Assembly: GCF_018304945.1 (NCBI RefSeq)
Contig: NZ_JAGQEE010000002.1
Location: 186,001 to 250,000, forward strand
DNA: 64,000 bases
Source of the DNA: Collimonas humicola
GTDB taxonomy: Bacteria > Pseudomonadota > Gammaproteobacteria > Burkholderiales > Burkholderiaceae_D
Direction: 5' to 3'
Made by a program: the position numbers and the translations under genes. Of the stretch, positions 1 through 64,000 are shown piece after piece (within the stretch, counting starts at the first letter, position 1; the number at the start of each line of letters is the position of its first letter). The notes beneath the pieces are model-generated. The model ran no database searches. It was not told where the DNA came from and saw nothing but the letters and a program-made list of their open reading frames with translations.

Positions 1-179
1 GTATCGACCGGGGCCAGCTTGTAACCGGAATTGCGCAGGTCGACCGAGCAATAGAACGGCGGCGTGTGCTCCTGCCATTCCATCCGGAACCAGCGCTCGA
101 TAGCCGGGGTAGCTGCGAGGATTTTCTTTTCTAGATCGAGCAACGGGCCATTCAGGGCCGTGACGAGGTGCGGAACCAT
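1..179 (-). CDS. gshA: Glutamate-cysteine ligase, N-terminal fragment (window edge)
   Basis: This is the first 59 codons of a gene that runs off the left edge, starting at the ATG at 179. The translation opens MVPHLVTALNGPLLDLEKK and continues through ERWFRMEWQEHTPPFYCSVDLRN. I recognise this as the start of the proteobacterial glutamate-cysteine ligase family, which catalyses the ATP-dependent first step of glutathione synthesis in the cytoplasm. A purine-rich AAAGAAAG lies upstream as a possible ribosome site. In related Burkholderiales gshA sits close to glnK-amtB, which fits the neighbours here. The catalytic part is outside the window, so activity cannot be judged. Confidence 0.88.
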   Translation of the reverse strand, partial: MVPHLVTALNGPLLDLEKKILAATPAIERWFRMEWQEHTPPFYCSVDLRNSGYKLAPVD

Positions 180-659
180 ATAAAACTTTCTTTTGGAAAC
201 GATGTAGCGTGTGCAAATGCGTTGCTGCCAGCCAAAGAAGCGTGTTTCAAGACTTCCGGGACAAGCCGACGATTCTAACGGGAAATGCATTGTTTCGCCC
301 GTCACCCGCCGCAATGTTGCGCAAATGGCGCGATGGCTTCCCGATGAGGCCGATTAGCTCACTTTACATCGGGCCGCCAGCGAATTTTTAAAGCCCTTCG
401 GTTGACAAAAAGCGCAATGAAACGCCCTGCCTTTGTGCCATATTCGCGCCAGACAAGATTGCCTTATATGCAACAATCAATCCCTAGGTCATTTATTTGT
501 TAGGCAGCAGGCTTTATTCAACGATGCAGTATTTTTACGATACATGGCAATCTCAGCCGGCGTAATGGCAAAGTATATATTTTGTCATTATTTTGCGAGA
601 ATCGGCCTTGAGGAAAGAGGCCGTTTTCGCCATGAAGCTCGAACCGGCATTGTGCGTGC
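180..659. other. Intergenic region, no supported gene
   Basis: This 480-base stretch separates the start of gshA from the end of the acetyltransferase gene. Short open frames on the plus strand (209-391 and 433-663) have no ribosome site, no recognisable protein features and atypical composition, so I do not call them. A small hairpin (CGGCCT at 603-608 with AGGCCG at 618-623) is followed by TTTT on the plus strand, but no plus-strand gene ends before it. The gshA promoter should lie in the left part. Confidence 0.5.
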
Positions 660-1208
660 CTAGATTTGCTTGTACATGAAACTGGTGTCCGTCAGCTTGC
701 CCGCGGTCGAGCGCGCATAGTCCGGAATGACGCCAGCCAGCTCATATCCCATGGCGCTGTACAGGGATTCGGCGGCATCTCCGGTGCGGGTGTCGAGGAT
801 CAGCAAGGAACGGCCGTCGGCCCGGGCGATCGCCTCAGCCTGTTGCATCAAAGTGCGCGCCACGCCCTTGCGTCTCGCCTGCGGATGCACCAGCAACTTG
901 GCAATCTCGGCGCGATGATGGCCGTTGGCGGGCGTCGCCAGCACGACCTGCACGGTGCCGACCACCTCGCCGGCAACGCGCGCCACCAGCAGGCGGCGGC
1001 CGCCGCTCACCAGCGAGCCGCTGACGCCATACCAGAAGGAAAAAGCGTCCTCGGCAGCCGGCGTGTCGACGAAGCCGATGCTGGCGCCATGCGCCACGCA
1101 AGCGATCAGAATATCGGTGAGCGGGCCCACTACGCCATCGAACTGGTCGGCCCTGACGTCTTCCACCGTACAGCCGCCCGGGCGTTGCGGGGTGATGGTC
1201 GGGTCCAT
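660..1208 (-). CDS. GNAT-family N-acetyltransferase
   Basis: A 182-aa protein with a GNAT fold. The acetyl-CoA-binding signature is visible as LLVHPQARRKGVARTLMQQ (about residues 105-123), preceded by strands typical of the family and followed by LLILDTRTGDAAESLYSAMGY, the usual C-terminal strand-helix. It probably transfers an acetyl group to a small molecule or protein amine, but the substrate cannot be read from sequence. I start at the ATG at 1208 because AGGAG sits just upstream; the open frame extends further back to 1298, but that part overlaps a terminator-like hairpin. It lies downstream of amtB on the same strand, separated by that terminator. Confidence 0.8.
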   Translation of the reverse strand: MDPTITPQRPGGCTVEDVRADQFDGVVGPLTDILIACVAHGASIGFVDTPAAEDAFSFWYGVSGSLVSGGRRLLVARVAGEVVGTVQVVLATPANGHHRAEIAKLLVHPQARRKGVARTLMQQAEAIARADGRSLLILDTRTGDAAESLYSAMGYELAGVIPDYARSTAGKLTDTSFMYKQI

Positions 1209-1244
1209 GGAAATCTCCTGAATCTGCTGCTCTTGAACTGGAAA

Positions 1245-1280
1245 CAAAAAATCCCAGGCGATGGCTATCGGCCCGGGATT
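1245..1280 (-). terminator. Rho-independent terminator of the torF-glnK-amtB operon
   Basis: Read on the minus strand, AATCCC at 1280-1275 pairs with GGGATT at 1255-1250, with additional pairing of GGCCGAT/ATCG inside, followed directly by a T-run (1250-1245). It sits about 90 bases after the amtB stop codon and before the acetyltransferase start. Confidence 0.7.
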
Positions 1281-1372
1281 GCGCAAGACGCCGATCAAGC
1301 CGCCGGACAGCGCTGCTTCCTGCTATCCGGCGAAATCAGGCATGGCTTGATCGAACGTCTTAATCGCACATC

Positions 1373-2920
1373 TTAATCATGGTAGGCGGATTCGCCATGG
1401 CTGGAGATATCCAGGCCTTCGCGTTCTTCTTCTTCAGTCACGCGCAAGCCCATGACGATGTCGACCAGCTTGAATGCGACCAGCGATACCAGGCCTGACC
1501 AGACCAGCGTGGTCAGCACGCCTTCGAACTGGATCCACAGCTGGCCGGGGATCGAATAGTCTGGCAGGACCGCATTGGTGACGTAGTCATAAATGCCCGT
1601 GCCGCCGAGGCTAGGCGCCGCGAACACACCGGTGAGCAGCGCGCCCATGATGCCGCCGACGCCATGCACGCCGAAGACGTCCAGCGCATCGTCTGCACCC
1701 AGCAAACGTTTCAGGCCAGTCACGCCCCACAGGCAAACGAAGCCAGCCAGCAAGCCCATGATCAACGCGCCCATCGGGCCGACGAAACCGGCTGCAGGCG
1801 TAATCGCCACCAGGCCAGCCACCGCGCCGGATGCGCCACCGAGCATGGAAGGCTTGCCCTTGCCGATCCATTCGCCGGCGCTCCAGCTCAGCACCGCCGC
1901 AGCCGTCGCCAGCAAGGTATTGATGAAGGCCAGGGCTGCGCTGCCGTTGGCTTCCAGGGCCGAACCGGCATTGAAGCCGAACCAGCCGAACCACAGCAGC
2001 GATGCGCCAACCATGGTCAGGGTCAGGCTATGCGGCTTGAAGGCTTCCTTGCCGAAACCGACGCGCTTGCCGATCACGTACGAACCGACCAGGCCGGCGA
2101 TCGCGGCATTGATATGCACCACGGTGCCGCCGGCGAAATCAAGCGCCCCCTTCTGGAACAGCCAGCCGCCGGTAGCGGTCAGCTTCTCTGCGGAAGCAGC
2201 ATCGACAAAGCCATCCGGACCAGGCCAGAACCAGACCATGTGCGCCATCGGCAGGTAAGCGAAAGTGAACCACAATACGGTGAACACCAGGATCGCCGAG
2301 AACTTGGCGCGTTCGGCAAAGGCGCCGATGATCAGGGCGCAGGTAATCGCCGCAAACGCGCCCTGGAACACGACATAGGCGAACTCAGGCACCACCACGC
2401 CCTTGCTGAAGGTAGCCGCCACGGAATCAGGCGTCATGCCATGCAAGAACAAGCGGCTGAAGCCACCGAAGAAGGAATTGCCTTCCGTGAACGCAATGCT
2501 GTAGCCGTAGAGTATCCACAGCACGATAATCAGCGAGAACACGGTGAAGCACTGCATCAGCACCGACAGCATGTTCTTGCTGCGCACCAGGCCGCCGTAG
2601 AACAGGCCCAGGCCTGGCAAGGTCATCAGGATCACGAATGCAGTACTGACCAGCAGCCAGGCGGTGTCGCCCTTGTTCGGCACCGGAGCCGCGGGAGCTG
2701 CCGCGGCAGGCGCTGCCGCAGCGGCGGCGGCCGGAGCCGGAGCGGCCGCTGCTGCCGGTGCGGGCGCAGGTGTGGACGCATCCGCGCTGGCGGATGCCAC
2801 AGCCGCAGCTGGCGCGCTGGCTGCCGGAGCGGACGCCTCGTCAGCCGCCGCAGCCGGCAGCATCGAAGTCGCCGCGATCAGCGCGCAAGACGCCAAAATC
2901 GTTGCCAATATTCTGTTCAT
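1373..2920 (-). CDS. amtB: Ammonium transporter AmtB
   Basis: A 515-aa inner-membrane ammonium channel. Residues 1-26 form a signal peptide ending in an Ala-rich cleavage region. Residues about 27-80 are an unusually long Ala/Pro/Ser-rich linker before the first transmembrane helix. The core shows the family motifs GLGLFYGGLVRSKN, the pore histidine regions VVHINAAIAG and FGVHGVGGIMGALLTG, and about eleven hydrophobic helices, ending in a short charged cytoplasmic tail where GlnK would act. The start is supported by AAGGGG upstream. It follows glnK by 12 bases, the usual coupling of channel and PII regulator, and should be expressed under nitrogen limitation from the sigma-54 promoter upstream of torF. 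Confidence 0.96.
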   Translation of the reverse strand: MNRILATILASCALIAATSMLPAAAADEASAPAASAPAAAVASASADASTPAPAPAAAAAPAPAAAAAAAPAAAAPAAPVPNKGDTAWLLVSTAFVILMTLPGLGLFYGGLVRSKNMLSVLMQCFTVFSLIIVLWILYGYSIAFTEGNSFFGGFSRLFLHGMTPDSVAATFSKGVVVPEFAYVVFQGAFAAITCALIIGAFAERAKFSAILVFTVLWFTFAYLPMAHMVWFWPGPDGFVDAASAEKLTATGGWLFQKGALDFAGGTVVHINAAIAGLVGSYVIGKRVGFGKEAFKPHSLTLTMVGASLLWFGWFGFNAGSALEANGSAALAFINTLLATAAAVLSWSAGEWIGKGKPSMLGGASGAVAGLVAITPAAGFVGPMGALIMGLLAGFVCLWGVTGLKRLLGADDALDVFGVHGVGGIMGALLTGVFAAPSLGGTGIYDYVTNAVLPDYSIPGQLWIQFEGVLTTLVWSGLVSLVAFKLVDIVMGLRVTEEEEREGLDISSHGESAYHD

Positions 2921-2932
2921 ATTTTTATCCCC

Positions 2933-4106
<1,174 letters not shown>

Positions 4107-4167
4107 GGAAATCCCTGTTGGTATGTTGAATGAAAACCGCTAAATCAGTACTCTCGGTACTTTCCAT

Positions 4168-4183
4168 AGCAGAACCCATGCCA
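4168..4183 (-). promoter_or_regulatory. Sigma-54 promoter of torF-glnK-amtB
   Basis: On the minus strand the 16 bases read TGGCATGGGTTCTGCT, matching the sigma-54 consensus TGGCACGN4TTGCW at all but two fixed positions, with the required GG-N10-GC spacing. Transcription would start near 4156, about 50 bases before the torF ATG. Confidence 0.75.
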
Positions 4184-4300
4184 ACTGTTCCAGCCGCTTC
4201 TTTTGCCCGCTTAATACCGCTTATGGGGCGATTTATTTACGCTTTTTTAGTGACTGTTAATTAGGGGACGTTCTTGTGCAGAAATATTGTGCAGTGCAGC

Positions 4301-4344
4301 GCACCAAAATAAAGCATATGCCTGGCAGCGCATTATTCTGGTGC
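4301..4344. promoter_or_regulatory. Paired NtrC-like enhancer sites
   Basis: Two near-identical 15-base elements face each other: GCACCAAAATAAAGC on the plus strand at 4301-4315 and GCACCAGAATAATGC on the minus strand at 4330-4344. They resemble the NtrC site (GCACC...GGTGC) and their centres lie 29 bases apart, close to three helical turns. They sit about 145-190 bases upstream of the predicted sigma-54 start, the usual enhancer distance. Confidence 0.55.
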
Positions 4345-4391
4345 AGCGATCATCCGATCTGACTACATGACATCTTGTAGTCAGCTACAAA

Positions 4392-5882
4392 TCAACGCCA
4401 GACTTGTTGCAGCAATAGCAATGCATGGCGGATCGCGGCCTCATCCACGCCGGCAAAACCCAGCGCCAGGCCGGCGCGGTGCTGCGGATTCACCGCCAGG
4501 CCAGGGATGCAAAAACGGCTCAGCGGATTGATTTCAACCCCTGCGGCGATCGCTTTTGCCACCAGCTCGGTTTCCTGCTGCGCACTGGCCAACGGCAGGC
4601 TCAGATGCAGGCCGGCGGCGACCTTGGGCAAGGGCAGTTGCGCGCCGAACAGCGGCTCCCAGGCCGCCAGCAAAGCATCGCGCCGGGAACGGCTGGCGCG
4701 CCGCATGCGGCGGATGTGCCGCTGGAAATGGCCGGCGGCGATGAACTCGGCCATCACGGCCTGGTCCGCCGCCGGCGGGTGGCGATCGCCCATGGCGCGC
4801 AGCGCGCCGAGCGCCGGCGCCAGCTTGGGCGGCAGCACCAGATAGCCGAGGCGCAGGCCGGGAAAGGCTATTTTCGAAAAAGTGCCGACATACAGCACGC
4901 GGGCGTTGTGATCCAGCGCCGCCAGCGGCGCCAGCGGCGTGCCGTCATAGCGATATTCACCGTCGTAGTCATCTTCGATGATCCAGCTGTCGTGGCGTTC
5001 GGCCCAGGCCAGCAGTTCGAGCCGCCGCGCCAGCGACAGCGTAACGCCGACCGGATACTGGTGCGACGGCGTCACATACGCCAGGCGGCAGTCGTCGTGC
5101 AGCGCCAGCCGGCTGGTGACCATGCCATCCTGGTCCAGCCCGATTCCCACCAATTGCGCACCGGATAAAGCCAAGGCGGCAGCGGCTGCCGGATAGCATG
5201 GATTTTCCACCACTACCTTGTCGCCGGCATCCAGCAACAGCTGCGCGCAGAGGGCAATGCCATGCTGGGCGCCGGCGGTGATCATGATTTGCGACGACTC
5301 GCAGACCAGGCCGCGCGCCTGGCGCAGGTAGGCTGCGATCAATTCGCGCAAACGCACATCGCCGGCAGCCTCGCCATAACCCATCTGCGCCAGCGGCGCG
5401 CGGCGCCAGAAATTGCCTTGCAGGCGCGCCCAGATGGCGCTGGGGAACAGGTCGTAAGCGGGAATGCCAAGCCGGAAGGCGCGCGCCGGGCCGTCAAAGC
5501 GGCGCCGCCGTGCCTCAAATCCGCTCAGGCGCTGCTGCATGGATGACAGCTGCATCGCCGGCGCCGCGGCGGCCGGCGCTGCCGGAGCAGCCGTCACCGC
5601 AGCCGCCAGGCCGTCGGCATAAGTGCCGTCGCCGACCCTGCTGCTGATATAGCCTTCGGCGTACAACTGTTCATACGCGCGCACCACCGTGTTGCGCGAC
5701 ACCTTCAACGCCAGCGCCAAGTTGCGCGAAGTCGGCAGCTTGATGCGGTAAGTGTCAGGGGTCGCCAGGATGCGCTGGCGCAAGGCCAGGCACAGCTGCT
5801 TGGCCAGGCCTTTGCCGCCCTCGAGCGTAATCCCGGCCGGGTCCAGATTCATCGACAGCGCCGGCGCCGCAGGCTTCACCAT
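4392..5882 (-). CDS. MocR/PdxR-type regulator (GntR helix-turn-helix fused to aminotransferase fold)
   Basis: A 496-aa fusion protein. Residues about 18-85 form a GntR-type winged helix (QLCLALRQRILATPDTYRIKLPTSRNLALALKVSRNTVVRAYEQL). After an Ala/Pro-rich linker (about 95-115), the rest is a fold-type I aminotransferase domain with PLP-site features: NPCYPAAAAAL, IIEDDYDGEYRY and the Schiff-base lysine region VGTFSKIAFPGLRLGYLV. Such proteins usually bind PLP and act as regulators rather than enzymes. The ATG at 5882 overlaps the stop of the upstream hydrolase gene (ATGA), so the two are translationally coupled and the hydrolase may be in its regulon. Which pathway it controls is not evident; PdxR is one possibility. 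Confidence 0.85.
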   Translation of the reverse strand: MVKPAAPALSMNLDPAGITLEGGKGLAKQLCLALRQRILATPDTYRIKLPTSRNLALALKVSRNTVVRAYEQLYAEGYISSRVGDGTYADGLAAAVTAAPAAPAAAAPAMQLSSMQQRLSGFEARRRRFDGPARAFRLGIPAYDLFPSAIWARLQGNFWRRAPLAQMGYGEAAGDVRLRELIAAYLRQARGLVCESSQIMITAGAQHGIALCAQLLLDAGDKVVVENPCYPAAAAALALSGAQLVGIGLDQDGMVTSRLALHDDCRLAYVTPSHQYPVGVTLSLARRLELLAWAERHDSWIIEDDYDGEYRYDGTPLAPLAALDHNARVLYVGTFSKIAFPGLRLGYLVLPPKLAPALGALRAMGDRHPPAADQAVMAEFIAAGHFQRHIRRMRRASRSRRDALLAAWEPLFGAQLPLPKVAAGLHLSLPLASAQQETELVAKAIAAGVEINPLSRFCIPGLAVNPQHRAGLALGFAGVDEAAIRHALLLLQQVWR

Positions 5883-6955
5883 CAGTTGCGCTGGGGCGAT
5901 GCCAGCAGTTCGCGCAGCCAGGGTTTCCAGACTGCCGCCACCGTATGGGTGCCATGGCCGCGCGTCGCGCCGCTGAGCTTGACCATCACCATGCGCGCGC
6001 CCGGCACGCGTTTGACGTCGCGCTCGAGAATGCCGATTTCCGGCGGATTGATCAGGTCGTCAGCGGAGTTGACCGCGATCAGCGGCGCCTGGATTTTTTC
6101 CAGCAGCGGACCGGGGTCGTAGTCGCGCGAAGCGTCCATGAAATACAGGGTATCGTTGGCGTCAGCGCTTTTCATGGCCGTCGCCACCGCGCTATCCAAG
6201 GCCTGATCGGCTTGCGCCAGGTCTGGCATCTGCTGCTGCCGCAGCAAGGGATTGCTGGACATCAAAAACAGCATCTGCTCGGCGGTGCGCAAGCTCGGCG
6301 GCTGGCTGCTGTAATTGCCGCCTTGCCATGCAGGATCGTTGCGGATGGCGTCGATGATGATGCGGCGCCAGACCCGGTTGCGGCCTGAAATCTGGGTCGG
6401 CACGCTGGCCAGCGGCATCAGGGCATCCATGAAGGCCGGATGCTGTTCGCCCCACATCCAGGTCTGCATGCCGCCCATCGAAGTGCCCATCACCAGGCGC
6501 AAATGATTCACTTCCAGGGTTTCCGTCAGCAGCCGGTACTGGGCCTCGACCATGTCGCGGTAACCGTAGTGCGGAAACCTGGCGCGCAAGCCGTCGCTCG
6601 GTTTGCTGGAATTGCCGTGGCCGATGCCGTCCGGCAGGACCAGGAAATAGCGCGAGGCATCGAGCAGCTGGCCCGCGCCGAACAGCTCGCCGGAAAATTC
6701 CGGCCGGATGAACTGGGCGCCGGAGCCGCCGGTGCCATGCAGGATCAGCACGGCATTATTGACTTTGCCGTCGGCGCCGCGCCGCGGTTCGCCGTAGGTA
6801 CGGTAATGGATGCGCAGTTCCGGCATGGTCTCCCCGGAAGCAAAGCGGAAGTCCTTGAAAACCGCGTCATGCTCTGCCGCTTGCGGTTCGCTCGCCTGGA
6901 CCGCTGCGGAAAAGCAGAACGCCGCGCACAGAAGCAATAGTTTCGCATTACCCAT
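5882..6955 (-). CDS. Secreted alpha/beta-fold hydrolase (MetX-like fold)
   Basis: A 357-aa protein with a signal peptide (MGNAKLLLLCAAFCFSAAVQA), so probably periplasmic or secreted. The nucleophile elbow is MGTSMGGMQTW (Ser near residue 158), the acid is probably in NSADDLINPP and the histidine in ATRGHGTHTVAA. The arrangement, including the HGTGGSGAQF oxyanion segment, resembles the homoserine acetyltransferase branch of alpha/beta hydrolases. The signal peptide and absence of met genes argue against a role in methionine synthesis, so I call only the fold. It is coupled to the downstream MocR-type regulator gene by an ATGA overlap. Confidence 0.82.
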   Translation of the reverse strand: MGNAKLLLLCAAFCFSAAVQASEPQAAEHDAVFKDFRFASGETMPELRIHYRTYGEPRRGADGKVNNAVLILHGTGGSGAQFIRPEFSGELFGAGQLLDASRYFLVLPDGIGHGNSSKPSDGLRARFPHYGYRDMVEAQYRLLTETLEVNHLRLVMGTSMGGMQTWMWGEQHPAFMDALMPLASVPTQISGRNRVWRRIIIDAIRNDPAWQGGNYSSQPPSLRTAEQMLFLMSSNPLLRQQQMPDLAQADQALDSAVATAMKSADANDTLYFMDASRDYDPGPLLEKIQAPLIAVNSADDLINPPEIGILERDVKRVPGARMVMVKLSGATRGHGTHTVAAVWKPWLRELLASPQRN

Positions 6956-7155
6956 GTCTCTCCTCGATCATTGTCTTTTATGAAAGACTATCATTAGCTG
7001 TGCCAAATCGTGGAATTTAACTGAATTGGACCTACAAATATAATCAATCTTGGATCTTTGATGATACCAACTTCTGACGCTACGATGAACGCTGTTTTGT
7101 AACCGGCTCCGCTACATATCGTTAGCGAGTTCATCCATTTCGACAGGAGATTATC

Positions 7156-7626
7156 TTGGCTTCAGAATCCGCATCCCTTTCAAATATTGTTATCCAGCCG
7201 CTCGACGAACAAGACTTCGCTGCCTGGGAGCCGCAGTGGCTGGGCTATCTCGGCTTTTATCAGGCGGAGGTTCCCGCTGCCGTGCGCCTAGTCACCTGGC
7301 AGCGCCTGCTGGATCCGAAGGAACCGATATTCGGCGCCCTGGCTACCGTGGACGGCAAGGCGGTCGGTGTGGTCCATTGGATATTCCATCGCTCTTGCTG
7401 GACGGTAGAGGATTCCTGTTATCTGCAAGATTTGTATGTCGCCCCTGAACAGCGCGGCACCGGCCTCGGCCGACTGCTGATCGAACATGTCTACGCTGCA
7501 GCCAGGGCCGCCGGCAGCACGCGGGTGCATTGGCTGACCCGCGAGACCAACAGCACGGCGATGCAACTGTACGACCGTATCGCCGATCGCTCGGGCTTCG
7601 TGCAATATCGCAAGCAGCTTGCCTAA
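7156..7626 (+). CDS. GNAT-family N-acetyltransferase
   Basis: A 156-aa GNAT protein. The acetyl-CoA motif is LYVAPEQRGTGLGRLLIEHVYAAARAAG (about residues 95-122), followed by VHWLTRETNSTAMQLYDRIADRSGFVQYRK, the typical end of this subfamily. The start is a TTG at 7156, chosen because AGGAGA lies five bases upstream and no ATG is available near it. It stands alone between the hydrolase (divergent) and ubiK. The substrate is unknown. Confidence 0.85.
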   Translation: MASESASLSNIVIQPLDEQDFAAWEPQWLGYLGFYQAEVPAAVRLVTWQRLLDPKEPIFGALATVDGKAVGVVHWIFHRSCWTVEDSCYLQDLYVAPEQRGTGLGRLLIEHVYAAARAAGSTRVHWLTRETNSTAMQLYDRIADRSGFVQYRKQLA

Positions 7627-7733
7627 CGGGGCCTAAGCAGCAAAGGCTTAAACTGCCGCCGCCAGGCAGAATTTCGATGTAGGGTTTGCTCGTATCGGTT
7701 ATCATTTTTCTTATTTACCGCCAGAGGGCCGCC

Positions 7734-7976
7734 ATGAACAAACCCAATTTTTTCGACGACATCCAAGCCAAGATCAACCAAGCCATCGAAAACTCCCCCG
7801 CCAAGGATATCGAGAAAAACGTCAAGGCCATGCTGGGCCAGGGCTTTGCCAAGCTGGACCTGGTGACGCGCGAGGAATTTGACGTGCAAGCCCAGGTGCT
7901 GGCCAGCACCCGCGCCAAGCTCGAGGCGCTTGAAGCCCGCGTGACGGAGCTTGAAGCGCAGTTGAAGCAACCGTAA
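7734..7976 (+). CDS. ubiK: Ubiquinone biosynthesis accessory factor UbiK (BMFP family)
   Basis: An 80-aa protein, [20 protein letters not shown] at the start and a C-terminal coiled coil (about residues 50-80: [22 protein letters not shown]). This is the layout of the YqiC/UbiK membrane-fusogenic family, which assists the Ubi metabolon in aerobic ubiquinone synthesis. The frame is open further upstream, but the ATG at 7734 gives the family's usual N-terminus. It lies 10 bases before comM, an arrangement common in betaproteobacteria. Confidence 0.88.
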
Positions 7977-7986
7977 TGCCGCGCCA

Positions 7987-9057
7987 GTGACGCTGGCCGT
8001 CTTGAAAAGCCGGGCGCTGGCAGGCATGCAAGCGCCCGCAGTCACGGTGGAAGTCCATCTGGCCAACGGCCTGCCCAGCTTCACCATCGTCGGCCTGCCT
8101 GAAACCGAGGTCAAGGAGTCCAAGGACCGGGTCCGCGCAGCGCTGCAAAATGCCCGTTTCGAATTCCCTTCCCGCCGCATCACCGTCAACCTGGCGCCAG
8201 CCGACTTGCCCAAGGAATCGGGCCGTTTCGACTTGCCGATTGCGCTCGGCATCCTGGCGGCATCCGGACAAATTCCGGCGGACGAACTGGACGACTACGA
8301 ATTCGCCGGCGAATTGTCGCTGTCCGGCGAGCTGAGGCCGATACGCGGCGCGCTGGCGATGACCTTCGCCATGACAGCCTCCGGCGCCACTCCGTCCACA
8401 GCCAAAAGCCGCGCCTTCATCCTGCCGCAGGCCAATGCCGACGAAGCGGCCCTGGTCACCGACGCCCGCATTCTCCCTGCAGACAGTTTGCTGCAAGTAT
8501 GCGCCCACTTCACCTCTAAGCAAGCAGAGACAAGATTATCGCGCCACGCAGCCGAACCGCGGCGGAGGCCGCCGAGCTATCTGGATTTCAGCGACGTCAA
8601 AGGCCAGCTGCAAGCCAAGCGCGCGCTGGAGGTCGCCGCAGCCGGCGGCCACAGTGTGCTGCTGATGGGGCCGCCCGGCACCGGCAAGTCGATGCTGGCG
8701 GCGCGCTTCCCCGGCATTTTGCCCCCCATGAGCGATTGCGACGCGCTGGAATCGGCGGCGGTGCAATCGCTCACCAGCGGCTTTTCCGGTGCGAAATGGA
8801 AGGTGCGGCCATATCGCGCCCCGCATCACACGGCATCGGCCGTGGCCCTGGTGGGCGGCGGCAGCCCGCCCCGTCCCGGCGAAATTTCGCTGGCCCACCG
8901 CGGCGTCCTGTTCCTTGATGAGCTGCCGCAATTCGACCGCCGCGTGCTGGAAGTATTGCGGGAACCGCTGGAATGCGGCCGCATCACGATTTCGCGGGCC
9001 GCCCGGCAGGCCGACTTCCCCGCGCAGTTCCAGCTGATCGCCGCCATGAATCCCTGC
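7987..9057 (+). pseudogene. comM: comM (YifB-type AAA+ Mg-chelatase-like helicase), 5' part, interrupted by the island
   Basis: The first 357 codons of ComM, a hexameric AAA+ helicase that promotes branch migration during natural transformation. The GTG start gives the family N-terminus ([31 protein letters not shown]). The Lon-like domain is followed by Walker [20 protein letters not shown] (about residue 220) and Walker [11 protein letters not shown]. The reading breaks exactly after the conserved QLIAAMNPC; beyond 9057 the sequence is island DNA and the frame stops at 9123. The missing part begins in frame at 41590. The truncated 378-aa product would lose the sensor and C-terminal parts, so ComM activity is probably abolished. 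Confidence 0.93.
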
Positions 9058-9075
9058 TTTTGTGGAGCTACAAAC

Positions 9076-9105
9076 AAGTTGTTCACAACTAATAGAGTAG
9101 TCCGG
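9076..9105. repeat. Left-end repeats of the island
   Basis: AAGTTGTTCAC at 9076-9086 is the exact inverse of GTGAACAACTT at 41558-41568 at the other end. Ten bases further in, GTAGTCCGG at 9097-9105 is matched in inverse orientation by CCGGGACTAC at 41495-41504. These are likely recombinase-binding sites. Confidence 0.65.
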
Positions 9106-9216
9106 TCAGAACTGTTATCTTGACTCAGCTACCACCCGCTAGATTGTCTCGTCCCCGAACGTGATCAAAGCGCCAGCTATAAATAATACGATTTGCTATC
9201 AAATTGGAGACGGACA

Positions 9217-11223
9217 CTATAGTCGAACCACTTCCCATATGTCTTTGTCTATTTCCTCGCCAAACTTGGCGAACCTGCATTCGTGCACTGCAAAGCAAAG
9301 TAAGTGAGTTGGTCTAGAGAATCCAACATAAACCATCTTCGCCGACTGTTTGACCAGATTGTGGGCGTCCACGGCTAAAGTATTGCCTTTTAGTGAATTT
9401 ACCAATCGCTCGGATTCGTAGTTACCTCCGGCACCTTTTTGATAAAACGTTTCCATATACAGGGTCGCCGTATGTGTTTCCCCTTTAACGCGATGCACTG
9501 TCGACACCTCCACATCGAAACCATCATATGGCAAGACATTTCTCAGTCTTTTACTTAACGAGACTGACGCTGAAACCGCCGGTCCGCTGGATCCGTTTAT
9601 AAAATTTGAACTATTGTTTATCTGCCCCTCAAACTGGAGGAGAAATTCAGGTAAATTATTCCGAATGTCCAACAAAGCGGCAGCGCCGTGCCCTTGAACG
9701 ACACCTAGACACCACTGGTACAACTTAGCCTCGAACGCGACCCAATAATTGGGTTTGAAATCTTTCAGAAATTCTCGCATTTTTGATTTCGAATATTGCG
9801 CTTGGGTAGTATCGACGATTCCTTCTTCTCTCAGAATTCTGAGTAGCGCATTACTAATATTTCGTTCAACGGACGACAATGTACGGTCATTCTTGTCATA
9901 GTTGGTAATATATCCTTCGAGGGTAGAATAATCTGTTCTTTGCTGTTGCTCTTCCCTTGAGTAGTCTGGATAGTAGTCGCAGAGTCGTAACTTTCCATCA
10001 TCCTTTTGCGTTGCCCAGGCAACTGCTTTGTATTTATTGCGCAGGTTTGCCTGAATTTTCCCCTCATCCAATAGCGTTTTGACGATCATAGCGAATCGAG
10101 AAATTACCTGTACTTTTGTAGTTTCCGAAAACACGATGAAGTGGGGTTTGATGGCAATGTCGCTTCCATCAATATTTTTCCGTCTCCCCTCAATTTTCGA
10201 AGGTACGATGGCAAACGGGCTGACGATACTTGCAAGTATCGAACTCAGTCGATAGCTGCCGTTAAGCTCTAAGACGGTCTCTCGGTCTTTCCAAAAATTC
10301 TGCGCCGTAGCTTCCTTCCCGTCGAAAATGGATTGATTCTTGTCGCCAATTCTTTGGTAAGTCGATCTACTTGATCCGCCGTCAAAGAAAATTGACTCCA
10401 AAAGGTCATGCTGATGCTGCGCCATGTCCTGCATCTCGTCGACGAACACGCAAGAAAAACGTCTTTGGAGCAGCAGTTTAAAAGCCGAATTTTTCTGAAG
10501 CGAAACGCTTGCAAGGAAATACGCATCGTCATAACAAAGACACCCAGCCTTCAGAATTCCGGCCTTGAATTTTGTGATCCATTGTCGAACCCTGTTTTTT
10601 TCATCCGCGTTCCAGTCTTCGTAAGACTTAGCCTTATTCTTCGGTTTTTTGAAATCAATTTTCTTCCCGCAATATTCGTCTGTTAGGCAAACTTTGCCAT
10701 CGACGAAGGACCATCGTATGGCCTTCTTGTTCGCCAAAAGGAAACGTCTGGCATTCTTGTTCTCTTGGTCTGTGAATTCCTTTATCTTATACGGGGGTGA
10801 CGAGAATTTCTGGCCGTAGATATCGTCATCAATTCGAAGAGGTACTTTCTTATATTTGTCGACATAAAATGGTGTCGCTAGGAATTCATTCGTGAAACTC
10901 TGAATTGTGCCTACAAAATTAGGGTATTTGAAAAGATTGTTGCAGTAGAGACCTATGTTGTTTTTTATTTCATCTATTGCTGCATTAGTATGCGATATAA
11001 CCAAAACTCCAGAACCATCGTCAAAAGGCAAATAGCGGTCAATTATCAATAGCTTCGCGAGCAGAGCTGTTGTCTTTCCACTTCCAGGAACCGCCTGCAA
11101 ATCAATCGTTTCAAGATTCCGAATGAATTTTCGGCGTTCGTCGTCGAAGGTCGTGCCGGCGGGCAAAAGAATACGCTCCGCATACGCAATGTCATCATCC
11201 GAAACGTTAATGTGCGCAGACAT
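9217..11223 (-). CDS. gajB: Gabija-like UvrD/Rep-type helicase (GajB)
   Basis: A 668-aa superfamily 1A helicase. Visible motifs: Walker A AVPGSGKTTALL (about 44-55), Ia VLVISHTNAAIDEI, II VFVDEMQDMAQ, III RIGDKNQSIFDG, V VSTVHRVKGETHTATL and VI VYVGFSRPTHLL. In Gabija, GajB assembles on the GajA nuclease and senses nucleotide depletion and DNA ends during phage attack. The ATG at 11223 has AAGG upstream and overlaps the end of the OLD-family gene by 17 bases, the expected gajA-gajB order. At 668 aa it is longer than the roughly 500-aa reference GajB; the extra sequence lies between the ATPase motifs II and V. Other OLD/UvrD pairs exist, so subtype is not certain. Confidence 0.85.
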   Translation of the reverse strand: MSAHINVSDDDIAYAERILLPAGTTFDDERRKFIRNLETIDLQAVPGSGKTTALLAKLLIIDRYLPFDDGSGVLVISHTNAAIDEIKNNIGLYCNNLFKYPNFVGTIQSFTNEFLATPFYVDKYKKVPLRIDDDIYGQKFSSPPYKIKEFTDQENKNARRFLLANKKAIRWSFVDGKVCLTDEYCGKKIDFKKPKNKAKSYEDWNADEKNRVRQWITKFKAGILKAGCLCYDDAYFLASVSLQKNSAFKLLLQRRFSCVFVDEMQDMAQHQHDLLESIFFDGGSSRSTYQRIGDKNQSIFDGKEATAQNFWKDRETVLELNGSYRLSSILASIVSPFAIVPSKIEGRRKNIDGSDIAIKPHFIVFSETTKVQVISRFAMIVKTLLDEGKIQANLRNKYKAVAWATQKDDGKLRLCDYYPDYSREEQQQRTDYSTLEGYITNYDKNDRTLSSVERNISNALLRILREEGIVDTTQAQYSKSKMREFLKDFKPNYWVAFEAKLYQWCLGVVQGHGAAALLDIRNNLPEFLLQFEGQINNSSNFINGSSGPAVSASVSLSKRLRNVLPYDGFDVEVSTVHRVKGETHTATLYMETFYQKGAGGNYESERLVNSLKGNTLAVDAHNLVKQSAKMVYVGFSRPTHLLCFAVHECRFAKFGEEIDKDIWEVVRL

Positions 11224-12955
11224 ATTCAATAGCCTTAACTAGGTATTCAATATGCGTGTCTCCAGCTACCTTCGTTTTGTCGATCTTTCCACTGGCAATC
11301 GACTGTGCGAGTCGGCTCGCAATCTCCGTTTTGGCCAAGGCACGGCGTTTCAACTTATCCGCGAGAGTTGCGTCGAAGTCCGTCCAGTCAGTTTTGCTGT
11401 GCACGGCTTTTGCGATTTCAGCGAATTTATCCTTGAACGTAGTTGATTTCGACAGGCAATATTCCAAAGTCCATTGAGGCGCAATGAAGGACTTTACACT
11501 TTGACCGTCGTATTTCGCGGCTTTAGCAGCAAGCCCTAGGGTAAGCTTTACCCTGTCACCAACAACGGAACCATCTTCGTCGTTTGGTTGGATATCGACA
11601 TCGGTTACTACGGCCACAGGCTTGGTAAAGTGAGGAGTATTCTTGCGTTTAAAAATATTTGCATAGCGGATAAAAGCTAGGCTGTTCACGTTGACAACGG
11701 CCACGCCTTTTTCTGTTAAATTGTAGCCGATTAATTTTGCAAATTCAGGTAACAACAACTCCTCCGACCAGCCTTCTACCAATATGATGCCCTTAGAGAA
11801 AAATAAATTTGCCTTCGTCACGTCCAGGAAACGTTGAAGGAAAACGTAGTCGTCCTCATCCAACTCCGTGTACACGGAACTCATAGGAAATGCATTGCTT
11901 CCGCTACAAATGATAAGATTTTTAAGTTCCAGTTTCGATCCAATGTTGGGGCTATGCGTGGTTAGTATTAATTGCACGTCTATTTGCTTCTGGAACGTCT
12001 CGATAGCCTGCATCTGAGCCTGCGGGTGCAAATGCGCTTCCAGCTCTTCTACTAATCCCAGCCGCATTCCCGTCCAATTGCTTTTGTTCAGATGTAGCAG
12101 TTCGGATGCCATAAAAAGTCGATTAAGAGTTCCCAGCCCAGGTCTGATTTCCCCTTGAATGGAGAGCTCTAGCTTTTCCAGCAAATTCTTGATTTGGCCT
12201 CGCTCTGTAACTGCCAAGCCAGTTTTTTTGCCGGGTTCATATAGTTCCTGGATATATGTGTCAATTTGATCCTTCAGGTTTTTACCGAGCTGATCCACGA
12301 TGACTACACCTAAATGATCTTTCCCCTCGAAATAGCTTTCAATCGAACCATTGAAATTCGCCAATTGCTCCAGTAGTGGGTGCTCAGCCCCCTTGTTTTT
12401 GAACGCCTCATGCCCAACGAGAATTTGTGAGAGTCGCGAATTTTTTCTTGCAACCAACTCTACCTCAGCATCTCGTAGGGGTTTGAGATAGGTTACCTTT
12501 AGATATTCCCGCGCTTCGGGGCTGAGTTGTCTTCCGTCGGCATCGGCGCCGGCACGCACGTCGTATGGGAGCACTTGGTTAGACAGGCGATTTCTCTTTA
12601 CGTCGAGAATTAGGCGCAGAAATGGAGTGGCGGTTTCCTCAACGAATTCCCAGCATAGGAACTCTGTGAAATTTTTCCCTTCGTCCGGCTCGATACCAGA
12701 CAGGATCAACTCAATCCGCAGCCTGTTCTGGTCCAGATGGAAATCATCTTCGCCGATCCGTGACCAATCGTAGCTATGCGTTTTCAACACAAGGCGAATG
12801 GCGTCGATGATCGCAGATTTCCCTGAATCGTTTTCGCCAATTAAAACGTTGAGGCCGGAATTAAAATTCAGATCGAGATTGGGGGTTTCCAAAGCAAATG
12901 CTGCGCAACTGCCGTACTTCCTAAAATTCCACAGCTTAATGTTAGAAAGATGCAT
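11207..12955 (-). CDS. gajA: Gabija-like OLD-family ATPase/TOPRIM nuclease (GajA)
   Basis: A 582-aa protein, almost the length of reference GajA. The N-terminal ABC-type ATPase shows Walker A IGENDSGKSAIID (residues 39-51), a Walker B-like LGLVEELEAHLHP and the switch ILTTHSPNIGS. The C-terminal TOPRIM nuclease has its glutamate in GIILVEGWSEELLLPEFAKLIG and the acidic pair in VAVVTDVDIQPNDEDG. In Gabija this protein nicks DNA when nucleotide pools fall. The following helicase overlaps its end, supporting a two-gene system. The signature serine loop of true ABC ATPases is degenerate, as in other OLD proteins. No strong ribosome site precedes the ATG at 12955. Confidence 0.88.
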   Translation of the reverse strand: MHLSNIKLWNFRKYGSCAAFALETPNLDLNFNSGLNVLIGENDSGKSAIIDAIRLVLKTHSYDWSRIGEDDFHLDQNRLRIELILSGIEPDEGKNFTEFLCWEFVEETATPFLRLILDVKRNRLSNQVLPYDVRAGADADGRQLSPEAREYLKVTYLKPLRDAEVELVARKNSRLSQILVGHEAFKNKGAEHPLLEQLANFNGSIESYFEGKDHLGVVIVDQLGKNLKDQIDTYIQELYEPGKKTGLAVTERGQIKNLLEKLELSIQGEIRPGLGTLNRLFMASELLHLNKSNWTGMRLGLVEELEAHLHPQAQMQAIETFQKQIDVQLILTTHSPNIGSKLELKNLIICSGSNAFPMSSVYTELDEDDYVFLQRFLDVTKANLFFSKGIILVEGWSEELLLPEFAKLIGYNLTEKGVAVVNVNSLAFIRYANIFKRKNTPHFTKPVAVVTDVDIQPNDEDGSVVGDRVKLTLGLAAKAAKYDGQSVKSFIAPQWTLEYCLSKSTTFKDKFAEIAKAVHSKTDWTDFDATLADKLKRRALAKTEIASRLAQSIASGKIDKTKVAGDTHIEYLVKAIEYVCAH

Positions 12956-13333
12956 AGTAATTGTTGTTGTAGTTGTTCAATGTACCGTCCAAACATTCTA
13001 TGACAAAAATGATCACACTCTAATGTTCCTCCACGCAAGAACATGTTGTACGTGAACACCAATGTGTCGTCGTACTTAGAATTTTTCCAATTTTAAGAAT
13101 AATCTAAATCCGACTTTCCGCTGGAGGCTACCTCTCTGCATTTTGGAGCTTTTTTTCCGACTCACTAGATCTGTCGAGTGCTTAACAGACGACGCCCTTC
13201 CGATAATCAAACAGTTGGCGAGAACGCAAGCCATTGAAAGATGCTTATATCCCGACAATCATTGTTGACAAATCATATTGCCATAAAGCATGCTACTGCT
13301 ACTATTTACAATTTACCAATCACTTGGAGCAAT
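12956..13333. other. AT-rich intergenic region upstream of gajA
   Basis: About 380 bases between divergently oriented gajA and the small secreted-protein gene. Short open frames on both strands have no ribosome site or recognisable features. It should hold the Gabija promoter on the minus strand; I could not pick one with confidence. Confidence 0.5.
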
Positions 13334-13606
13334 ATGCGTATAGCACTCGGCGTCGCGACATTGGCAATGATGATTGGACTGTCAGGTAACGTTTATGCCC
13401 GCGGTGGCGGGCATTCATCATCCCATTCGGCTTCAAGTTCCCGTTCAAATCATACAGTTCATGGTTACACACGAAGCAATGGGACGCAGGTTAATTCGTA
13501 CCATGCGACCAACCGTAACTCCACCAGAAACGATAACTACAGTACAAAGGGCAACGTAAATCCATATACCGGCAAAGCCGGTACGAAACCGCGCGATGGC
13601 CAATAA
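13334..13606 (+). CDS. Small secreted Ser/His/Asn-rich protein
   Basis: A 90-aa protein starting at the ATG at 13334, four bases after GGAG. Residues 1-22 are a signal peptide (MRIALGVATLAMMIGLSGNVYA). The mature part is low-complexity: GGGHSSSHSASSSRSNHTVHGYTRSNGTQVNSYH, then NVNPYTGKAGTKPRDGQ. Short secreted proteins with the VHGYTRSNGT..SYH pattern are scattered among proteobacteria with unknown function. It is probably periplasmic. It has no obvious link to the flanking defence genes and may be passenger cargo. Confidence 0.65.
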   Translation: MRIALGVATLAMMIGLSGNVYARGGGHSSSHSASSSRSNHTVHGYTRSNGTQVNSYHATNRNSTRNDNYSTKGNVNPYTGKAGTKPRDGQ

Positions 13607-13649
13607 TGATTTGCGTCTTATTGCTGATCAGCCTTGAGTATTTCAAATT

Positions 13650-14129
13650 ATGAGTGATGACGAAACTATTCTTTCCCCTTGGTTCTTGCTCGCCGAGTCT
13701 GTGGAGGAATGTTGGTCGTGCGGATCTGATACAAGGGTTTTCGCCGTTTTGTTGCCTAACGTCGAAGATGGCGCGAAAGCTGGGAATGACGGCGATGACA
13801 ATACATCTGCTCCAACTCCGTGTTCACTTTCAAATATCAGCGATGTGAACGATGCTGTTGAAACTTATCTTAAAGGATTGTCACCGCATTTCTTTCCTGA
13901 CTATAGCGGCACGGCGGGACAAACATATTGGATGAACCACTGTGAGAAATGCTTAACCAAGATCGGTGACTTCTATTTGCACAGCAAACCAGGACACGCC
14001 TTCTTCCCTGTCACTGACAAAGAAATCCACAAAATACAACTCCACCGAATCGATATAGCTTTGGAGGCGGACGCGGGTTGGGGACAGAGCTCATGGATTG
14101 ACGAACTTCTTGAGAATGCGCGGTTTTAG
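13650..14129 (+). CDS. Hypothetical protein with two Cys-X2-Cys pairs
   Basis: A 159-aa protein I do not recognise at family level. Two CxxC pairs, ECWSCGSDT near residue 24 and NHCEKCLTK near residue 97, suggest a zinc-binding site joining two halves. The rest is acidic with several tryptophans (AGWGQSSWIDELLE at the end) and has no signal peptide or membrane segment, so it is probably cytoplasmic. It starts 40 bases after the small secreted-protein gene with no strong ribosome site. It may belong with the downstream genes on the same strand. Confidence 0.6.
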   Translation: MSDDETILSPWFLLAESVEECWSCGSDTRVFAVLLPNVEDGAKAGNDGDDNTSAPTPCSLSNISDVNDAVETYLKGLSPHFFPDYSGTAGQTYWMNHCEKCLTKIGDFYLHSKPGHAFFPVTDKEIHKIQLHRIDIALEADAGWGQSSWIDELLENARF

Positions 14130-14164
14130 TCGAACAAGCGCCCATTTGTTGAGACCAAGAAATC

Positions 14165-14391
14165 ATGAATAAGCAAACAGAAGGCGTGTCTGCGAACTCA
14201 GAAACAGCAGCTGACATCATCAATCGGATCACCAACGGTATCAATGACAGTACGTTCAAGCACATTCTAGTGGTTGGACAGGAAAAACAGATGTTGAAAA
14301 CAAGACTGCCACGCTTATATTCGGCACAGACGTGAAATTTGTTCTGATTATGCAATTGGTCGGCATAACATTGCCAGAATCTGATTGGTAA
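14165..14391 (+). pseudogene. Small frameshifted gene remnant
   Basis: An ATG at 14165 opens a 56-aa frame (MNKQTEGVSANSETAADIIN then RITNGINDSTFKHI) ending at 14335. From about 14255 a second frame reads HSSGWTGKTDVENKTATLIF and continues to LPESDW with a stop at 14391. The two halves look like one small protein of about 75 aa broken by a single-base shift. It could be decay, a sequencing error, or two unrelated short frames. No function is suggested. Confidence 0.3.
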
Positions 14392-14439
14392 CGCCTGACG
14401 AATACTCAATCTACGAGAACAATTTGAGGAATAGATCAT

Positions 14440-15132
14440 ATGGATATCCCCTCAACGCATGTATTTGAGACTCTCACGGAAAAAGGGGTAATTCAACTTC
14501 ATCACGCGAATAGCGTTGCGACTGCATGTCAATTTATTCGCTCTCGATCATTGATGTCTCGCGGTACCGTAGAGCGCCTCGATGTAGCACAAACGTCCCA
14601 ATCCTCTGACGACGTGGATAGGCGCTATAGTGTTTGGTTTGATGTCTTCCTTGACTCAGTAGACATCCATAGACGTGCCAGGCGGGCGAATGTTTATGGT
14701 CCTGTCCTTTTCGTCTTCGACATAAACATCATCAACAAAAATAGCACCGGCCGAATATGGGTCACTAAGATCAATCCGACAAAATGGGCTGGGAGGCCTG
14801 ATCACTCGCGCTGGTTTCAGGACAGAGATGATCTAGCAGAAAATTTTGTTTTGGGGCGCTTCGATCAAATGATCGTACTTCGTCACAGTGGCGGGAGCCT
14901 CCCATTCGGCAGACATCTTAAGAAAATTATTTTCGACGATCCTCATTGTCTGACAGAAGATGACGTTGATTTCTACAGCATGGGTGTTGGCGCATTGCGT
15001 CATGCAATGCAGGATGGAGGAATTGATGTTCCGATTGAGCGGCGGAAATGCTCTGATCGATGTTCATGCGAAACCTACTGGGATAGCGACTACGAGCGCC
15101 TTCTTAAAATGTATGACCCCAAAATAAGGTAA
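14440..15132 (+). CDS. Hypothetical protein, possibly ADP-ribosyltransferase-like
   Basis: A 230-aa protein starting after a good GAGGAA site. The N-terminus IQLHHANSVATACQFIRSRSLMSRGTVE resembles the opening of DarT/ART-type folds (His near an Ile-rich helix that ends in leucine-serine-arginine-glycine). A later segment FDQMIVLRHSGGSLPFGRHLKKIIFDDP could match the conserved C-terminal strands. The tail has a Cys cluster (KCSDRCSCETYWD). I see no diagnostic catalytic motif, so the assignment is a guess from pattern. It precedes the 718-aa nuclease-like gene by 95 bases on the same strand and may form a unit with it. Confidence 0.45.
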   Translation: MDIPSTHVFETLTEKGVIQLHHANSVATACQFIRSRSLMSRGTVERLDVAQTSQSSDDVDRRYSVWFDVFLDSVDIHRRARRANVYGPVLFVFDINIINKNSTGRIWVTKINPTKWAGRPDHSRWFQDRDDLAENFVLGRFDQMIVLRHSGGSLPFGRHLKKIIFDDPHCLTEDDVDFYSMGVGALRHAMQDGGIDVPIERRKCSDRCSCETYWDSDYERLLKMYDPKIR

Positions 15133-15227
15133 TCCGTATTGGCTCAGATTTGACCAAGCAGCATCACGTCACACGGGGTCTTTTTTTACTATCCAAAGTG
15201 AAAGTACTGGACTAGGAGGAAGCACAA

Positions 15228-17384
15228 ATGCAAAAACCAGATACTTCGCTTGAAGCGGAAATCGTCGATTGGTTGCTGACGCTGATCAAAACCGATCGGC
15301 TACTAGAAGCCATCGCGGAAACTGAGTGCATTCGCAGGATTGCGGAATCAGCGCGCCAACCTTCTTACATCCGGACGTTCAGCATAGATCAGGTGTCCCG
15401 GCTGGCATCTGCAGACGCAGCACAGACTGTGCTGACGAATCTAGAACCGCTCGAGATCATTGCAGTCAACAAGAGCATTTCGCTCGCTACGGGGGAAGTG
15501 CTGCGTCCCGATATTCTTTGCTTCAACCCTGAAAGTAGAACTCTTGTAGTGTTTGAGGTCAAACGTGAGGTGTTTACTGAGCGGCAAACGGTAACGGAGC
15601 TTGCAGGGTATGAGCACGAATTGCGCAACGTACTGCCATTTCTAGGGAATTTCGACATCTGCTTTGTGGTTGTAGCCAAAGATTGGTCGACTCTGCTCAA
15701 TCACGCAGTTGCAAACCTGAATGCATGGTCTGCGAAGAACTGCCTGGCGCTCAAGGTGAATACTGATAGCCAACCGTTCCGCATCGCCTGTCATTTACCG
15801 GAGGCCTGGCATCTGACAGGTAGTTTCGGCCTGCCTCCCGACGCGCTGCAGACCATCGATATGTACCTCGCTGAGGAGACGCCTGACGCCGGCGAGCACG
15901 AACCTCCTCGATCGTTGATCACAGCGATGGAGGTAATCGCGCGGGCGGGCGATCGAGCTGGCTCGCATGGGTTCTTGATGCTGTGGAAAGATGTCAACGG
16001 TATGGGGCGCGGGCGATGGGGCATGACGCTGTGCGCTGTCGATCCCATCGCTATGCACGCTTGGTGCTCGAAGCATGGGTTGCCTCGACGTCAATCGGAA
16101 GTCACAAATTACTTCGATACGCAGGCCACCGATGCGCCTGCATTAGTGCCATCTGTAGTTTACAGGATTGCAAAAGAGGCGTTTCCAATCCTGAATGACC
16201 GTTACGACCCAGAATTCGAAGGTGCTTTCTCATGGCATGAGAAACTGCGTCAGCGCCGCGTTGGTGCAGTTCCCATCCGATTCGACTTTTGGGGCAAGCT
16301 TGGAGAATATGCGCGCGAATTCATATGCAACACGGGAGTGCGTGATCGCCATATGCCGTTTATTAGCCATAACGAACTGGACTGGAGGGATCCAGAAGTA
16401 GCTATTCCCTTGATTGATAGCATATCAGGCTTATCCCCGTTCCGTGGCGGCATGATTCGCTGTAGCGATGCATTCCATGCGGGTGTGGTGTTGGGAACGC
16501 ATGAGTTTGTATCTGGCAATGCGGCCCGGAGCGACGAAGCGGCGATCCACCTTGAGCCGCTGCTTCGCTGGTCCCACGTTGAGACTTTGCATTATGCAGT
16601 AGAGATGCACGAAATCTATTTGACCGCGAAAGAGGTCACGGCACCGATGCCAACGATATCGGATAGGCCGGAGCGAAGAGCGCAGGCTGCCGCAGAACTG
16701 AGCGTCTGGGTGGAAAAGCACCTTATCGGGGACGAGCATCCAGTTCATCAGTTGTGCTTCCGGCTAGGCCGCTACGGCGCTACGCTCTTCAATGACTGGT
16801 TTGAAAGCGAAGGTGGGCGCCTGATAACGTCAGAGCAACTGACACGAATGATCTACGAAACCAAGCGCATTATTGGTGAAGTCCTGCTGCCTGCTGAGTT
16901 GCGAAGCGGGCATAGGAATCTCAGTGCGTTGCTCAAATTCAGAAAGTTCCTCGCACAACATGGTGGCGTGGCAGTAAATGAAGCAGACGACACTGCCCTC
17001 AAGCTCGTACTCAATGCATTCCAAGGGGATGCGTTGCTAGAAGTATTCGTGAGCATGGTGCTGCCTGCAATTGACGAGGTCGTCCCCGTTGTAGCACATA
17101 CAGTTTCGTCCATGCCAGAACTGGATATCGACTGGGATGGACTCAAGGCTGGCGTGCAAGCAATCTTCGATGCGGGACACCTCTGGCCGACGGTCATTGT
17201 CTCCCAAGACGGAACGGTTGGAAGTGGGCACCTTGTAGAACCGATGACCAAGTGGCTTCCCCCAATCACCGACCCAGGGGCAGAGGTATATTTTCTTAAC
17301 GAACAAGCCGTCGCCAGCATTGCTGTGAAACTCACTTGGACAGCCATAGCGCAACATGGCCTTGCGGGACAGCGCTCGGCATGA
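15228..17384 (+). CDS. Large protein with N-terminal PD-(D/E)XK nuclease-like domain
   Basis: A 718-aa protein starting nine bases after AGGAGG. Residues about 65-140 contain a PD-(D/E)XK core: SISLATGEVLRPDILCFNP (Asp near 93), then TLVVFEVKRE (Glu-Val-Lys near 110-112) and a following QTVTELAGYEHELRN helix. This is the restriction-endonuclease-like fold. The remaining 550 residues have no Walker motif or membrane segment that I can find and are unlike any family I recognise; SISGLSPFRGGMIRCSDAFHAGVVLG is a Gly-rich stretch. A stand-alone large nuclease-like protein in a defence island is a plausible single-gene defence factor, but this is inference. Confidence 0.65.
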   Translation: MQKPDTSLEAEIVDWLLTLIKTDRLLEAIAETECIRRIAESARQPSYIRTFSIDQVSRLASADAAQTVLTNLEPLEIIAVNKSISLATGEVLRPDILCFNPESRTLVVFEVKREVFTERQTVTELAGYEHELRNVLPFLGNFDICFVVVAKDWSTLLNHAVANLNAWSAKNCLALKVNTDSQPFRIACHLPEAWHLTGSFGLPPDALQTIDMYLAEETPDAGEHEPPRSLITAMEVIARAGDRAGSHGFLMLWKDVNGMGRGRWGMTLCAVDPIAMHAWCSKHGLPRRQSEVTNYFDTQATDAPALVPSVVYRIAKEAFPILNDRYDPEFEGAFSWHEKLRQRRVGAVPIRFDFWGKLGEYAREFICNTGVRDRHMPFISHNELDWRDPEVAIPLIDSISGLSPFRGGMIRCSDAFHAGVVLGTHEFVSGNAARSDEAAIHLEPLLRWSHVETLHYAVEMHEIYLTAKEVTAPMPTISDRPERRAQAAAELSVWVEKHLIGDEHPVHQLCFRLGRYGATLFNDWFESEGGRLITSEQLTRMIYETKRIIGEVLLPAELRSGHRNLSALLKFRKFLAQHGGVAVNEADDTALKLVLNAFQGDALLEVFVSMVLPAIDEVVPVVAHTVSSMPELDIDWDGLKAGVQAIFDAGHLWPTVIVSQDGTVGSGHLVEPMTKWLPPITDPGAEVYFLNEQAVASIAVKLTWTAIAQHGLAGQRSA

Positions 17385-17822
17385 ACGTGTTTCCGAAAAA
17401 AAATGATGAAATGTGTGCATTGAGCGGCTGCGATCATGTGGATGCCACGACCGTTTAGGCGCGACTTCGGTTTTTCGTGAACGACATAATTCCGCCAGAA
17501 GCTGACATATTTCGTAGAAAACACCATTGACAAAATCTGCTAAGGAATAATTTCGTCCTAGTTATCGGTGCCTCGACCATGAGGCCGATATAACTGTTCA
17601 CATTATCAAAATCTGACGACCGACTAGATTGGCGCTCCGACTGTCCATGAATAACCTGCCTGAGTTTCCAACTCAGGCCAAACTCGGTGTCTATGAGTTA
17701 CCGAAGTAAGCACCTGTGTGGCAGCAGCGCCAATTACGACGAGTACTGCTATATTGCGACGACAGAACTAAGGCCTAGTCTATTAAATTAGTGCATAGCA
17801 TTCGAATAAGGGGAATAGAGGT
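17385..17822. other. Intergenic region with a 9-bp hairpin
   Basis: 440 bases without a supported gene, between the PD-(D/E)XK protein and the Septu-like pair. A perfect stem-loop, GCCTGAGTT at 17658-17666 and AACTCAGGC at 17670-17678 with a 3-base loop, stands 145 bases before the ATPase start. It has no following T-run, so it is not a typical terminator. The rest likely holds the promoter of the downstream operon. Confidence 0.45.
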
Positions 17823-19475
17823 ATGAAAATTGTTTTTGCCTGGACAGAAAAATTCAGGACTTTCAAAAATACGGGAATAAATTTTTCTAGCACTGAAAAA
17901 TTTTCCTTCGACCCATTGAGCATGATCATTTCTAAAAAAGATTTGCCAGCTTTTCCAAAAAACTTTTTTGGAAAAGACATACTTGATGTCACTGGTATTG
18001 TTGGAAAGAACGGAGTGGGCAAGAGCAACGCGCTGGAATTAGTCTGCAGGCTTTTGAAAGGTCCTAAATTAGTTGAGACAGATTACTTGTTGATTGTCAA
18101 AGAAGGCCGACGCTTCTCCTGCTATTACTCATTTTCAGATAATCGCATCCCCGGCGCACCGAATCTGACAACCATCGATTTTCATCCCGTTGTCCAGAAA
18201 ATCAACCCGCTCAAAGTCGTGTATTTTTCAAACGTATTTGATGAGAGAGTTCATGAATTCGATAAAGACATCGCCGATATTTCCAATAACAGCCTCTACA
18301 GATTTCGCGGGATGGCTAGTTACCCGCAGCATTTACAATTCGGCAATCAGATAAGGTTTATCAACTCCAGCATATTCGCAGACCTTCAAATCGAAACGCC
18401 TTCAGAAATTCGAATCGATTTCAAAAGGAATCGTCGAGACGATTGGAGGGTTCGTCGGACTTTGGAAGATATATATTCCTTTGCAAGAGACGTTGATAAA
18501 AAAATTAGATCTCTGCCAGCTTCCGTACGTTTTGCAAATCTGCTCTCGTTGGAATGTCTTTTTCGTGTTCTTAGCGTCTACAACCGCGTTGCCCTATTCA
18601 CAAACAGCAGGGAACCCATTCCCTTCGACGATCTTATAACATCGGTAAAGAATTCTGCTAACGAAGATATCTCCGATTTGATTGTGAACTATCTGGCAGA
18701 GAAATTCGGCGATTGGGCACATAGGCCAGTTGAAGACAACATAGCTCAAGATGGCGTCAAACTGCTAGCGCTAATCACGTTTATCCGGAAAGTTAAGGCC
18801 AGCAGAATACCAATCGAAGAGCGAAAGGTCTCACCAGGAAAGTGGACATTTCTTGTTCCGTATAAGAGAAGTACCAGGGCCTTCATTCGCGCATTTATTG
18901 AAAATTGTGAAGAACTTGATTTGAATATCAGCTGGACTGGAATAAGTTCTGGACACAAGGCATATCTAAATCTCTTTTCCTCTCTCTACCGCGAGCTCAA
19001 AAGTGTGAAAATGCCCTTCTTACTTCTTTGTATTGATGAAGGCGATCTCTATCTACATCCTCAATGGCAAATCGAATTTTTCAGCAAATTGATGAAAGTA
19101 CTTCCTCAGCTCTATTCTGGGAAAATTCAGTTGCTGCTCACTTCTCATTCTCCGTTTTTACTGTCCGATCTTCCCAATAGAAACATCACGTCTTTAGGCA
19201 TCGATTCTGATGGGATCGTACAGTCTATTGATGGCATAGATTTGACAATTAAAACTTTCGGTGGAAATTTATACGACCTTTATGCCGAGCCACTTTTTCT
19301 TGGTTCCGCAAAGCGCGGACATTTCGCACAACAAAAAATCGATCAACTAATCGATGTTGTTAAGGGTACAGAAACAGTAAGCAAGACCAAGCGAATTGAG
19401 GTAATGAAGACCCTTGAGGTTCTCGGCGATGAATTGATCAGTTTTAGCTTAAAGAGAGTAATCGGCCATGATTAA
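17823..19475 (+). CDS. Septu-like ATPase (PtuA-like)
   Basis: A 550-aa ABC/SMC-type ATPase. Walker A is GIVGKNGVGKSNALELV (about 59-75), the signature-like segment is WTGISSGHKAYLNLFSSLY, Walker B is LLLCIDEGDLYLHPQW (about 400-415) and the switch region is LLLTSHSPFLLSD. The last 100 residues lack a TOPRIM domain, separating it from OLD nucleases. In Septu, PtuA forms a ring that controls the HNH nuclease PtuB and releases it on infection. The next gene encodes an HNH protein and overlaps this one by 8 bases, the Septu arrangement. A ribosome site (GGGGAATAGAGG) precedes the ATG. Confidence 0.78.
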   Translation: MKIVFAWTEKFRTFKNTGINFSSTEKFSFDPLSMIISKKDLPAFPKNFFGKDILDVTGIVGKNGVGKSNALELVCRLLKGPKLVETDYLLIVKEGRRFSCYYSFSDNRIPGAPNLTTIDFHPVVQKINPLKVVYFSNVFDERVHEFDKDIADISNNSLYRFRGMASYPQHLQFGNQIRFINSSIFADLQIETPSEIRIDFKRNRRDDWRVRRTLEDIYSFARDVDKKIRSLPASVRFANLLSLECLFRVLSVYNRVALFTNSREPIPFDDLITSVKNSANEDISDLIVNYLAEKFGDWAHRPVEDNIAQDGVKLLALITFIRKVKASRIPIEERKVSPGKWTFLVPYKRSTRAFIRAFIENCEELDLNISWTGISSGHKAYLNLFSSLYRELKSVKMPFLLLCIDEGDLYLHPQWQIEFFSKLMKVLPQLYSGKIQLLLTSHSPFLLSDLPNRNITSLGIDSDGIVQSIDGIDLTIKTFGGNLYDLYAEPLFLGSAKRGHFAQQKIDQLIDVVKGTETVSKTKRIEVMKTLEVLGDELISFSLKRVIGHD

Positions 19476-20511
19476 GCTTCAGACCTTTCTCAAGATAACT
19501 GATAAAGAATTACATGATGTCGCGACTGCGCAATGGAACTGTCTAAATGTGAGAAATAAGTCAGGAAAAAAGGAGTACCGAGGAAGCTCTTTGATAAAAA
19601 AAGTTGAAGCAGCAAAACTTGAGATTTCGCAGCCAGCCTATCAAGATAAGTACAAGGAGGCTGGAAAGCGCCATCAAAAATTTATCGAATACCTATCCGA
19701 CGAGAAAAATCTCAGAGAGCTGATTATTGCGAAGCCTGCGGAATTGAAAGCAAGAGCGGATAAGATTTTCAACATCTTAAACCACGACGATATCTATACC
19801 AGCAGTAAGGGAGTTGATAGTCAAACCGAATTCGGAAAATTTTTGATAGAGAAAATTTTCGACTATTCGGCGTACCGCAGTGGTGCCCCTTTCATTAAAA
19901 TTTATCTAACGCAGCTGAAACTTAAGTCGCTTACGTGCCCCTATTGCAATTTCGTTCCACTGGAAATGACAGCATGGAAGGACGTGCAGGGAGATAAACA
20001 AAAGGCGTACTTGGATCTGGATCATTTTTATTCAAAGTGTAGATTTCCGTTCTTTGCGCTTTCCTTCTACAACCTAATACCGTGCTGCCACTATTGCAAT
20101 GCCACAGCCAAAGGTACCAAGCTTTTTGACGTTGACTCGCACATCCACCCATATCATCAGGACTTCGATGATCACTACATCTTCGACTTTGACCTCGATT
20201 TTTGGAAAAGCGACGGCGAAGCAAAGGTCAACTTGAACACAAAGAAAGGTGGCAGACCTGATAAGTTGGCGCATGATCTCTCTCTGCACCCTAGATTGAC
20301 TAACGATCTCAAAGAAACGGTAAATCTAGTCGCTGGATATCATAAGTATGCGAACGCACAAATCACTGCAAGAGAAAAGGAGATTCTATTTGACCTGATA
20401 GGCGCGACAGTGCCATTCAAGAAATGCGAGATATTGGGTTATCAAAAGGGAAAACTCAATAGAGATGTTCTGAAAAGCATAGATGCGTTTGGGATCTTGA
20501 ATATTGCGTAA
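19468..20511 (+). CDS. HNH endonuclease (PtuB-like) of the Septu-like pair
   Basis: A 347-aa protein with a zinc-bound HNH domain: TCPYCNF (about 156-162), YLDLDHFYSKCRFPFFALSF (catalytic His near 185), and YNLIPCCHYCNATAKG. The N-terminal 140 residues are charged and helical (QPAYQDKYKEAGKRHQKFIE). Its ATG sits inside the end of the ATPase gene (ATGATTAA), so the two are co-translated. In Septu this nuclease degrades DNA once released by the ATPase. At 347 aa it is longer than the smallest PtuB proteins, so it could belong to a related ATPase-HNH type rather than canonical Septu. Confidence 0.78.
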   Translation: MIKLQTFLKITDKELHDVATAQWNCLNVRNKSGKKEYRGSSLIKKVEAAKLEISQPAYQDKYKEAGKRHQKFIEYLSDEKNLRELIIAKPAELKARADKIFNILNHDDIYTSSKGVDSQTEFGKFLIEKIFDYSAYRSGAPFIKIYLTQLKLKSLTCPYCNFVPLEMTAWKDVQGDKQKAYLDLDHFYSKCRFPFFALSFYNLIPCCHYCNATAKGTKLFDVDSHIHPYHQDFDDHYIFDFDLDFWKSDGEAKVNLNTKKGGRPDKLAHDLSLHPRLTNDLKETVNLVAGYHKYANAQITAREKEILFDLIGATVPFKKCEILGYQKGKLNRDVLKSIDAFGILNIA

Positions 20512-20733
20512 GCTGTGAACTACCTGCCAGCTTCCCTAAGCATAACTGCAGCCGCCGACGCACTGCTAGCGAACAGCGTAATTTCTGCGCTGTCGTTGAC
20601 GAAACTGGTTCAGCAGCCATTATTGTGTGTTGCATCCACCGGTTGAATCCACAGCCACGAGCGGTCATTCGACACCGGCCGCTGAATGGTCGACAATTTG
20701 CAACGAGGCGCTGACTGAAGCCCTGACAAAACA

Positions 20734-22341
20734 ATGAAACCGCTGAATGATGATAATAAAAATGCGCTTCAGGCTTTGACTACAGAAGCGGACGCAGCGA
20801 AGCGTGAACTGGAATCCATCATGCGTGGCATCGCCGACGCAAGGCGCATCTTCGCCCGGAATCCTTCGGACGAATCCAGACGGAAGATGGAAGAACAAGA
20901 AAAAGAAGGCTCAGCTGCCAACGATCGTTTTAATAAAATCGTGGAAAGCATGGCAACTTTGCTCGAGCTGACGGAAGAGGAGCTCGAAGCGACCGATGCC
21001 ACAGAAACGTCAGGTGATGACCCTCCCCGGTACCACCGCGAACAATTGACCGCTGACCAAGTAGCCCCCACAGGCGAGGACGTCGGTGTTCTGCTCGCGC
21101 GTTCGTTCGACAGGCTGCTCAGGTTGATACCGAAGTCCACATTGAGCGAATACCAGGCCTCGGAATTGGATGCGCCTTGGCTCAAGGGAACGAACGGTCT
21201 CATATCCATCGTCAAAGGAGTTGCCCCGGAAAGCGAATATCCGCAGAAACACCGCTTTGCGCAGTGCGTCGGCGAGAGCCGTGCCTGGCTCATGAATGCC
21301 CCCGGATACGATATGTTCGCCGGCGCCAGTTTGATACCGCAGATTGCTCGATTGGCCGAACGACTCGATGTGCTATTGGAGATTCCAGGTGCTAAGAAGC
21401 GTGTCCGATCGCTCTGGCAGGGCTCCTCCAGGGACGTGGATTCGACAATGTTCGAATTGCTAGTCGCCGCCGGATGTGCGGCCAAAGGTCGGTCGGTGGA
21501 GTTCCTAGAACCGAGCGGCGAGAAGACACCCGACTTGCGGTGCCACGATCCTTACCCTCTTGTCATCGAATGCAAGCGCAAACGGGTCCTCACGGAATAT
21601 GAGCTCATCGAAGAGCGCGCTATGCGGGAACTATTTGGCAAGCTGGATGCCCGGGCAAGAGAGGCAGGGATGTGGGGAACGTTTTCGCTACATCTGTCGG
21701 TCGAGTCGCGGGCGGCTCCGGTCGATGAAATTATCACCTGTTTATTGCAAATGCGTTTCGCCAGCGATAGCAACGGGAGAGCAATCTATTCATGGGGAAC
21801 TGCGACCTATACGGAATCAGATCGGCTGGTGAATATTGGGTGTCAAACGCGCATGTATTCACCGATGATGCTCAACGCAGTCTTTGATTGGAATTCTGAC
21901 CTTGCAGAATGGGATGGTCTTGTCTGCCGTGTCGGAAACTATGAGGAATCAGTAGTGGACATGGCCGAAGAGCCAGTCGGGCTTTTGTGGACCAACAGCA
22001 GTGAGCAGGCGATCAAGAAGCGTTCGTGGGGCCCGATGTCTACGCTAAGGGAAGCCATCGAGCAGATCCCGCCAGGAGAATTTGGTATTCCCTATGTCGC
22101 CTACCAAGAGGGAGCCCGCAGTGCGATCGCCGACATGCGAACATTCAACTTCGCTGAGTGGTTGAAGGAGTCCAGCCATCCAGCGAATATACGCGTGCCT
22201 TTCGCGCGAATCTTCAGGTTATATCCCCGGCCGCTCGAACACGGTGCACCCGATTTCATAGAGAGCTCGATGAACTTCATTCCCGACTATGGGGATAATA
22301 TACTCCCGGGACTGTTTCCGTCGACCGTCATCGTCCATTAA
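20734..22341 (+). CDS. PD-(D/E)XK nuclease-like protein paired with ATPase-TOPRIM
   Basis: A 535-aa protein. Residues 1-85 are a charged coiled coil (TEADAAKRELESIMRGIADA and following). The centre carries a PD-(D/E)XK core: FELLVAAGCAAKGRSVEFLE, then SGEKTPDLRCHD (Asp near 266) and LVIECKRKR (Glu-Cys-Lys near 278-280). The C-terminal third is rich in aromatic residues without a known motif. I do not recognise the full-length family. It lies 78 bases before a fused ATPase-TOPRIM gene on the same strand, and the pair is a strong candidate for a two-gene defence system in which this protein would be a nuclease or DNA-binding partner. Confidence 0.7.
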   Translation: MKPLNDDNKNALQALTTEADAAKRELESIMRGIADARRIFARNPSDESRRKMEEQEKEGSAANDRFNKIVESMATLLELTEEELEATDATETSGDDPPRYHREQLTADQVAPTGEDVGVLLARSFDRLLRLIPKSTLSEYQASELDAPWLKGTNGLISIVKGVAPESEYPQKHRFAQCVGESRAWLMNAPGYDMFAGASLIPQIARLAERLDVLLEIPGAKKRVRSLWQGSSRDVDSTMFELLVAAGCAAKGRSVEFLEPSGEKTPDLRCHDPYPLVIECKRKRVLTEYELIEERAMRELFGKLDARAREAGMWGTFSLHLSVESRAAPVDEIITCLLQMRFASDSNGRAIYSWGTATYTESDRLVNIGCQTRMYSPMMLNAVFDWNSDLAEWDGLVCRVGNYEESVVDMAEEPVGLLWTNSSEQAIKKRSWGPMSTLREAIEQIPPGEFGIPYVAYQEGARSAIADMRTFNFAEWLKESSHPANIRVPFARIFRLYPRPLEHGAPDFIESSMNFIPDYGDNILPGLFPSTVIVH

Positions 22342-22419
22342 CGTACTCCCGCTACCGCAGGCTTGCTGCTATGTCTGCTTTGTAGAATGCCACAACCGCC
22401 ACGCGACATAGAGATAAAT

Positions 22420-24228
22420 ATGATTACATCAGTATCGTACCGAATACTTGGAAAACATGGCTCTATTGAAGATATGAGCTGGGATAATGTCCCACCATTA
22501 TCCATCGTTACTGGCGAAAATGGCGCGGGGAAAACGCAACTGCTGGAGGTCTTGGCAGCAGGTTACGGGCAGAGCATCTTCGGGACGCTGGGAATGCGAA
22601 ATAAACTTATGGGCACCGCTTTGGAAATTGACGGCAAGAGGTATATGGGAGGCAATGCATTCTACGCCGATGCATCATGGATACCGTCCGATTGGGGCTC
22701 AGCAAGCATAGAAATAATTTCTGCCGAAGCTCATCGTCTCTATGATGTGCCTGCGACAAATGCATTTTCGACGTTTCTGGATGACCCGCTCTATATAGAT
22801 TGGGAGGAAATCACTACTAGCGTAGATGACAACGTGACTACATCCCAGATCATCCGCCCCGGCTGGGACAAATTTGAGTCCCGACTCACGCCAGCTCGCC
22901 TTGCACAAGGTACGAGTAACCAAAACAACCTAGCGTTCCTTTTTCTCAGTTATGAGGTATTGCGGGCTGCGGCGAAAGACAGAGCTGCTAGGAATTCCGA
23001 AGATACAATGGGCGTAATCGAACAACTCGGCGACCCACCTTGGGAAACGTTTAATACATTCTGCAAGGAGGCCGACGTAGGTTTTGAGATTGTTGCACCA
23101 TCAATAGAACGCCCAACTATCCTTGCTCGTCCGACACCGCCATACCAACTACAGCTTCGAGACATCAAACGAGGAACGGTAGTGCCAGTCTCCGAAGCCT
23201 CGTCAGGTGAACGCATCATGCTTTCAATTGTTGCCTGGCGATACTTGGCAGAAACCTGGAAAAAGAGTTACGACGTGATCATTCTTGACGAGCCAGACGC
23301 CCATCTACACCCTTCATTAGTCAGAAAATTTCTCAGCGTTCTCCAAAGCGTATTGGTCGAACGCCATGGAGCCCGAGTAATCATCACGACTCATTCTCCA
23401 TCGACGGTAGCGCTCGCTCCCAAAGGCTCAGTATTTGAGCTGCAACGGCACGGTACACCTCGAATCGTGCCAGTAAAAAACTCAGCTGAGGTGGTAGCCA
23501 AACTCACAGGCGGGCTGGTCGCAGTGGATACAGCCACGCGGTTTATTGTCCTTGAAGGACCTTCCGATCCACCGTTTTATAGGGGACTCTGGACTCTGAT
23601 GGTGGAAGCGGGATTGACTAGCTTCCCAGGTGTATCGTTCTCAGTTAGAGACGGCTGTTCAAAAGTGAAAGAGACCGTACGGTTTCTTCGCGCATGGGAT
23701 TTCGAACGCTTCTACGGAATATTAGATCGAGACGCATCACCAAATCAAAACATGCCGGAAGAAGGCATCTTTGTCCATAGTAGAAACGGTATCGAGAATT
23801 ATGTATTCGATCCTTTAAATATATGGCTTTGCTTATGGCTTGAGCGCTCTCAATTCCACGCGCAGCTCTACCAAATCCCTTCACTTCGACAAGGCAACGG
23901 CTCCCGACTAAAGGAAGAGAAGCCATCAGAACTCCAGCTCGTCGTGGATTCGGTGTGGAACAAAATTCTTGCAAGTTCCCCGGAGATCGAACCTCATTTA
24001 ACAGATCTTGTTCCGGTGTATTTTAAGGGTGGTCTCCAACTGCAATATCCACGATGGTTCCTTGAATGCGACGACCACTCTCTCGCAGCAAGTGTTCGGC
24101 AAGCTTTTTCCCCATATCCGTTTCCACCGAACGACTTACATCAAAGTTATATGACGCTCAATCTCATACCCCAAGAATTTTGGGATATCTTCTCGAAAAT
24201 CGCAAAGCCTCTGCCTGACAAGGAATAG
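22420..24228 (+). CDS. Fused ABC-type ATPase and TOPRIM (DUF4435-like) protein, PARIS/OLD-like
   Basis: A 602-aa protein. ATPase part: Walker A IVTGENGAGKTQLLEVLAAG (about 28-47), signature-like SEASSGERIMLSIV, Walker B VIILDEPDAHLHP (about 286-298) and switch VIITTHSPSTVAL. C-terminal part from about 370: FIVLEGPSDPPFYRGL (TOPRIM Glu), VRDGCSKVKETV, GILDRDASPN (acidic pair) and RNGIENYVFDPLNIW. That last set matches my memory of DUF4435, the TOPRIM partner AriB of the PARIS system, here fused to an AriA-like ATPase. The start at 22420 is chosen over the earlier frame start at 22363, as the upstream 19 residues look non-coding. PARIS senses phage anti-restriction proteins; the extra upstream nuclease-like gene is not part of known PARIS. 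Confidence 0.75.
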   Translation: MITSVSYRILGKHGSIEDMSWDNVPPLSIVTGENGAGKTQLLEVLAAGYGQSIFGTLGMRNKLMGTALEIDGKRYMGGNAFYADASWIPSDWGSASIEIISAEAHRLYDVPATNAFSTFLDDPLYIDWEEITTSVDDNVTTSQIIRPGWDKFESRLTPARLAQGTSNQNNLAFLFLSYEVLRAAAKDRAARNSEDTMGVIEQLGDPPWETFNTFCKEADVGFEIVAPSIERPTILARPTPPYQLQLRDIKRGTVVPVSEASSGERIMLSIVAWRYLAETWKKSYDVIILDEPDAHLHPSLVRKFLSVLQSVLVERHGARVIITTHSPSTVALAPKGSVFELQRHGTPRIVPVKNSAEVVAKLTGGLVAVDTATRFIVLEGPSDPPFYRGLWTLMVEAGLTSFPGVSFSVRDGCSKVKETVRFLRAWDFERFYGILDRDASPNQNMPEEGIFVHSRNGIENYVFDPLNIWLCLWLERSQFHAQLYQIPSLRQGNGSRLKEEKPSELQLVVDSVWNKILASSPEIEPHLTDLVPVYFKGGLQLQYPRWFLECDDHSLAASVRQAFSPYPFPPNDLHQSYMTLNLIPQEFWDIFSKIAKPLPDKE

Positions 24229-24301
24229 TGACTCGTATGCTGAATATGAATCTTGTTTCAGCGCATTTCACATAGTCAATATTGTAGTTTGGGGTAGTGA
24301 A

Positions 24302-24600
24302 TGCAATGCACAGCAAAGTTTCTACAGCAACGTTGACGAGGCCGCCCGAGCCGATGTTTCAAGCCCTATTTCTTCGATCTGCGCTTGGACCATTTCAACC
24401 GCGACGACGACATGATGTGGGAGGGAACGGTGCGGGACGAAGACGAGATTCGCGCCGCGCTAGCCACATGGCAGGAACTCATCAAAGGTGCCGAGATCGT
24501 CACTGTTTCGCGTTCATTGGGGTATTCCGGAACGGAGCAGCAGACGCGTCAGCTGGTCAATATTGTCCTGCCGACGCTTTTGAGAATCCTTGCGTAGAGA
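24302..24600 (+). pseudogene. Remnant of an unknown gene, frameshifted
   Basis: One frame reads NAQQSFYSNVDEAARAD up to about 24355, and a second frame continues FKPYFFDLRLDHFNRDDDMM to the stop after 24597 (ending VNIVLPTLLRILA). Both halves look coding, with GC-rich third positions like the backbone rather than the island, so a frameshift has broken one small gene and the 5' end is missing. Function unknown. Confidence 0.45.
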
Positions 24601-24785
24601 ACATGGCCATACACGATATAAATCTCAAGCTGGTAAGTCACTCTCTACCGGTTGATCGTTAAATACAATTTGCTCGCTCGCTTTTTTACTCGGACAGGCT
24701 CACTACAGCAATGCTTGCACCCGGACGGTCCGTATACGGCGTCGGAGAGGTTCGAATGTTTTGGCGAACGATAATTTTCGCCGGC

Positions 24786-25028
24786 TCACTGCTTAAAAAG
24801 ATCTATGGGATCGACGCTCAATGCGATGGCCAATTTTTCTATATTGTCCAAAGAGATGTTCCCCACCCCCCTTTCAATTTGACTGACATACGTTCGATGG
24901 AAGCCCGCCAGTTCAGCAAGGTATTCCTGAGAAATGCCTTGAGAATTACGTAGGTTTTTGAGGTTTTTCGCAAACCTGCTGCGCAATGATTCTGATTTCG
25001 ATGTAGTCATATTGCGACTAGATTCCAT
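24786..25028 (-). CDS. XRE-family helix-turn-helix regulator
   Basis: An 80-aa Cro/C1-type DNA-binding protein: RFAKNLKNLRNSQGISQEYL then AELAGFHRTYVSQIERG and LEKLAIAL-type helices, ending DPIDLFKQ. I start at the ATG at 25028; another ATG at 25010 is possible. Four repeats with a 15-base period lie immediately upstream (25041-25095), so the gene very likely regulates itself, in the style of controller proteins of restriction systems. It is divergent from the membrane-protein gene at 25191, which may share control. Confidence 0.85.
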   Translation of the reverse strand: MESSRNMTTSKSESLRSRFAKNLKNLRNSQGISQEYLAELAGFHRTYVSQIERGVGNISLDNIEKLAIALSVDPIDLFKQ

Positions 25029-25040
25029 CACTACTGCAAG

Positions 25041-25095
25041 TAAATCTACAGCGCATATATCTACCGTATTTACATATACTGCCTTTATATCTACA
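25041..25095 (-). promoter_or_regulatory. Four operator-like repeats with 15-bp period, upstream of XRE gene
   Basis: On the plus strand the repeats read TAAATCTACA (25041), TATATCTACC (25056), TACATATACT (25071) and TATATCTACA (25086), each exactly 15 bases from the next with 5-base spacers. They end 13 bases before the XRE start codon and are its probable binding sites. Confidence 0.65.
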
Positions 25096-25190
25096 ATGAG
25101 CTTTCGCAAAACTCTGACGACACCTATTCTCGCGCTCAACAAAAACGAATCTCAAAAAATCTACACCTTTCCCACATAAAGGAAATGAGG

Positions 25191-25817
25191 ATGTTCAATG
25201 CATTGCGCCGTAAAGTGGCACCGACGCTCTTTGGAAAAATTCTGACCAATAAAATTGTTGGAAAAATCTGCGCCCTATCGCCTTACAAAGAATTCGAGCA
25301 CGCCGTTACATACGAATCCATCACGCTGATTGTTGCTGCTCAAGAGGGTGCTTCTGATGAACTTCAGCTGCGCAATGTGCATATGCGCAGCGAAGGCAGC
25401 GCATTAATTCAGTCGCTTATCGGTCAAAAAGTTGAATTGGCGATTGTCGAAAGTTTGACACTTAAACCTGTCACGGCCCTGTGCGCTATCAAACAAGAAA
25501 ACGGCCGGATTGAAAGCTTTCCAATTCGCGGGATCAAGTACTCGGCAATCAAAAATTCAAATGACTTTTTTATGCCATTGCTCGTGAACTGGACATTGGC
25601 GTCGCTCGCAATAGGCGCCATCGCATCAATCGTTTTCGTTGGATTTTGCATCTTGTGGGCTGGACTATTCAAGTCTCGCTTTAATTTGGACGGAGCATTC
25701 AGTGTCATTTGGTGCGGCTCGTTTATATTTTCTGGCTATGTAGCCTATAGCGAACTGCTTGGTTTTCCACTCAAGCTGCATCGGCAGATAATGAATGCTG
25801 CTGAGATATTAAAATGA
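25191..25817 (+). CDS. Hypothetical membrane protein
   Basis: A 208-aa protein with two predicted membrane helices near the C-terminus (LVNWTLASLAIGAIASIVFV and GAFSVIWCGSFIFSGYVAY) and a soluble N-terminal region of about 130 residues with beta-strand pattern (YESITLIVAAQEG, KVELAIVESLTL). I take the ATG at 25191, seven bases after AAAGGA, rather than the ATG at 25185. It is divergent from the XRE gene. Family not recognised; a membrane effector is possible but unsupported. Confidence 0.6.
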   Translation: MFNALRRKVAPTLFGKILTNKIVGKICALSPYKEFEHAVTYESITLIVAAQEGASDELQLRNVHMRSEGSALIQSLIGQKVELAIVESLTLKPVTALCAIKQENGRIESFPIRGIKYSAIKNSNDFFMPLLVNWTLASLAIGAIASIVFVGFCILWAGLFKSRFNLDGAFSVIWCGSFIFSGYVAYSELLGFPLKLHRQIMNAAEILK

Positions 25818-25921
25818 TGTTCGCCAAAGGAACCGTCTGCAATACGCGAAGAACAATAAGCTGCTTCCTGCAACAAGTTGCGATACATGGTGGAGTCCTT
25901 TTCCTTTTGCTTCCTGGAGCG

Positions 25922-26191
25922 TCAAGGCAGCGTTATACCGATCAACACTGCCGCCGCCTTAAGTCCGTCATAGGCTGGTTTGAGATTCGCTACAACTCCA
26001 ATCGCGCTACCGATCATTGGGAGGAAAGAGGTGAGCTTGGTAAGATTTGGATTCTCCTTGGCCAACTCGGCCTTTCCATCTTCCACCAATTCGAGAATCT
26101 CAGCCTTGTTCTGACCAGGTATGACCGAACCAATTTTTAAGATTACCGCCGCCAGGCGTCCCGATGTGGAAGCGACTGGTCCCGCTTCCAA
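25922..26191 (-). CDS. Small hypothetical protein (89 aa)
   Basis: A short protein with a helical, Ala/Leu-rich C-terminus: AEILELVEDGKAELAKENP followed by LPMIGSAIGVVANLKPAYDG and LKAAAVLIGITLP. The latter pattern occurs at the ends of many small proteobacterial proteins of unknown role. It starts at a TTG with no ribosome site and overlaps the preceding gene by 92 bases in another frame, so either its start is further inside, it is translationally coupled, or a frameshift has altered the region. Confidence 0.45.
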   Translation of the reverse strand: MEAGPVASTSGRLAAVILKIGSVIPGQNKAEILELVEDGKAELAKENPNLTKLTSFLPMIGSAIGVVANLKPAYDGLKAAAVLIGITLP

Positions 26192-26375
26192 TATGGTAAG
26201 GGCCGAATCTGACGACGCGATCCATCTTACTTAGCCGCATGACCTCATATTCCGGCCGCTCGTACCGCCTGACGGCATCTTCTTCGGTCATGGGCCAGCG
26301 CGTTTTGCCCCACTTCTTGCTGATCGGATCGAGGTAACGAATAAAATACATCGAAATGATGTGTTCGGCCTCCAT
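26100..26375 (-). CDS. Small hypothetical protein (91 aa)
   Basis: Starts at the ATG at 26375, preceded by GGAGAGG. The sequence begins MEAEHIISMYFIRYLDPISK and contains KWGKTRWPMTEEDAVRRYER, a pattern I associate with short uncharacterised proteins in Burkholderiales that describe mismatch-like beta-strand/helix folds. No motif suggests a function. It is divergent from the gene at 26466, and the LexA-type box between them could control both. Confidence 0.55.
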   Translation of the reverse strand: MEAEHIISMYFIRYLDPISKKWGKTRWPMTEEDAVRRYERPEYEVMRLSKMDRVVRFGPYHIGSGTSRFHIGTPGGGNLKNWFGHTWSEQG

Positions 26376-26422
26376 AGCGCCCTCTCCAATTCCGGCTTTT
26401 GCATAGCACCGGTAAACATATA

Positions 26423-26442
26423 TACTGTATATACATACAGTA
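26423..26442. promoter_or_regulatory. LexA-type SOS box
   Basis: The 20 bases contain CTG at 26425-26427 and CAG at 26438-26440 separated by ten A/T-rich bases (TATATACATA), with flanking TA on both sides. This is the CTG-N10-CAG palindrome bound by LexA in enterobacteria and betaproteobacteria, close to the E. coli consensus. It lies 23 bases before the start of the 102-aa gene and 48 bases from the divergent 91-aa gene. Confidence 0.75.
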
Positions 26443-26465
26443 TATTTCAAATTTTGGAGAACACC

Positions 26466-26774
26466 ATGCGCCTTACAGATATGAGCGAATTTGATGCAGT
26501 AATTGCCTGGGCAGAGCCAATTATCGCCACGATAGTCACCCGCCACCGCACGGAGGAACAACCACTTACCTGGCGATTAATCCATTCAATCGAAGGTGAA
26601 GTTCTCGATGAATTGAATCGCGCCGACGACCTGAAACCGGCCTATATCAATTTGATTAAGCATTCTGGGATTCTCAACTACCCACTTAATGACGACCCGG
26701 TGGATTTTGGCAAATCAAATGCGATTGCCTGCGCCTTCGCGATGATCTACGAGGCGTATCACCGTCTGCATTGA
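26466..26774 (+). CDS. Hypothetical protein, probably SOS-controlled
   Basis: A 102-aa protein starting at the ATG at 26466 after GGAG. The sequence is acidic and helical (SEFDAVIAWAEPIIATIVTR, SIEGEVLDELNRADDLKPAY), with no membrane segment or known motif. The LexA-type box 23 bases upstream suggests it is made after DNA damage. In mobile elements, SOS-induced small proteins often act as anti-repressors, toxins or excision factors; which of these applies cannot be told here. Confidence 0.65.
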   Translation: MRLTDMSEFDAVIAWAEPIIATIVTRHRTEEQPLTWRLIHSIEGEVLDELNRADDLKPAYINLIKHSGILNYPLNDDPVDFGKSNAIACAFAMIYEAYHRLH

Positions 26775-26968
26775 GTCCGGGCAACATCCAGTCGGCGCGC
26801 GCAGACAGCTATGTGCAGTGAAGCCGCCGTTCAGATTTACATCTGAGGAAAGCCAATCCCATCCGCATCAGTAATCGCGTCATAGAAGATCAATGACCGC
26901 AATCAGAGACACGGGCGCCTTTGACGTTGCTGCGTGGCGCCCGTCGCTTCTGTTGATCAGCGAAGAGT

Positions 26969-27400
26969 TCAAACGGGCTTGTCGCTGCAGTGGTTGGTGT
27001 AGAAACTGACGCCATTGCCATCAGGATCTTGTATTGAGAAATAATTATGGCCATATAGGTCGTCATCTGGGATGACGGACGGCGAATATCCTTTGTCGAT
27101 CAGGCCGACCCTGTAGAGTTCCAAATCTGCCTTTGTGCGGCCAGCGATCATCAGGTCTATTTTTTCGCGGCCAAAATCTGGTCGTTGTCCGACATGACTA
27201 TTCTGCAAAGTACTACTCTGACTATCGTCCTTTTGGAATAACAGTAAATGTGTACCACCGCGCAGCTCAACGATCGCCAGTCCGGGAAATTTGTCTAACG
27301 CGCGTAGACCTAAACCAACATAAAACTGAAAACTTTCCTCGATATTTTGCACTTTCATAACAAAGTGGCCGAGTGCAGCGGCAGGCAAAAAATCTTCCAT
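26969..27400 (-). CDS. VOC-family (glyoxalase/dioxygenase fold) protein
   Basis: A 143-aa single-domain-pair VOC protein: ALGHFVMKVQNIEESFQFYV at the start, LAIVELRGGTHLLLF, and the C-terminal metal-site region GHNYFSIQDPDGNGVSFY. Members include glyoxalases, ring-cleaving dioxygenases and antibiotic-binding proteins. The ATG at 27400 is chosen because AAGGA lies just upstream. It is divergent from the tetR gene with two palindromes between them, so TetR probably represses it. Substrate unknown. Confidence 0.85.
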   Translation of the reverse strand: MEDFLPAAALGHFVMKVQNIEESFQFYVGLGLRALDKFPGLAIVELRGGTHLLLFQKDDSQSSTLQNSHVGQRPDFGREKIDLMIAGRTKADLELYRVGLIDKGYSPSVIPDDDLYGHNYFSIQDPDGNGVSFYTNHCSDKPV

Positions 27401-27476
27401 TTCAAATCCTTTCATAAGTTCTTTAGTGGGCCAGCGGGAAATCAAACTTGTTACGCAAGCAACATCGTGTTAATCT

Positions 27477-27514
27477 GACTGGCCAGTCGAATATATTATC
27501 CGACTGACCAGTCG
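27477..27514. promoter_or_regulatory. Paired TetR operators
   Basis: GACTGGCCAGTC at 27477-27488 is a perfect 12-base palindrome and CGACTGACCAGTCG at 27501-27514 is a 14-base palindrome of the same core. They lie between the VOC gene and the divergent tetR gene and are the likely binding sites of the regulator. Confidence 0.8.
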
Positions 27515-27532
27515 AAAAAGCAAGGAGTTGTT

Positions 27533-28084
27533 GTGACACGAAAGAAAGTAATCGACAGAGACAGGGTCTTGGATGCTGCCGAGGCTGTCATCTTCGAATC
27601 TGGCGGCCGAAATTTCACGCTCGATGCCGTCGCAGAGCGTGCGGGGATTAGCAAGGGCGGTCTCGTCTATACCTTTGCGACTAAGGATGTATTGATACTC
27701 GCGGCATTAGAACGAGAGCTCGACCGTTTTCAGGAGGCAGTGCGTCGGCGACTCGGCAGCGGACCAGCTGGGCCGATTCAATTGGCGCTCGCCCATATCG
27801 AGGAAGCACTGGCCGAGGACGACGCCTCGACGCAAATGGCGGCTTTCCTCGTAACGGCACTCGTGCATGCCCCTGACATGCTAGGGCCGGTGCGACACTT
27901 TTATCGCGCACTACTCGATCCGTTTCGATCAGAACATGGAGAGTTTGCTGAAGTCCGTCAAGCACTGCTGGCTGTTGAAGGTATTTTTCTGCTCAGAGGG
28001 CTCGGTTTTGCAGAGGTTTCCCCAGGCGAGATCAAGGGTGTTCTGCTCCACGCACGGAATAGTGTCCTTGCAGCGTTGGATTAG
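27533..28084 (+). CDS. TetR-family transcriptional repressor
   Basis: A 183-aa protein with an N-terminal helix-turn-helix: VLDAAEAVIFESGGRNFTLD followed by AVAERAGISKGGLVYTFATKD (about 13-53). The C-terminal ligand domain is helical. The GTG start at 27533 follows AAGGAG. Two palindromic operators overlap the promoter, so it probably represses itself and the divergent VOC gene until a small molecule binds. The pair looks like passenger cargo, perhaps for detoxification, rather than anti-phage defence. Confidence 0.9.
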   Translation: MTRKKVIDRDRVLDAAEAVIFESGGRNFTLDAVAERAGISKGGLVYTFATKDVLILAALERELDRFQEAVRRRLGSGPAGPIQLALAHIEEALAEDDASTQMAAFLVTALVHAPDMLGPVRHFYRALLDPFRSEHGEFAEVRQALLAVEGIFLLRGLGFAEVSPGEIKGVLLHARNSVLAALD

Positions 28085-28191
28085 CCGACATTGGGCGCAC
28101 AGCCTGGAAAGACCGCCATCGACCACGACCGAACGTTCGCTTCAGCGTTAGACTTGATGCTGCACAGATAGATTATTGTAGAAAGGTAGTG

Positions 28192-28374
28192 ATGGCTGCA
28201 AAAATAATCGCAATATTGCTGCTATTGACGGCGGGTTATACCGGGTGGTGGGCGTTATCCAACGACGCAATTTTATGGCTGGTATCGGCCTTTGCTAACA
28301 TACGGGTACGACGCCGACAACCGCGGCATCGCACGATAGAAAATACGAAGCACCTTCCACATATGAATCCATGA
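28192..28374 (+). CDS. Small membrane protein coupled to the ApeA-like gene
   Basis: A 60-aa protein starting at the ATG at 28192, preceded by AAAGG. Residues 4-22 are a hydrophobic helix (KIIAILLLLTAGYTGWWAL), followed by a basic tail (RVRRRQPRHR). The stop codon overlaps the start of the next gene as ATGA, and that gene has no ribosome site of its own, so translation of the two is probably coupled. The small size means it could still be chance. Confidence 0.45.
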   Translation: MAAKIIAILLLLTAGYTGWWALSNDAILWLVSAFANIRVRRRQPRHRTIENTKHLPHMNP

Positions 28375-30020
28375 ACCCGGAAATCATCTTCACCCAGGAC
28401 TATAGCCACGACGTAACGGCCTCCCACACCGAACTTGGGGAATTGGGAGATGGTAGGTTAACTTTCGGACCTGGCAAAGGCACGACCCTGCAATTCAGGC
28501 TGAGTAGCCTCAAGCTCACGGAGCGACAAACGCTCGATGAGGTTCACGCAGTTACCGAGGACGGTCAGAACTTCACCCTCTTTAACTGCCAGTTTGAACA
28601 GCTATTCCTTTCATGTGAATACATTGTTAGCGCAGAGACAACCGATGCATTCGTTCTGGCAGAGATGGAGGTTCTGGACATTTCGCCGTGGTTCTTCGAG
28701 TACCAGCACATGAGTGGCAAGCCTGGAGCACAGATAGAGTGGATCAACACACCTGACGAGATAAGTGCGAGCCTGAAGCTTGATGGCAACGACATTGCCG
28801 TCAAAGCTTATCCGCGCACCAACGTTGTTCAGGCAGACGGCGGCCATTTAATCAAGGATTCGGTTCTCTTCAGCATTGAGAGCGCCTCCCCCATTAGCAT
28901 AGATAACGTGAGACGATACACCATCGACTTGCTGGCTCTGTTGAGCATACTTCTGGGAACACCAGTCTCTCTCATGAGCGTGGTTGTAAAGTCTGCTAAG
29001 GATCACGCTGGATACGCATTCTTTCCTTTTTATGAGCGTGAAGCGGACACGGGCGCTCGCAAAAAGAGTGGCATTGACTACTTCATAAAAAAGTCCATCT
29101 TCGAAGACAATTGGCAAACCATAGTCCAAAATTTCTATGCCTCGAAGTTGCGCGATCCGCTGTGGTTGCGCCTGTCAGGAATGAAGCGGTATAACGACTT
29201 CTGGGAATACAAGGTCCTAGGTTATGTCACTCTTTGGGAAGCGTATGTCTCATCTCAAACACAGAGCCTTGGAAAGAAACACATTCCAACACCCCAGAAG
29301 GCAGTCAAGTTTTTTCACAAGAAGATAGACCAAAGCGATCTCTCTCTGACGCACGAGCAGGCTCAGGGAGTGAAGAATCTAGCTGATTCAGTTTTCCAGA
29401 CTCGGGAATACACACTTCAAGAGAAAACTGAGATTGTCATCTCTCAGGCCGACCCTGATGTAATCAAAATCATCGACCTGTCTGTAGAAGCCTTCGTCAG
29501 GCTCAGGAAACTCCGAGACGAGATCGCGCACGGCGACGTCATCACCATACCTCATGATGAATATCCCCTTCTATCCAGTCGCGTCGAGAAGCTAACTCTA
29601 CTACTTACCTACTTCGCATTTGCTGAGCTTGGACTGAAAAGGGACGAATTTCTTGCGTGCCTACATCGGGCGTGGAACAGAATGGTCAGAGGCGCCAGCC
29701 TTAATGAGGCGCATCTGGATAAGGTCATGGGGACCGCGGAATTCATTACTCTGTCCAGCGAAAACTTTCTCGCACTACAGCCATTAGCTAACGGACAGGC
29801 GCTTCGCTGTTTTTACAGGAACGACACCGGGAAGATTAGCTTTTCCCAAGAAGACACGAAGACATACCTCGCCAAGCTCCATTCCAATGCAGTGGGTAAC
29901 AATCCAAACTACAGCGAGGTATTCAACAACCACGAGAAGAAGATTCGGCTCATACCCAACTTGTACTTTGAGGATGGGCAGCACCATCTTCATTTCAGTA
30001 GCGTGTTCCTCTTCGAGTGA
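28371..30020 (+). CDS. ApeA-like HEPN anti-phage protein
   Basis: A 549-aa protein. The N-terminal half has beta-rich sequence with TFGPGKGTTLQFRLSSLKL and the ISPWFFEYQH region that I recall from the N-terminal domain of ApeA-type proteins. Near residue 383-388 is RDEIAHGD, an R-X4-H motif of HEPN ribonucleases, set within a helical region (EAFVRLRKLRDEIAHG). ApeA is a single-gene anti-phage HEPN ribonuclease causing abortive infection. Length and layout agree. The last 100 residues do not match any motif I know. It is translationally coupled to the small membrane ORF upstream. Confidence 0.7.
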   Translation: MNPEIIFTQDYSHDVTASHTELGELGDGRLTFGPGKGTTLQFRLSSLKLTERQTLDEVHAVTEDGQNFTLFNCQFEQLFLSCEYIVSAETTDAFVLAEMEVLDISPWFFEYQHMSGKPGAQIEWINTPDEISASLKLDGNDIAVKAYPRTNVVQADGGHLIKDSVLFSIESASPISIDNVRRYTIDLLALLSILLGTPVSLMSVVVKSAKDHAGYAFFPFYEREADTGARKKSGIDYFIKKSIFEDNWQTIVQNFYASKLRDPLWLRLSGMKRYNDFWEYKVLGYVTLWEAYVSSQTQSLGKKHIPTPQKAVKFFHKKIDQSDLSLTHEQAQGVKNLADSVFQTREYTLQEKTEIVISQADPDVIKIIDLSVEAFVRLRKLRDEIAHGDVITIPHDEYPLLSSRVEKLTLLLTYFAFAELGLKRDEFLACLHRAWNRMVRGASLNEAHLDKVMGTAEFITLSSENFLALQPLANGQALRCFYRNDTGKISFSQEDTKTYLAKLHSNAVGNNPNYSEVFNNHEKKIRLIPNLYFEDGQHHLHFSSVFLFE

Positions 30021-30173
30021 TGAGCACAAAGCTAGGGCGAGAGTGGGTGAAAGGACGTCCATTCAACCCCAAGCAGCGGACGCTGAAGCCATGACGCACT
30101 GAACATCGGCTCAGGGTCGTTTTCTGCCAGTCCCAACACGCACCGTATGGTCAGCGCAGTCGGTTAGTCGCTT

Positions 30174-30743
30174 TTAAGATGAGATCTGTGACTTCAATGA
30201 TCGCTCTCCGAATACCCAAGGAAACAAGCGTGCGACGTTGATAGAATCATCCAATGCCCGGTGGTGTGTACCCTCCAGCGCCAAGCCAGCGAGCTGACAG
30301 GCTTTGGCCATACCAATTTCTTTTCCGATTCGCTGCGCCTTTGCGAACAGCCGCTTAGCGTTTTGGTGAGGTAATTCAATGGGCTGAACAATACCGTGCA
30401 GGACGCTATCGCGCTCAATTTGCCGACGATCGTAGGCGCCCCAGCTACACCAGGTCGAGCTCGCCGTCCGATGTCGATCAACGAATTGACGCAACAGTTC
30501 GGCAGCAACATGAAACTGCGGAGCCGCATCAACATTCTCTTGCTGGATGCCAGTTAAGTTCGTACAAAATGGAGTGAGACGGCGATTTAATACGGGCTGT
30601 ACGAACGACTGAAAACGATCGATCACGATTCCATCGCCATCCACCCAACACGCCCCGATCTCGATCGTCTCCATTTTTTCTGCTGCAATTGTCCCATCGT
30701 CAGAACAGGTGGCTTCAAGGTCAACAACCAGAATATTTTTCAT
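30174..30743 (-). CDS. DEDDh 3'-5' exonuclease
   Basis: A 189-aa exonuclease: ExoI ILVVDLEATCSDDG (Asp7, Glu9), ExoII region FVDRHRTASSTWCSWGAYDRRQ and ExoIII HHRALDDSINVARL. This DEDDh set is that of the KapD/ERI-1 and RNase T/DnaQ superfamily, acting on RNA or DNA 3' ends. The start at 30743 is two bases after the stop of the preceding gene; the frame continues upstream to 30836, but the conserved N-terminus fits 30743. It is the last gene of the AAA+/unknown/exonuclease unit. Confidence 0.82.
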   Translation of the reverse strand: MKNILVVDLEATCSDDGTIAAEKMETIEIGACWVDGDGIVIDRFQSFVQPVLNRRLTPFCTNLTGIQQENVDAAPQFHVAAELLRQFVDRHRTASSTWCSWGAYDRRQIERDSVLHGIVQPIELPHQNAKRLFAKAQRIGKEIGMAKACQLAGLALEGTHHRALDDSINVARLFPWVFGERSLKSQISS

Positions 30744-30745
30744 AG

Positions 30746-31189
30746 TTAGCTCGCGGTGCTCGACCATACTGTCCGTTGTTCGGATAAATCGACTTCGCCG
30801 ATGGTAGCGTCCGCGTAATTTTGGGCATTTGAGCATTTACACATATAGTGCTTTCGACCATCACGGCCGATGCCTTCGACAATTTCCACGACCGAGCTAA
30901 TTTTGTACTCGGCATTTGCTGACCGTCTCGATTGAACGTTTATGCGAATTCTTATCATGTCATCGCGCTGAGCAAGCTGTAAGACGTTCGCAATATCGGC
31001 AACTATAAAACGCGACCAGGAATGTCCGATTTCGTGCTTGCCGCTTAGGACGATATCAACATGAAAAATGGCAACGTTCAAAGAAATCTCAACACACTCA
31101 AATTGGCGCAAGCCGGGCTGGTTCATGAACGAACCAAGCGTCTTGCCACTGTAGGTGCATTCCCAAGATTCATCGATCTGTAGCATCAA
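30746..31189 (-). CDS. Hypothetical protein in AAA+/exonuclease operon
   Basis: A 147-aa protein with a strongly beta-stranded pattern (ECVEISLNVAIFHVDIVLSG, VVEIVEGIGRDGRKHYMCKC). No signal peptide, membrane helix or known catalytic motif. It lies 148 bases after the AAA+ gene and its stop is two bases before the exonuclease start, so it is co-translated with the latter. Function unknown; an adaptor or sensor role would fit the position. Confidence 0.6.
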   Translation of the reverse strand: MMLQIDESWECTYSGKTLGSFMNQPGLRQFECVEISLNVAIFHVDIVLSGKHEIGHSWSRFIVADIANVLQLAQRDDMIRIRINVQSRRSANAEYKISSVVEIVEGIGRDGRKHYMCKCSNAQNYADATIGEVDLSEQRTVWSSTAS

Positions 31190-31337
31190 ACATCTTCTCT
31201 TTTAATGATCAAAAATATTTGGCAAAGTCCAAAGGAACTAAGCCAGCGCAGAATTAATGACACTCACGACTACCGAACTCTCCCTTACTTGGCACGTCGC
31301 CGTCATCAGGAAGAAGCTCCAGCTAATCGTCAAACAT

Positions 31338-32858
31338 CTAATAGAATCCAATTGACTGTGTTCGAACACCTTCAGTGCGGCGTCGATCAAAATCGGAGAC
31401 GAGCAATTCGCGTCGGTTATCACCGGCGGCAGCACCTAGTGCATCAAGTAATAACTTGCGCATTTCGCGCGGCGACGAGGTCGCTATTTCGTCGAGCGCT
31501 TCGTCCGAAAGTACCCTTGAGAAATGCTGGCCCCATTCCTCATCTTCTAGCAACGAGTAGTAGATATTTTTTGCAATGTCGCGTGCTTGCAATCGCGTCG
31601 GTGTCGGTATGGTGAATACTGTAAATCGTGACAGAAGTGGCGGCTCAATCTCGGCTGCGCTATTGGCGGTCGCGATCCAGATAATGTGCGATAGATCCAT
31701 CGGGATCGAAATCGCTTCGTCCTTAAATCTTATTGCAGTGTCGCGTTCCAGTAGCGTATAAAGATGACCGCGCGGGTCGTAATGCATCCCAGACGACACT
31801 TTGTCGATTTCATCCAACAGGCAGATGGGATTAATGATGTCCTTGAGCGCAATTTCGTTGAACAAAAGCCCTGGGCGGCCATTCGACCAAGACATGTCAC
31901 TGCCGCCGATTGCGAATCCCGCGGATAAACTATTCATACGAATTTCAAAAAAATGAGTTTTGACAGTCTCTGCCAATGCTTTAGCAAATGCCGTTTTCCC
32001 GATCGCTGGCTCACCTTGCAAGAGCATCGGCGGAAGCTGCGCAATTGAATCACCTACAAGTCGCGCAAGCGCCGTTCGTCGCTTGATCGCATCTATCACT
32101 TCGGAGAAATTAGGAAAACGCGACCGCAAATTGTTAAGGGCCTCCAGACTAGGCGCCAACGCAAATTTTCTGTTGGGCCCCAAGTTAGCCAATTGATCCA
32201 AGTTTCGTTTGAGGACCACACCGACATCGGTTGGCTGCAGAAGTATCGTGTCGAAAACTTCCTCAAAATCGTTCGAATCATAGAGTTGGCGGAAACCACC
32301 GCCGGACTTCAGATTCGGCTCTTTAGTTTGTTCAACTTGCAAACCATCGTGGCCAACGCTCTCGTCCCATTCTCTCGCAGGCGCTGCTGGATACATATGA
32401 CCGGCGTAAGCCAATTCCCGTCTATATTCCGGAAGTGTCATGATTTTTGGCGGCTTGGTGCTAGGTATCGGCGGCCCGTGCTTAGAAATATACGCCGACG
32501 TTTCGTAAACATCCAAACACAACACGACTAACTCGACCTCGGCCGACAGTGCTCGCGGCGCAGCTTTGGAATCTACTAGCGCGTCGTGATTTGCAAGCAG
32601 CGCATAGATTGAAATGCGTCGATCATCAAATGTACCGCTGTCCTCCTCGCCGATTATTTCCACCTTATCAAAATTGTCTAAGACAAATTCTCTGATTCTT
32701 GCGAACGCAAGAAAATCAATGCGCCCAAGCACCGAGAGGGGTAAGTAAAACTTCGATTGCGGCTTGCGAATCAACAAAAACAGATGATCTTCTTTCGCCA
32801 GCGTGCGAAGGATTTCAGCATCTTGAATGACGATTGCGATTGCGATTTCTGATTTCAT
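31338..32858 (-). CDS. AAA+ ATPase, Lon-like core
   Basis: A 506-aa protein. The C-terminal AAA+ module has Walker A LLQGEPAIGKTAFAKAL (about 280-296), Walker B PICLLDEIDKVSSG (about 342-355), sensor 1 IIWIATANSAAEI and an arginine-finger region PPLLSRFTVFTIP, close to the ATPase of Lon, but no Ser-Lys protease domain follows. The N-terminal 250 residues are unrelated to the Lon substrate domain and unrecognised. The ATG at 32858 is preferred over the TTG at 32879. With the two following genes it forms a likely three-gene unit ending in an exonuclease; such ATPase/nuclease operons often act in defence, but I do not know this one. Confidence 0.75.
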   Translation of the reverse strand: MKSEIAIAIVIQDAEILRTLAKEDHLFLLIRKPQSKFYLPLSVLGRIDFLAFARIREFVLDNFDKVEIIGEEDSGTFDDRRISIYALLANHDALVDSKAAPRALSAEVELVVLCLDVYETSAYISKHGPPIPSTKPPKIMTLPEYRRELAYAGHMYPAAPAREWDESVGHDGLQVEQTKEPNLKSGGGFRQLYDSNDFEEVFDTILLQPTDVGVVLKRNLDQLANLGPNRKFALAPSLEALNNLRSRFPNFSEVIDAIKRRTALARLVGDSIAQLPPMLLQGEPAIGKTAFAKALAETVKTHFFEIRMNSLSAGFAIGGSDMSWSNGRPGLLFNEIALKDIINPICLLDEIDKVSSGMHYDPRGHLYTLLERDTAIRFKDEAISIPMDLSHIIWIATANSAAEIEPPLLSRFTVFTIPTPTRLQARDIAKNIYYSLLEDEEWGQHFSRVLSDEALDEIATSSPREMRKLLLDALGAAAGDNRRELLVSDFDRRRTEGVRTQSIGFY

Positions 32859-33180
32859 TGATTGAGGTCTGAGTTGCAACGAAAATGTTTCGTTTTCTAT
32901 GTCGTCGCAACGAACTCAAAAAATTAATTGAATGCTCGGACCTCACGCCGTAGTTCTAATTTGATGCTCCACATTTTGTCATTCATGTAGGCTGATTAGT
33001 TCGCTAGTCTATGAGATCGCTGATAAACTATTTTTTGAATTCCCGCTGCTCTATTAAATAACTGTCCGCGTAAAAACCTAAACATTTCCACATCGCTAGC
33101 GGCATTTGTCGTGCGGAATTGGATGCAAAAGAATGCAGCTGCATTTTCAAACAATGATAAATCAATAGAGCCGACTTGTC

Positions 33181-33236
33181 ACTCATAGTGCGTGCACTTA
33201 TAAGGCGTGTACCTATAGAGAGTGGCTATATATAGG
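33181..33236 (+). promoter_or_regulatory. C-box-like operator upstream of orphan XRE gene
   Basis: Four half-sites start at 33181 (ACTCATAGTG), 33196 (ACTTATAAGG), 33211 (ACCTATAGAG) and 33226 (CTATATATAG), exactly 15 bases apart, with spacers containing GTG. This is the organisation of C-protein operators in restriction-modification systems such as PvuII. The last ends 44 bases before the XRE start codon. Confidence 0.7.
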
Positions 33237-33279
33237 CCGAAACCATAAGCTCAGGCCGTTGAATAAAAATTAATTTCCC

Positions 33280-33498
33280 ATGGAATACGACCCGCTTCAG
33301 CTATTTGGACAACAGCTCATCAAGCTTCGTAAGGCACACGGCTGGTCACAAGAAAAGTTGGCATTGGAAAGTGGACTTGCTCGATCCTACATAGGGGGTA
33401 TTGAGCGAGGTCAACGCAATCTGGCACTTCTTAATATTTGCGTTCTCGCGAATACTCTTGGTGTTTCGCCTAAAGAAATGCTTGATTTTTTTGATTAG
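33280..33498 (+). CDS. XRE-family regulator resembling C (controller) proteins
   Basis: A 72-aa Cro/C1-type protein: FGQQLIKLRKAHGWSQEKLA then ESGLARSYIGGIERGQRNLA and NICVLANTLGVSPKEML. Size and sequence resemble controller proteins of type II restriction systems. The ATG at 33280 has no ribosome site, in line with the leaderless messages of many C genes, and C-box-like repeats lie upstream. No methyltransferase or restriction enzyme gene follows, so it is an orphan; the target may be the following 282-aa gene or the divergent AAA+ operon. Confidence 0.85.
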   Translation: MEYDPLQLFGQQLIKLRKAHGWSQEKLALESGLARSYIGGIERGQRNLALLNICVLANTLGVSPKEMLDFFD

Positions 33499-33641
33499 AG
33501 GCTTGGCGATGTATCAAGGACGAAGATCATACGGAAGTGATCTGACGAGGAATGCAAACGACAACTCTCATGAAAAATTCAAGCAACGGAATTGCTAGTT
33601 TGATTGAATAACCAATAAAATTTCAGAGTCAGGCACCATCA

Positions 33642-34490
33642 TTGTCACCTCCAATTGGTCCCGCCATCAAAATAGTACGATGGGCGTGGGGACAACTTAC
33701 TAAGGTACTATTCTTACGCACCTTTCGCCGTGCACACGGACTTTGGGCCAAACTCCATCGCCTAGGCATCCACTGGGACGCATGTGGAGAGTATCTTGAA
33801 TATTCGGTCTACTTGGCACAATTCACCGATCCGGAACCTCGAATATCAAGAATAGCCTTTCGGGCTTTACACGAAGACATTCAAGAGCTAACACTTTTCT
33901 TTGAAGCTGAATCAGCGTCAGCGCGATTCCAGGAGCGCATAGAAATCCGTAATGTCAATAAGAAGCCGATCGTATGGATCATGACTAACGTTCCGCACCA
34001 AGACTTCTTAAGGTCAAATGAATGCACTGGCCTTCAGTTTTCTTGGGATACTTACAGGATCTCGGTTACTCGACTCAAACTCAAGAACGGATATGAAGTT
34101 GATCCTTTCAACGCACTCACCTGCCATCTAACCCACACTTGGTTTCTTAATTCCACTTGGAAGTGGAAATGGAAACGGTTCTGGAATTTGGATGCGATCC
34201 AGTGGGCTAAGACGCGTTTGTTTGAATACTGGCACTTCGGGTTCGGAATGCCGGCGATCAGGATATTTGGGCCGAATGGCTTCGAAGTTACCACCGTACA
34301 ACGCCTGCTTATAAGTGCAACGCGGCCTATCGCATGGGTGATGAGCCGTAATTGGGTAATTACGTTTCAATTTTGGATTGCCATCTGGTCAGGTTTATAT
34401 GTCCTTAACGACGAATCAGAGCTGCAATGGCGCTGGGCAAAATCAGTAAATAATTCAGAAGGTTTTCATAAGCGCTCTCCAGAGAGATGA
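33642..34490 (+). CDS. Hypothetical protein, Trp-rich
   Basis: A 282-aa protein rich in Trp, Phe and basic residues, with clusters such as NSTWKWKWKRFWNLDAIQWA and a hydrophobic segment near the C-terminus (WVITFQFWIAIWSGLYVL) that could be a membrane anchor. The frame opens at a TTG without ribosome site, so the start is uncertain. No family recognised. It follows the orphan C-protein-like gene on the same strand and could be under its control. Confidence 0.5.
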   Translation: MSPPIGPAIKIVRWAWGQLTKVLFLRTFRRAHGLWAKLHRLGIHWDACGEYLEYSVYLAQFTDPEPRISRIAFRALHEDIQELTLFFEAESASARFQERIEIRNVNKKPIVWIMTNVPHQDFLRSNECTGLQFSWDTYRISVTRLKLKNGYEVDPFNALTCHLTHTWFLNSTWKWKWKRFWNLDAIQWAKTRLFEYWHFGFGMPAIRIFGPNGFEVTTVQRLLISATRPIAWVMSRNWVITFQFWIAIWSGLYVLNDESELQWRWAKSVNNSEGFHKRSPER

Positions 34491-34597
34491 AGCAGCGACT
34501 CACTCGTTCCCCGTACATCTTCCAATGCTTGACTCAAGAGTAGTGCCACTCAGTCCATTTATCGGGAAGAACATTTCAGGAAATAGGGGGATGCGTT

Positions 34598-36064
34598 CTA
34601 CCCCAGTCCTGCGGCCCTGGCGTCGCCGATGATTCCCTCGAGTCGTCCCAATACAAGGCTCATGATCTGCTCAGCAGCCATGTGCGGAACATTCCCAGAT
34701 CGCAAATCGTGCCTGAGCTCTTCCAGGTCAACCTTAAGATGATCTGCCGCGTGCAGGCGCGCAGATGCGCGTTCGACGTTTACCCATACGCCCGCGAGAT
34801 CCTGAGCGAGATCAATATAGTGCCACAATGACATGGCATCTGCGTGCCCGGTCTTGATACGAACTTTCTCGAGAATTGAACGATAATCTTGCTCACTAGC
34901 TGGCCGCCCCTTTTCTGCTTCCCACACCCTTATGTGCGAAAGTACCTCCCAAGTTATGAAACGATGTCTGAACATGGAAAAACATGCCTCAGAATCTCGG
35001 TGCCCCGCGTGGGTACAAAGAGTCCTAAAATCTCGATCTAAACCACCTTTGGAGATCGGAGCCCCGCAGCTGCCTGGAGCAACCCCCAAAAACATTGCGC
35101 CGCTCGGTGCAAATCCCGGATCATTGGCCGCGCAGGCCGCAATCCAAGCGCCACGCGCTGCGAAATAACGCATCACGACCCGGGAATCCTTTGGGGTAAT
35201 CGCGAATGTCCTGGGTGGCGGCAGGAGTTTTCGGCGCTTCATAGTTGGGATTACTAGTACATTCTTACGTAATACATCTTTGTTATCGATGAGCGACAAG
35301 CCCACCATCTCGGCCGGACGAAGCCCTGTACGCTGCATTATCCAAATCATGAATCTGCGCCTGGCGTAGTGATAAGAAAGAAGGCTATCAAAGAATTCAG
35401 GATTTCTCTTAAATGGCCGCATTTCCGGTTCGGGATGGTTTTCCAGGATGCTGAGATATTCGATTGACGCATCAATCGCTTCGATAATGCTTAGATCAAT
35501 CGGGAGTTTTGGATCGGTAGAATTTGGCTCGGGCGCGTAGCGGTGAGTCCAATAGAGATTTCCGCGATCATTCTTTTTTTGCGAAACCAAGATCGCAGGA
35601 CCAGATTTTTCCTCGCCAATCAGAGGAATTAGACCACGATGCAGATTTTCCTGATACCACATCAAAAATGACAAACTGCGATTTAATATTTCGCAAGCGG
35701 TATTGTTATTTCTCTTACGCATACCCGAACGAGGATTTATCTCGCTCGTCAAATGTTCGATTAGCGCAAATATGTCGCCATCGGTAAGATCGGAAAATGA
35801 CTTTAGCTTGCCATGACAGTAGCGCACCAACTCCGACAATTCACTCGCATAAGTAACCGGGGTCTCACCGGTCCACTCATGGGCGTTCGCGAGCAAATAC
35901 ATGTTTACCGCAAGACAAGGTCGAGAATCGGGCCAATTGACGAATGCACCAACTCTTATAGTTTGATAATTTATTATGTTTCCGGATACCGTCTCTTGCA
36001 CACTATCCGGGATTCGAAGGTCGGATTGACGCACATATAACTTTTTCTTGTTATACGGGACCAT
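34598..36064 (-). CDS. Tyrosine recombinase/integrase of the island
   Basis: A 488-aa site-specific recombinase. Box I: IWIMQRTGLRPAEMVGLSL (Arg near 243); box II: MFRHRFITWEVL (His/Arg near 363) and KTGHADAMSLWHYID (His and nucleophile Tyr near 416). The N-terminal half contains a SAM-like core-binding domain. The ATG at 36064 overlaps the end of the 208-aa gene by 14 bases; a TTG at 36106 is an alternative. It is the last gene of the four-gene mobility module and the most canonical recombinase in it, likely to perform strand exchange at comM. Confidence 0.88.
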   Translation of the reverse strand: MVPYNKKKLYVRQSDLRIPDSVQETVSGNIINYQTIRVGAFVNWPDSRPCLAVNMYLLANAHEWTGETPVTYASELSELVRYCHGKLKSFSDLTDGDIFALIEHLTSEINPRSGMRKRNNNTACEILNRSLSFLMWYQENLHRGLIPLIGEEKSGPAILVSQKKNDRGNLYWTHRYAPEPNSTDPKLPIDLSIIEAIDASIEYLSILENHPEPEMRPFKRNPEFFDSLLSYHYARRRFMIWIMQRTGLRPAEMVGLSLIDNKDVLRKNVLVIPTMKRRKLLPPPRTFAITPKDSRVVMRYFAARGAWIAACAANDPGFAPSGAMFLGVAPGSCGAPISKGGLDRDFRTLCTHAGHRDSEACFSMFRHRFITWEVLSHIRVWEAEKGRPASEQDYRSILEKVRIKTGHADAMSLWHYIDLAQDLAGVWVNVERASARLHAADHLKVDLEELRHDLRSGNVPHMAAEQIMSLVLGRLEGIIGDARAAGLG

Positions 36065-36677
36065 GAATTCTTGTACTTGCAAGGTTTGACGGCTCTGAAA
36101 CTGCAACGAGCTTCGGTTGAAACAGCTCGCCGAAGAGAGAAAAATGATTGTCCAACAAATTCGCCAATTTGAGTTTGCTTAGAGGATCAGTGGCACGGTC
36201 TTCGGCTATGTTTTTTGTTTCTTTCAGCAACTGGTTATAGGCTCGTGTCATCACACTCACAGAAGCCCTTAATTCTTGCAGTTCCAGCGCCAATCCGTCT
36301 TCACGCTCGCGGGCCCGGTTTGCTCGCTCAACACCAGTTCTCGCCGTCTGGAAAGCCTCTCCCCTAATCTTGACCCGCACTCGGAGCCAGTCCAAGTATT
36401 TCACTCCCTTTTCGCCCGATGGGGTCTTCATCAAGTCCTCAGTCAGAACAGAATCAGCATACTTAAACAATGTGTTGCGCGATCCGAAGCCCTGTATTTT
36501 GTGCTCAGGTGATTCCATTGCGGCTAGTGATACCATCGATTGACAACCACTCAAAATGACAGGATCGACTGGGCCGGTTGCGACGCGAGCAGCTTCCAGC
36601 GCAACGTAACGATTGAATACACTAGACTTGCATTCCTCTGGACTTAATTTTTTGTGCTTGACTGTAGGAGTGTTCAT
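36051..36677 (-). CDS. Coiled-coil accessory protein of the recombinase module
   Basis: A 208-aa protein with a coiled coil in the centre (about 112-160: VERANRAREREDGLALELQE then LRASVSVMTRAYNQLLKETK). The N-terminus KLSPEECKSSVFNRYVALEA could be a small helical DNA-binding region. Its ATG overlaps the stop of the 731-aa gene. Position and architecture match the TnpC-type accessory proteins of Tn554-like elements and the small partner of the Gamma-Mobile-Trio; I infer a role in controlling recombination, but sequence identity to either is untested. Confidence 0.7.
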   Translation of the reverse strand: MNTPTVKHKKLSPEECKSSVFNRYVALEAARVATGPVDPVILSGCQSMVSLAAMESPEHKIQGFGSRNTLFKYADSVLTEDLMKTPSGEKGVKYLDWLRVRVKIRGEAFQTARTGVERANRAREREDGLALELQELRASVSVMTRAYNQLLKETKNIAEDRATDPLSKLKLANLLDNHFSLFGELFQPKLVAVSEPSNLASTRIHGPV

Positions 36678-38869
36678 TCATCACCGTCAAAGCGAAAGGA
36701 GTGAAAGGCAACAAGATGGCCCACATTACCAAAATCATCCACAAAGGCGAATGGGCGTAGATGAAATTCATCGTTCGCTCTCAGTTGTTTAACATAGCCA
36801 ATCCACTCGTTCGCTGGAATCATTTCCAATTGCTCAGCTTTGAAATGCCTTAAAACCTTGGTATACATTTGCTCAATACATTCGCCGTGGTGTGAAACTC
36901 CGTTGGTGTCATAAATTCGCAAACGATCAACGGCCCACTCAGCCTCCATCGACGAAAACTCCACGCTAGGGAATTCGCGCTCAAGATACGCTAGTAGGTG
37001 GGCCTCATCGACATGCCCAGCAATGTCCCTGGCAGCATCCAAAGCACCAAAACGAGCGCTCCAAAAAAGCAGGAGCAAAAACCATTTTCTCCATTCATGG
37101 ACTCTCACGTACCAGCGACGACCTAGCTCGTCGGGGGGGAGCCCGACATAATCGCAAAAGCGATCAAGGAGCCGATTGAATGAGTTTGCATTGGCCGCTT
37201 TCGTTTTTCCAAACGTGTGCGAAGCATAAGGTAAGTAAAATAACAGAGAGGCTTGGTACGCGTCAGGCTCTCCCTGCAATTGAACCAAGCCCGCGCCTAA
37301 TCGTTGCATCTGCTTAATGGCGCGCGCCGCTATAGTTGGAATTGGTTTTCCTTCTGTCGTTGCTCGCTCTTCACGATACGTACGTTTTCCCAATTCTGAA
37401 ACCATATAGTACGGTCCGTCCCCTAGCAAACAATTCCGTTTTAAGCTCTCGAGTTCGCTATCCCGAGACGGCTTCATACATGCAATGACGGTGGCGACAG
37501 CACCTGCCCAAACCTGCAACAAATTCGTCAATGTCGGATTTGTGCGAAGTGCCGAGAAATTTATTTCTTCACGCGGTCCATTCAATTGTTCACCCCTGTA
37601 CCCCAACGAGCGCAACGCTTCCGGTACAGGAATTTTCCTTAACTCTTCGCCAGATATTTCCCAATTATCGGGCGAACCGCCATCGTTAAGTTCGCGCATC
37701 CGAGCCACAACGCTCAAGTAGTAGTCGACAAGGGCATCACCGTATTTGTGCACCCACTTCAGCGCCTCGTTAAGATATCGAAGTCCAGTGTCAATCGGTA
37801 TAAATCGTGTATGCCCATCAAGCGAGGAATACTGCAGGCCAATAGCCATCGCCCGCGGGAGATTCAGGGTTGACGCATCGGGAAGATCATCAAGTAATAA
37901 ATTCGAAAGTGACAGGATTGTAGATAGTGTTGCACTGAGCCGCTTCAGCGGGCTCGGACTAGAATTAGCGACTTTCGCTTCAGCGATTGTCGGGATTCTA
38001 TGACTCGCGTATTCCGTCCGCATACGTGAAATCCGTACAAGTCCACGTTCGGAAGCAACTGCTGTTTCGAACTGATACAGAAACAAGGTCAACCGATCGG
38101 ACGAGACCCCGACGGAGGCATACGAAGTTGAAATCATTGCAGAAATGAAGGTCCGCGAAACATGTCGGACATTTTTCCGAATTTTTATCCCACCATTTTC
38201 CATTAACCAGTCACCAATAGACTTCGCGACTGATGCTGGCAAATTTAGGGGATCGTCAAGATATTGACGCGGGCATTTTTCACCAAAGGCCGACGAATAC
38301 AACTCATGAAGCGTCCGCTCAACTAAGCGCAGCGCACCCGTCCATCCGTCTTTCCCGACCGAAGAATACAATCGATTCAAGCCAGCTTGATCAAGTAGTC
38401 CGAATCCGTATTGTTCTACGCGGTAGCGCTTATTTTCAAGCACCATCCAACGTGCTAGGGATAGCAAAACATTGGAGAATGACTTCCAGGATGCGATGGC
38501 AGGTGCTCGTCCACCGTGCCGCCCTTCTCGGAAAAAAAAGGCAATTTTCTTTAACGTTTGTAAGAACGTTGCATATCGTGGATCCGTAAGCAACATGCCG
38601 TTTGGAAGCAAAATGTCCCAATTTATATCCACGGTCCGCATCCACTCACCGTTCACTCGTACTGTTTTCTTCCCATCAGAGGTGATCCACTTAACATCTG
38701 TCCAGTCACTCAACAACCAACTCGCTTTATATTCCCCATCGAATATTGAGGTCATGTGGAGATTAGCAGCGACCAATGCATCGATTCGTTGAATCTCGTC
38801 TGATGAAAAATCACGATTGGTACCGCGACGGCCATTCCGTAGGCGGCGTATGTTAAGCATGTACAACAT
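36674..38869 (-). CDS. Large tyrosine-recombinase-like protein (731 aa)
   Basis: The C-terminal 280 residues carry a tyrosine-recombinase core: box I CMKPSRDSELESLKRN (Arg near 470), a Lys-containing beta-turn ELGKRTYREE, box II VHEWRKWFLLLLFWS (His and Arg near 587-590) and GHVDEAHLLAYLERE (His and Tyr near 612-622). The N-terminal 450 residues are helical and unique. All catalytic residues appear present. The gene overlaps both neighbours by a few bases, so the module is translated as a unit. It resembles TnpB-type partners of Tn554 in size. Confidence 0.8.
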   Translation of the reverse strand: MLYMLNIRRLRNGRRGTNRDFSSDEIQRIDALVAANLHMTSIFDGEYKASWLLSDWTDVKWITSDGKKTVRVNGEWMRTVDINWDILLPNGMLLTDPRYATFLQTLKKIAFFFREGRHGGRAPAIASWKSFSNVLLSLARWMVLENKRYRVEQYGFGLLDQAGLNRLYSSVGKDGWTGALRLVERTLHELYSSAFGEKCPRQYLDDPLNLPASVAKSIGDWLMENGGIKIRKNVRHVSRTFISAMISTSYASVGVSSDRLTLFLYQFETAVASERGLVRISRMRTEYASHRIPTIAEAKVANSSPSPLKRLSATLSTILSLSNLLLDDLPDASTLNLPRAMAIGLQYSSLDGHTRFIPIDTGLRYLNEALKWVHKYGDALVDYYLSVVARMRELNDGGSPDNWEISGEELRKIPVPEALRSLGYRGEQLNGPREEINFSALRTNPTLTNLLQVWAGAVATVIACMKPSRDSELESLKRNCLLGDGPYYMVSELGKRTYREERATTEGKPIPTIAARAIKQMQRLGAGLVQLQGEPDAYQASLLFYLPYASHTFGKTKAANANSFNRLLDRFCDYVGLPPDELGRRWYVRVHEWRKWFLLLLFWSARFGALDAARDIAGHVDEAHLLAYLEREFPSVEFSSMEAEWAVDRLRIYDTNGVSHHGECIEQMYTKVLRHFKAEQLEMIPANEWIGYVKQLRANDEFHLRPFAFVDDFGNVGHLVAFHSFRFDGDE

Positions 38870-41054
38870 CCCAGGTTGCGCGAATTCGCATGCTCTTGAA
38901 ACGTTCGATGACGTTTGGGATACGTAATTGGGCAGCCTGATGTACTACCTTCAACCTCGACAACATAAGACTCTCTCTCAATGCTTCACCGACGTCTTCG
39001 CTTAGTGCGGCACGATTTAGAAATTCCGCCAGATCGATGAAAGCGCGGGGTGACAGCCCCGTGGTTGCTTCCAATGTTTCGAGCTCACTCGAAGACATGT
39101 TCGACGGAGCCCATGCTTGAAAAGCCATCAACACAGCCAATGAATTTTCGTCCAAACGTAACGTCAACAACGATTGCTGGACGCCTGATTGATCATCAAC
39201 AGCTAGTCCGTATTCCTGAAACTTATACTTGCCAAAACGTTGTTGTATCAATTTCCCGACCGGAGACACCGTGGCAGGGTATTCCACAACGATTCTCAGC
39301 AAGAATTTGTGCAACTCCTCGATGCTTTGAAAATCACTTACGTCGAGTAGATAGTCTTCCGAAGATGCCGCGAGCACGATCAAGACATTCTGAAAATTTC
39401 TGATGATTCGTTCGTTCCATAGCGAAAGCAATGGTGCAGGTATGTAATTCTCCAAGCACACCCTATAGCTATTACCCAGACGTTTTGAAGCCTTCGCGAT
39501 CGACCCAGTCGCAAACCATTCCAACACGCCTTGGGTGGCGCGCAGTTTCGCAAAATCAAATGAGCTGTCGACCCCAGCTTGAGCAAGTTCTGGATAGAGC
39601 GTAGCCAAGGAATAACTTTCACGATTATTCAATTGGCGCGCAGCAATCTGAACGATTCCGCTTTTTGTCGCCGGACCTCCAGCACAACCCAGAAAAAGAT
39701 GCCGCCAAAATTTCGAGCCGCACCGCCTCAACATGTTACGAATTCCACTTGTTGCTCGGACTACGTGCCTCATGACCGTGGCGGCCCGCGGGGTCAGCAG
39801 TGCGTACTTCCGGCTGCCCGCCCTAGGTTTGTCTACGCTGAAAATCCGGCTTCTCCCCCCGTCAGCAACAAGTAGGCCTGACCGCCCACGGGAATTTATA
39901 AGGCGGGCGCTGATCAGTGCCTCAGGAGTAAAATTAGGATGCTCCTGAATCAATATCGCCACTGCCACTGCCAAGTCCACGTTGCTTAGCACGCCCAGCA
40001 GACGAAGAAAGAGTAGACGTTCTTCAAGTCGAGCACTCTGTTCTGCGCGAAGGGCGGTATATGCAGTCAAATTAAGCGTGCTCTTCCCTTTGTGAAAAAA
40101 ATTCCATAGCATTGCAGGATGCGCACCTAATTTCCGACGAGAAAGGCACTCAGTATCATTGGATATTTTCAATTCATTTTTCGCGATAACTAGTGCCCAA
40201 CCCAAATTATTAGGTACGTCAGGGTGAGTCAACGGTGCCAGATCGCCACCGTATTGCCCGATCTTTGGTCTAACTAAATCAGAATTCCAATCCGACTCCG
40301 CCATCCTTCGCTGGAATTCAATTGGAGAAATCTTCCGCATCTGGTTTTTTCCCGTACGGTAATCTTTGGTCAGACGCAACCAATAATCGTCCAGGACATC
40401 GCGCACAATATTATTTCGGGCACGTAAGTTCTCTTCCACCTCATCCAAATATTCGACTTCGGAGCGCCAAAATATTGGGCCTGCGAGGGTTTTGTTGATA
40501 GGTGCGGAAATCGGCGTGTAATCGGCGGCACGATCCCCAAGTAACTTTGGCCGACTAGGTGAACCTGGATCAACGACCGGTTCGGGAAGATCGCAGCGCG
40601 GATATTGTACGCCCCGAGGTATTACTGACTCCGCTGTCAGTCCGCGTAGCCAAAGCACGACGGAATCATCCCACGTTCGACATCGAGAAGAAAAAATGGC
40701 ATTGCTTTCGGGATCCCTTAAATAGTACGACTGAAAACGAAGCAAAATAGACTGCCATTCCTGTCGGGTCGTCGGGAAAGAGCAGACTCCCTCATTGAGA
40801 ATAAATCGCCCGAAGGGGCGGAGAGCAGAATAAAGCGTCCGTGTTTGTGAACGATATGCTTTTCCCGACTCGCTAAGAACGGTTGCGTTGAATAGCTTTT
40901 CACGATCCAGGTGCGATAGGTCCGAGAAATCTGCTAAACAGATCCGGTGAAGGTTCTCCCGCATAGGATTGTCCAAGAGCGCACAAAGGTTTCCCTGTGA
41001 ATTATCAATTTTCATATTAAATATGCGCATCCATAGGAAATTCAGTCGCTCCAC
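38853..41054 (-). CDS. Large recombinase-related protein (733 aa), first gene of the mobility module
   Basis: The C-terminal half contains FDFAKLRATQGVLEWFATGS and ASKRLGNSYRVCLENYIPAPL (about 498-540), which reads as a box II region (Arg, Asn in place of the second His, Tyr) of a tyrosine recombinase. A clear box I arginine is not seen; HPNFTPEALISARLIN may be a degenerate version. It may therefore be a non-catalytic or diverged partner. The frame opens with GTG at 41054; the ATG at 41015 is an alternative. It lies 535 bases from the right end of the island and overlaps the next gene by 17 bases. Confidence 0.65.
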   Translation of the reverse strand: MERLNFLWMRIFNMKIDNSQGNLCALLDNPMRENLHRICLADFSDLSHLDREKLFNATVLSESGKAYRSQTRTLYSALRPFGRFILNEGVCSFPTTRQEWQSILLRFQSYYLRDPESNAIFSSRCRTWDDSVVLWLRGLTAESVIPRGVQYPRCDLPEPVVDPGSPSRPKLLGDRAADYTPISAPINKTLAGPIFWRSEVEYLDEVEENLRARNNIVRDVLDDYWLRLTKDYRTGKNQMRKISPIEFQRRMAESDWNSDLVRPKIGQYGGDLAPLTHPDVPNNLGWALVIAKNELKISNDTECLSRRKLGAHPAMLWNFFHKGKSTLNLTAYTALRAEQSARLEERLLFLRLLGVLSNVDLAVAVAILIQEHPNFTPEALISARLINSRGRSGLLVADGGRSRIFSVDKPRAGSRKYALLTPRAATVMRHVVRATSGIRNMLRRCGSKFWRHLFLGCAGGPATKSGIVQIAARQLNNRESYSLATLYPELAQAGVDSSFDFAKLRATQGVLEWFATGSIAKASKRLGNSYRVCLENYIPAPLLSLWNERIIRNFQNVLIVLAASSEDYLLDVSDFQSIEELHKFLLRIVVEYPATVSPVGKLIQQRFGKYKFQEYGLAVDDQSGVQQSLLTLRLDENSLAVLMAFQAWAPSNMSSSELETLEATTGLSPRAFIDLAEFLNRAALSEDVGEALRESLMLSRLKVVHQAAQLRIPNVIERFKSMRIRATWDVVHA

Positions 41055-41589
41055 AAGCGGTTAATTGGGACGGCATTCTTCCAACTCCGTATTTCATTCA
41101 TTAGAAAAAGCATATCGTTTCCGCAAGTCAATTGCAATGATTTTCTTATCTATTTATCCTTTAAAATCAATGAGTTACATATGATATACATCATAAGCTA
41201 TTACATGAAAAACCAGTTTTTTTGACAGATCCTTTGCTTCAAAGGTTGTATTGGTAAATTTGCATCGCCAAGCGGTGTTCCGACCATTACAGTGAAATGA
41301 AATTTGTTGGTATGTTGATATTTGCAATTGGGGCACGCCGATAGGAAGGCGTTAGGGAAAACGAAACTATTGCGATGGAATTGCTCGCCGACAGATCTCG
41401 ATCTCAGATGGTCCCGGGCCTGAAAATTGGTGCAAGCTACGGCCGTAGGAGCAAATGGCGAGAAAAACGTGTTGTTCACGGTGGGTTGTTCACTCCGGGA
41501 CTACAAATTGACCTATCCTGAGAATTCTCCGCTATACGGAAACCGACGTAGACTGATGTGAACAACTTTGCTTCTCGACGAAATCAGAT
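41055..41589. other. Right terminal region of the island
   Basis: 535 bases between the first recombinase gene and comM. GTTGTTCAC occurs at 41471-41479 and 41485-41493, and its inverse GTGAACAAC at 41558-41566; CCGGGACTAC at 41495-41504 is the inverse of the left-end GTAGTCC repeat. An open frame on the minus strand (41201-41479, with a CPNC motif) starts at a GTG inside a repeat without ribosome site and is not called. The promoter of the recombinase operon should lie here. Confidence 0.6.
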
Positions 41590-42048
41590 CCTTGCGGCTA
41601 CCTGGGACACCCGGTCAAGCAATGCCGTTGCACGCCTGATAATATCCTGCGCTATCAAAACAAGATCTCCGGCCCGCTGCTGGATCGGATCGACATGCAG
41701 ATCCAGGTGCCAGCCTTGCCGCAGGACCAGCTATTGAAAGCCGCCGACGGCGAATCGTCAGCGCTCATCGCATCGCGCGTCGAGCAAATGCACACTCTGC
41801 AGCTCGCGCGCCAGGGCAAGCAAAACAATGCTTTGTCTGCCAATGAAATCGATGAATACTGCAAACCCGACAGCGCTGGCGAGAACATCCTGCGCACCGC
41901 CATGGCGCGCCTGGACTGGTCGGCGCGCGGCTATCACCGCGTGCTCAAAGTGGCGCGTACCATCGCCGATCTGGACAGGGCGGAAAATATTGCTGCCAGT
42001 CACGTCGCCGAGGCGATTCAATATCGCCGTGCATTGAACCAGGCTTGA
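41590..42048 (+). pseudogene. comM: comM, 3' part, separated from its start by the island
   Basis: Reads in frame from CCT TGC GGC at 41590: PCGYLGHPVKQCRCTPDNI, LRYQNKISGPLLDRIDMQI, then the helical C-terminal domain to the stop at 42046-42048 (152 codons). NPCPCGYLGH spans the insertion point, which is one of the most conserved stretches of ComM. Together with the 5' part it makes a 509-aa protein, the normal ComM length. It has no start codon or ribosome site and is unlikely to be translated. Confidence 0.92.
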
Positions 42049-42282
42049 GGGCTGCGCGAGCGACATGTATGTGGCGCTGCCAGCATTAAGAAGCCGACAG
42101 GCCGCCCCGGCGTCCGCCGGTCGGCTAGGATATAGAACGGGATGGTTTCTAACATTCACGTCAATTCCAGCGATAGCCCTAAAAGTTCCGAGGTTTAAGT
42201 CCGCTTTAATATTCAAGCCGTATGCTGGATTCCATGGGTACGCAAAGTTCGAAGCCCAAACGCGTTTTCAGGAGGAAACATC

Positions 42283-42696
42283 ATGAATAAGCGCACTCTT
42301 CTCGCACTCAGCGCATTGCTCGCCGCTGCGCTAGCCGTCAATGCCAGCGCAGCTCCCACCGCTGTCACCAAAGGCGCGGCGACCTATATTTCCGGCGGCA
42401 TCGGCGTGGACGAATCGACCCTGATACAGCAGGAGGCAAAGAACTATCCGCTGGAATTAGAGTTCGTCATCAAAGCAACGCCCAAGGATGAATATGCTGC
42501 CGATATCCACGTGAAAATCAGCGATGCGAGCAACAATGTCGTGCTGGATGCCGTGTCCAATGGACCGTTTTTCCTGGCCAAGCTGCCTGCCGGCAGCTAT
42601 CGCCTCGCAGTCGCCAAGAAAGATCAGGTGAAAGAGCGCAAGATCGCCATTACACAGGGATCCCACCAGCACATCATGTTCGAATGGCTTGAATGA
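42283..42696 (+). CDS. Secreted protein with carboxypeptidase-regulatory-like beta fold
   Basis: A 137-aa protein with a signal peptide (MNKRTLLALSALLAAALAVNASAA). The mature part has beta-strands with DIHVKISDASNNVVLDAVSNGPFFLAKLPAGSYRLAV, the pattern of carboxypeptidase-regulatory-like domains, so it is probably a periplasmic binding or structural protein. AGGAGG lies seven bases before the ATG. It stands alone after comM. Function unknown. Confidence 0.75.
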   Translation: MNKRTLLALSALLAAALAVNASAAPTAVTKGAATYISGGIGVDESTLIQQEAKNYPLELEFVIKATPKDEYAADIHVKISDASNNVVLDAVSNGPFFLAKLPAGSYRLAVAKKDQVKERKIAITQGSHQHIMFEWLE

Positions 42697-42993
42697 TTGC
42701 CTGGCCAGCGGCAAATTGTGTGACGCTATCAGTTGGCAGCAGGTGATATATAAAAATTTTGTGAGCTCTTAGAAGAAATGCATTGCCTTGATCAGTATTT
42801 AGCACGTGACAAAAATAGCCTGTGGCGTACTATGTAAATGCATCAAGCGCAAAAATTCTTTTGGTACTGAAATATGTCTGTCAGAACAGAAACATATGCC
42901 TCAGAAAAGGAGTTCACAAATAATATTTTCACTAGCTGGCTTGAAAACTGCTTATTCGATCATTACCTTCTGTTCTAACTACCGGGAGCGCAT
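42697..42993. other. Intergenic region, no supported gene
   Basis: About 300 bases, AT-rich. An open frame at 42806-42997 has no ribosome site and no recognisable features. It probably holds the promoter of the DUF3567 gene. Confidence 0.5.
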
Positions 42994-43251
42994 ATGAACC
43001 TGATTTATAACAGTGACCAATACAGCGTCGTCGAATTTGGTGCCGATGAACAACGCGAGGCTTTACGCTTCGGCGGCTATGAAATCGTCGATAAATCGTT
43101 CAAGCGCGAGATTTTTATTGCTGGTGCCTTGGCTGAATTTTTTCGTAAAGGGGTCGAAGACCTGATCGCGACCGAGCCGAGCATCGAGGATATCGATGCT
43201 TTCCTGGGCAACTATGACTCGATGATGAGCCAGCCCGTTACCTTGCAATAA
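42994..43251 (+). CDS. DUF3567-family protein
   Basis: An 85-aa protein: MNLIYNSDQYSVVEFGADEQ, FGGYEIVDKSFKREIFIAGA and VEDLIATEPSIEDIDAFLGN. I recognise this as the DUF3567 family of betaproteobacteria, usually a single cytoplasmic protein of unknown function. GGGAG precedes the ATG at a good distance. Full length. Confidence 0.85.
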   Translation: MNLIYNSDQYSVVEFGADEQREALRFGGYEIVDKSFKREIFIAGALAEFFRKGVEDLIATEPSIEDIDAFLGNYDSMMSQPVTLQ

Positions 43252-43367
43252 CCCTGCTACCGCCCAACTCCTTCCAGCCCGCCCGGCATTGCCGATAACT
43301 ACGGCAAGCCGGGCGGGATGCTTGAGGTATATTGCCGTACCTTTCACATTGCATCCGGTACGTCGAT

Positions 43368-44057
43368 ATGTACGCCAATTCCAGCCCTATCCATAGCGCC
43401 CAGAGCGGCATCCACGAGCAGCTTGCGGCCAGCGTCGCCAAGCACGCCTCGCACACGTTTCAAAAACCCGTCAGTTCTTACAACCAAAGCGCATTCGACG
43501 ACAGCATCGCCGCCTGGCGGACAGCCGGCAGCCCGCCCTTGATTCTCGATGCCGGTTGCGGCGTCGGCTTGTCGACCATACATCTGGCGGCGCAGTACCC
43601 GGATCATTTCGTCATCGGCGTCGACCAGTCCGCCGACCGGGTCGGCCGCAACACGCTGTGGCCGGGGCCGGCAGCGCTGCCGGCCAACTTCATCCGCATT
43701 CGCGCCGACCTGGTGGATTACTGGCGGCTGCTGCTGGCGGCGCGGATTTTTCCGGCGCGCCACTATCTGCTGTATCCGAATCCCTGGCCGAAGATAGGCC
43801 AGCTCAGCCGGCGCTGGCATGGCCATCCGGTATTCCCGACTATCGTCGCGCTGGGCGGGATCCTGGAATGCCGCAGCAACTGGCAGATCTATGTCGAGGA
43901 ATGCGCCAGCGCCCTGCAACAGTTAAGCGGCCAGGCAGTCGCCTGCGAGCCGTATCTGCCAGCTCAGCCGATCACCCCGTTTGAAAGCAAATACCTGGCG
44001 TCGGGCCATCAGCTGTGGCGCTGCCAGGTGCAGCTCGTTTCCGCCGCCAAGGCCTGA
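43368..44057 (+). CDS. TrmB-like tRNA (guanine-N7)-methyltransferase
   Basis: A 229-aa SAM-dependent methyltransferase. The SAM motif is PPLILDAGCGVGLSTIHLAA (about 57-76), followed by FVIGVDQSADRVGRN and the family segment HYLLYPNPWPKIGQLSRRWHGHPVF, which matches the PDPWPK/RH region of TrmB. The N-terminal part (SSYNQSAFDDSIAAWR) differs from canonical TrmB, so it may be a paralogue. I start at the ATG at 43368; a TTG at 43332 is possible. A strong terminator follows. Confidence 0.75.
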   Translation: MYANSSPIHSAQSGIHEQLAASVAKHASHTFQKPVSSYNQSAFDDSIAAWRTAGSPPLILDAGCGVGLSTIHLAAQYPDHFVIGVDQSADRVGRNTLWPGPAALPANFIRIRADLVDYWRLLLAARIFPARHYLLYPNPWPKIGQLSRRWHGHPVFPTIVALGGILECRSNWQIYVEECASALQQLSGQAVACEPYLPAQPITPFESKYLASGHQLWRCQVQLVSAAKA

Positions 44058-44061
44058 AAAG

Positions 44062-44099
44062 AAAATCCCCGCAAACCTCTACGGTTTGCGGGGATTTTT
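44062..44099. terminator. Bidirectional terminator between trmB-like gene and kup
   Basis: A perfect 16-bp stem (AAAATCCCCGCAAACC at 44062-44077 and its inverse at 44083-44098) with a 5-base loop and T-runs on both strands. It serves the convergent genes on both sides. Confidence 0.92.
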
Positions 44100-44108
44100 G
44101 CGAAGCGC

Positions 44109-46010
44109 TTAGATTTCCACCTTGGTGCCCAGTTCGACCACCCGGTTGATCGGGATATGGAAAAAGTCGGATGGCTTGGCGGCATTCTGATACATCCAGG
44201 CGAACAGCTTTTCGCGCCACAGTTGCATGCCGGGAATCTTGCTCGGGATCACCGTATCGCGCGCCAGGAAGAAGGAAGTATCCATCACGTCGAACTCCAG
44301 GCCGAACTGCGCCGTCGTCAAGGCCATCACGGTTTGCACGTCAGGGGCTTCCTTGAAACCGAAAGCGGCGCGCAGGACGTAGACGTCGCTGCCCAGTTCC
44401 TTCAGGGTCAGGCGCTTGCTGTCCGCAACAAACGGCACGTCCCAGATGCTGATTTTCAGGAAGAACACGCGCTTGTGCAAAATGCGGTTGTGCTTCAGGT
44501 TATGCAGCAAGGCGACCGGCACGGTAGTCTTGTTGCCGGTCATGAACACCGCGGTGCCGTCGACCCGGTGCGGCGGATGCGCCAGCAAGCCTTCGATGAA
44601 AGGCTCCAGCGGAATCCCCTCATCCTTGCTACGTTCACGCAACAGCATGCGGCCGGCGTACCAGGTCATCAGCAAGAAGAAGGCGATGGCGCCAAGCAGC
44701 AGCGGGAACCAGCCGCCGTCGACAATCTTCAGCAGGTTGGCGGCAAAGAAGGCGAAATCGACAATGAAGAAGGCGCCGATGACCAGCGCCACCAGGAAGG
44801 GATTCCACTTCCAGACCGTGCGCATGACCACCGCCGCCAGTACAGTGGTGATCAGCATGGTGGTGGTCACCGCCACGCCGTAAGCCGCGGCCAGGTTATC
44901 GGATTTCTTGAAGGCCAGCACCACGCCAACCACCAGCAGCAGCAGCATCCAGTTGATCACCGGCACATAGATCTGGCCACGCTCGTCTTCCGAGGTGTGC
45001 AAGATGCGCATGCGCGGCACGAAGCCCAGCAGGATGGCCTGGCTGGTCAGCGAGAACGCGCCCGAGATCACTGCCTGCGATGCAATCACGGTAGCAGCGG
45101 TGGCCAGGATCACCATCGGCAACAGCAAGGAATCCGGCACCATCAGGTAGAAGGGATTCTGGATAGCGGCCGGATTGACCAGCAGGTTGGCGCCCTGGCC
45201 GAAGTAGTTCAGCATCAGGCAAGGCATGACAGTAAACAGCCAAGCAAAGCGGATCGGCCGGATGCCGAAGTGGCCCATGTCGGCGTACAGGGCCTCGGCG
45301 CCGGTCAGCACCAGCACCACCGAACCCAGCACCACGAACGCTTGCAGCGCATGTTGCTGCATGAAAGCATAAGCGTAGTAAGGATTGATCGCCACCAGGA
45401 TTTCCGGTGCCTTGATGACGTTGTAAGCACCCAGCAAACCCAGCGAGACAAACCACACGAACATCACCGGACCGAACAATTTACCCACCACCGTGGTGCC
45501 GTGCTTCTGGATCAGGAACAAGGCAATCAGGATCACCAGCGACAGCGGCAGGACAAAGCGCGTCAGCCCTGGCGTGGCGATTTCCAGCCCTTCCACCGCC
45601 GACAGCACCGAGATCGCCGGCGTGATGACGACGTCGCCATAAAACATGCAGGCGCCGAATACGCCCAGCATCATCAAGGTCTTGGCGCGTTTGGAACCGT
45701 TCTGGGCGGTCCGCAGCGACAAGGCCATCAGGGCCAGCACGCCGCCCTCGCCGTTGTTGTCGGCGCGCATCACGAACAGTACGTATTTGAGCGAGACCAC
45801 GATGGTGATGGCCCAGAACAGCATCGAGATGATTCCTAACACTGCATCCGGTGTGAATGGAATACCGTGGTCCGTGCTGAAACATTCTTTCAGCGAGTAC
45901 AGCGGACTGGTGCCGATGTCGCCGAACACGATTCCCAGGGCAGCCAGCGTGATGATGTGTAGACGGGATGACTTGAATCCGGGACTGCTGCTGGTTTGCG
46001 TTGTACTCAT
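44109..46010 (-). CDS. kup: Low-affinity potassium transporter Kup
   Basis: A 633-aa transporter with about twelve membrane helices and the family N-terminus [21 protein letters not shown], the following [20 protein letters not shown] and [20 protein letters not shown]. The C-terminal cytoplasmic domain (about 480-633) is present. It imports K+ with protons across the inner membrane. I choose the ATG at 46010, preceded by GAGAG, over the one at 46022. The gene is single, ended by the bidirectional terminator. Confidence 0.95.
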
Positions 46011-46272
46011 GTTTTCTCTCATCTTATTAGTAAGGCCCCAAGCCCGCTTACTTCAATTTGATTTCTTTCTTGAAACTATTTGCTGCTTTGCGCAAGGTGG
46101 CGGATTTTACTATCGAACCTTGCGGGGGAACTAATTTGTCGCGCCGCCGCCGTTGCTAAAATACATCCTCGCCCTCGCATTTTTGTGCCTATATTCCAGC
46201 CTCAGCTTGTCCATCGGAAGTCGGATGGATCTGAACCATAATAAAAAAACATTAAGGGCATCTTATGCTTAC

Positions 46273-47175
46273 TTAAGCATCTTTCAAAGCCAGGGCCCGC
46301 TCATACAGGGCATTTTTCTTTTGTCCGGTGATTTGCGCCGCCAGGGCGGCGGCTTGCTTGATCGACAATTCCGCCAGCAGGATCTGCAAGACCCGCTCGC
46401 CTTCGGCGCTGTCATCGAGCGCCACCGGCGCCGCTTCCACCAGCACCACGAATTCGCCCTTCTGCCGGTTGGCCTCGGCCGCCAGCCAGGCCGGCGCCTC
46501 GCCCAAGGAGCAGCGGTGGACGCTCTCGAACAGCTTGGTCAGTTCGCGCGCCAGCACGATACGGCGTTCCGGCCCGAATGCCTGCAGCAAGGCGTCGACG
46601 GTTTCTACGATGCGATGCGGCGCTTCGTACAGCACCAGCGTGGCGCTGGCGCCGGCCAGGCCGGCGAGCACAATTTCACGCTGGCGCGCCTTGCTAGGCA
46701 GAAATCCGATGAACTGGAACTGGTCGTTGACCAGCCCGCTGACCGACAGCGCGGTCACGGCGGCCGACGGCCCCGGCAGCGGCAAGGCGCGCAAACCGGC
46801 GCGCAGCACCGCATCGACGATGCGGGCGCCGGGATCTGACACCGCCGGCGTGCCGGCATCGGACACCAGGGCTATCCGTTCGCCGGCCTGCAGGCGCGCC
46901 ACGATCTTTTCCGCTACTTCCCGTTCATTGTGCTCATGTGCCGCCAGCAAGGTCTTGGACAAGCCGTAGCGTCCCAGCAAATGGGCGGTATTGCGGGTGT
47001 CCTCACAGGCCACGGCGTCGACCATCGCCAATACGTGCAGGGCGCGCAGGCTGATATCGCAGACATTCCCGATCGGTGTGGCCAGCACATATAATGTCGA
47101 CGCGGGATACGCTTGCTGCGCCACCTCGTCCAAAATCACGGGGTTGATGAAGGCGCTGGCAGATTGATGAGTCAT
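46273..47175 (-). CDS. rsmI: 16S rRNA (cytidine-1402-2'-O)-methyltransferase RsmI
   Basis: A 300-aa tetrapyrrole-methylase-fold enzyme: STLYVLATPIGNVCDISLRA, VDAVACEDTRNTAHLLGRYG, ALVSDAGTPAVSDPG and LPLPGPSAAVTALSVSGL are RsmI motifs. It 2'-O-methylates C1402 of 16S rRNA. It is divergent from lpoA with only 12 bases between start codons, which is the order seen in E. coli (yraL, yraM). Confidence 0.95.
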   Translation of the reverse strand: MTHQSASAFINPVILDEVAQQAYPASTLYVLATPIGNVCDISLRALHVLAMVDAVACEDTRNTAHLLGRYGLSKTLLAAHEHNEREVAEKIVARLQAGERIALVSDAGTPAVSDPGARIVDAVLRAGLRALPLPGPSAAVTALSVSGLVNDQFQFIGFLPSKARQREIVLAGLAGASATLVLYEAPHRIVETVDALLQAFGPERRIVLARELTKLFESVHRCSLGEAPAWLAAEANRQKGEFVVLVEAAPVALDDSAEGERVLQILLAELSIKQAAALAAQITGQKKNALYERALALKDA

Positions 47176-47187
47176 GGGGAGTTATGA

Positions 47188-48327
47188 ATGTTATATAAAT
47201 GGGCCAAGCTTGCACTAGCGGCGGGCATCCTGTTGAACGGATTGTGCCCGCCTGCGCTGGCAAACACAACCTTGGTCGATGTCGCGGCTGCCGATGCCGA
47301 GGCCAATGTCATCCCGCTGGCCAGCATCGCCCTGCTGCTGCCATTGCGCTCAGGCCCGCTGGGCGCGGCCGCCGACGCGGTCCGCAGCGGCTTCCTGAAT
47401 GCCTATGAACGCGACAAGAGCGGCCTGGAAGTGAGCGTGATCGAAGCCGCCGACACCGCCGGCGACATGCTCGCCGCTTACAGCGCCGCCAGCAAGAAGT
47501 ACGACATCCTGGTGGGACCGCTATCGCGTACCGGCCTGACCGCCATCATCCAGAACGGCCAGGTCGACAAGCCGACGATCGCCCTGACCCAGCCGGACTC
47601 CTCCAGCGCATTGCCGGCGCAGCTGCTGCCGGTCGGCCTCTCGATTGAAGCTGAAGCGCGCCAGGTGGCGAGCTGGGTCGGCGCCGACTACGCGCCAGGC
47701 AAAGTGCTGGTGCTGAGCACCAGCGCCGCCTGGCAAAAGCGCGTCGCCAACGCTTTCGCCCAGCAGATCCAGGGCAGCGGCCTGCACGCCGACATGGTGA
47801 CGCTGAATCTCGAAAACGGCATCTTCAACGCCGATGCCCTGACTCAGCTGCAGCAACGGGTTGAAGGCGACATGCCGCGCCTGTTGTTTGCCGCGCTGAA
47901 TGCTGACCAGACCAGGCAGATACGCAACGCCATCGGCGACCAGACCCCGATCTTCGGCATTTCCCAACTGAATCCGCTGACCCTCAACGACAACAATCCC
48001 GAGCACCAGATCGCCGAGCTGAATGGCGTGCGGCTGGTGGATATTCCGTGGCAAGTGCAGCCGGACCACCCGGCGGTGATGGTGTACCCGCGCCAGGAAG
48101 CGGCGGCCGGCCAGCCCCGCAATGCCGACCTGGAGCGCCTGTATGCACTGGGCATCGATGCCTTCCGCATCGCCCGTGAAGTCGCCGCGCGCAATAACGT
48201 CTTCCAGATCGACGGCGTCACCGGCAAGCTGAACGTCCGTTTTGGCGTCGGCGCCCCGAGTTTCGAGCGGGTCGAGCCGGCCGCGATCTATCAGAACGGC
48301 GTCGTCATGCCGCTGCAGGCTCAGTGA
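47188..48327 (+). CDS. Penicillin-binding protein activator LpoA-like (LppC family)
   Basis: A 379-aa periplasmic protein with signal peptide (ending PPALA) and a periplasmic-binding-protein fold: IALLLPLRSGPLGAAADAVR, DILVGPLSRTGLTAI and GKVLVLSTSAAWQKRVANAF. This is the C-terminal domain of LpoA, the outer-membrane activator of PBP1a. It lacks the N-terminal TPR domain and a lipobox, so it is a short form and its role in cell-wall synthesis is inferred. GGGGAG precedes the ATG. Confidence 0.82.
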   Translation: MLYKWAKLALAAGILLNGLCPPALANTTLVDVAAADAEANVIPLASIALLLPLRSGPLGAAADAVRSGFLNAYERDKSGLEVSVIEAADTAGDMLAAYSAASKKYDILVGPLSRTGLTAIIQNGQVDKPTIALTQPDSSSALPAQLLPVGLSIEAEARQVASWVGADYAPGKVLVLSTSAAWQKRVANAFAQQIQGSGLHADMVTLNLENGIFNADALTQLQQRVEGDMPRLLFAALNADQTRQIRNAIGDQTPIFGISQLNPLTLNDNNPEHQIAELNGVRLVDIPWQVQPDHPAVMVYPRQEAAAGQPRNADLERLYALGIDAFRIAREVAARNNVFQIDGVTGKLNVRFGVGAPSFERVEPAAIYQNGVVMPLQAQ

Positions 48328-48346
48328 AGCCGAGGCCGGCCGCCTG

Positions 48347-48724
48347 ATGAAGATGCCGATCTCGAGCAACCAGGCCAGCGGCAAATTGGCGGAAGACCAG
48401 GCGCTGCTCTATTTGCAGCGGCAGGGCCTCAAGCTGGTCGCCAGGAATTTCCGCTGCAAAGGCGGCGAGATCGATTTGATCATGGCCGAACCGGCTCCGC
48501 ATAAGGGCGCGCAGGAACTGCTGGTGTTTGTCGAAGTCAGGCAGCGCCGCAGCCAGCGCTTTGGCGGCGCGGCAGCCAGCGTGACCTCCGCCAAGCAGGC
48601 CCGGCTCATCCTCGCCGCCCAGGTTTTCCTGCAGCGCTATCCACAGCCGCCGGCCTGCCGCTTCGACGTGCTGGCCATGGACGGCGATAACATCGACTGG
48701 ATCAGACAGGCATTCGAAGCCTAG
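48347..48724 (+). CDS. yraN: YraN-family (UPF0102) nuclease-like protein
   Basis: A 125-aa protein with KLAEDQALLYLQRQGLKLVA, NFRCKGGEIDLIMAE and LLVFVEVRQRRSQRFGGAA, the YraN core of a PD-(D/E)XK-like fold (Glu-Ile-Asp and Val-Glu-Val). Biochemical function is not established. The start at 48347 is the first ATG in frame after lpoA ends; an ATG at 48353 is also possible. It lies between lpoA and diaA, as in E. coli. Confidence 0.88.
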   Translation: MKMPISSNQASGKLAEDQALLYLQRQGLKLVARNFRCKGGEIDLIMAEPAPHKGAQELLVFVEVRQRRSQRFGGAAASVTSAKQARLILAAQVFLQRYPQPPACRFDVLAMDGDNIDWIRQAFEA

Positions 48725-48811
48725 TGCCCGCTATAATCAGCGCCAGGCTAACCAAAAACCCGGCCGCCACTCACACTGCGGCGGCAGCATTCCACTCTCG
48801 ATACCAATATC

Positions 48812-49408
48812 ATGATAAACCAACGTATTCTGGCGCATTTCAATGAAAGCGCCGAACTCAAGGCCCGCTCGGCGGAAGTCCTGGCGGCGCCGATTGCCAG
48901 CGCAGTTGAACTTATGTTCTCCGCGCTGTCCAATGGCAACAAGATTCTTGCCTGCGGCAACGGCGGCTCGGCCGCCGACTGCCAGCATTTTGCGGCGGAA
49001 CTGGTGGGACGCTTTGAACGGGAGCGGCTGCCGCTGCCGGCATTGGCGCTGACCACCGATACCTCGATCATCACCGCGGTCGGCAACGATTACAGCTACA
49101 ACGAAATCTTTTCCAAGCAGGTGCAAGCGTTTGGACAAGCCGGCGATGTGCTGTTAGCGTTTTCCACCTCCGGCAATTCGGCCAACGTCCTGGCGGCCAT
49201 CGATGTGGCGCTGGAGCGCGACATGCGGGTGGTGGCCATGACCGGCAAGGGTGGCGGCGCCATCGGCAAGAAACTGACTGAAGCAGATGTGCATATCTGT
49301 GTGCCGCACGACCGCACCGCGCGCATCCAGGAAGTGCATCTGCTGACGATTCACTGCTTATGCGACGGCATCGATGTCGCTTTATTTGGAGGAGATGCGA
49401 ATGATTGA
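48812..49408 (+). CDS. diaA: SIS-domain protein DiaA/GmhA-like
   Basis: A 198-aa SIS protein: [57 protein letters not shown]. DiaA binds DnaA and times replication; GmhA makes a heptose precursor of LPS and has a similar sequence. The order yraN-diaA-dolP supports DiaA. The last eight bases overlap the next gene. Confidence 0.88.
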
Positions 49409-50078
49409 CAGGCAAAATCCGCGCTGGAGCAAGTTGCAACGGCCATTGGCGGCAGTAGCACTGTGCGGCGCCGTAGTGATGGGATTGCAGGGCTGCGTGG
49501 CGCTGGCGCTGGGCGGCGCCGTGGCCGGCGGCTTCGCGGCGACGGATCGCCGCACGCTGGGCGCGCAGACCGAGGACAAGGCCATCATGGTCAAGGCTGA
49601 AACCCGCGTTCCCGCCGTGGTCGGCCAGGATGGCCATGTCAACATCACCAGCTACAACCGCAAGGTGCTGCTGACCGGCGAAGTACGCGACGATGCCGCC
49701 AAGGCCGCCGCGGAAAAGGAAGTGCAGTCGATTGAAAACGTCCATGCGGTAGCAAATGAGCTGGCAATCGGCGCGCCCTCGAGTTTCTCCGCACGCTCCA
49801 ACGATACCTTCATCACCAGCAAGGTCATCGCTTCGCTGGTCGATGCCAAGGACGTGTTCGGCAATTCGATCAAGGTTGTCACCGAACGCGGCAATGTCTA
49901 CCTGATGGGCCGCGTCACCGAACGCGAAGGCAAGCGCGCCGGTGAAATCGCCGCCGGCGTCAGCGGCGTGCAAAAAGTCGTCAAGGTGTTCGAATACATC
50001 ACCGAAGATGAATTGACACAAATGTCATCGGCGCCGCGGGAGACGGCCAAGCCTGCCGCACAGCCTTCACAGCCTTAA
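49401..50078 (+). CDS. dolP: BON-domain lipoprotein DolP (YraP)
   Basis: A 225-aa lipoprotein: the lipobox is GLQGC (Cys near residue 32) after a hydrophobic signal. Two BON domains follow ([20 protein letters not shown] and [20 protein letters not shown]). DolP sits in the outer membrane and supports its integrity and the BAM complex. The ATG at 49401 follows GGAGGAG and overlaps the end of diaA. Confidence 0.92.
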
Positions 50079-50176
50079 AAGCGGACGGCAGGCCGGAAGC
50101 GGCTTGCATTTCCTCTGCTAGTCAAGTAACGTTGCCGCTGGACAAATGTCCGGCGGCTTTTTTTTTGGGGAAAAAC

Positions 50177-50767
50177 ATGTTCGGTTTCATCATCTTTCTG
50201 GCAATTGTGCTGGTCGTCGTATTCTGGGTTGTCGGCATCTATAACCGTCTGGTGAGCTTTCGCAATCGTTTCAAAAATGCCTTCGCGCAGATCGACGTTC
50301 AGCTCAAACGCCGCTACGACCTGATCCCGAACCTGGTGGAAACCGCCAAGGGCTACATGAAACACGAGCGCGAAACGCTGGAAGCGGTGATTTCGGCGCG
50401 CAACCAGGCGGTCACCGCCAACGCCAAGGTCGGCGGCAACGCCACCGACGCCGCCGCCGTGCAACAGATGGCGGCCAGCGAAGGCGCGCTCAGCGCCAGC
50501 CTGGGCAAGCTGTTTGCCCTGTCGGAAGCCTATCCCGACCTGAAGGCCAACCAGAACATGATGCAGCTGACGGAAGAGCTGACCGGCACCGAAAACAAGA
50601 TCGGCTTCTCGCGCCAGGCTTATAACGACAGCGTGATGGAGTACAACACGGCGATCGAACAGTTCCCGGGCTCGATCCTGGCCAATATGTTCGCCTTCAA
50701 GCAGGCGGAATTGCTGCAGGCGACCGAAGCACCGGAAGAACGCAAGGCCGTCAAGGTCACGTTTTAA
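50177..50767 (+). CDS. lemA: LemA family protein
   Basis: A 196-aa protein: one N-terminal membrane helix (FIIFLAIVLVVVFWVVGIYN), then the LemA signature RNRFKNAFAQIDVQLKRRYD and LIPNLVETAKGYMKHE. The rest is a helical bundle. The ATG at 50177 follows GGGGA. It lies 45 bases before an M48 peptidase gene; LemA/M48 pairs are common, but the shared role is not clear. Confidence 0.92.
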   Translation: MFGFIIFLAIVLVVVFWVVGIYNRLVSFRNRFKNAFAQIDVQLKRRYDLIPNLVETAKGYMKHERETLEAVISARNQAVTANAKVGGNATDAAAVQQMAASEGALSASLGKLFALSEAYPDLKANQNMMQLTEELTGTENKIGFSRQAYNDSVMEYNTAIEQFPGSILANMFAFKQAELLQATEAPEERKAVKVTF

Positions 50768-50812
50768 GATCCGCGCGTGATCCAGATAGAACCGCCGCTG
50801 GCGGTATGAACC

Positions 50813-52783
50813 ATGACGTTCTTCGAACAGCAGCACCAGGCGCGCCAGGAAACCAGGAAACTGGTGTTCCTGTTTGCGCTGGCGGTAATCGCCATCGTAC
50901 TGGCCGTCAACCTGGCCATGGCATTATTGTGGCATTTCAAGTTCGGCAGCCACCACGAACTGTTGCGCAGCTATCCCAAGGGCTTCTTCGCCGTCAATAC
51001 CCTGATCACGCTGGCGCTGATCGGCGGCGGCACCCTGATCCAGACCTTCAATTTGCGCGACGGCGGCGATGCCGTGGCGCTGATGGCCGGCGGCCGCCTG
51101 GTCTCGCCTGCCAGCGGCGACCTGCAGGAACGGCGCTTGCTGAACGTGGTGGAGGAAATGGCGCTGGCTTCCGGCATCGCCTGCCCCAAGGTCTATCTGC
51201 TGGAGCGCGAAGACGCGATCAACGCTTTTGCCGCCGGCTACAACCAGAACGAAGCGGTGGTCGCGGTCACGCGCGGCACCCTCAACCGCCTCACGCGCGA
51301 TGAATTGCAAGGCGTGGTCGGCCATGAATTCAGCCATATCCTGAACGGCGACATGCGCCTCAACGTGCACCTGATCGGGGTCCTGTTCGGCATCCAGATG
51401 ATTGCCGGCTTCGGCCAGCAGCTGATGAATTTCGGCCGCTTCTCCAGCAGCAGCCGCAACGACAAGGAACCGCCATGGCAGCTGGTGATGCTGTTGGCCG
51501 GCGGGGCGCTGTTCGTGGTCGGCTATATCGGCATCTTCTTCGGCCGCCTGATCAAGTCGGCGGTATCGCGCCAGCGCGAATTCCTGGCCGACGCCAGCGC
51601 GGTCCAGTTCACCCGCAATCCGGAAGGCATAGGCGGCGCCCTGCGCAAGATCGGCGGCCTCACCGACGGCAAACGGATAGGCTCGCAAATCGATCACCAG
51701 AACGCGGAACAGCTGTCCCATCTGTTCCTCGGCAGCGTGCGCCCCAACCTGCTGGATGGCTGGTTCGCCACCCATCCGCCGCTGACGGAGCGCCTGCAAC
51801 GGATTTACGGCAGAAGCATGGGGCCGCTGGAAGCGCCGGAACTGCCGCAGCCTCATTCGGAAAACACGGCCCGTCTGGCAGACCTGCCGTTTGCCGCCGC
51901 CGGCTTTGCCTGCGCCGTCGCGCCAACCGGCTTGCCTGCTTCGATCTCTACCGCGACGGCCACGCCGACACTGGAATTCGGCAACAGCAGCAGCCGCTCG
52001 CCGCTGTCGCCGCAGCTCGATGGCGCGGTACGCGATCCGGCCGGCGCCTGTGCCGTCGTGTATGCACTGCTGCTGGGCGAAGGCGAGGAGCGCGACGTGC
52101 AGTTGGCGATCCTCAAGAAAGAAGCGCCGCAGCAAGCCGCCTTGACCAGCTTCCTGGCAGAAACGATCACCCAGCTGCCGCTCAGCGCCCGTTTGCCGCT
52201 GGTCGACCTGGCAGCGCCGGCGCTACGCCAGCTGCCGCAAGCTGCGCGCGACCGCCTGCTTGCGATTGTCGAACAGCTGATCGCCGCCGACAGCCGCATC
52301 ACGCTGGCTGAATTCGTGCTGCAGACCATCCTGGCGCGACGCCTGGCGCCGCGTGCCGGAAGGCTGGTGCCGATCAGGTTCAATCGCGTGTCCGACCTGA
52401 GCGCCGACGCCGCCCTGCTCCTGTCGCTGGTAGCCCATGTGGCGATTCCGTCCGGCCGCGCCGATGTTGCTGCCGCGCGGCTGGCCGCATTCCTGCGCGG
52501 CGCCCAGGCCTGCCCGGAACTCAAGCTGGCGGCCCAGGATTATTGCGACGGCGCCAAACTCAGCTTCCCGCGCGTCCGCCTGGCGCTGGATAACGCCAAC
52601 CAGCTGGCGCCGCTCGCCAAACCGCAGCTGATCAAGGCACTGCTGGCAGCCGCCGATGACGGCAACCCGCTGGAAATCGCCAGCGCCGATATCCTGCGTG
52701 CGATTTGCGCCGGCATCGAAGCGCCGATCCCGCCGGCCGTCGCCGCTACCTACCAGGCCTATCCCTGGCAGTTCGACAGCTAG
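50813..52783 (+). CDS. M48-family membrane metallopeptidase
   Basis: A 656-aa protein. Two N-terminal membrane helices (about 20-45 and 60-80) precede the catalytic motif VVGHEFSHILNGD (HEXXH near 170-175) and the third zinc ligand region REFLADASAVQ. Two further membrane helices lie around 200-250. The C-terminal 300 residues are a helical region without motif, longer than HtpX. The ATG at 50813 lacks a strong ribosome site. Likely a membrane quality-control protease. Confidence 0.88.
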   Translation: MTFFEQQHQARQETRKLVFLFALAVIAIVLAVNLAMALLWHFKFGSHHELLRSYPKGFFAVNTLITLALIGGGTLIQTFNLRDGGDAVALMAGGRLVSPASGDLQERRLLNVVEEMALASGIACPKVYLLEREDAINAFAAGYNQNEAVVAVTRGTLNRLTRDELQGVVGHEFSHILNGDMRLNVHLIGVLFGIQMIAGFGQQLMNFGRFSSSSRNDKEPPWQLVMLLAGGALFVVGYIGIFFGRLIKSAVSRQREFLADASAVQFTRNPEGIGGALRKIGGLTDGKRIGSQIDHQNAEQLSHLFLGSVRPNLLDGWFATHPPLTERLQRIYGRSMGPLEAPELPQPHSENTARLADLPFAAAGFACAVAPTGLPASISTATATPTLEFGNSSSRSPLSPQLDGAVRDPAGACAVVYALLLGEGEERDVQLAILKKEAPQQAALTSFLAETITQLPLSARLPLVDLAAPALRQLPQAARDRLLAIVEQLIAADSRITLAEFVLQTILARRLAPRAGRLVPIRFNRVSDLSADAALLLSLVAHVAIPSGRADVAAARLAAFLRGAQACPELKLAAQDYCDGAKLSFPRVRLALDNANQLAPLAKPQLIKALLAAADDGNPLEIASADILRAICAGIEAPIPPAVAATYQAYPWQFDS

Positions 52784-52871
52784 CGGGCAGCAAATTCAAG
52801 CTTTCCGGCAAAACACGCAACGGATGGCTATAATGATTGTTCCCGGGCCTTGCCCGTATTGGATTTCTGTC

Positions 52872-53405
52872 ATGCAAGCTCAAACTGAAAACACGGCCGG
52901 CAAGCGGCTCTGGATCAAGCTGGCGGGCGCCGCCGCCGTGGCAGCGCTGGCTGTCGGCGGCTACATGTCGATGTCAAATACGCATGCGGCGCCGGATGTC
53001 AGCTTCACCAATCTCAAAGGCGAACAGGTCTCGCTGAAGAGCTTGCGCGGCAAAGTAGTGATGGTCAATTTCTGGGCCACCAGCTGCACCACCTGCGTCG
53101 CCGAGATGCCGAAAATGGTGCAGACCTATAATGCCTACAAGGACAAGGGCCTGGATTATGTCGCCGTGGCAATGAGCTACGACCAGCCCAACTATGTCGT
53201 CAATTTCGTCCAGACCCGCAGCCTGCCGTTCCAGGTCGCGCTGGATACGCAAAGCAAGCTGGCGGACGCCTTCGGCGACGTCAAGCTGACGCCGACCACC
53301 TTCGTCATCGACAAGCAAGGCAATATCATCAAGCGTTACGTAGGCGAACCCAAGTTCGCCGAACTGCATGCGCTATTGGACAAGGCGCTGGCCGCATCCA
53401 CATAA
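52872..53405 (+). CDS. TlpA-like membrane-anchored thioredoxin
   Basis: A 177-aa protein with an N-terminal membrane anchor (about 12-32) and a periplasmic thioredoxin domain: VVMVNFWATSCTTCVAEMPK with the CXXC (Cys-Thr-Thr-Cys), and the cis-Pro region KLTPTTFVIDKQG. It reduces disulphides in the periplasm, as in cytochrome c maturation. The frame continues upstream into the M48 gene, so I use the ATG at 52872. A terminator follows at once. Confidence 0.88.
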   Translation: MQAQTENTAGKRLWIKLAGAAAVAALAVGGYMSMSNTHAAPDVSFTNLKGEQVSLKSLRGKVVMVNFWATSCTTCVAEMPKMVQTYNAYKDKGLDYVAVAMSYDQPNYVVNFVQTRSLPFQVALDTQSKLADAFGDVKLTPTTFVIDKQGNIIKRYVGEPKFAELHALLDKALAAST

Positions 53406-53432
53406 AAAAAGGCGCTTCAAGCGCCTTTTTTT
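53404..53432. terminator. Bidirectional terminator
   Basis: A7 and GGCGC at 53404-53415 pair with GCGCC and T7 at 53421-53432. It stands between the convergent tlpA-like and marR-like genes. Confidence 0.9.
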
Positions 53433-53448
53433 ATGTCCACGCTCCCGC

Positions 53449-53961
53449 CTAGCGAGACGTAGCTCCGCGCGAAGCAGTGTCGTACAAGCCGGAAGCCGTG
53501 CGCAGCAGCTTGGCCGCGTCGCCCAGCGACTGGTTCGACAGGCCGGTATCGGAAAGTACGGTGATCAGGCATTCCTCGCGCATTTCACGGTATTTGAGGC
53601 AGAGCGCATAACCTTCGCCGGTGGCGGAAAAATACGCTTCCTTGCCGACTTTTTCACTCTTGACGTAACCCGCTTTCACCAGTTTTTTCAGTGCATAACT
53701 GGCAATGTGTGTATCCTCGATATTCAACACGAAGCAGATATCGGCCAGGCTTTTTTTACGCTCGCGGTGGCACACGTGATGCAACAAGGAGACTTCGACA
53801 GGCGTCATATCCTTGACCCCGGCAGCGGACATGCAGCGCGACATCCAGCGGTTGAACGCGTTGCCCGCAATAATCAAGGCATATTCCAGCTCGGACAATT
53901 CGACACTGCTTTCCGACGCCAGATGGGCGGAAGACAGGATTTTAGGTGCGCTAACGTTCAT
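53449..53961 (-). CDS. MarR-like winged-helix regulator
   Basis: A 170-aa protein with a winged helix: VSLLHHVCHRERKKSLADIC then FVLNIEDTHIASYALKKLVK AGYV, wing KVGKEAYFSATGEG. The family is described as winged helix DNA-binding in betaproteobacteria. The ATG at 53961 follows AGGA. It is divergent from the pxp cluster 350 bases away; regulation of that cluster is possible but unsupported. Confidence 0.78.
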   Translation of the reverse strand: MNVSAPKILSSAHLASESSVELSELEYALIIAGNAFNRWMSRCMSAAGVKDMTPVEVSLLHHVCHRERKKSLADICFVLNIEDTHIASYALKKLVKAGYVKSEKVGKEAYFSATGEGYALCLKYREMREECLITVLSDTGLSNQSLGDAAKLLRTASGLYDTASRGATSR

Positions 53962-54311
53962 ATTTGTCCTACTAAACGCCAAGAAAACCAAATCATACAA
54001 CCAGATGCGCCAATCCCAAGCTGAATTTGAGGCATCGGACGGGCTGTATTTCAACAACAATATAGACTATTTACATACAATTTATTGACATTTTATTTTT
54101 GATGAACGATATTTCCCTTTGCTTAAACTCTGGTCTACAAAGAGTAAGCTGGTTGGGGCAGAGGATTCGGGTTCGTGGGACGACGGCTGTTCGCAATCAT
54201 TTTCTGGGCAATTTAATGTTGATCTGATCAGTTGACGGCAGGGCCGCTCGGACGGAGCGGCTTGGACTCAATCCTGCCGTGCTGACATCGTGCACAAGGA
54301 ATCCGGCCGCA
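53962..54311. other. Intergenic region before the 5-oxoproline cluster
   Basis: 350 bases with no supported gene. GCCGCTC at 54243-54249 pairs with GAGCGGC at 54255-54261 in the leader of pxpB; no T-run follows. The cluster's promoter should lie here. Confidence 0.5.
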
Positions 54312-54965
54312 ATGACCCAACCCGTCATACAAGCTCTTGGCGAAAATGCTCTGATACTGAATACCGGAGCCAGCGCCACTCTCGAATGCCAGCAACGCTT
54401 GTGGGCAATCGCGGCGAAGGCGGCGCATTGGCCGCATGTGCGCGATGTAGTTCCCGGCATGAATAACCTGACTATCCTGTTCGACCCGCTGGCCAGCGAC
54501 GGCCGGCAACTGGCGGAAAAACTCCAGGCCGCCTGGGACGCCGATTCGATCAGCCAGAAGGCCGGACGCAAAATCGACATTCCCGTGGCCTATGGCGGCG
54601 ACAACGGTCCCGACCTGGAGCAGGTGGCGCGCCATACCGGCCTGTCGCCGGCGGAAATCGTCAAGCGCCATACCGCGGCGGAGTACATCGTTTACTTCAT
54701 CGGCTTTCAACCCGGCTTCCCCTATCTGGGCGGACTCGATCCCAAACTGGCCACGCCGCGCCGCAGCGAACCGCGCCTGCTCGTGCCGGCCGGCTCGGTC
54801 GGCATCGGCGGCAGCCAGACCGGCATCTATCCGGCCGCCTCTCCCGGGGGCTGGCAGCTGATCGGCCGCAGCGAGCTGCAGCTGTTCGATCCCGGCGCCA
54901 ATCCGCCCACCCTGCTGCAACCGGGCGACCGCGTGCGCTTCGTCGCCAGCGAGGTGGCGGCATGA
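54312..54965 (+). CDS. pxpB: 5-oxoprolinase subunit PxpB
   Basis: A 217-aa protein with the KipI/PxpB features PGMNNLTILFDP, EYIVYFIGFQPGFPYLGGLD, VPAGSVGIGGSQTGIYP and SPGGWQLIGRS. With PxpA and PxpC it hydrolyses 5-oxoproline to glutamate using ATP. The ATG at 54312 lies ten bases after AAGGA. Its stop overlaps the start of pxpC as ATGA. Confidence 0.93.
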   Translation: MTQPVIQALGENALILNTGASATLECQQRLWAIAAKAAHWPHVRDVVPGMNNLTILFDPLASDGRQLAEKLQAAWDADSISQKAGRKIDIPVAYGGDNGPDLEQVARHTGLSPAEIVKRHTAAEYIVYFIGFQPGFPYLGGLDPKLATPRRSEPRLLVPAGSVGIGGSQTGIYPAASPGGWQLIGRSELQLFDPGANPPTLLQPGDRVRFVASEVAA

Positions 54966-55939
54966 TCAAGATCATCCGCGCCGGCCGCATCAATTCGGTC
55001 CAGGACATGGGCCGCGACGGCTTCCGCCATCTCGGCATCTGCCAGTCGGGCGCGCTGGACCGCACCGCGCTGGCCATCGCCAATCTGCTGGTCGGCAATC
55101 CGCGCGACTGCGCCGCCATCGAATTCACGCTCGGTCCCTGCGAACTGGCCTTTACTACCGACACGCGCATCGCCCTCGGCGGCGCCGATTTCGGCGCGAC
55201 TCTCGACGGCCAGCCGCTGCTGCCGTGGTGGAGCGTATGCGCGCGCGCCGGCCAGACCCTGAAGCTGAACGCTGCCCGGCATGGCATGCGCAGTTACCTG
55301 GCGGTGGCCGGCGGCATCAATTCCGCCGCCCAGCTGGGCTCGCGCGCCACCGATCTGCAGGCCGGCTTCGGCGGCCACGGCGGCCGCGCCTTGACCGAAG
55401 GCGACGGCCTCTCCGCCGGCGTGCCAGATAACCCGGCCGCCGCAGTCCACAAGGCCGCGGCATTCGGCGTGCGCGCGCCATCCTGGTACGACGCCGACGA
55501 TACGGAAACACTGGAGATCCGCGTCATCCCCGGCCCCGAATACGACTTGTTCAGCGCCGCCGCGCAAAAGACTTTCTGGAACAGCAGCTGGACCCTGACG
55601 CCGCAAAGCAACCGCATGGGTTTCCGCCTCAGCGGTCCGGAGCTGAAGATCAAGAAAAGCGGCGACCTGCTGTCGCATGGCGTGCTGCCGGGCGTGATCC
55701 AGGTGCCGCCGGCCGGCCAGCCTATCGTGCTGATGGCCGACGCCCAGACCACCGGCGGCTATCCGAAGATCGGCGTGGTGATCGGCGCCGACCTGGCCCG
55801 GCTGGCGCAGCTGCGCTTCAACCGCACTTTACAGTTTGTCGAAACCGACGCCGATGCTGCGCGCGCGGCGCTGCGCGAGGAGGCTTTGTATCTCCAACAG
55901 ATAGCAACCGCGATGCACTGGCTGCGTCCGGCCAAATAG
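54962..55939 (+). CDS. pxpC: 5-oxoprolinase subunit PxpC
   Basis: A 325-aa protein of the KipA/PxpC family: SVQDMGRDGFRHLGICQSGA at the start, GMRSYLAVAGGINS, ESNRMG-like QSNRMGFRLSGPEL and SHGVLPGVIQVPPAGQPIVLMADAQTTGGYP. Full length. It forms the biotin-carboxylase-like cyclophilin-fold subunit with PxpB and is overlapped with it. Confidence 0.95.
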   Translation: MIKIIRAGRINSVQDMGRDGFRHLGICQSGALDRTALAIANLLVGNPRDCAAIEFTLGPCELAFTTDTRIALGGADFGATLDGQPLLPWWSVCARAGQTLKLNAARHGMRSYLAVAGGINSAAQLGSRATDLQAGFGGHGGRALTEGDGLSAGVPDNPAAAVHKAAAFGVRAPSWYDADDTETLEIRVIPGPEYDLFSAAAQKTFWNSSWTLTPQSNRMGFRLSGPELKIKKSGDLLSHGVLPGVIQVPPAGQPIVLMADAQTTGGYPKIGVVIGADLARLAQLRFNRTLQFVETDADAARAALREEALYLQQIATAMHWLRPAK

Positions 55940-55945
55940 GAGCAG

Positions 55946-56749
55946 ATGATGCCCAGGAAAGATAAACGACAGCAGGTAGACCTCAACGCCGATCTCGGCG
56001 AACAGAGCGACGGCAGCGATGAAGCGCTGCTGGCCCTGGTCAGCTCGGCCAATATTGCCTGCGGCTGGCACGCCGGCAGCGCCCTGATGATGCAGCAATG
56101 CGTGCAGTGGGCCGTGGCGCAAGGAGTCGCCATCGGCGCCCATCCGAGTTTTCCCGACCGCGATAATTTCGGCCGCACCGAAATGCAGTTGCCGGCCAAC
56201 GAAATCTATAGCGGCGTGCAATACCAGATCGGTGCATTGGCGGCGATCGCCGGCGCCCATGGCGCGCAGCTTGCGCACGTCAAGCCGCACGGCGCGCTGT
56301 ACAACATGGCGGCGCGCGACGCCGCGCTGGCCGACACCATCGTCGCCGCGATCCGCGATGTCGATCCGTCGCTGGCGCTGTTCGGCCTGGCCGGCAGCGA
56401 ACTGATCGCCGCCGCCCACCGCGCCGGCCTGCCCGCGGTGGAAGAAGTCTTCGCCGACCGCGGCTACATGGCCGACGGCAGCCTGGTCAAGCGCGGCACG
56501 CCGGGCGCCCTGATCGAAGATGGAGAGCAGGCACTGGCACAAACCATGCATATGATCCGCGAGGGCAAGGTCCACGCAATCGACGGCAGCTGGCCGGCGG
56601 TGCGGGCCGATACGGTCTGCCTGCACGGCGATGGCGCGCATGCGCTGGAATTTGCGCGGCGCATCCATGCCGAACTGACACAGCAGGGCATCGCCATCCG
56701 CGCGCCGCAGATGAGCAGCGACGAGGCCTTGTTTCCCCTGCTCGGATGA
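55946..56749 (+). CDS. pxpA: 5-oxoprolinase subunit PxpA (LamB/YcsF)
   Basis: A 267-aa protein: [57 protein letters not shown] and [20 protein letters not shown] are LamB/YcsF motifs. It carries the ring-opening activity of the 5-oxoprolinase complex. It starts six bases after the pxpC stop with AGGAG upstream. Confidence 0.95.
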
Positions 56750-56829
56750 TTTTTCGACAGACGCTTCAATCACGTAGTCAATAAAATCGGCGGCGCTGCA
56801 ACGACCGCCATCAACATGAGGAGATAGCA

Positions 56830-57561
56830 ATGACTGTAACGGAATTACTGCCGCTGATAGGGATACCCATCGTGGTAGCTGGCTTTGCATTTAAATTCAA
56901 CCCCTTGCTGGTGGTTACCGTGGCGGGCCTGGCGACCGGGCTGTCGGTCGGCATGGATCTCGGCACCCTGCTGGAAACCTTTGGCGAAAAATTCGTCAAC
57001 AGCCGTTCGCTGGCGACCTTCCTGCTGATCCTGCCGGTCATCGGCCTGCTGGAAAGCTACGGACTGAAAGAGCGCGCGCAAGACTGGATCGCCAGCCTGG
57101 CGAACGCCACTTCGGCCCGCATCCTGATGCTGTACTTCGTGCTGCGCCAGGGCCTGGGCGCGCTCGGCCTGACCTATATCGGCGGCCAGGCGCAAACCGT
57201 GCGGCCCTTGCTGGCGCCGATGGTGGAAGGCGCCGCCGTCGCCAAATACGGCGAGCTGCCGCTGCCCATCCGCGACAAGATCCGCGCCCATGCCGCCGCC
57301 TGCGACAACATCGCGGTGTTCTTCGGCGAAGACATTTTCATCGCCTTCGGCGCAGTGCTGCTGATGGATGCCTTCCTCAAGGAAAACGGCATCACCAATA
57401 TCGAGCCGCTGCATCTCGGCCTGTGGGCCATCCCCACCGCCATCGCTGCGCTGATCATCCACATGGTGCGCCTGGCGCGGCTCGACGCCAGCATACGGCG
57501 CGATGTCGAAGCCTGGAAAAAATCTGAAGGCGGGTCCGAAGGTAAAGAGGTGGCAGCATGA
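56830..57561 (+). CDS. DUF969 membrane protein (probable 5-oxoproline-linked transporter subunit)
   Basis: A 243-aa membrane protein: PLIGIPIVVAGFAFKFNPLL, LVVTVAGLATGLSVGMDL, LGLTYIGGQAQTVRPLLAPM and AAACDNIAVFFGEDIFIA are DUF969 features. About six membrane helices. In many bacteria it is paired with DUF979 next to pxpABC and pcp, and the pair is suspected to import 5-oxoproline. Its stop overlaps the next start (ATGA). Confidence 0.9.
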   Translation: MTVTELLPLIGIPIVVAGFAFKFNPLLVVTVAGLATGLSVGMDLGTLLETFGEKFVNSRSLATFLLILPVIGLLESYGLKERAQDWIASLANATSARILMLYFVLRQGLGALGLTYIGGQAQTVRPLLAPMVEGAAVAKYGELPLPIRDKIRAHAAACDNIAVFFGEDIFIAFGAVLLMDAFLKENGITNIEPLHLGLWAIPTAIAALIIHMVRLARLDASIRRDVEAWKKSEGGSEGKEVAA

Positions 57562-58544
57562 AGACTTTCCTGACCATCAACGAAATCTATTACCTGGTCG
57601 GCATCATCGTCATGCTGCTGGTCGGCATGACGCTGCGCGACAAGGGCAATCCCAAGCGCCTGACCACGGCGCTGTTCTGGTTCCTGTTCGGTTCGGTCTT
57701 CCTGTTCGGCGACATGCTGGTGGCCGGCCTCGGCAAACCGATGGCGTATCGCGTCATCGGCGTCATGGTGGTGGCGATTTCGCTCATCGCCGGTTGCGGC
57801 CTGCTGTCTGTCGGCACGTATCTGCAGCGCAGCGCAGCTGACCGCCAGGCATCGGCCAACCGCTTCGGCAACTGGATCTTCCTGCCGGCGCTGCTGATTC
57901 CGCTGGTCACCGTGCTGTGCACCGTACTGCTGAAGAACGTCGCCATCGGCGGCGTCTACCTGCTCGACCAGAAACAGCTGACCCTGGCCGCCCTGTGCAT
58001 CGCCAGCGTCTGCGCCATCCTGGCCGGCTGGAAACTGACCGGCGGCACGCCGCTGCAAGCGGTGCGCGAATCGCGGCGGCTGGTCGACGCTATCGGCTGG
58101 GCTGCGATCCTGCCGCAGATGCTGGCGATGCTGGGCGGCGTCTTCGTCGCTGCGCAGACCGGGAAATCGGTGCAGGAAGTCGTGACCCTGTTCGTCAATC
58201 CGGACAGCCGTTTCCTGCTGGTGATGATTTACTGCGTCGGCATGGCCTTGTTCACCATGATCATGGGCAACGCCTTTGCCGCCTTCCCGGTGATGACGGC
58301 CGGCATCGCCCTGCCATTCCTGATCACGGGCCAGCATGCCGACCCGGCGCCGCTGGTCACCATCGGCATGCTGGCCGGTTACTGCGGCACGCTGATGACG
58401 CCGATGGCAGCCAACTACAATATCGTGCCGGCGGCGCTGCTGGAGCTCACGGACAAGTACAAGGTGATCAAGATACAGATCCCCACTGCCGTGACACTGC
58501 TGATGGCCAACATACTGCTGATGTACTTCATCGTCTTCCGCTAA
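57558..58544 (+). CDS. DUF979 membrane protein, partner of the DUF969 protein
   Basis: A 328-aa protein with about nine membrane helices. It begins MKTFLTINEIYYLVGIIVML and includes GNAFAAFPVMTAGIALPFLI and GYCGTLMTPMAANYNIVPAAL, conserved in DUF979. It overlaps the DUF969 gene by four bases, so the two are probably made in equal amounts as one complex. Transport function is inferred from context only. Confidence 0.9.
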   Translation: MKTFLTINEIYYLVGIIVMLLVGMTLRDKGNPKRLTTALFWFLFGSVFLFGDMLVAGLGKPMAYRVIGVMVVAISLIAGCGLLSVGTYLQRSAADRQASANRFGNWIFLPALLIPLVTVLCTVLLKNVAIGGVYLLDQKQLTLAALCIASVCAILAGWKLTGGTPLQAVRESRRLVDAIGWAAILPQMLAMLGGVFVAAQTGKSVQEVVTLFVNPDSRFLLVMIYCVGMALFTMIMGNAFAAFPVMTAGIALPFLITGQHADPAPLVTIGMLAGYCGTLMTPMAANYNIVPAALLELTDKYKVIKIQIPTAVTLLMANILLMYFIVFR

Positions 58545-58553
58545 GGAGCAAAC

Positions 58554-59564
58554 ATGCATCTCACACTTGACCAGGTCTCGGCTTTCGCGGCATTGCCGTT
58601 GCGCTCGCTGCGCCATGAATATCCGAACCACATCATGCACGCCCTCAACAACGCCGGCGACGTGCTCTCCCCGCGCACCCTGCATCCGGTGTTCTACGGC
58701 TGCTACGACTGGCATTCGGCGGTGCACGGCTACTGGCTGCTGGCGCGCTGCTCCCGCCTGTATCCGGCGCTGCCGCAGCAGGCCGAGATCGCGGCGCTGT
58801 TCAAGGAGCATTTCACGGTCGCCAACATGCAGCAGGAACTGGCCTACTTCCAGGCGCCGGGACGGGTCTCTTTCGAACGCCCGTACGGCTGGGCCTGGAT
58901 CGTGGCGCTGGCGCAGGAGCTGGATACCTGGCAGCATCCGGAAGCCAAGACCTGGCTCGCCGCGATGGAGCCGCTGGTGGCGGAAATCCGCAGCCGCGTG
59001 TTCAGCTATTTCGCCAAGCTCAGCTATGCGATCCGGGTCGGCACCCATTACAACAGCGCGTTCGCCCTCAAGCTGATCCTGGATTTCGCCCGACACCGCA
59101 AGGATGCGGAACTGGAAAGCGCCGTGGTCAACTCTGCCTGCCGTTACTTCATGGGCGACAGCAATTACCCGGCGCACTACGAACCGGGCGGCGACGAGTT
59201 CCTGTCGGCGGCGCTGACGGAAGCCTTGCTGATGAGCGACGTGCTGGAAGCGGATGTGTTCCCCGACTGGTTCGCGCAATACCTGCCGGCGCTGGGCGAT
59301 ATCGAGCGCCTGATGAATCCGGCCGACGTCAGCGATCACAGCGATCCCAAGATCGCCCACCTGAACGGCCTGAACCTGAGCCGCGCGTGGTGCATGAAGC
59401 GGATCGCCCGGCGCCTGCCGGAAAGCGATCCGGCAGGCGCCATCCTGAGCGCGGCGGCGCGGCGCCATATCGAAGCCGGCCTGCCGAACGTGGTCAGCGG
59501 CGAGTACGCCGGCGAACACTGGCTGGCGACCTTCGCCATGCTGGCGCTGGAACCGCTCAACTAA
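58554..59564 (+). CDS. DUF2891-family protein
   Basis: A 336-aa soluble protein: LRSLRHEYPNHIMHALNNAG, HPVFYGCYDWHSAVHGYWLL, YGWAWIVALAQELDTW and VGTHYNSAFALKLILDFARH, which I recognise as DUF2891, probably an alpha/alpha-barrel. Function unknown. Nine bases after the DUF979 gene with AGGAG upstream, so part of the same operon. Confidence 0.9.
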   Translation: MHLTLDQVSAFAALPLRSLRHEYPNHIMHALNNAGDVLSPRTLHPVFYGCYDWHSAVHGYWLLARCSRLYPALPQQAEIAALFKEHFTVANMQQELAYFQAPGRVSFERPYGWAWIVALAQELDTWQHPEAKTWLAAMEPLVAEIRSRVFSYFAKLSYAIRVGTHYNSAFALKLILDFARHRKDAELESAVVNSACRYFMGDSNYPAHYEPGGDEFLSAALTEALLMSDVLEADVFPDWFAQYLPALGDIERLMNPADVSDHSDPKIAHLNGLNLSRAWCMKRIARRLPESDPAGAILSAAARRHIEAGLPNVVSGEYAGEHWLATFAMLALEPLN

Positions 59565-59576
59565 GGCCGGCACAAC

Positions 59577-60230
59577 ATGACCCAGCCAATTATTCTGCTT
59601 ACCGGCTTCGAACCGTTCGAGCAGGAACCGCTCAATCCCTCCTGGGAAGCGGTGCGCGCGCTCGAAGGCTGGCAATGCGAGGGCGCGCGAGTGGTGGCGC
59701 GCCAGCTGCCATGCGTATTCGGCACGGCACTGCAAGCGCTGGATGAACTGCTGGCCGAGTTCAAGCCGATGCTGGTGCTGTGCGTCGGCCAGGCCGGCGG
59801 CCGCAGCCAGCTGTCGCTGGAGCGGATCGCGATCAATGTCGACGATGCACGGATTGCCGACAACGCCGGCCGCCAGCCGATCGACCAGCCGATCTGCGGC
59901 GACGGCCCGGCCGCCTATTTCTCGACCTTGCCGATCAAGGGCATGGTGAAGGCGATGCGCGCCGCCGGCGCACCGGCCGAAGTATCGCAAACCGCCGGCA
60001 CCTTCGTCTGCAACCATGTGTTCTACGGCTTGATGCATAGCCTGGCGCAGCGGGCGCCGGCAGTGCGCGGCGGCTTCCTCCATATCCCGTACATCCCGTC
60101 GCAGGCGGCGCGCCATCCAGGCCAGCCGAGCCTGGCGCTGGATACCGTGATCGACGGCTTGCGCGCGGCTCTCCAGAGCGCCATGACCTTGCAGCAGGAT
60201 GTGCTTGAGGGCGGCGGCCAGCTGCATTGA
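59577..60230 (+). CDS. pcp: Pyrrolidone-carboxylate peptidase
   Basis: A 217-aa C15 cysteine peptidase: ILLTGFEPFEQEPLNPSWEA at the start, catalytic Cys in QTAGTFVCNHVFYGLMH (near 145) and His in GGFLHIPYIPSQAA (near 168); the Glu is near 80. It removes N-terminal pyroglutamate from peptides, giving 5-oxoproline for PxpABC. Twelve bases after the DUF2891 gene. Confidence 0.95.
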   Translation: MTQPIILLTGFEPFEQEPLNPSWEAVRALEGWQCEGARVVARQLPCVFGTALQALDELLAEFKPMLVLCVGQAGGRSQLSLERIAINVDDARIADNAGRQPIDQPICGDGPAAYFSTLPIKGMVKAMRAAGAPAEVSQTAGTFVCNHVFYGLMHSLAQRAPAVRGGFLHIPYIPSQAARHPGQPSLALDTVIDGLRAALQSAMTLQQDVLEGGGQLH

Positions 60231-60349
60231 ATGGCAGCCCGGCAGGCCCGGCGAATTTCCTGATTGCTGGCGGGGCCGATCTTGTATCATAGGCGCAACC
60301 GGGGTAGCCTGATGCGCCCCGATGATCGAGTCTAGCTACAGGAACCCGT

Positions 60350-60766
60350 ATGTCGGAAACTCAAGTCGTCGTCGTAAGTCCGGAAGGCGAGCTGTACGCT
60401 GGCAGCGCCGGATTGGTCACCTTGCCGGGCATCGAGGGCTCGCTCGGTATCCTGCCCGGCCACACGCCGCTGCTGACGCGCCTGAGGCCTGGCGCAGTCC
60501 ACATCAAACGGCCGTCGGGCGAAGACGATTTTATCTATGTCGCCGGCGGCTACGCAGAAATCCAGCCGCATTCCGTCACCATCCTGGCCGATACCGCGAT
60601 CCGCGGCAAAGACCTGGACGAAGCCAAGGCCATGCAGGCGCGGCAACAGGCCGAGGAGCGCTTGCAGAACCTGCATTCGGATATCGACTATGCGCTGGCG
60701 CAAGCCGAGCTGGCGCAGGCGACTGCCCAGCTGGCGACGCTGGCGCAAATGCGGCGCGGAAAATAA
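60350..60766 (+). CDS. atpC: F-type ATP synthase epsilon subunit, isolated copy
   Basis: A 138-aa protein: [60 protein letters not shown] and the C-terminal helical hairpin ([16 protein letters not shown]). Normal length for AtpC, which couples and inhibits the F1 rotor. No other atp gene lies near it, so it is either a second copy or relocated. AGGAA precedes the ATG. Confidence 0.9.
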
Positions 60767-60805
60767 AGCGGGCGAGACGGTAGGCTTAGGCCTCGCCCTC
60801 AACCG

Positions 60806-61363
60806 TCAGCGCGGTTGCGGCCTGTCGCGGCCCGGCCTGTTCTGACCCGGCGGCGGACGCTGGCCATTCCCGAAATCCGGCCGATGCGGCCGCTGTGGAA
60901 AGACGCCTGGCGGCTTCGGCCTTGGCGGCGGCGGTCGCACCATGGGGGGCCGCGGGCGATGCGGCCGGTGCGCCCAATGCGACTGCTGGCCGTACCACGG
61001 ACGGCCGCGATAATACCGGCCCCAATAGCTGCCGATGGAAAACGCGATAATCGGCAGTCCGATCGCGCTGCCGTAGGTGATCAGCGGTACCTGGTTGCCC
61101 TGGTAGGGATAATTCAGGTTGCGGGCGTAAACCCAGCCGCGATTGCCATCCTGCAAAATAACGTCGCACCAGCTATAGCCGTTCACGCAACCGGCTACCT
61201 GCACCGGCGTGCCCGGCCCCAGCTGGGCCACCAGCGGATAATCGCGCGCCGGGCCGGCGCGCAGATTGACGGGCTTGCTGGTGAAGGCCTGCTGAGCCGC
61301 GGCGGCCAGCGGAGCGGCAAGGCAGGCGGCGGCAATCAGGGAAATCAGATGGTTGCGGATCAT
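60806..61363 (-). CDS. Secreted SH3-domain protein with Pro/Arg-rich tail
   Basis: A 185-aa protein with signal peptide (ending LAAAAQ) and a bacterial SH3 domain (about 27-82: TSKPVNLRAGPARDYPLVAQ, PVQVAGCVNGYSWCDVILQD, RGWVYARNL). After a YGSAIGLPIIAFSIGSYWGR segment the tail is Pro/Arg/His-rich, a known layout in betaproteobacterial cell-envelope proteins. It probably binds cell wall. Function unknown. Confidence 0.82.
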   Translation of the reverse strand: MIRNHLISLIAAACLAAPLAAAAQQAFTSKPVNLRAGPARDYPLVAQLGPGTPVQVAGCVNGYSWCDVILQDGNRGWVYARNLNYPYQGNQVPLITYGSAIGLPIIAFSIGSYWGRYYRGRPWYGQQSHWAHRPHRPRPPMVRPPPPRPKPPGVFPQRPHRPDFGNGQRPPPGQNRPGRDRPQPR

Positions 61364-61476
61364 AGGCGGGCTCCCGAAGGTACGGCAATCGATGCGGCGT
61401 CTTGTTCAAGCGTTTTCAAGGATACCCTTAAAAACTTGCGTCACAACAATGGAAATGTGCTTTTCCCAAGCCGATC

Positions 61477-62379
61477 CTATTCTGAACCTGCCAGGCTGGC
61501 ACGCAGCATTTCGATAAACAGGCGCAAGCCGGTAGGCAGCTGGCGCCGGCTTGGGTAATACAAGAAAAATCCCGGCATGGGCGGACACCAGTCGTCCAGC
61601 ACCCGCAGCAGTCGCCCTTGCGCGATCCATTCCCTGGCTTGTTCTTCGTACAGATAGCTCAGGCCGATGCCGTCCAGCGCCGCCCTCAGCATCAGCTCAT
61701 CGTCGTCCAGCAGCAAGGGGCCGTCGACTGTCACCGCCAGCGTCTCGCCATCTTTGGCGAATTCCCAGGCATACAGCACGCCGCTGGGAAAACGGCGGCC
61801 GATGCAGGCGTGCTGCTTCAGATCCTGCGGCTGCCGCGGCAAGCCGCGCCGGGCTGCATACATGGGCGCAGCCACTACGATCAGGCGCAGCGGCGGCCCC
61901 ATCGGCAGCGCGATCATGTCGCGCGCCAGGCTTTCGCCGAAACGGATGCCGGCATCGAAGCCCTGGGCGACGATATTGACCAGGCTGTCGTCGGTCACCA
62001 CTTCCAGCCGGATCTGCGGATAGGCAGCCAGGAAACGCGCAAAGATCGGCGCCAGCAGCCAGCGCGCCGCCGTGCGCGGCACATTCAGGCGCAAGCTGCC
62101 GCGCGGCGTATCGCGGAACTGGTTGACCTGATCCAGCGCCTCGCCGATTTCGCGCAAGGCCGGCGCCAGCCGCGCCAGCAGTTGTTCGCCAGCCTCGGTC
62201 GGAGTCACGCTGCGGGTGGTGCGGTTGAGCAGGCGCACTCCCAGCCGGGTTTCCAGCGTACGCATGGCGTGGCTCAGCGCTGATGCGGAAACCCCGCATT
62301 CCGGCGCCGCCTTGCTAAAGCTGCGATGGCGGGCAACGCTGGCGAAAGCGTCCAGTTCATTCAGGTCGGGCTTGTCCAT
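61477..62379 (-). CDS. LysR-family transcriptional regulator
   Basis: A 300-aa LysR regulator: helix-turn-helix LNELDAFASVARHRSFSKAA then PECGVSASALSHAMRTLETR (about 5-45), and a substrate domain with DAGIRFGESLARDMIALPMG. It is divergent from the aldo-keto reductase gene 102 bases away and probably regulates it. Effector unknown. Confidence 0.92.
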   Translation of the reverse strand: MDKPDLNELDAFASVARHRSFSKAAPECGVSASALSHAMRTLETRLGVRLLNRTTRSVTPTEAGEQLLARLAPALREIGEALDQVNQFRDTPRGSLRLNVPRTAARWLLAPIFARFLAAYPQIRLEVVTDDSLVNIVAQGFDAGIRFGESLARDMIALPMGPPLRLIVVAAPMYAARRGLPRQPQDLKQHACIGRRFPSGVLYAWEFAKDGETLAVTVDGPLLLDDDELMLRAALDGIGLSYLYEEQAREWIAQGRLLRVLDDWCPPMPGFFLYYPSRRQLPTGLRLFIEMLRASLAGSE

Positions 62380-62385
62380 TGATGA

Positions 62386-63489
<1,104 letters not shown>

Positions 63490-63527
63490 TCGGAGCGGCT
63501 GCGCAAGCCTCGATGCTGTAAAAAGAA

Positions 63528-63558
63528 AAGCCATATCGCTCAATGAGAGATATGGCTT
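63528..63558 (+). terminator. Hairpin after the aldo/keto reductase gene
   Basis: AAGCCATATC at 63528-63537 pairs with GATATGGCTT at 63549-63558, with CTC/GAG pairing inside the loop. The T-run is weak (TTCTT), so termination efficiency is uncertain. Confidence 0.6.
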
Positions 63559-63689
63559 CTTACGCATCAGCGCCAGAATTCGGTGAGCTGCTCGGCTAGG
63601 GCTTTGCCTCGACTGTAATCATCGCGGTAATTGTTGTGCGAAATTTCTTACATTTAAAAATACTAGCCAAATTGAAAATTCCCTCGTGC

Positions 63690-64000
63690 TCAGCCAAAAG
63701 TGAAGGCAAATGCGCCGACGCCCGCATCGAGAAAACGAATTTCGAAGGTGTGCTCCTTCACCTTGCCGGACTGGCGCACGAGCTGGTAAAGGCGAGCCTC
63801 CGTGACGACGCCGTTGCCTTCCGCATCGGTATCTGAACCGTGATCTGCGCCAGGTGCGTGACCATCGATCCTGACTTGAAAACGCACCGGCATGCCGTCG
63901 GCGCGCGGCCCAAGAACCAAGTGCAAATCGCGCGCGTTGAAGCGATACGCAATACTGCCGTCCGCACGGTTCAGATTCGCACGTTCCGCGCCAACGGTCC
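63690..64000 (-). CDS. DipZ-like cytochrome c biogenesis/thioredoxin protein, C-terminal fragment (window edge)
   Basis: The last 103 codons of a gene that enters from the right edge. The sequence (TVGAERANLNRADGSIAYRF, ARDLHLVLGPRADGMPVRFQ, FEIRFLDAGVGAFAFTFG) matches the C-terminal carbohydrate-binding-like domain of DipZ-type proteins, which join a CcdA membrane part, a thioredoxin domain and this domain. The other domains are outside the window. Confidence 0.78.
   Translation of the reverse strand, partial: TVGAERANLNRADGSIAYRFNARDLHLVLGPRADGMPVRFQVRIDGHAPGADHGSDTDAEGNGVVTEARLYQLVRQSGKVKEHTFEIRFLDAGVGAFAFTFG

Follow-up and report, generated by a model that had tools for sequence, protein, structure and literature searches.

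Single-gene AriAB fusions of PARIS, which hold an ATPase and a DUF4435-like TOPRIM domain in one chain (class 4 OLD; PADLOC PDLC02981), are not new, since they were already described in 2022 in the excerpted text of PMC9122126, where PARIS is also reported to sense an anti-restriction protein. Whether single-gene AriAB proteins form a separate class is presented as still open in the excerpted part of a review (PMC10568477). Retron type I-B ATPase-Toprim effectors (class 3 OLD; PADLOC PDLC02914) are likewise single-chain ATPase-TOPRIM proteins, and class 1 OLD proteins, such as P2 Old and Thermus OLD (6p74), combine both domains in the product of a single gene. PARIS cleaves tRNA, OLD and Gabija nucleases DNA. 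Nucleases with a PD-(D/E)XK core can also act on their own in restriction, Mrr being an example of a stand-alone, type IV-like enzyme.

The window analysed here is the whole stretch of 64,000 nucleotides from Collimonas humicola. A sequence-only reading had proposed that it encodes a new two-gene system made of a PD-(D/E)XK protein (gene 1) and a fused ATPase-TOPRIM protein (gene 2). Our analysis does not uphold this pairing: gene 1 and gene 2 are probably separate single-gene defence modules that are chance neighbours in a cargo-rich defence island. The doubtful 'dual nuclease' system is removed, and two smaller leads replace it, namely a PD-(D/E)XK-like family found near defence genes and unnamed in the libraries searched, and a broad ATPase-TOPRIM family, single-chain and well represented in viral contigs, with scores intermediate between PARIS fusions and retron I-B effectors. 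The features of the locus are as follows.

7987-9123 and 41695-42048: the two parts of an Mg-chelatase (comM-like) gene interrupted by the island
9124..41694, no strand assigned: genomic island with approximate borders, carrying gene 1, gene 2 and other defence genes
9217-11229, minus strand: Gabija GajB (PADLOC 5.5e-254), same island
11207-12955, minus strand: Gabija GajA (PADLOC 2.2e-210), same island
17823..20511, plus strand: PDC-M62A (ATPase, 550 aa; PADLOC 4.2e-78) and PDC-M62B (347 aa; PADLOC 1.6e-38)
20734..22341, plus strand: gene 1 (P0001), ORF from ATG 20734, 535 aa
Gene 1, residues ~6-76: predicted N-terminal, helical coiled coil, followed by a middle helical region
Gene 1, residues ~232-321: predicted PD-(D/E)XK-like core (E241, D267, E279, K281), followed by a conserved C-terminal part
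22420..24228, plus strand: gene 2 (P0002), 602 aa from the likely ATG 22420
Gene 2, residues ~1-345: predicted ABC-type ATPase domain
Gene 2, residues ~366-480: predicted DUF4435-like TOPRIM domain (E379, D436-x-D438, E459-N460), followed by a C-terminal tail

No exact direct repeat of 10 bases or more was found at the island borders in the two stretches compared. PDC-M62A/B is a PADLOC candidate, a Septu-like two-gene unit that ends 222 bp ahead of gene 1 and lies outside the pair; PDC-M62B also gave weaker PtuB matches.

Both ORFs were confirmed as originally called, gene 1 with 535 aa and gene 2 downstream of it. Translation of gene 2 from an alternative TTG at 22363 would yield 621 aa, but ATG 22420 is the likelier start because of the sequence leading into it (ACATAGAGATAAAT-ATG) and because the starts of gene 2 relatives align near it.

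To place gene 2 among known proteins, we relied on a family alignment, which retrieved at least 52 viral-contig loci, at least 35 of which score above 170 bits against the family HMM and are regarded as strong ATPase-TOPRIM relatives. Of the 35 strong relatives, 29 entered alignment A8 (32 rows) together with the window and two genome loci; L049, L054, L056, L061 and L073, which start at or near a contig end, were excluded, as was L062. Alignment A9 holds 26 of these 32 rows. The ATPase motifs G32-x-N34-G35-x-G37-K38, S261-x-G263-E264, D290-E291-x-D293 and H325 are invariant in all rows of A8 (32/32), and Pfam models AAA_21 (1.8e-17) and AAA_15 (7.2e-16) both exceed their curated cut-offs. The claim of a C-terminal TOPRIM domain was not refuted, and the acidic set E379/D436-x-D438 is invariant in 32/32 rows. 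A Foldseek search with gene 2 placed the Thermus OLD nuclease 6p74 first (E 3.9e-9, TM 0.23/0.27) and GajA (8x5i) at rank 6, but SMC/condensin ATPase heads took ranks 2 to 5. A sequence search of the isolated C-terminus against the PDB returned no TOPRIM chain. By its motifs and profile matches, gene 2 is a predicted single-chain protein with an ABC-type ATPase and a TOPRIM-like domain.

The proposed likeness of gene 2 to a fusion of AriA and AriB was supported by PADLOC, for which AriAB is the top model (3e-25, residues 249-466) and matches 32/32 family members; the match of gene 2 is partial, covering positions 299-525 of a 694-position profile. The suggested search for DUF4435 and AriA gave a divided answer: AriAB was recovered and DUF4435 matched 7/32 whole proteins (E ≤ 0.1) and 10/26 isolated C-termini (E ≤ 1) of the family, but neither the whole gene 2 protein nor its isolated C-terminus. 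Gene 2 might be a true single-gene PARIS, in which case gene 1 would be either an accessory that is independent of PARIS or an unrelated restriction nuclease. A phage anti-restriction protein, the kind of protein that PARIS senses according to the excerpted text of PMC9122126, would then set gene 2 off, so that gene 2 would stand guard over gene 1 or the island's other nucleases. We consider this unlikely, as the AriAB match is offset by the missing DUF4435 match and by the retron I-B ATPase-Toprim model, which fits nearly as well (1.4e-21 for gene 2) and also matches 32/32 relatives. Gene 2 differs in turn from retron I-B, as no reverse transcriptase was found among the neighbour proteins scanned (part of the small ORFs included) and Rfam, searched for a retron RNA, gave no match at the gathering threshold in 13000-28400. 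Class 1 OLD proteins provide the top fold match; however, their OLD-like_TOPRIM domain (PF20469) was not matched by gene 2 (E ≤ 1) or by the 26 family C-termini (E ≤ 1), and was absent among the best 25 of 44 families for the 32 whole proteins. Judged by sequence, the gene 2 family is a putative broad group of single-chain ATPase-TOPRIM proteins akin to the AriAB fusions of PARIS and the effectors of retron I-B, and it offers material for the question of whether single-gene AriAB proteins form their own class, as raised in the excerpted part of PMC10568477.

The sequence-only reading gave gene 1 a coiled coil and a PD-(D/E)XK core and placed it outside the known PARIS components; our analysis agrees, with the core termed PD-(D/E)XK-like. 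In the AlphaFold model of gene 1 (mean pLDDT = 71), a pair of long helices at the N-terminus (6-42 and 46-76) lies ahead of a core ordered as helix 232-250, strands 255-257, 268-270 and 276-283, helix 288-310 and strand 315-321. An E...D...(D/E)-x-K motif thus falls on a helix-strand-strand-strand-helix-strand core, the pattern expected of PD-(D/E)XK proteins, and E241, D267 and E279-x-K281 are invariant in 10/10 rows of alignment A7 and 7/7 rows of A1. The motif and the order of elements suggest a PD-(D/E)XK-like fold, and the label rests on them because library and fold searches assign no fold: no significant match was found in Pfam, NCBIfam, PADLOC, PHROG or PDB, PDB sequence searches, run with gene 1 itself and with its alignments, found no relative, and Foldseek with the model against PDB and BFVD gave nothing at E ≤ 0.001, the top rows being judged spurious. 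Like Mrr-like stand-alone nucleases, gene 1 has a PD-(D/E)XK-like core and is a single gene for which no conserved partner was seen; unlike them, it has no solved relative by sequence, and none of its 10 members matched Mrr_cat or the other Pfam nuclease models at E ≤ 1.

Five full-length members of the gene 1 family were recovered, from the window, Telluria, Trinickia, Sinorhizobium and Agrobacterium. The other four are 39-71% identical to gene 1, Telluria being the nearest (71%). The Telluria and Trinickia members come from whole genomes and were recovered by scanning genome contigs with a three-row alignment, as the same scan with the single gene 1 protein gave no match; those of Sinorhizobium and Agrobacterium are known from plasmid records only. 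Of six gene 1 records from the plasmid search, two are complete and four incomplete; among the latter, L007 was excluded from the alignments. With three first-look candidates scored per genome, full-length gene 1 was present in 2/392 genomes of the taxonomic family (its own and Telluria). The family was found in 1/369 genomes of the class and 1/249 of the phylum, its own genome both times, and nothing was found in phage records or viral contigs. Such rarity could be expected if gene 1, gene 2 or both were unexpressed cargo devoid of defence activity, an explanation that we regard as highly improbable, given that the frames are open without stops and the catalytic residues are kept across distant relatives.

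Defence genes lie near gene 1 in 4/5 loci. In Telluria, Gabija adjoins the gene 1 relative, so that GajA is present at both this locus and the window locus, and an OLD-type ATPase-TOPRIM gene (PF20469 1.2e-13; PADLOC Old 3.5e-44) lies 139 bp downstream on the same strand. A HamB-like helicase sits beside the Sinorhizobium relative and a PIN_12 gene beside that of Trinickia. In Agrobacterium, gene 1 has beside it, on the opposite strand, a 240-aa AAA ATPase and then QatA, and because both flanking genes are on the opposite strand, it is an independent transcription unit there. The gene 1 family is small, lies near defence genes and is without a name in those libraries; the remaining novelty of the locus lies with it.

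Because gene 1 and gene 2 are on the same strand with 78 bp between them (21 bp to the TTG), the two could be cotranscribed, and a search of the gap revealed no terminator-like site. Their GC contents at third codon positions, 0.61 for gene 1 vs 0.47 for gene 2, give a weak sign that they are separate. A gene 2 orthologue (model A4, E ≤ 1e-10) was present in 0/4 of the other genomes or records with full-length gene 1, two of which are plasmid records only. Conversely, the gene 1 family (model A5) was present in 0/6 gene 2 genomes or records, four of them plasmid records only, with a query that did recover the known gene 1 members in the 392 family genomes. Among these genomes, with three first-look candidates scored in each, only the window's own carries both genes. 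Furthermore, a gene-1-family ORF was found in 0/52 gene-2-like viral loci among the matches listed, which speaks against a conserved pairing with the 535-aa family. The new two-gene system is not supported, as the outcome named beforehand as refuting it, a failure of the two genes to co-occur in other genomes, appeared in the limited sample searched.

An ATPase-TOPRIM gene of some kind does lie directly downstream of gene 1 on the same strand in 2/5 loci, the window and Telluria, as would be expected if gene 1 were an interchangeable nuclease subunit teaming with any downstream single-chain ATPase-TOPRIM, so that two nucleases would share one ATPase sensor. This arrangement seems quite unlikely. 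In Trinickia, Sinorhizobium and Agrobacterium the position directly downstream of gene 1 is not taken by such a gene, gene 2 relatives occur without gene 1, and islands of this kind often carry OLD-like genes, GajA being present at both loci. Moreover, the Telluria OLD protein, which is matched by PF20469 where gene 2 is not, aligns with gene 2 at 28% identity over 132 aa of the ATPase part only, local tblastn giving no more than a 138-aa stretch at 27.5%, and is, on this sequence comparison, evidently not its orthologue. A view of gene 1 as a portable PD-(D/E)XK nuclease docking on interchangeable single-chain ATPase-TOPRIM sensors, AriAB-like here and OLD in Telluria, is very doubtful; if true, one sensor would control two nucleases of different folds. 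We favor independent modules because gene 1 relatives adjoin differing genes and gene 2 relatives occur without gene 1.

As independent modules, the two proteins would act separately. Gene 2 would most probably behave as a one-chain PARIS/OLD protein whose ABC-type ATPase domain senses a phage product; sensing would free or activate the C-terminal TOPRIM domain, a putative two-metal nuclease, which would cleave host or phage nucleic acid and stop the infection. Gene 1, read as a stand-alone nuclease because no conserved partner gene was seen, would most probably form a dimer or oligomer through its N-terminal coiled coil and cut incoming DNA by its own recognition of a modified or unusual DNA feature.

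Gene 2 was present at E ≤ 1e-20 in 3/392 family genomes (its own, G010 and G045; three first-look candidates scored per genome), and 16 of 148 relatives were matched at E ≤ 1e-5, mostly over short ATPase stretches. Nothing was found in phage records. ORF clustering within 3 kb of the 35 strong viral relatives revealed no neighbour family in more than 6/35 loci, several viral loci stopping at contig ends and some flanks being short; the commonest neighbours, judged by eye, resemble phage lysis and DNA-methylase genes. An SRAP-type gene was considered as a partner and dropped, a scripted pattern search having placed such genes beside gene 2 relatives in 2/35 loci. The relatives are not all lone transcription units, since that of L071 has a 274-aa same-strand ORF with a 4-base overlap and that of L076 has same-strand ORFs 20 and 15 bp away.

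Gene 1 and gene 2 lie on an island of ~32 kb that splits a Mg-chelatase gene, which we take to be comM-like, into an N-terminal part (7987-9123) and a C-terminal domain (41695-42048). GC content falls from ~0.60 to 0.42-0.54 from ~9.1 kb onward in the window, and no exact direct repeat of at least 10 bases was found between the island border stretches compared. The features of the island considered here are as follows.

9217-12955, minus strand: Gabija, identified by PADLOC
15228-17384: 718-aa protein with no Pfam or PADLOC match
17823-20511: PDC-M62A/B, a PADLOC candidate system; ATPase and protein with weaker PtuB matches, forming a Septu-like pair
20734-22341, plus strand: gene 1, ORF encoding 535 aa
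22420-24228 from an ATG (602 aa), or from a TTG at 22363 (621 aa), plus strand: gene 2, ORF
28371-30020: 549-aa protein matching ApeA_NTD1 (3e-18) and, weakly and below the cut-off, an Apea-like HEPN model
34598-36106, minus strand: tyrosine integrase gene, right end of the island
36051-41054, minus strand: three unassigned genes, right end of the island

An ORF check of the window bore out both gene 1 and gene 2 as initially delimited, with the ATG as the likelier start of gene 2. The PDC-M62A/B pair ends 222 bp before gene 1, and the 549-aa ApeA_NTD1 protein is a further defence candidate of the island. By eye, the N-terminal part of the 718-aa protein (RPDILCFN...VVFEVKRE) resembles another PD-(D/E)XK motif.

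Gene 1 is a separate family without a name in the libraries searched. Searches of Pfam, PADLOC, NCBIfam, PHROGs and PDB yielded nothing significant, the sole Pfam line being Spore_III_AB (0.17) over the coiled coil. We found four full-length relatives, in Telluria antibiotica (71% identity), Trinickia dinghuensis (62%) and plasmids of Sinorhizobium fredii and Agrobacterium leguminum (39% each), while remote relatives of 444-484 aa (16-20% identity) have the core and some C-terminal residues in common. Residues E241, D267, E279 and K281 are invariant in two alignments of the family (7/7 rows of A1, 10/10 rows of A7). In the predicted model (mean pLDDT 71, pTM 0.65), the N-terminus forms a long helical hairpin, and the elements around these four residues follow the order helix-strand-strand-strand-helix-strand. 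Since Foldseek returned no credible match for this model, the fold call rests on the motif and the order of elements.

Gene 2 matches AAA_21 and AAA_15 above cut-off in Pfam, and AriAB (3e-25) and ATPase-Toprim_I-B (1.4e-21) in PADLOC. In an alignment of 32 family members, the ATPase motifs are invariant, as are E379, D436 and D438, while E459-N460 is kept in 90% or more of them. The best Foldseek match of the predicted model (mean pLDDT 85, pTM 0.60) was the Thermus OLD nuclease 6p74 (E 3.9e-9), with GajA at rank 6. Because ranks 2-5 were SMC-type ATPase heads and whole-chain TM-scores were low (0.23/0.27 for 6p74), this search backs the ATPase firmly and the TOPRIM less so. The DUF4435 model did not match gene 2 itself; it matched 7 of the 32 family members and 10 of 26 isolated family C-termini. 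In view of the invariant acidic residues as well, the TOPRIM assignment stands as probable.

The sequence-only reading had described gene 2 as a fusion of AriA- and AriB-like parts. This is broadly right, and such single-gene fusions are already described. Rousset et al. 2022 (PMC9122126) found ariAB in 5.2% of genomes, either split over two genes or fused into one, and built models for the fused form; a review leaves open whether the one-gene AriAB should count as a separate class (PMC10568477), and the Cran1 paper places split class 4 within class 3 (PMC12796447). Gene 2 fits as a further single-gene member of this AriAB/OLD landscape, of a fusion type already known. AriB is reported to cleave tRNA as a TOPRIM nuclease of the two-metal type (PMC12409363). 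YbjD, a lone E. coli OLD protein, is described as giving anti-phage phenotypes when its expression is induced, with a dispensable Toprim domain (PMC13261556), which cautions against assuming that gene 2 acts through its TOPRIM.

Co-occurrence of the two genes was examined in both directions. Starting from gene 1, in overlapping genome sets, surveys of 148 relatives, 369 class genomes and 249 phylum genomes found the full-length family in the window's own genome only; the set of 148 gave one further remote match, in genome G019. Among 392 family genomes, for which at most three first-look candidates were scored per genome in the surveys of either gene, it was present in two, the own genome and Telluria, which the genome set places in one family; six more carried remote core matches. 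Within Telluria's genus, 1 of 62 genomes had it. At the other four loci with a full-length gene 1, no gene-2 orthologue was found nearby, and searches of the whole Telluria and Trinickia genomes and of the Sinorhizobium and Agrobacterium plasmid records found none either.

Starting from gene 2, the nearest relatives were on a Caballeronia plasmid (54%) and, among the matches listed, on viral contigs L048 and L049 (56% each, the L049 gene being incomplete). At E<=1e-20, gene 2 was present in 3 of the 392 family genomes (own, G010 and G045); of these 392, the own genome is therefore the only one with both genes. Neither the two genomes nor the four plasmid records that carry gene-2 relatives (six in all) contained gene 1, the matches of the identical query in the 392 family genomes serving as positive control. 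Likewise, no gene-1-family ORF was found at 52 viral-contig loci among the matches listed, 35 of which exceed 170 bits to the gene-2 family HMM (strong viral loci). As the genes did not otherwise co-occur in the genomes, records and loci examined, in either direction, the proposal of a new two-gene system is not supported, and they are probably two independent defence candidates. Their third-position GC differs (0.61 for gene 1, 0.47 for gene 2), which weakly suggests separate arrival.

Counting against independence, an OLD-type ATPase-TOPRIM gene lies 139 bp downstream of gene 1 in Telluria, on the same strand, so that some ATPase-TOPRIM gene immediately follows gene 1 at 2 of 5 loci (window and Telluria). 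Direct comparison rejected the Telluria gene as a gene-2 orthologue. In Trinickia, a PIN_12 gene lies 523 bp downstream; in Sinorhizobium the next gene is on the opposite strand, and in Agrobacterium opposite-strand genes flank gene 1 on both sides, one encoding a 240-aa AAA ATPase. In so small a sample as five loci, a loose association of gene 1 with ATPase-TOPRIM genes may still exist, though we consider it improbable.

The Sinorhizobium plasmid (L003, 860-6736) may carry a Hachiman-like unit beside gene 1: the neighbours there are a PDC-M68B-like protein, a HamB-like helicase and a 264-aa protein that matches nothing in PADLOC. On a Rhizobium plasmid (L007, 6998-7954), a partial gene-1-core relative (2.4e-13 with the gene-1 HMM A5) has a TrlF-family AAA ATPase on one side and an AAA-domain gene on the other.

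For the 35 strong viral loci, two ORFs on each side of the gene-2 relative were listed and all ORFs within 3 kb clustered. Among the matches listed, no neighbour family occurred at more than 6 of 35 loci; the two that reached six resemble, by eye, phage lysis and DNA-methylase genes, with mixed strands or varying distance. In a few cases a same-strand ORF lies close to the relative, such as one of 274 aa that overlaps it by 4 bases in L071 and those at 20 and 15 bp in L076, so partnership may exist in single cases. In G010 and G045, the relative stands between what by eye are ordinary chromosomal genes. The annotation of the Planktothrix, Rhizobium and Croceicoccus plasmids gives it as a single AAA family ATPase gene, which in Croceicoccus lies ~570 bp downstream of a type I restriction operon.

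On the Caballeronia plasmid (L026, 2288-14344), the nearest named relative has a large TIR-domain protein on either side, and one small gene on the opposite strand intervenes; the upstream TIR-domain protein also has nSTAND1 and WD40 repeats. Genes whose N-termini resemble, by eye, the motif of SRAP (YedK/HMCES) proteins lie near gene-2 relatives in L048, L053, L058, L060, L068 and L079; a scripted pattern found such genes beside the relative at only 2 of the 35 strong viral loci.
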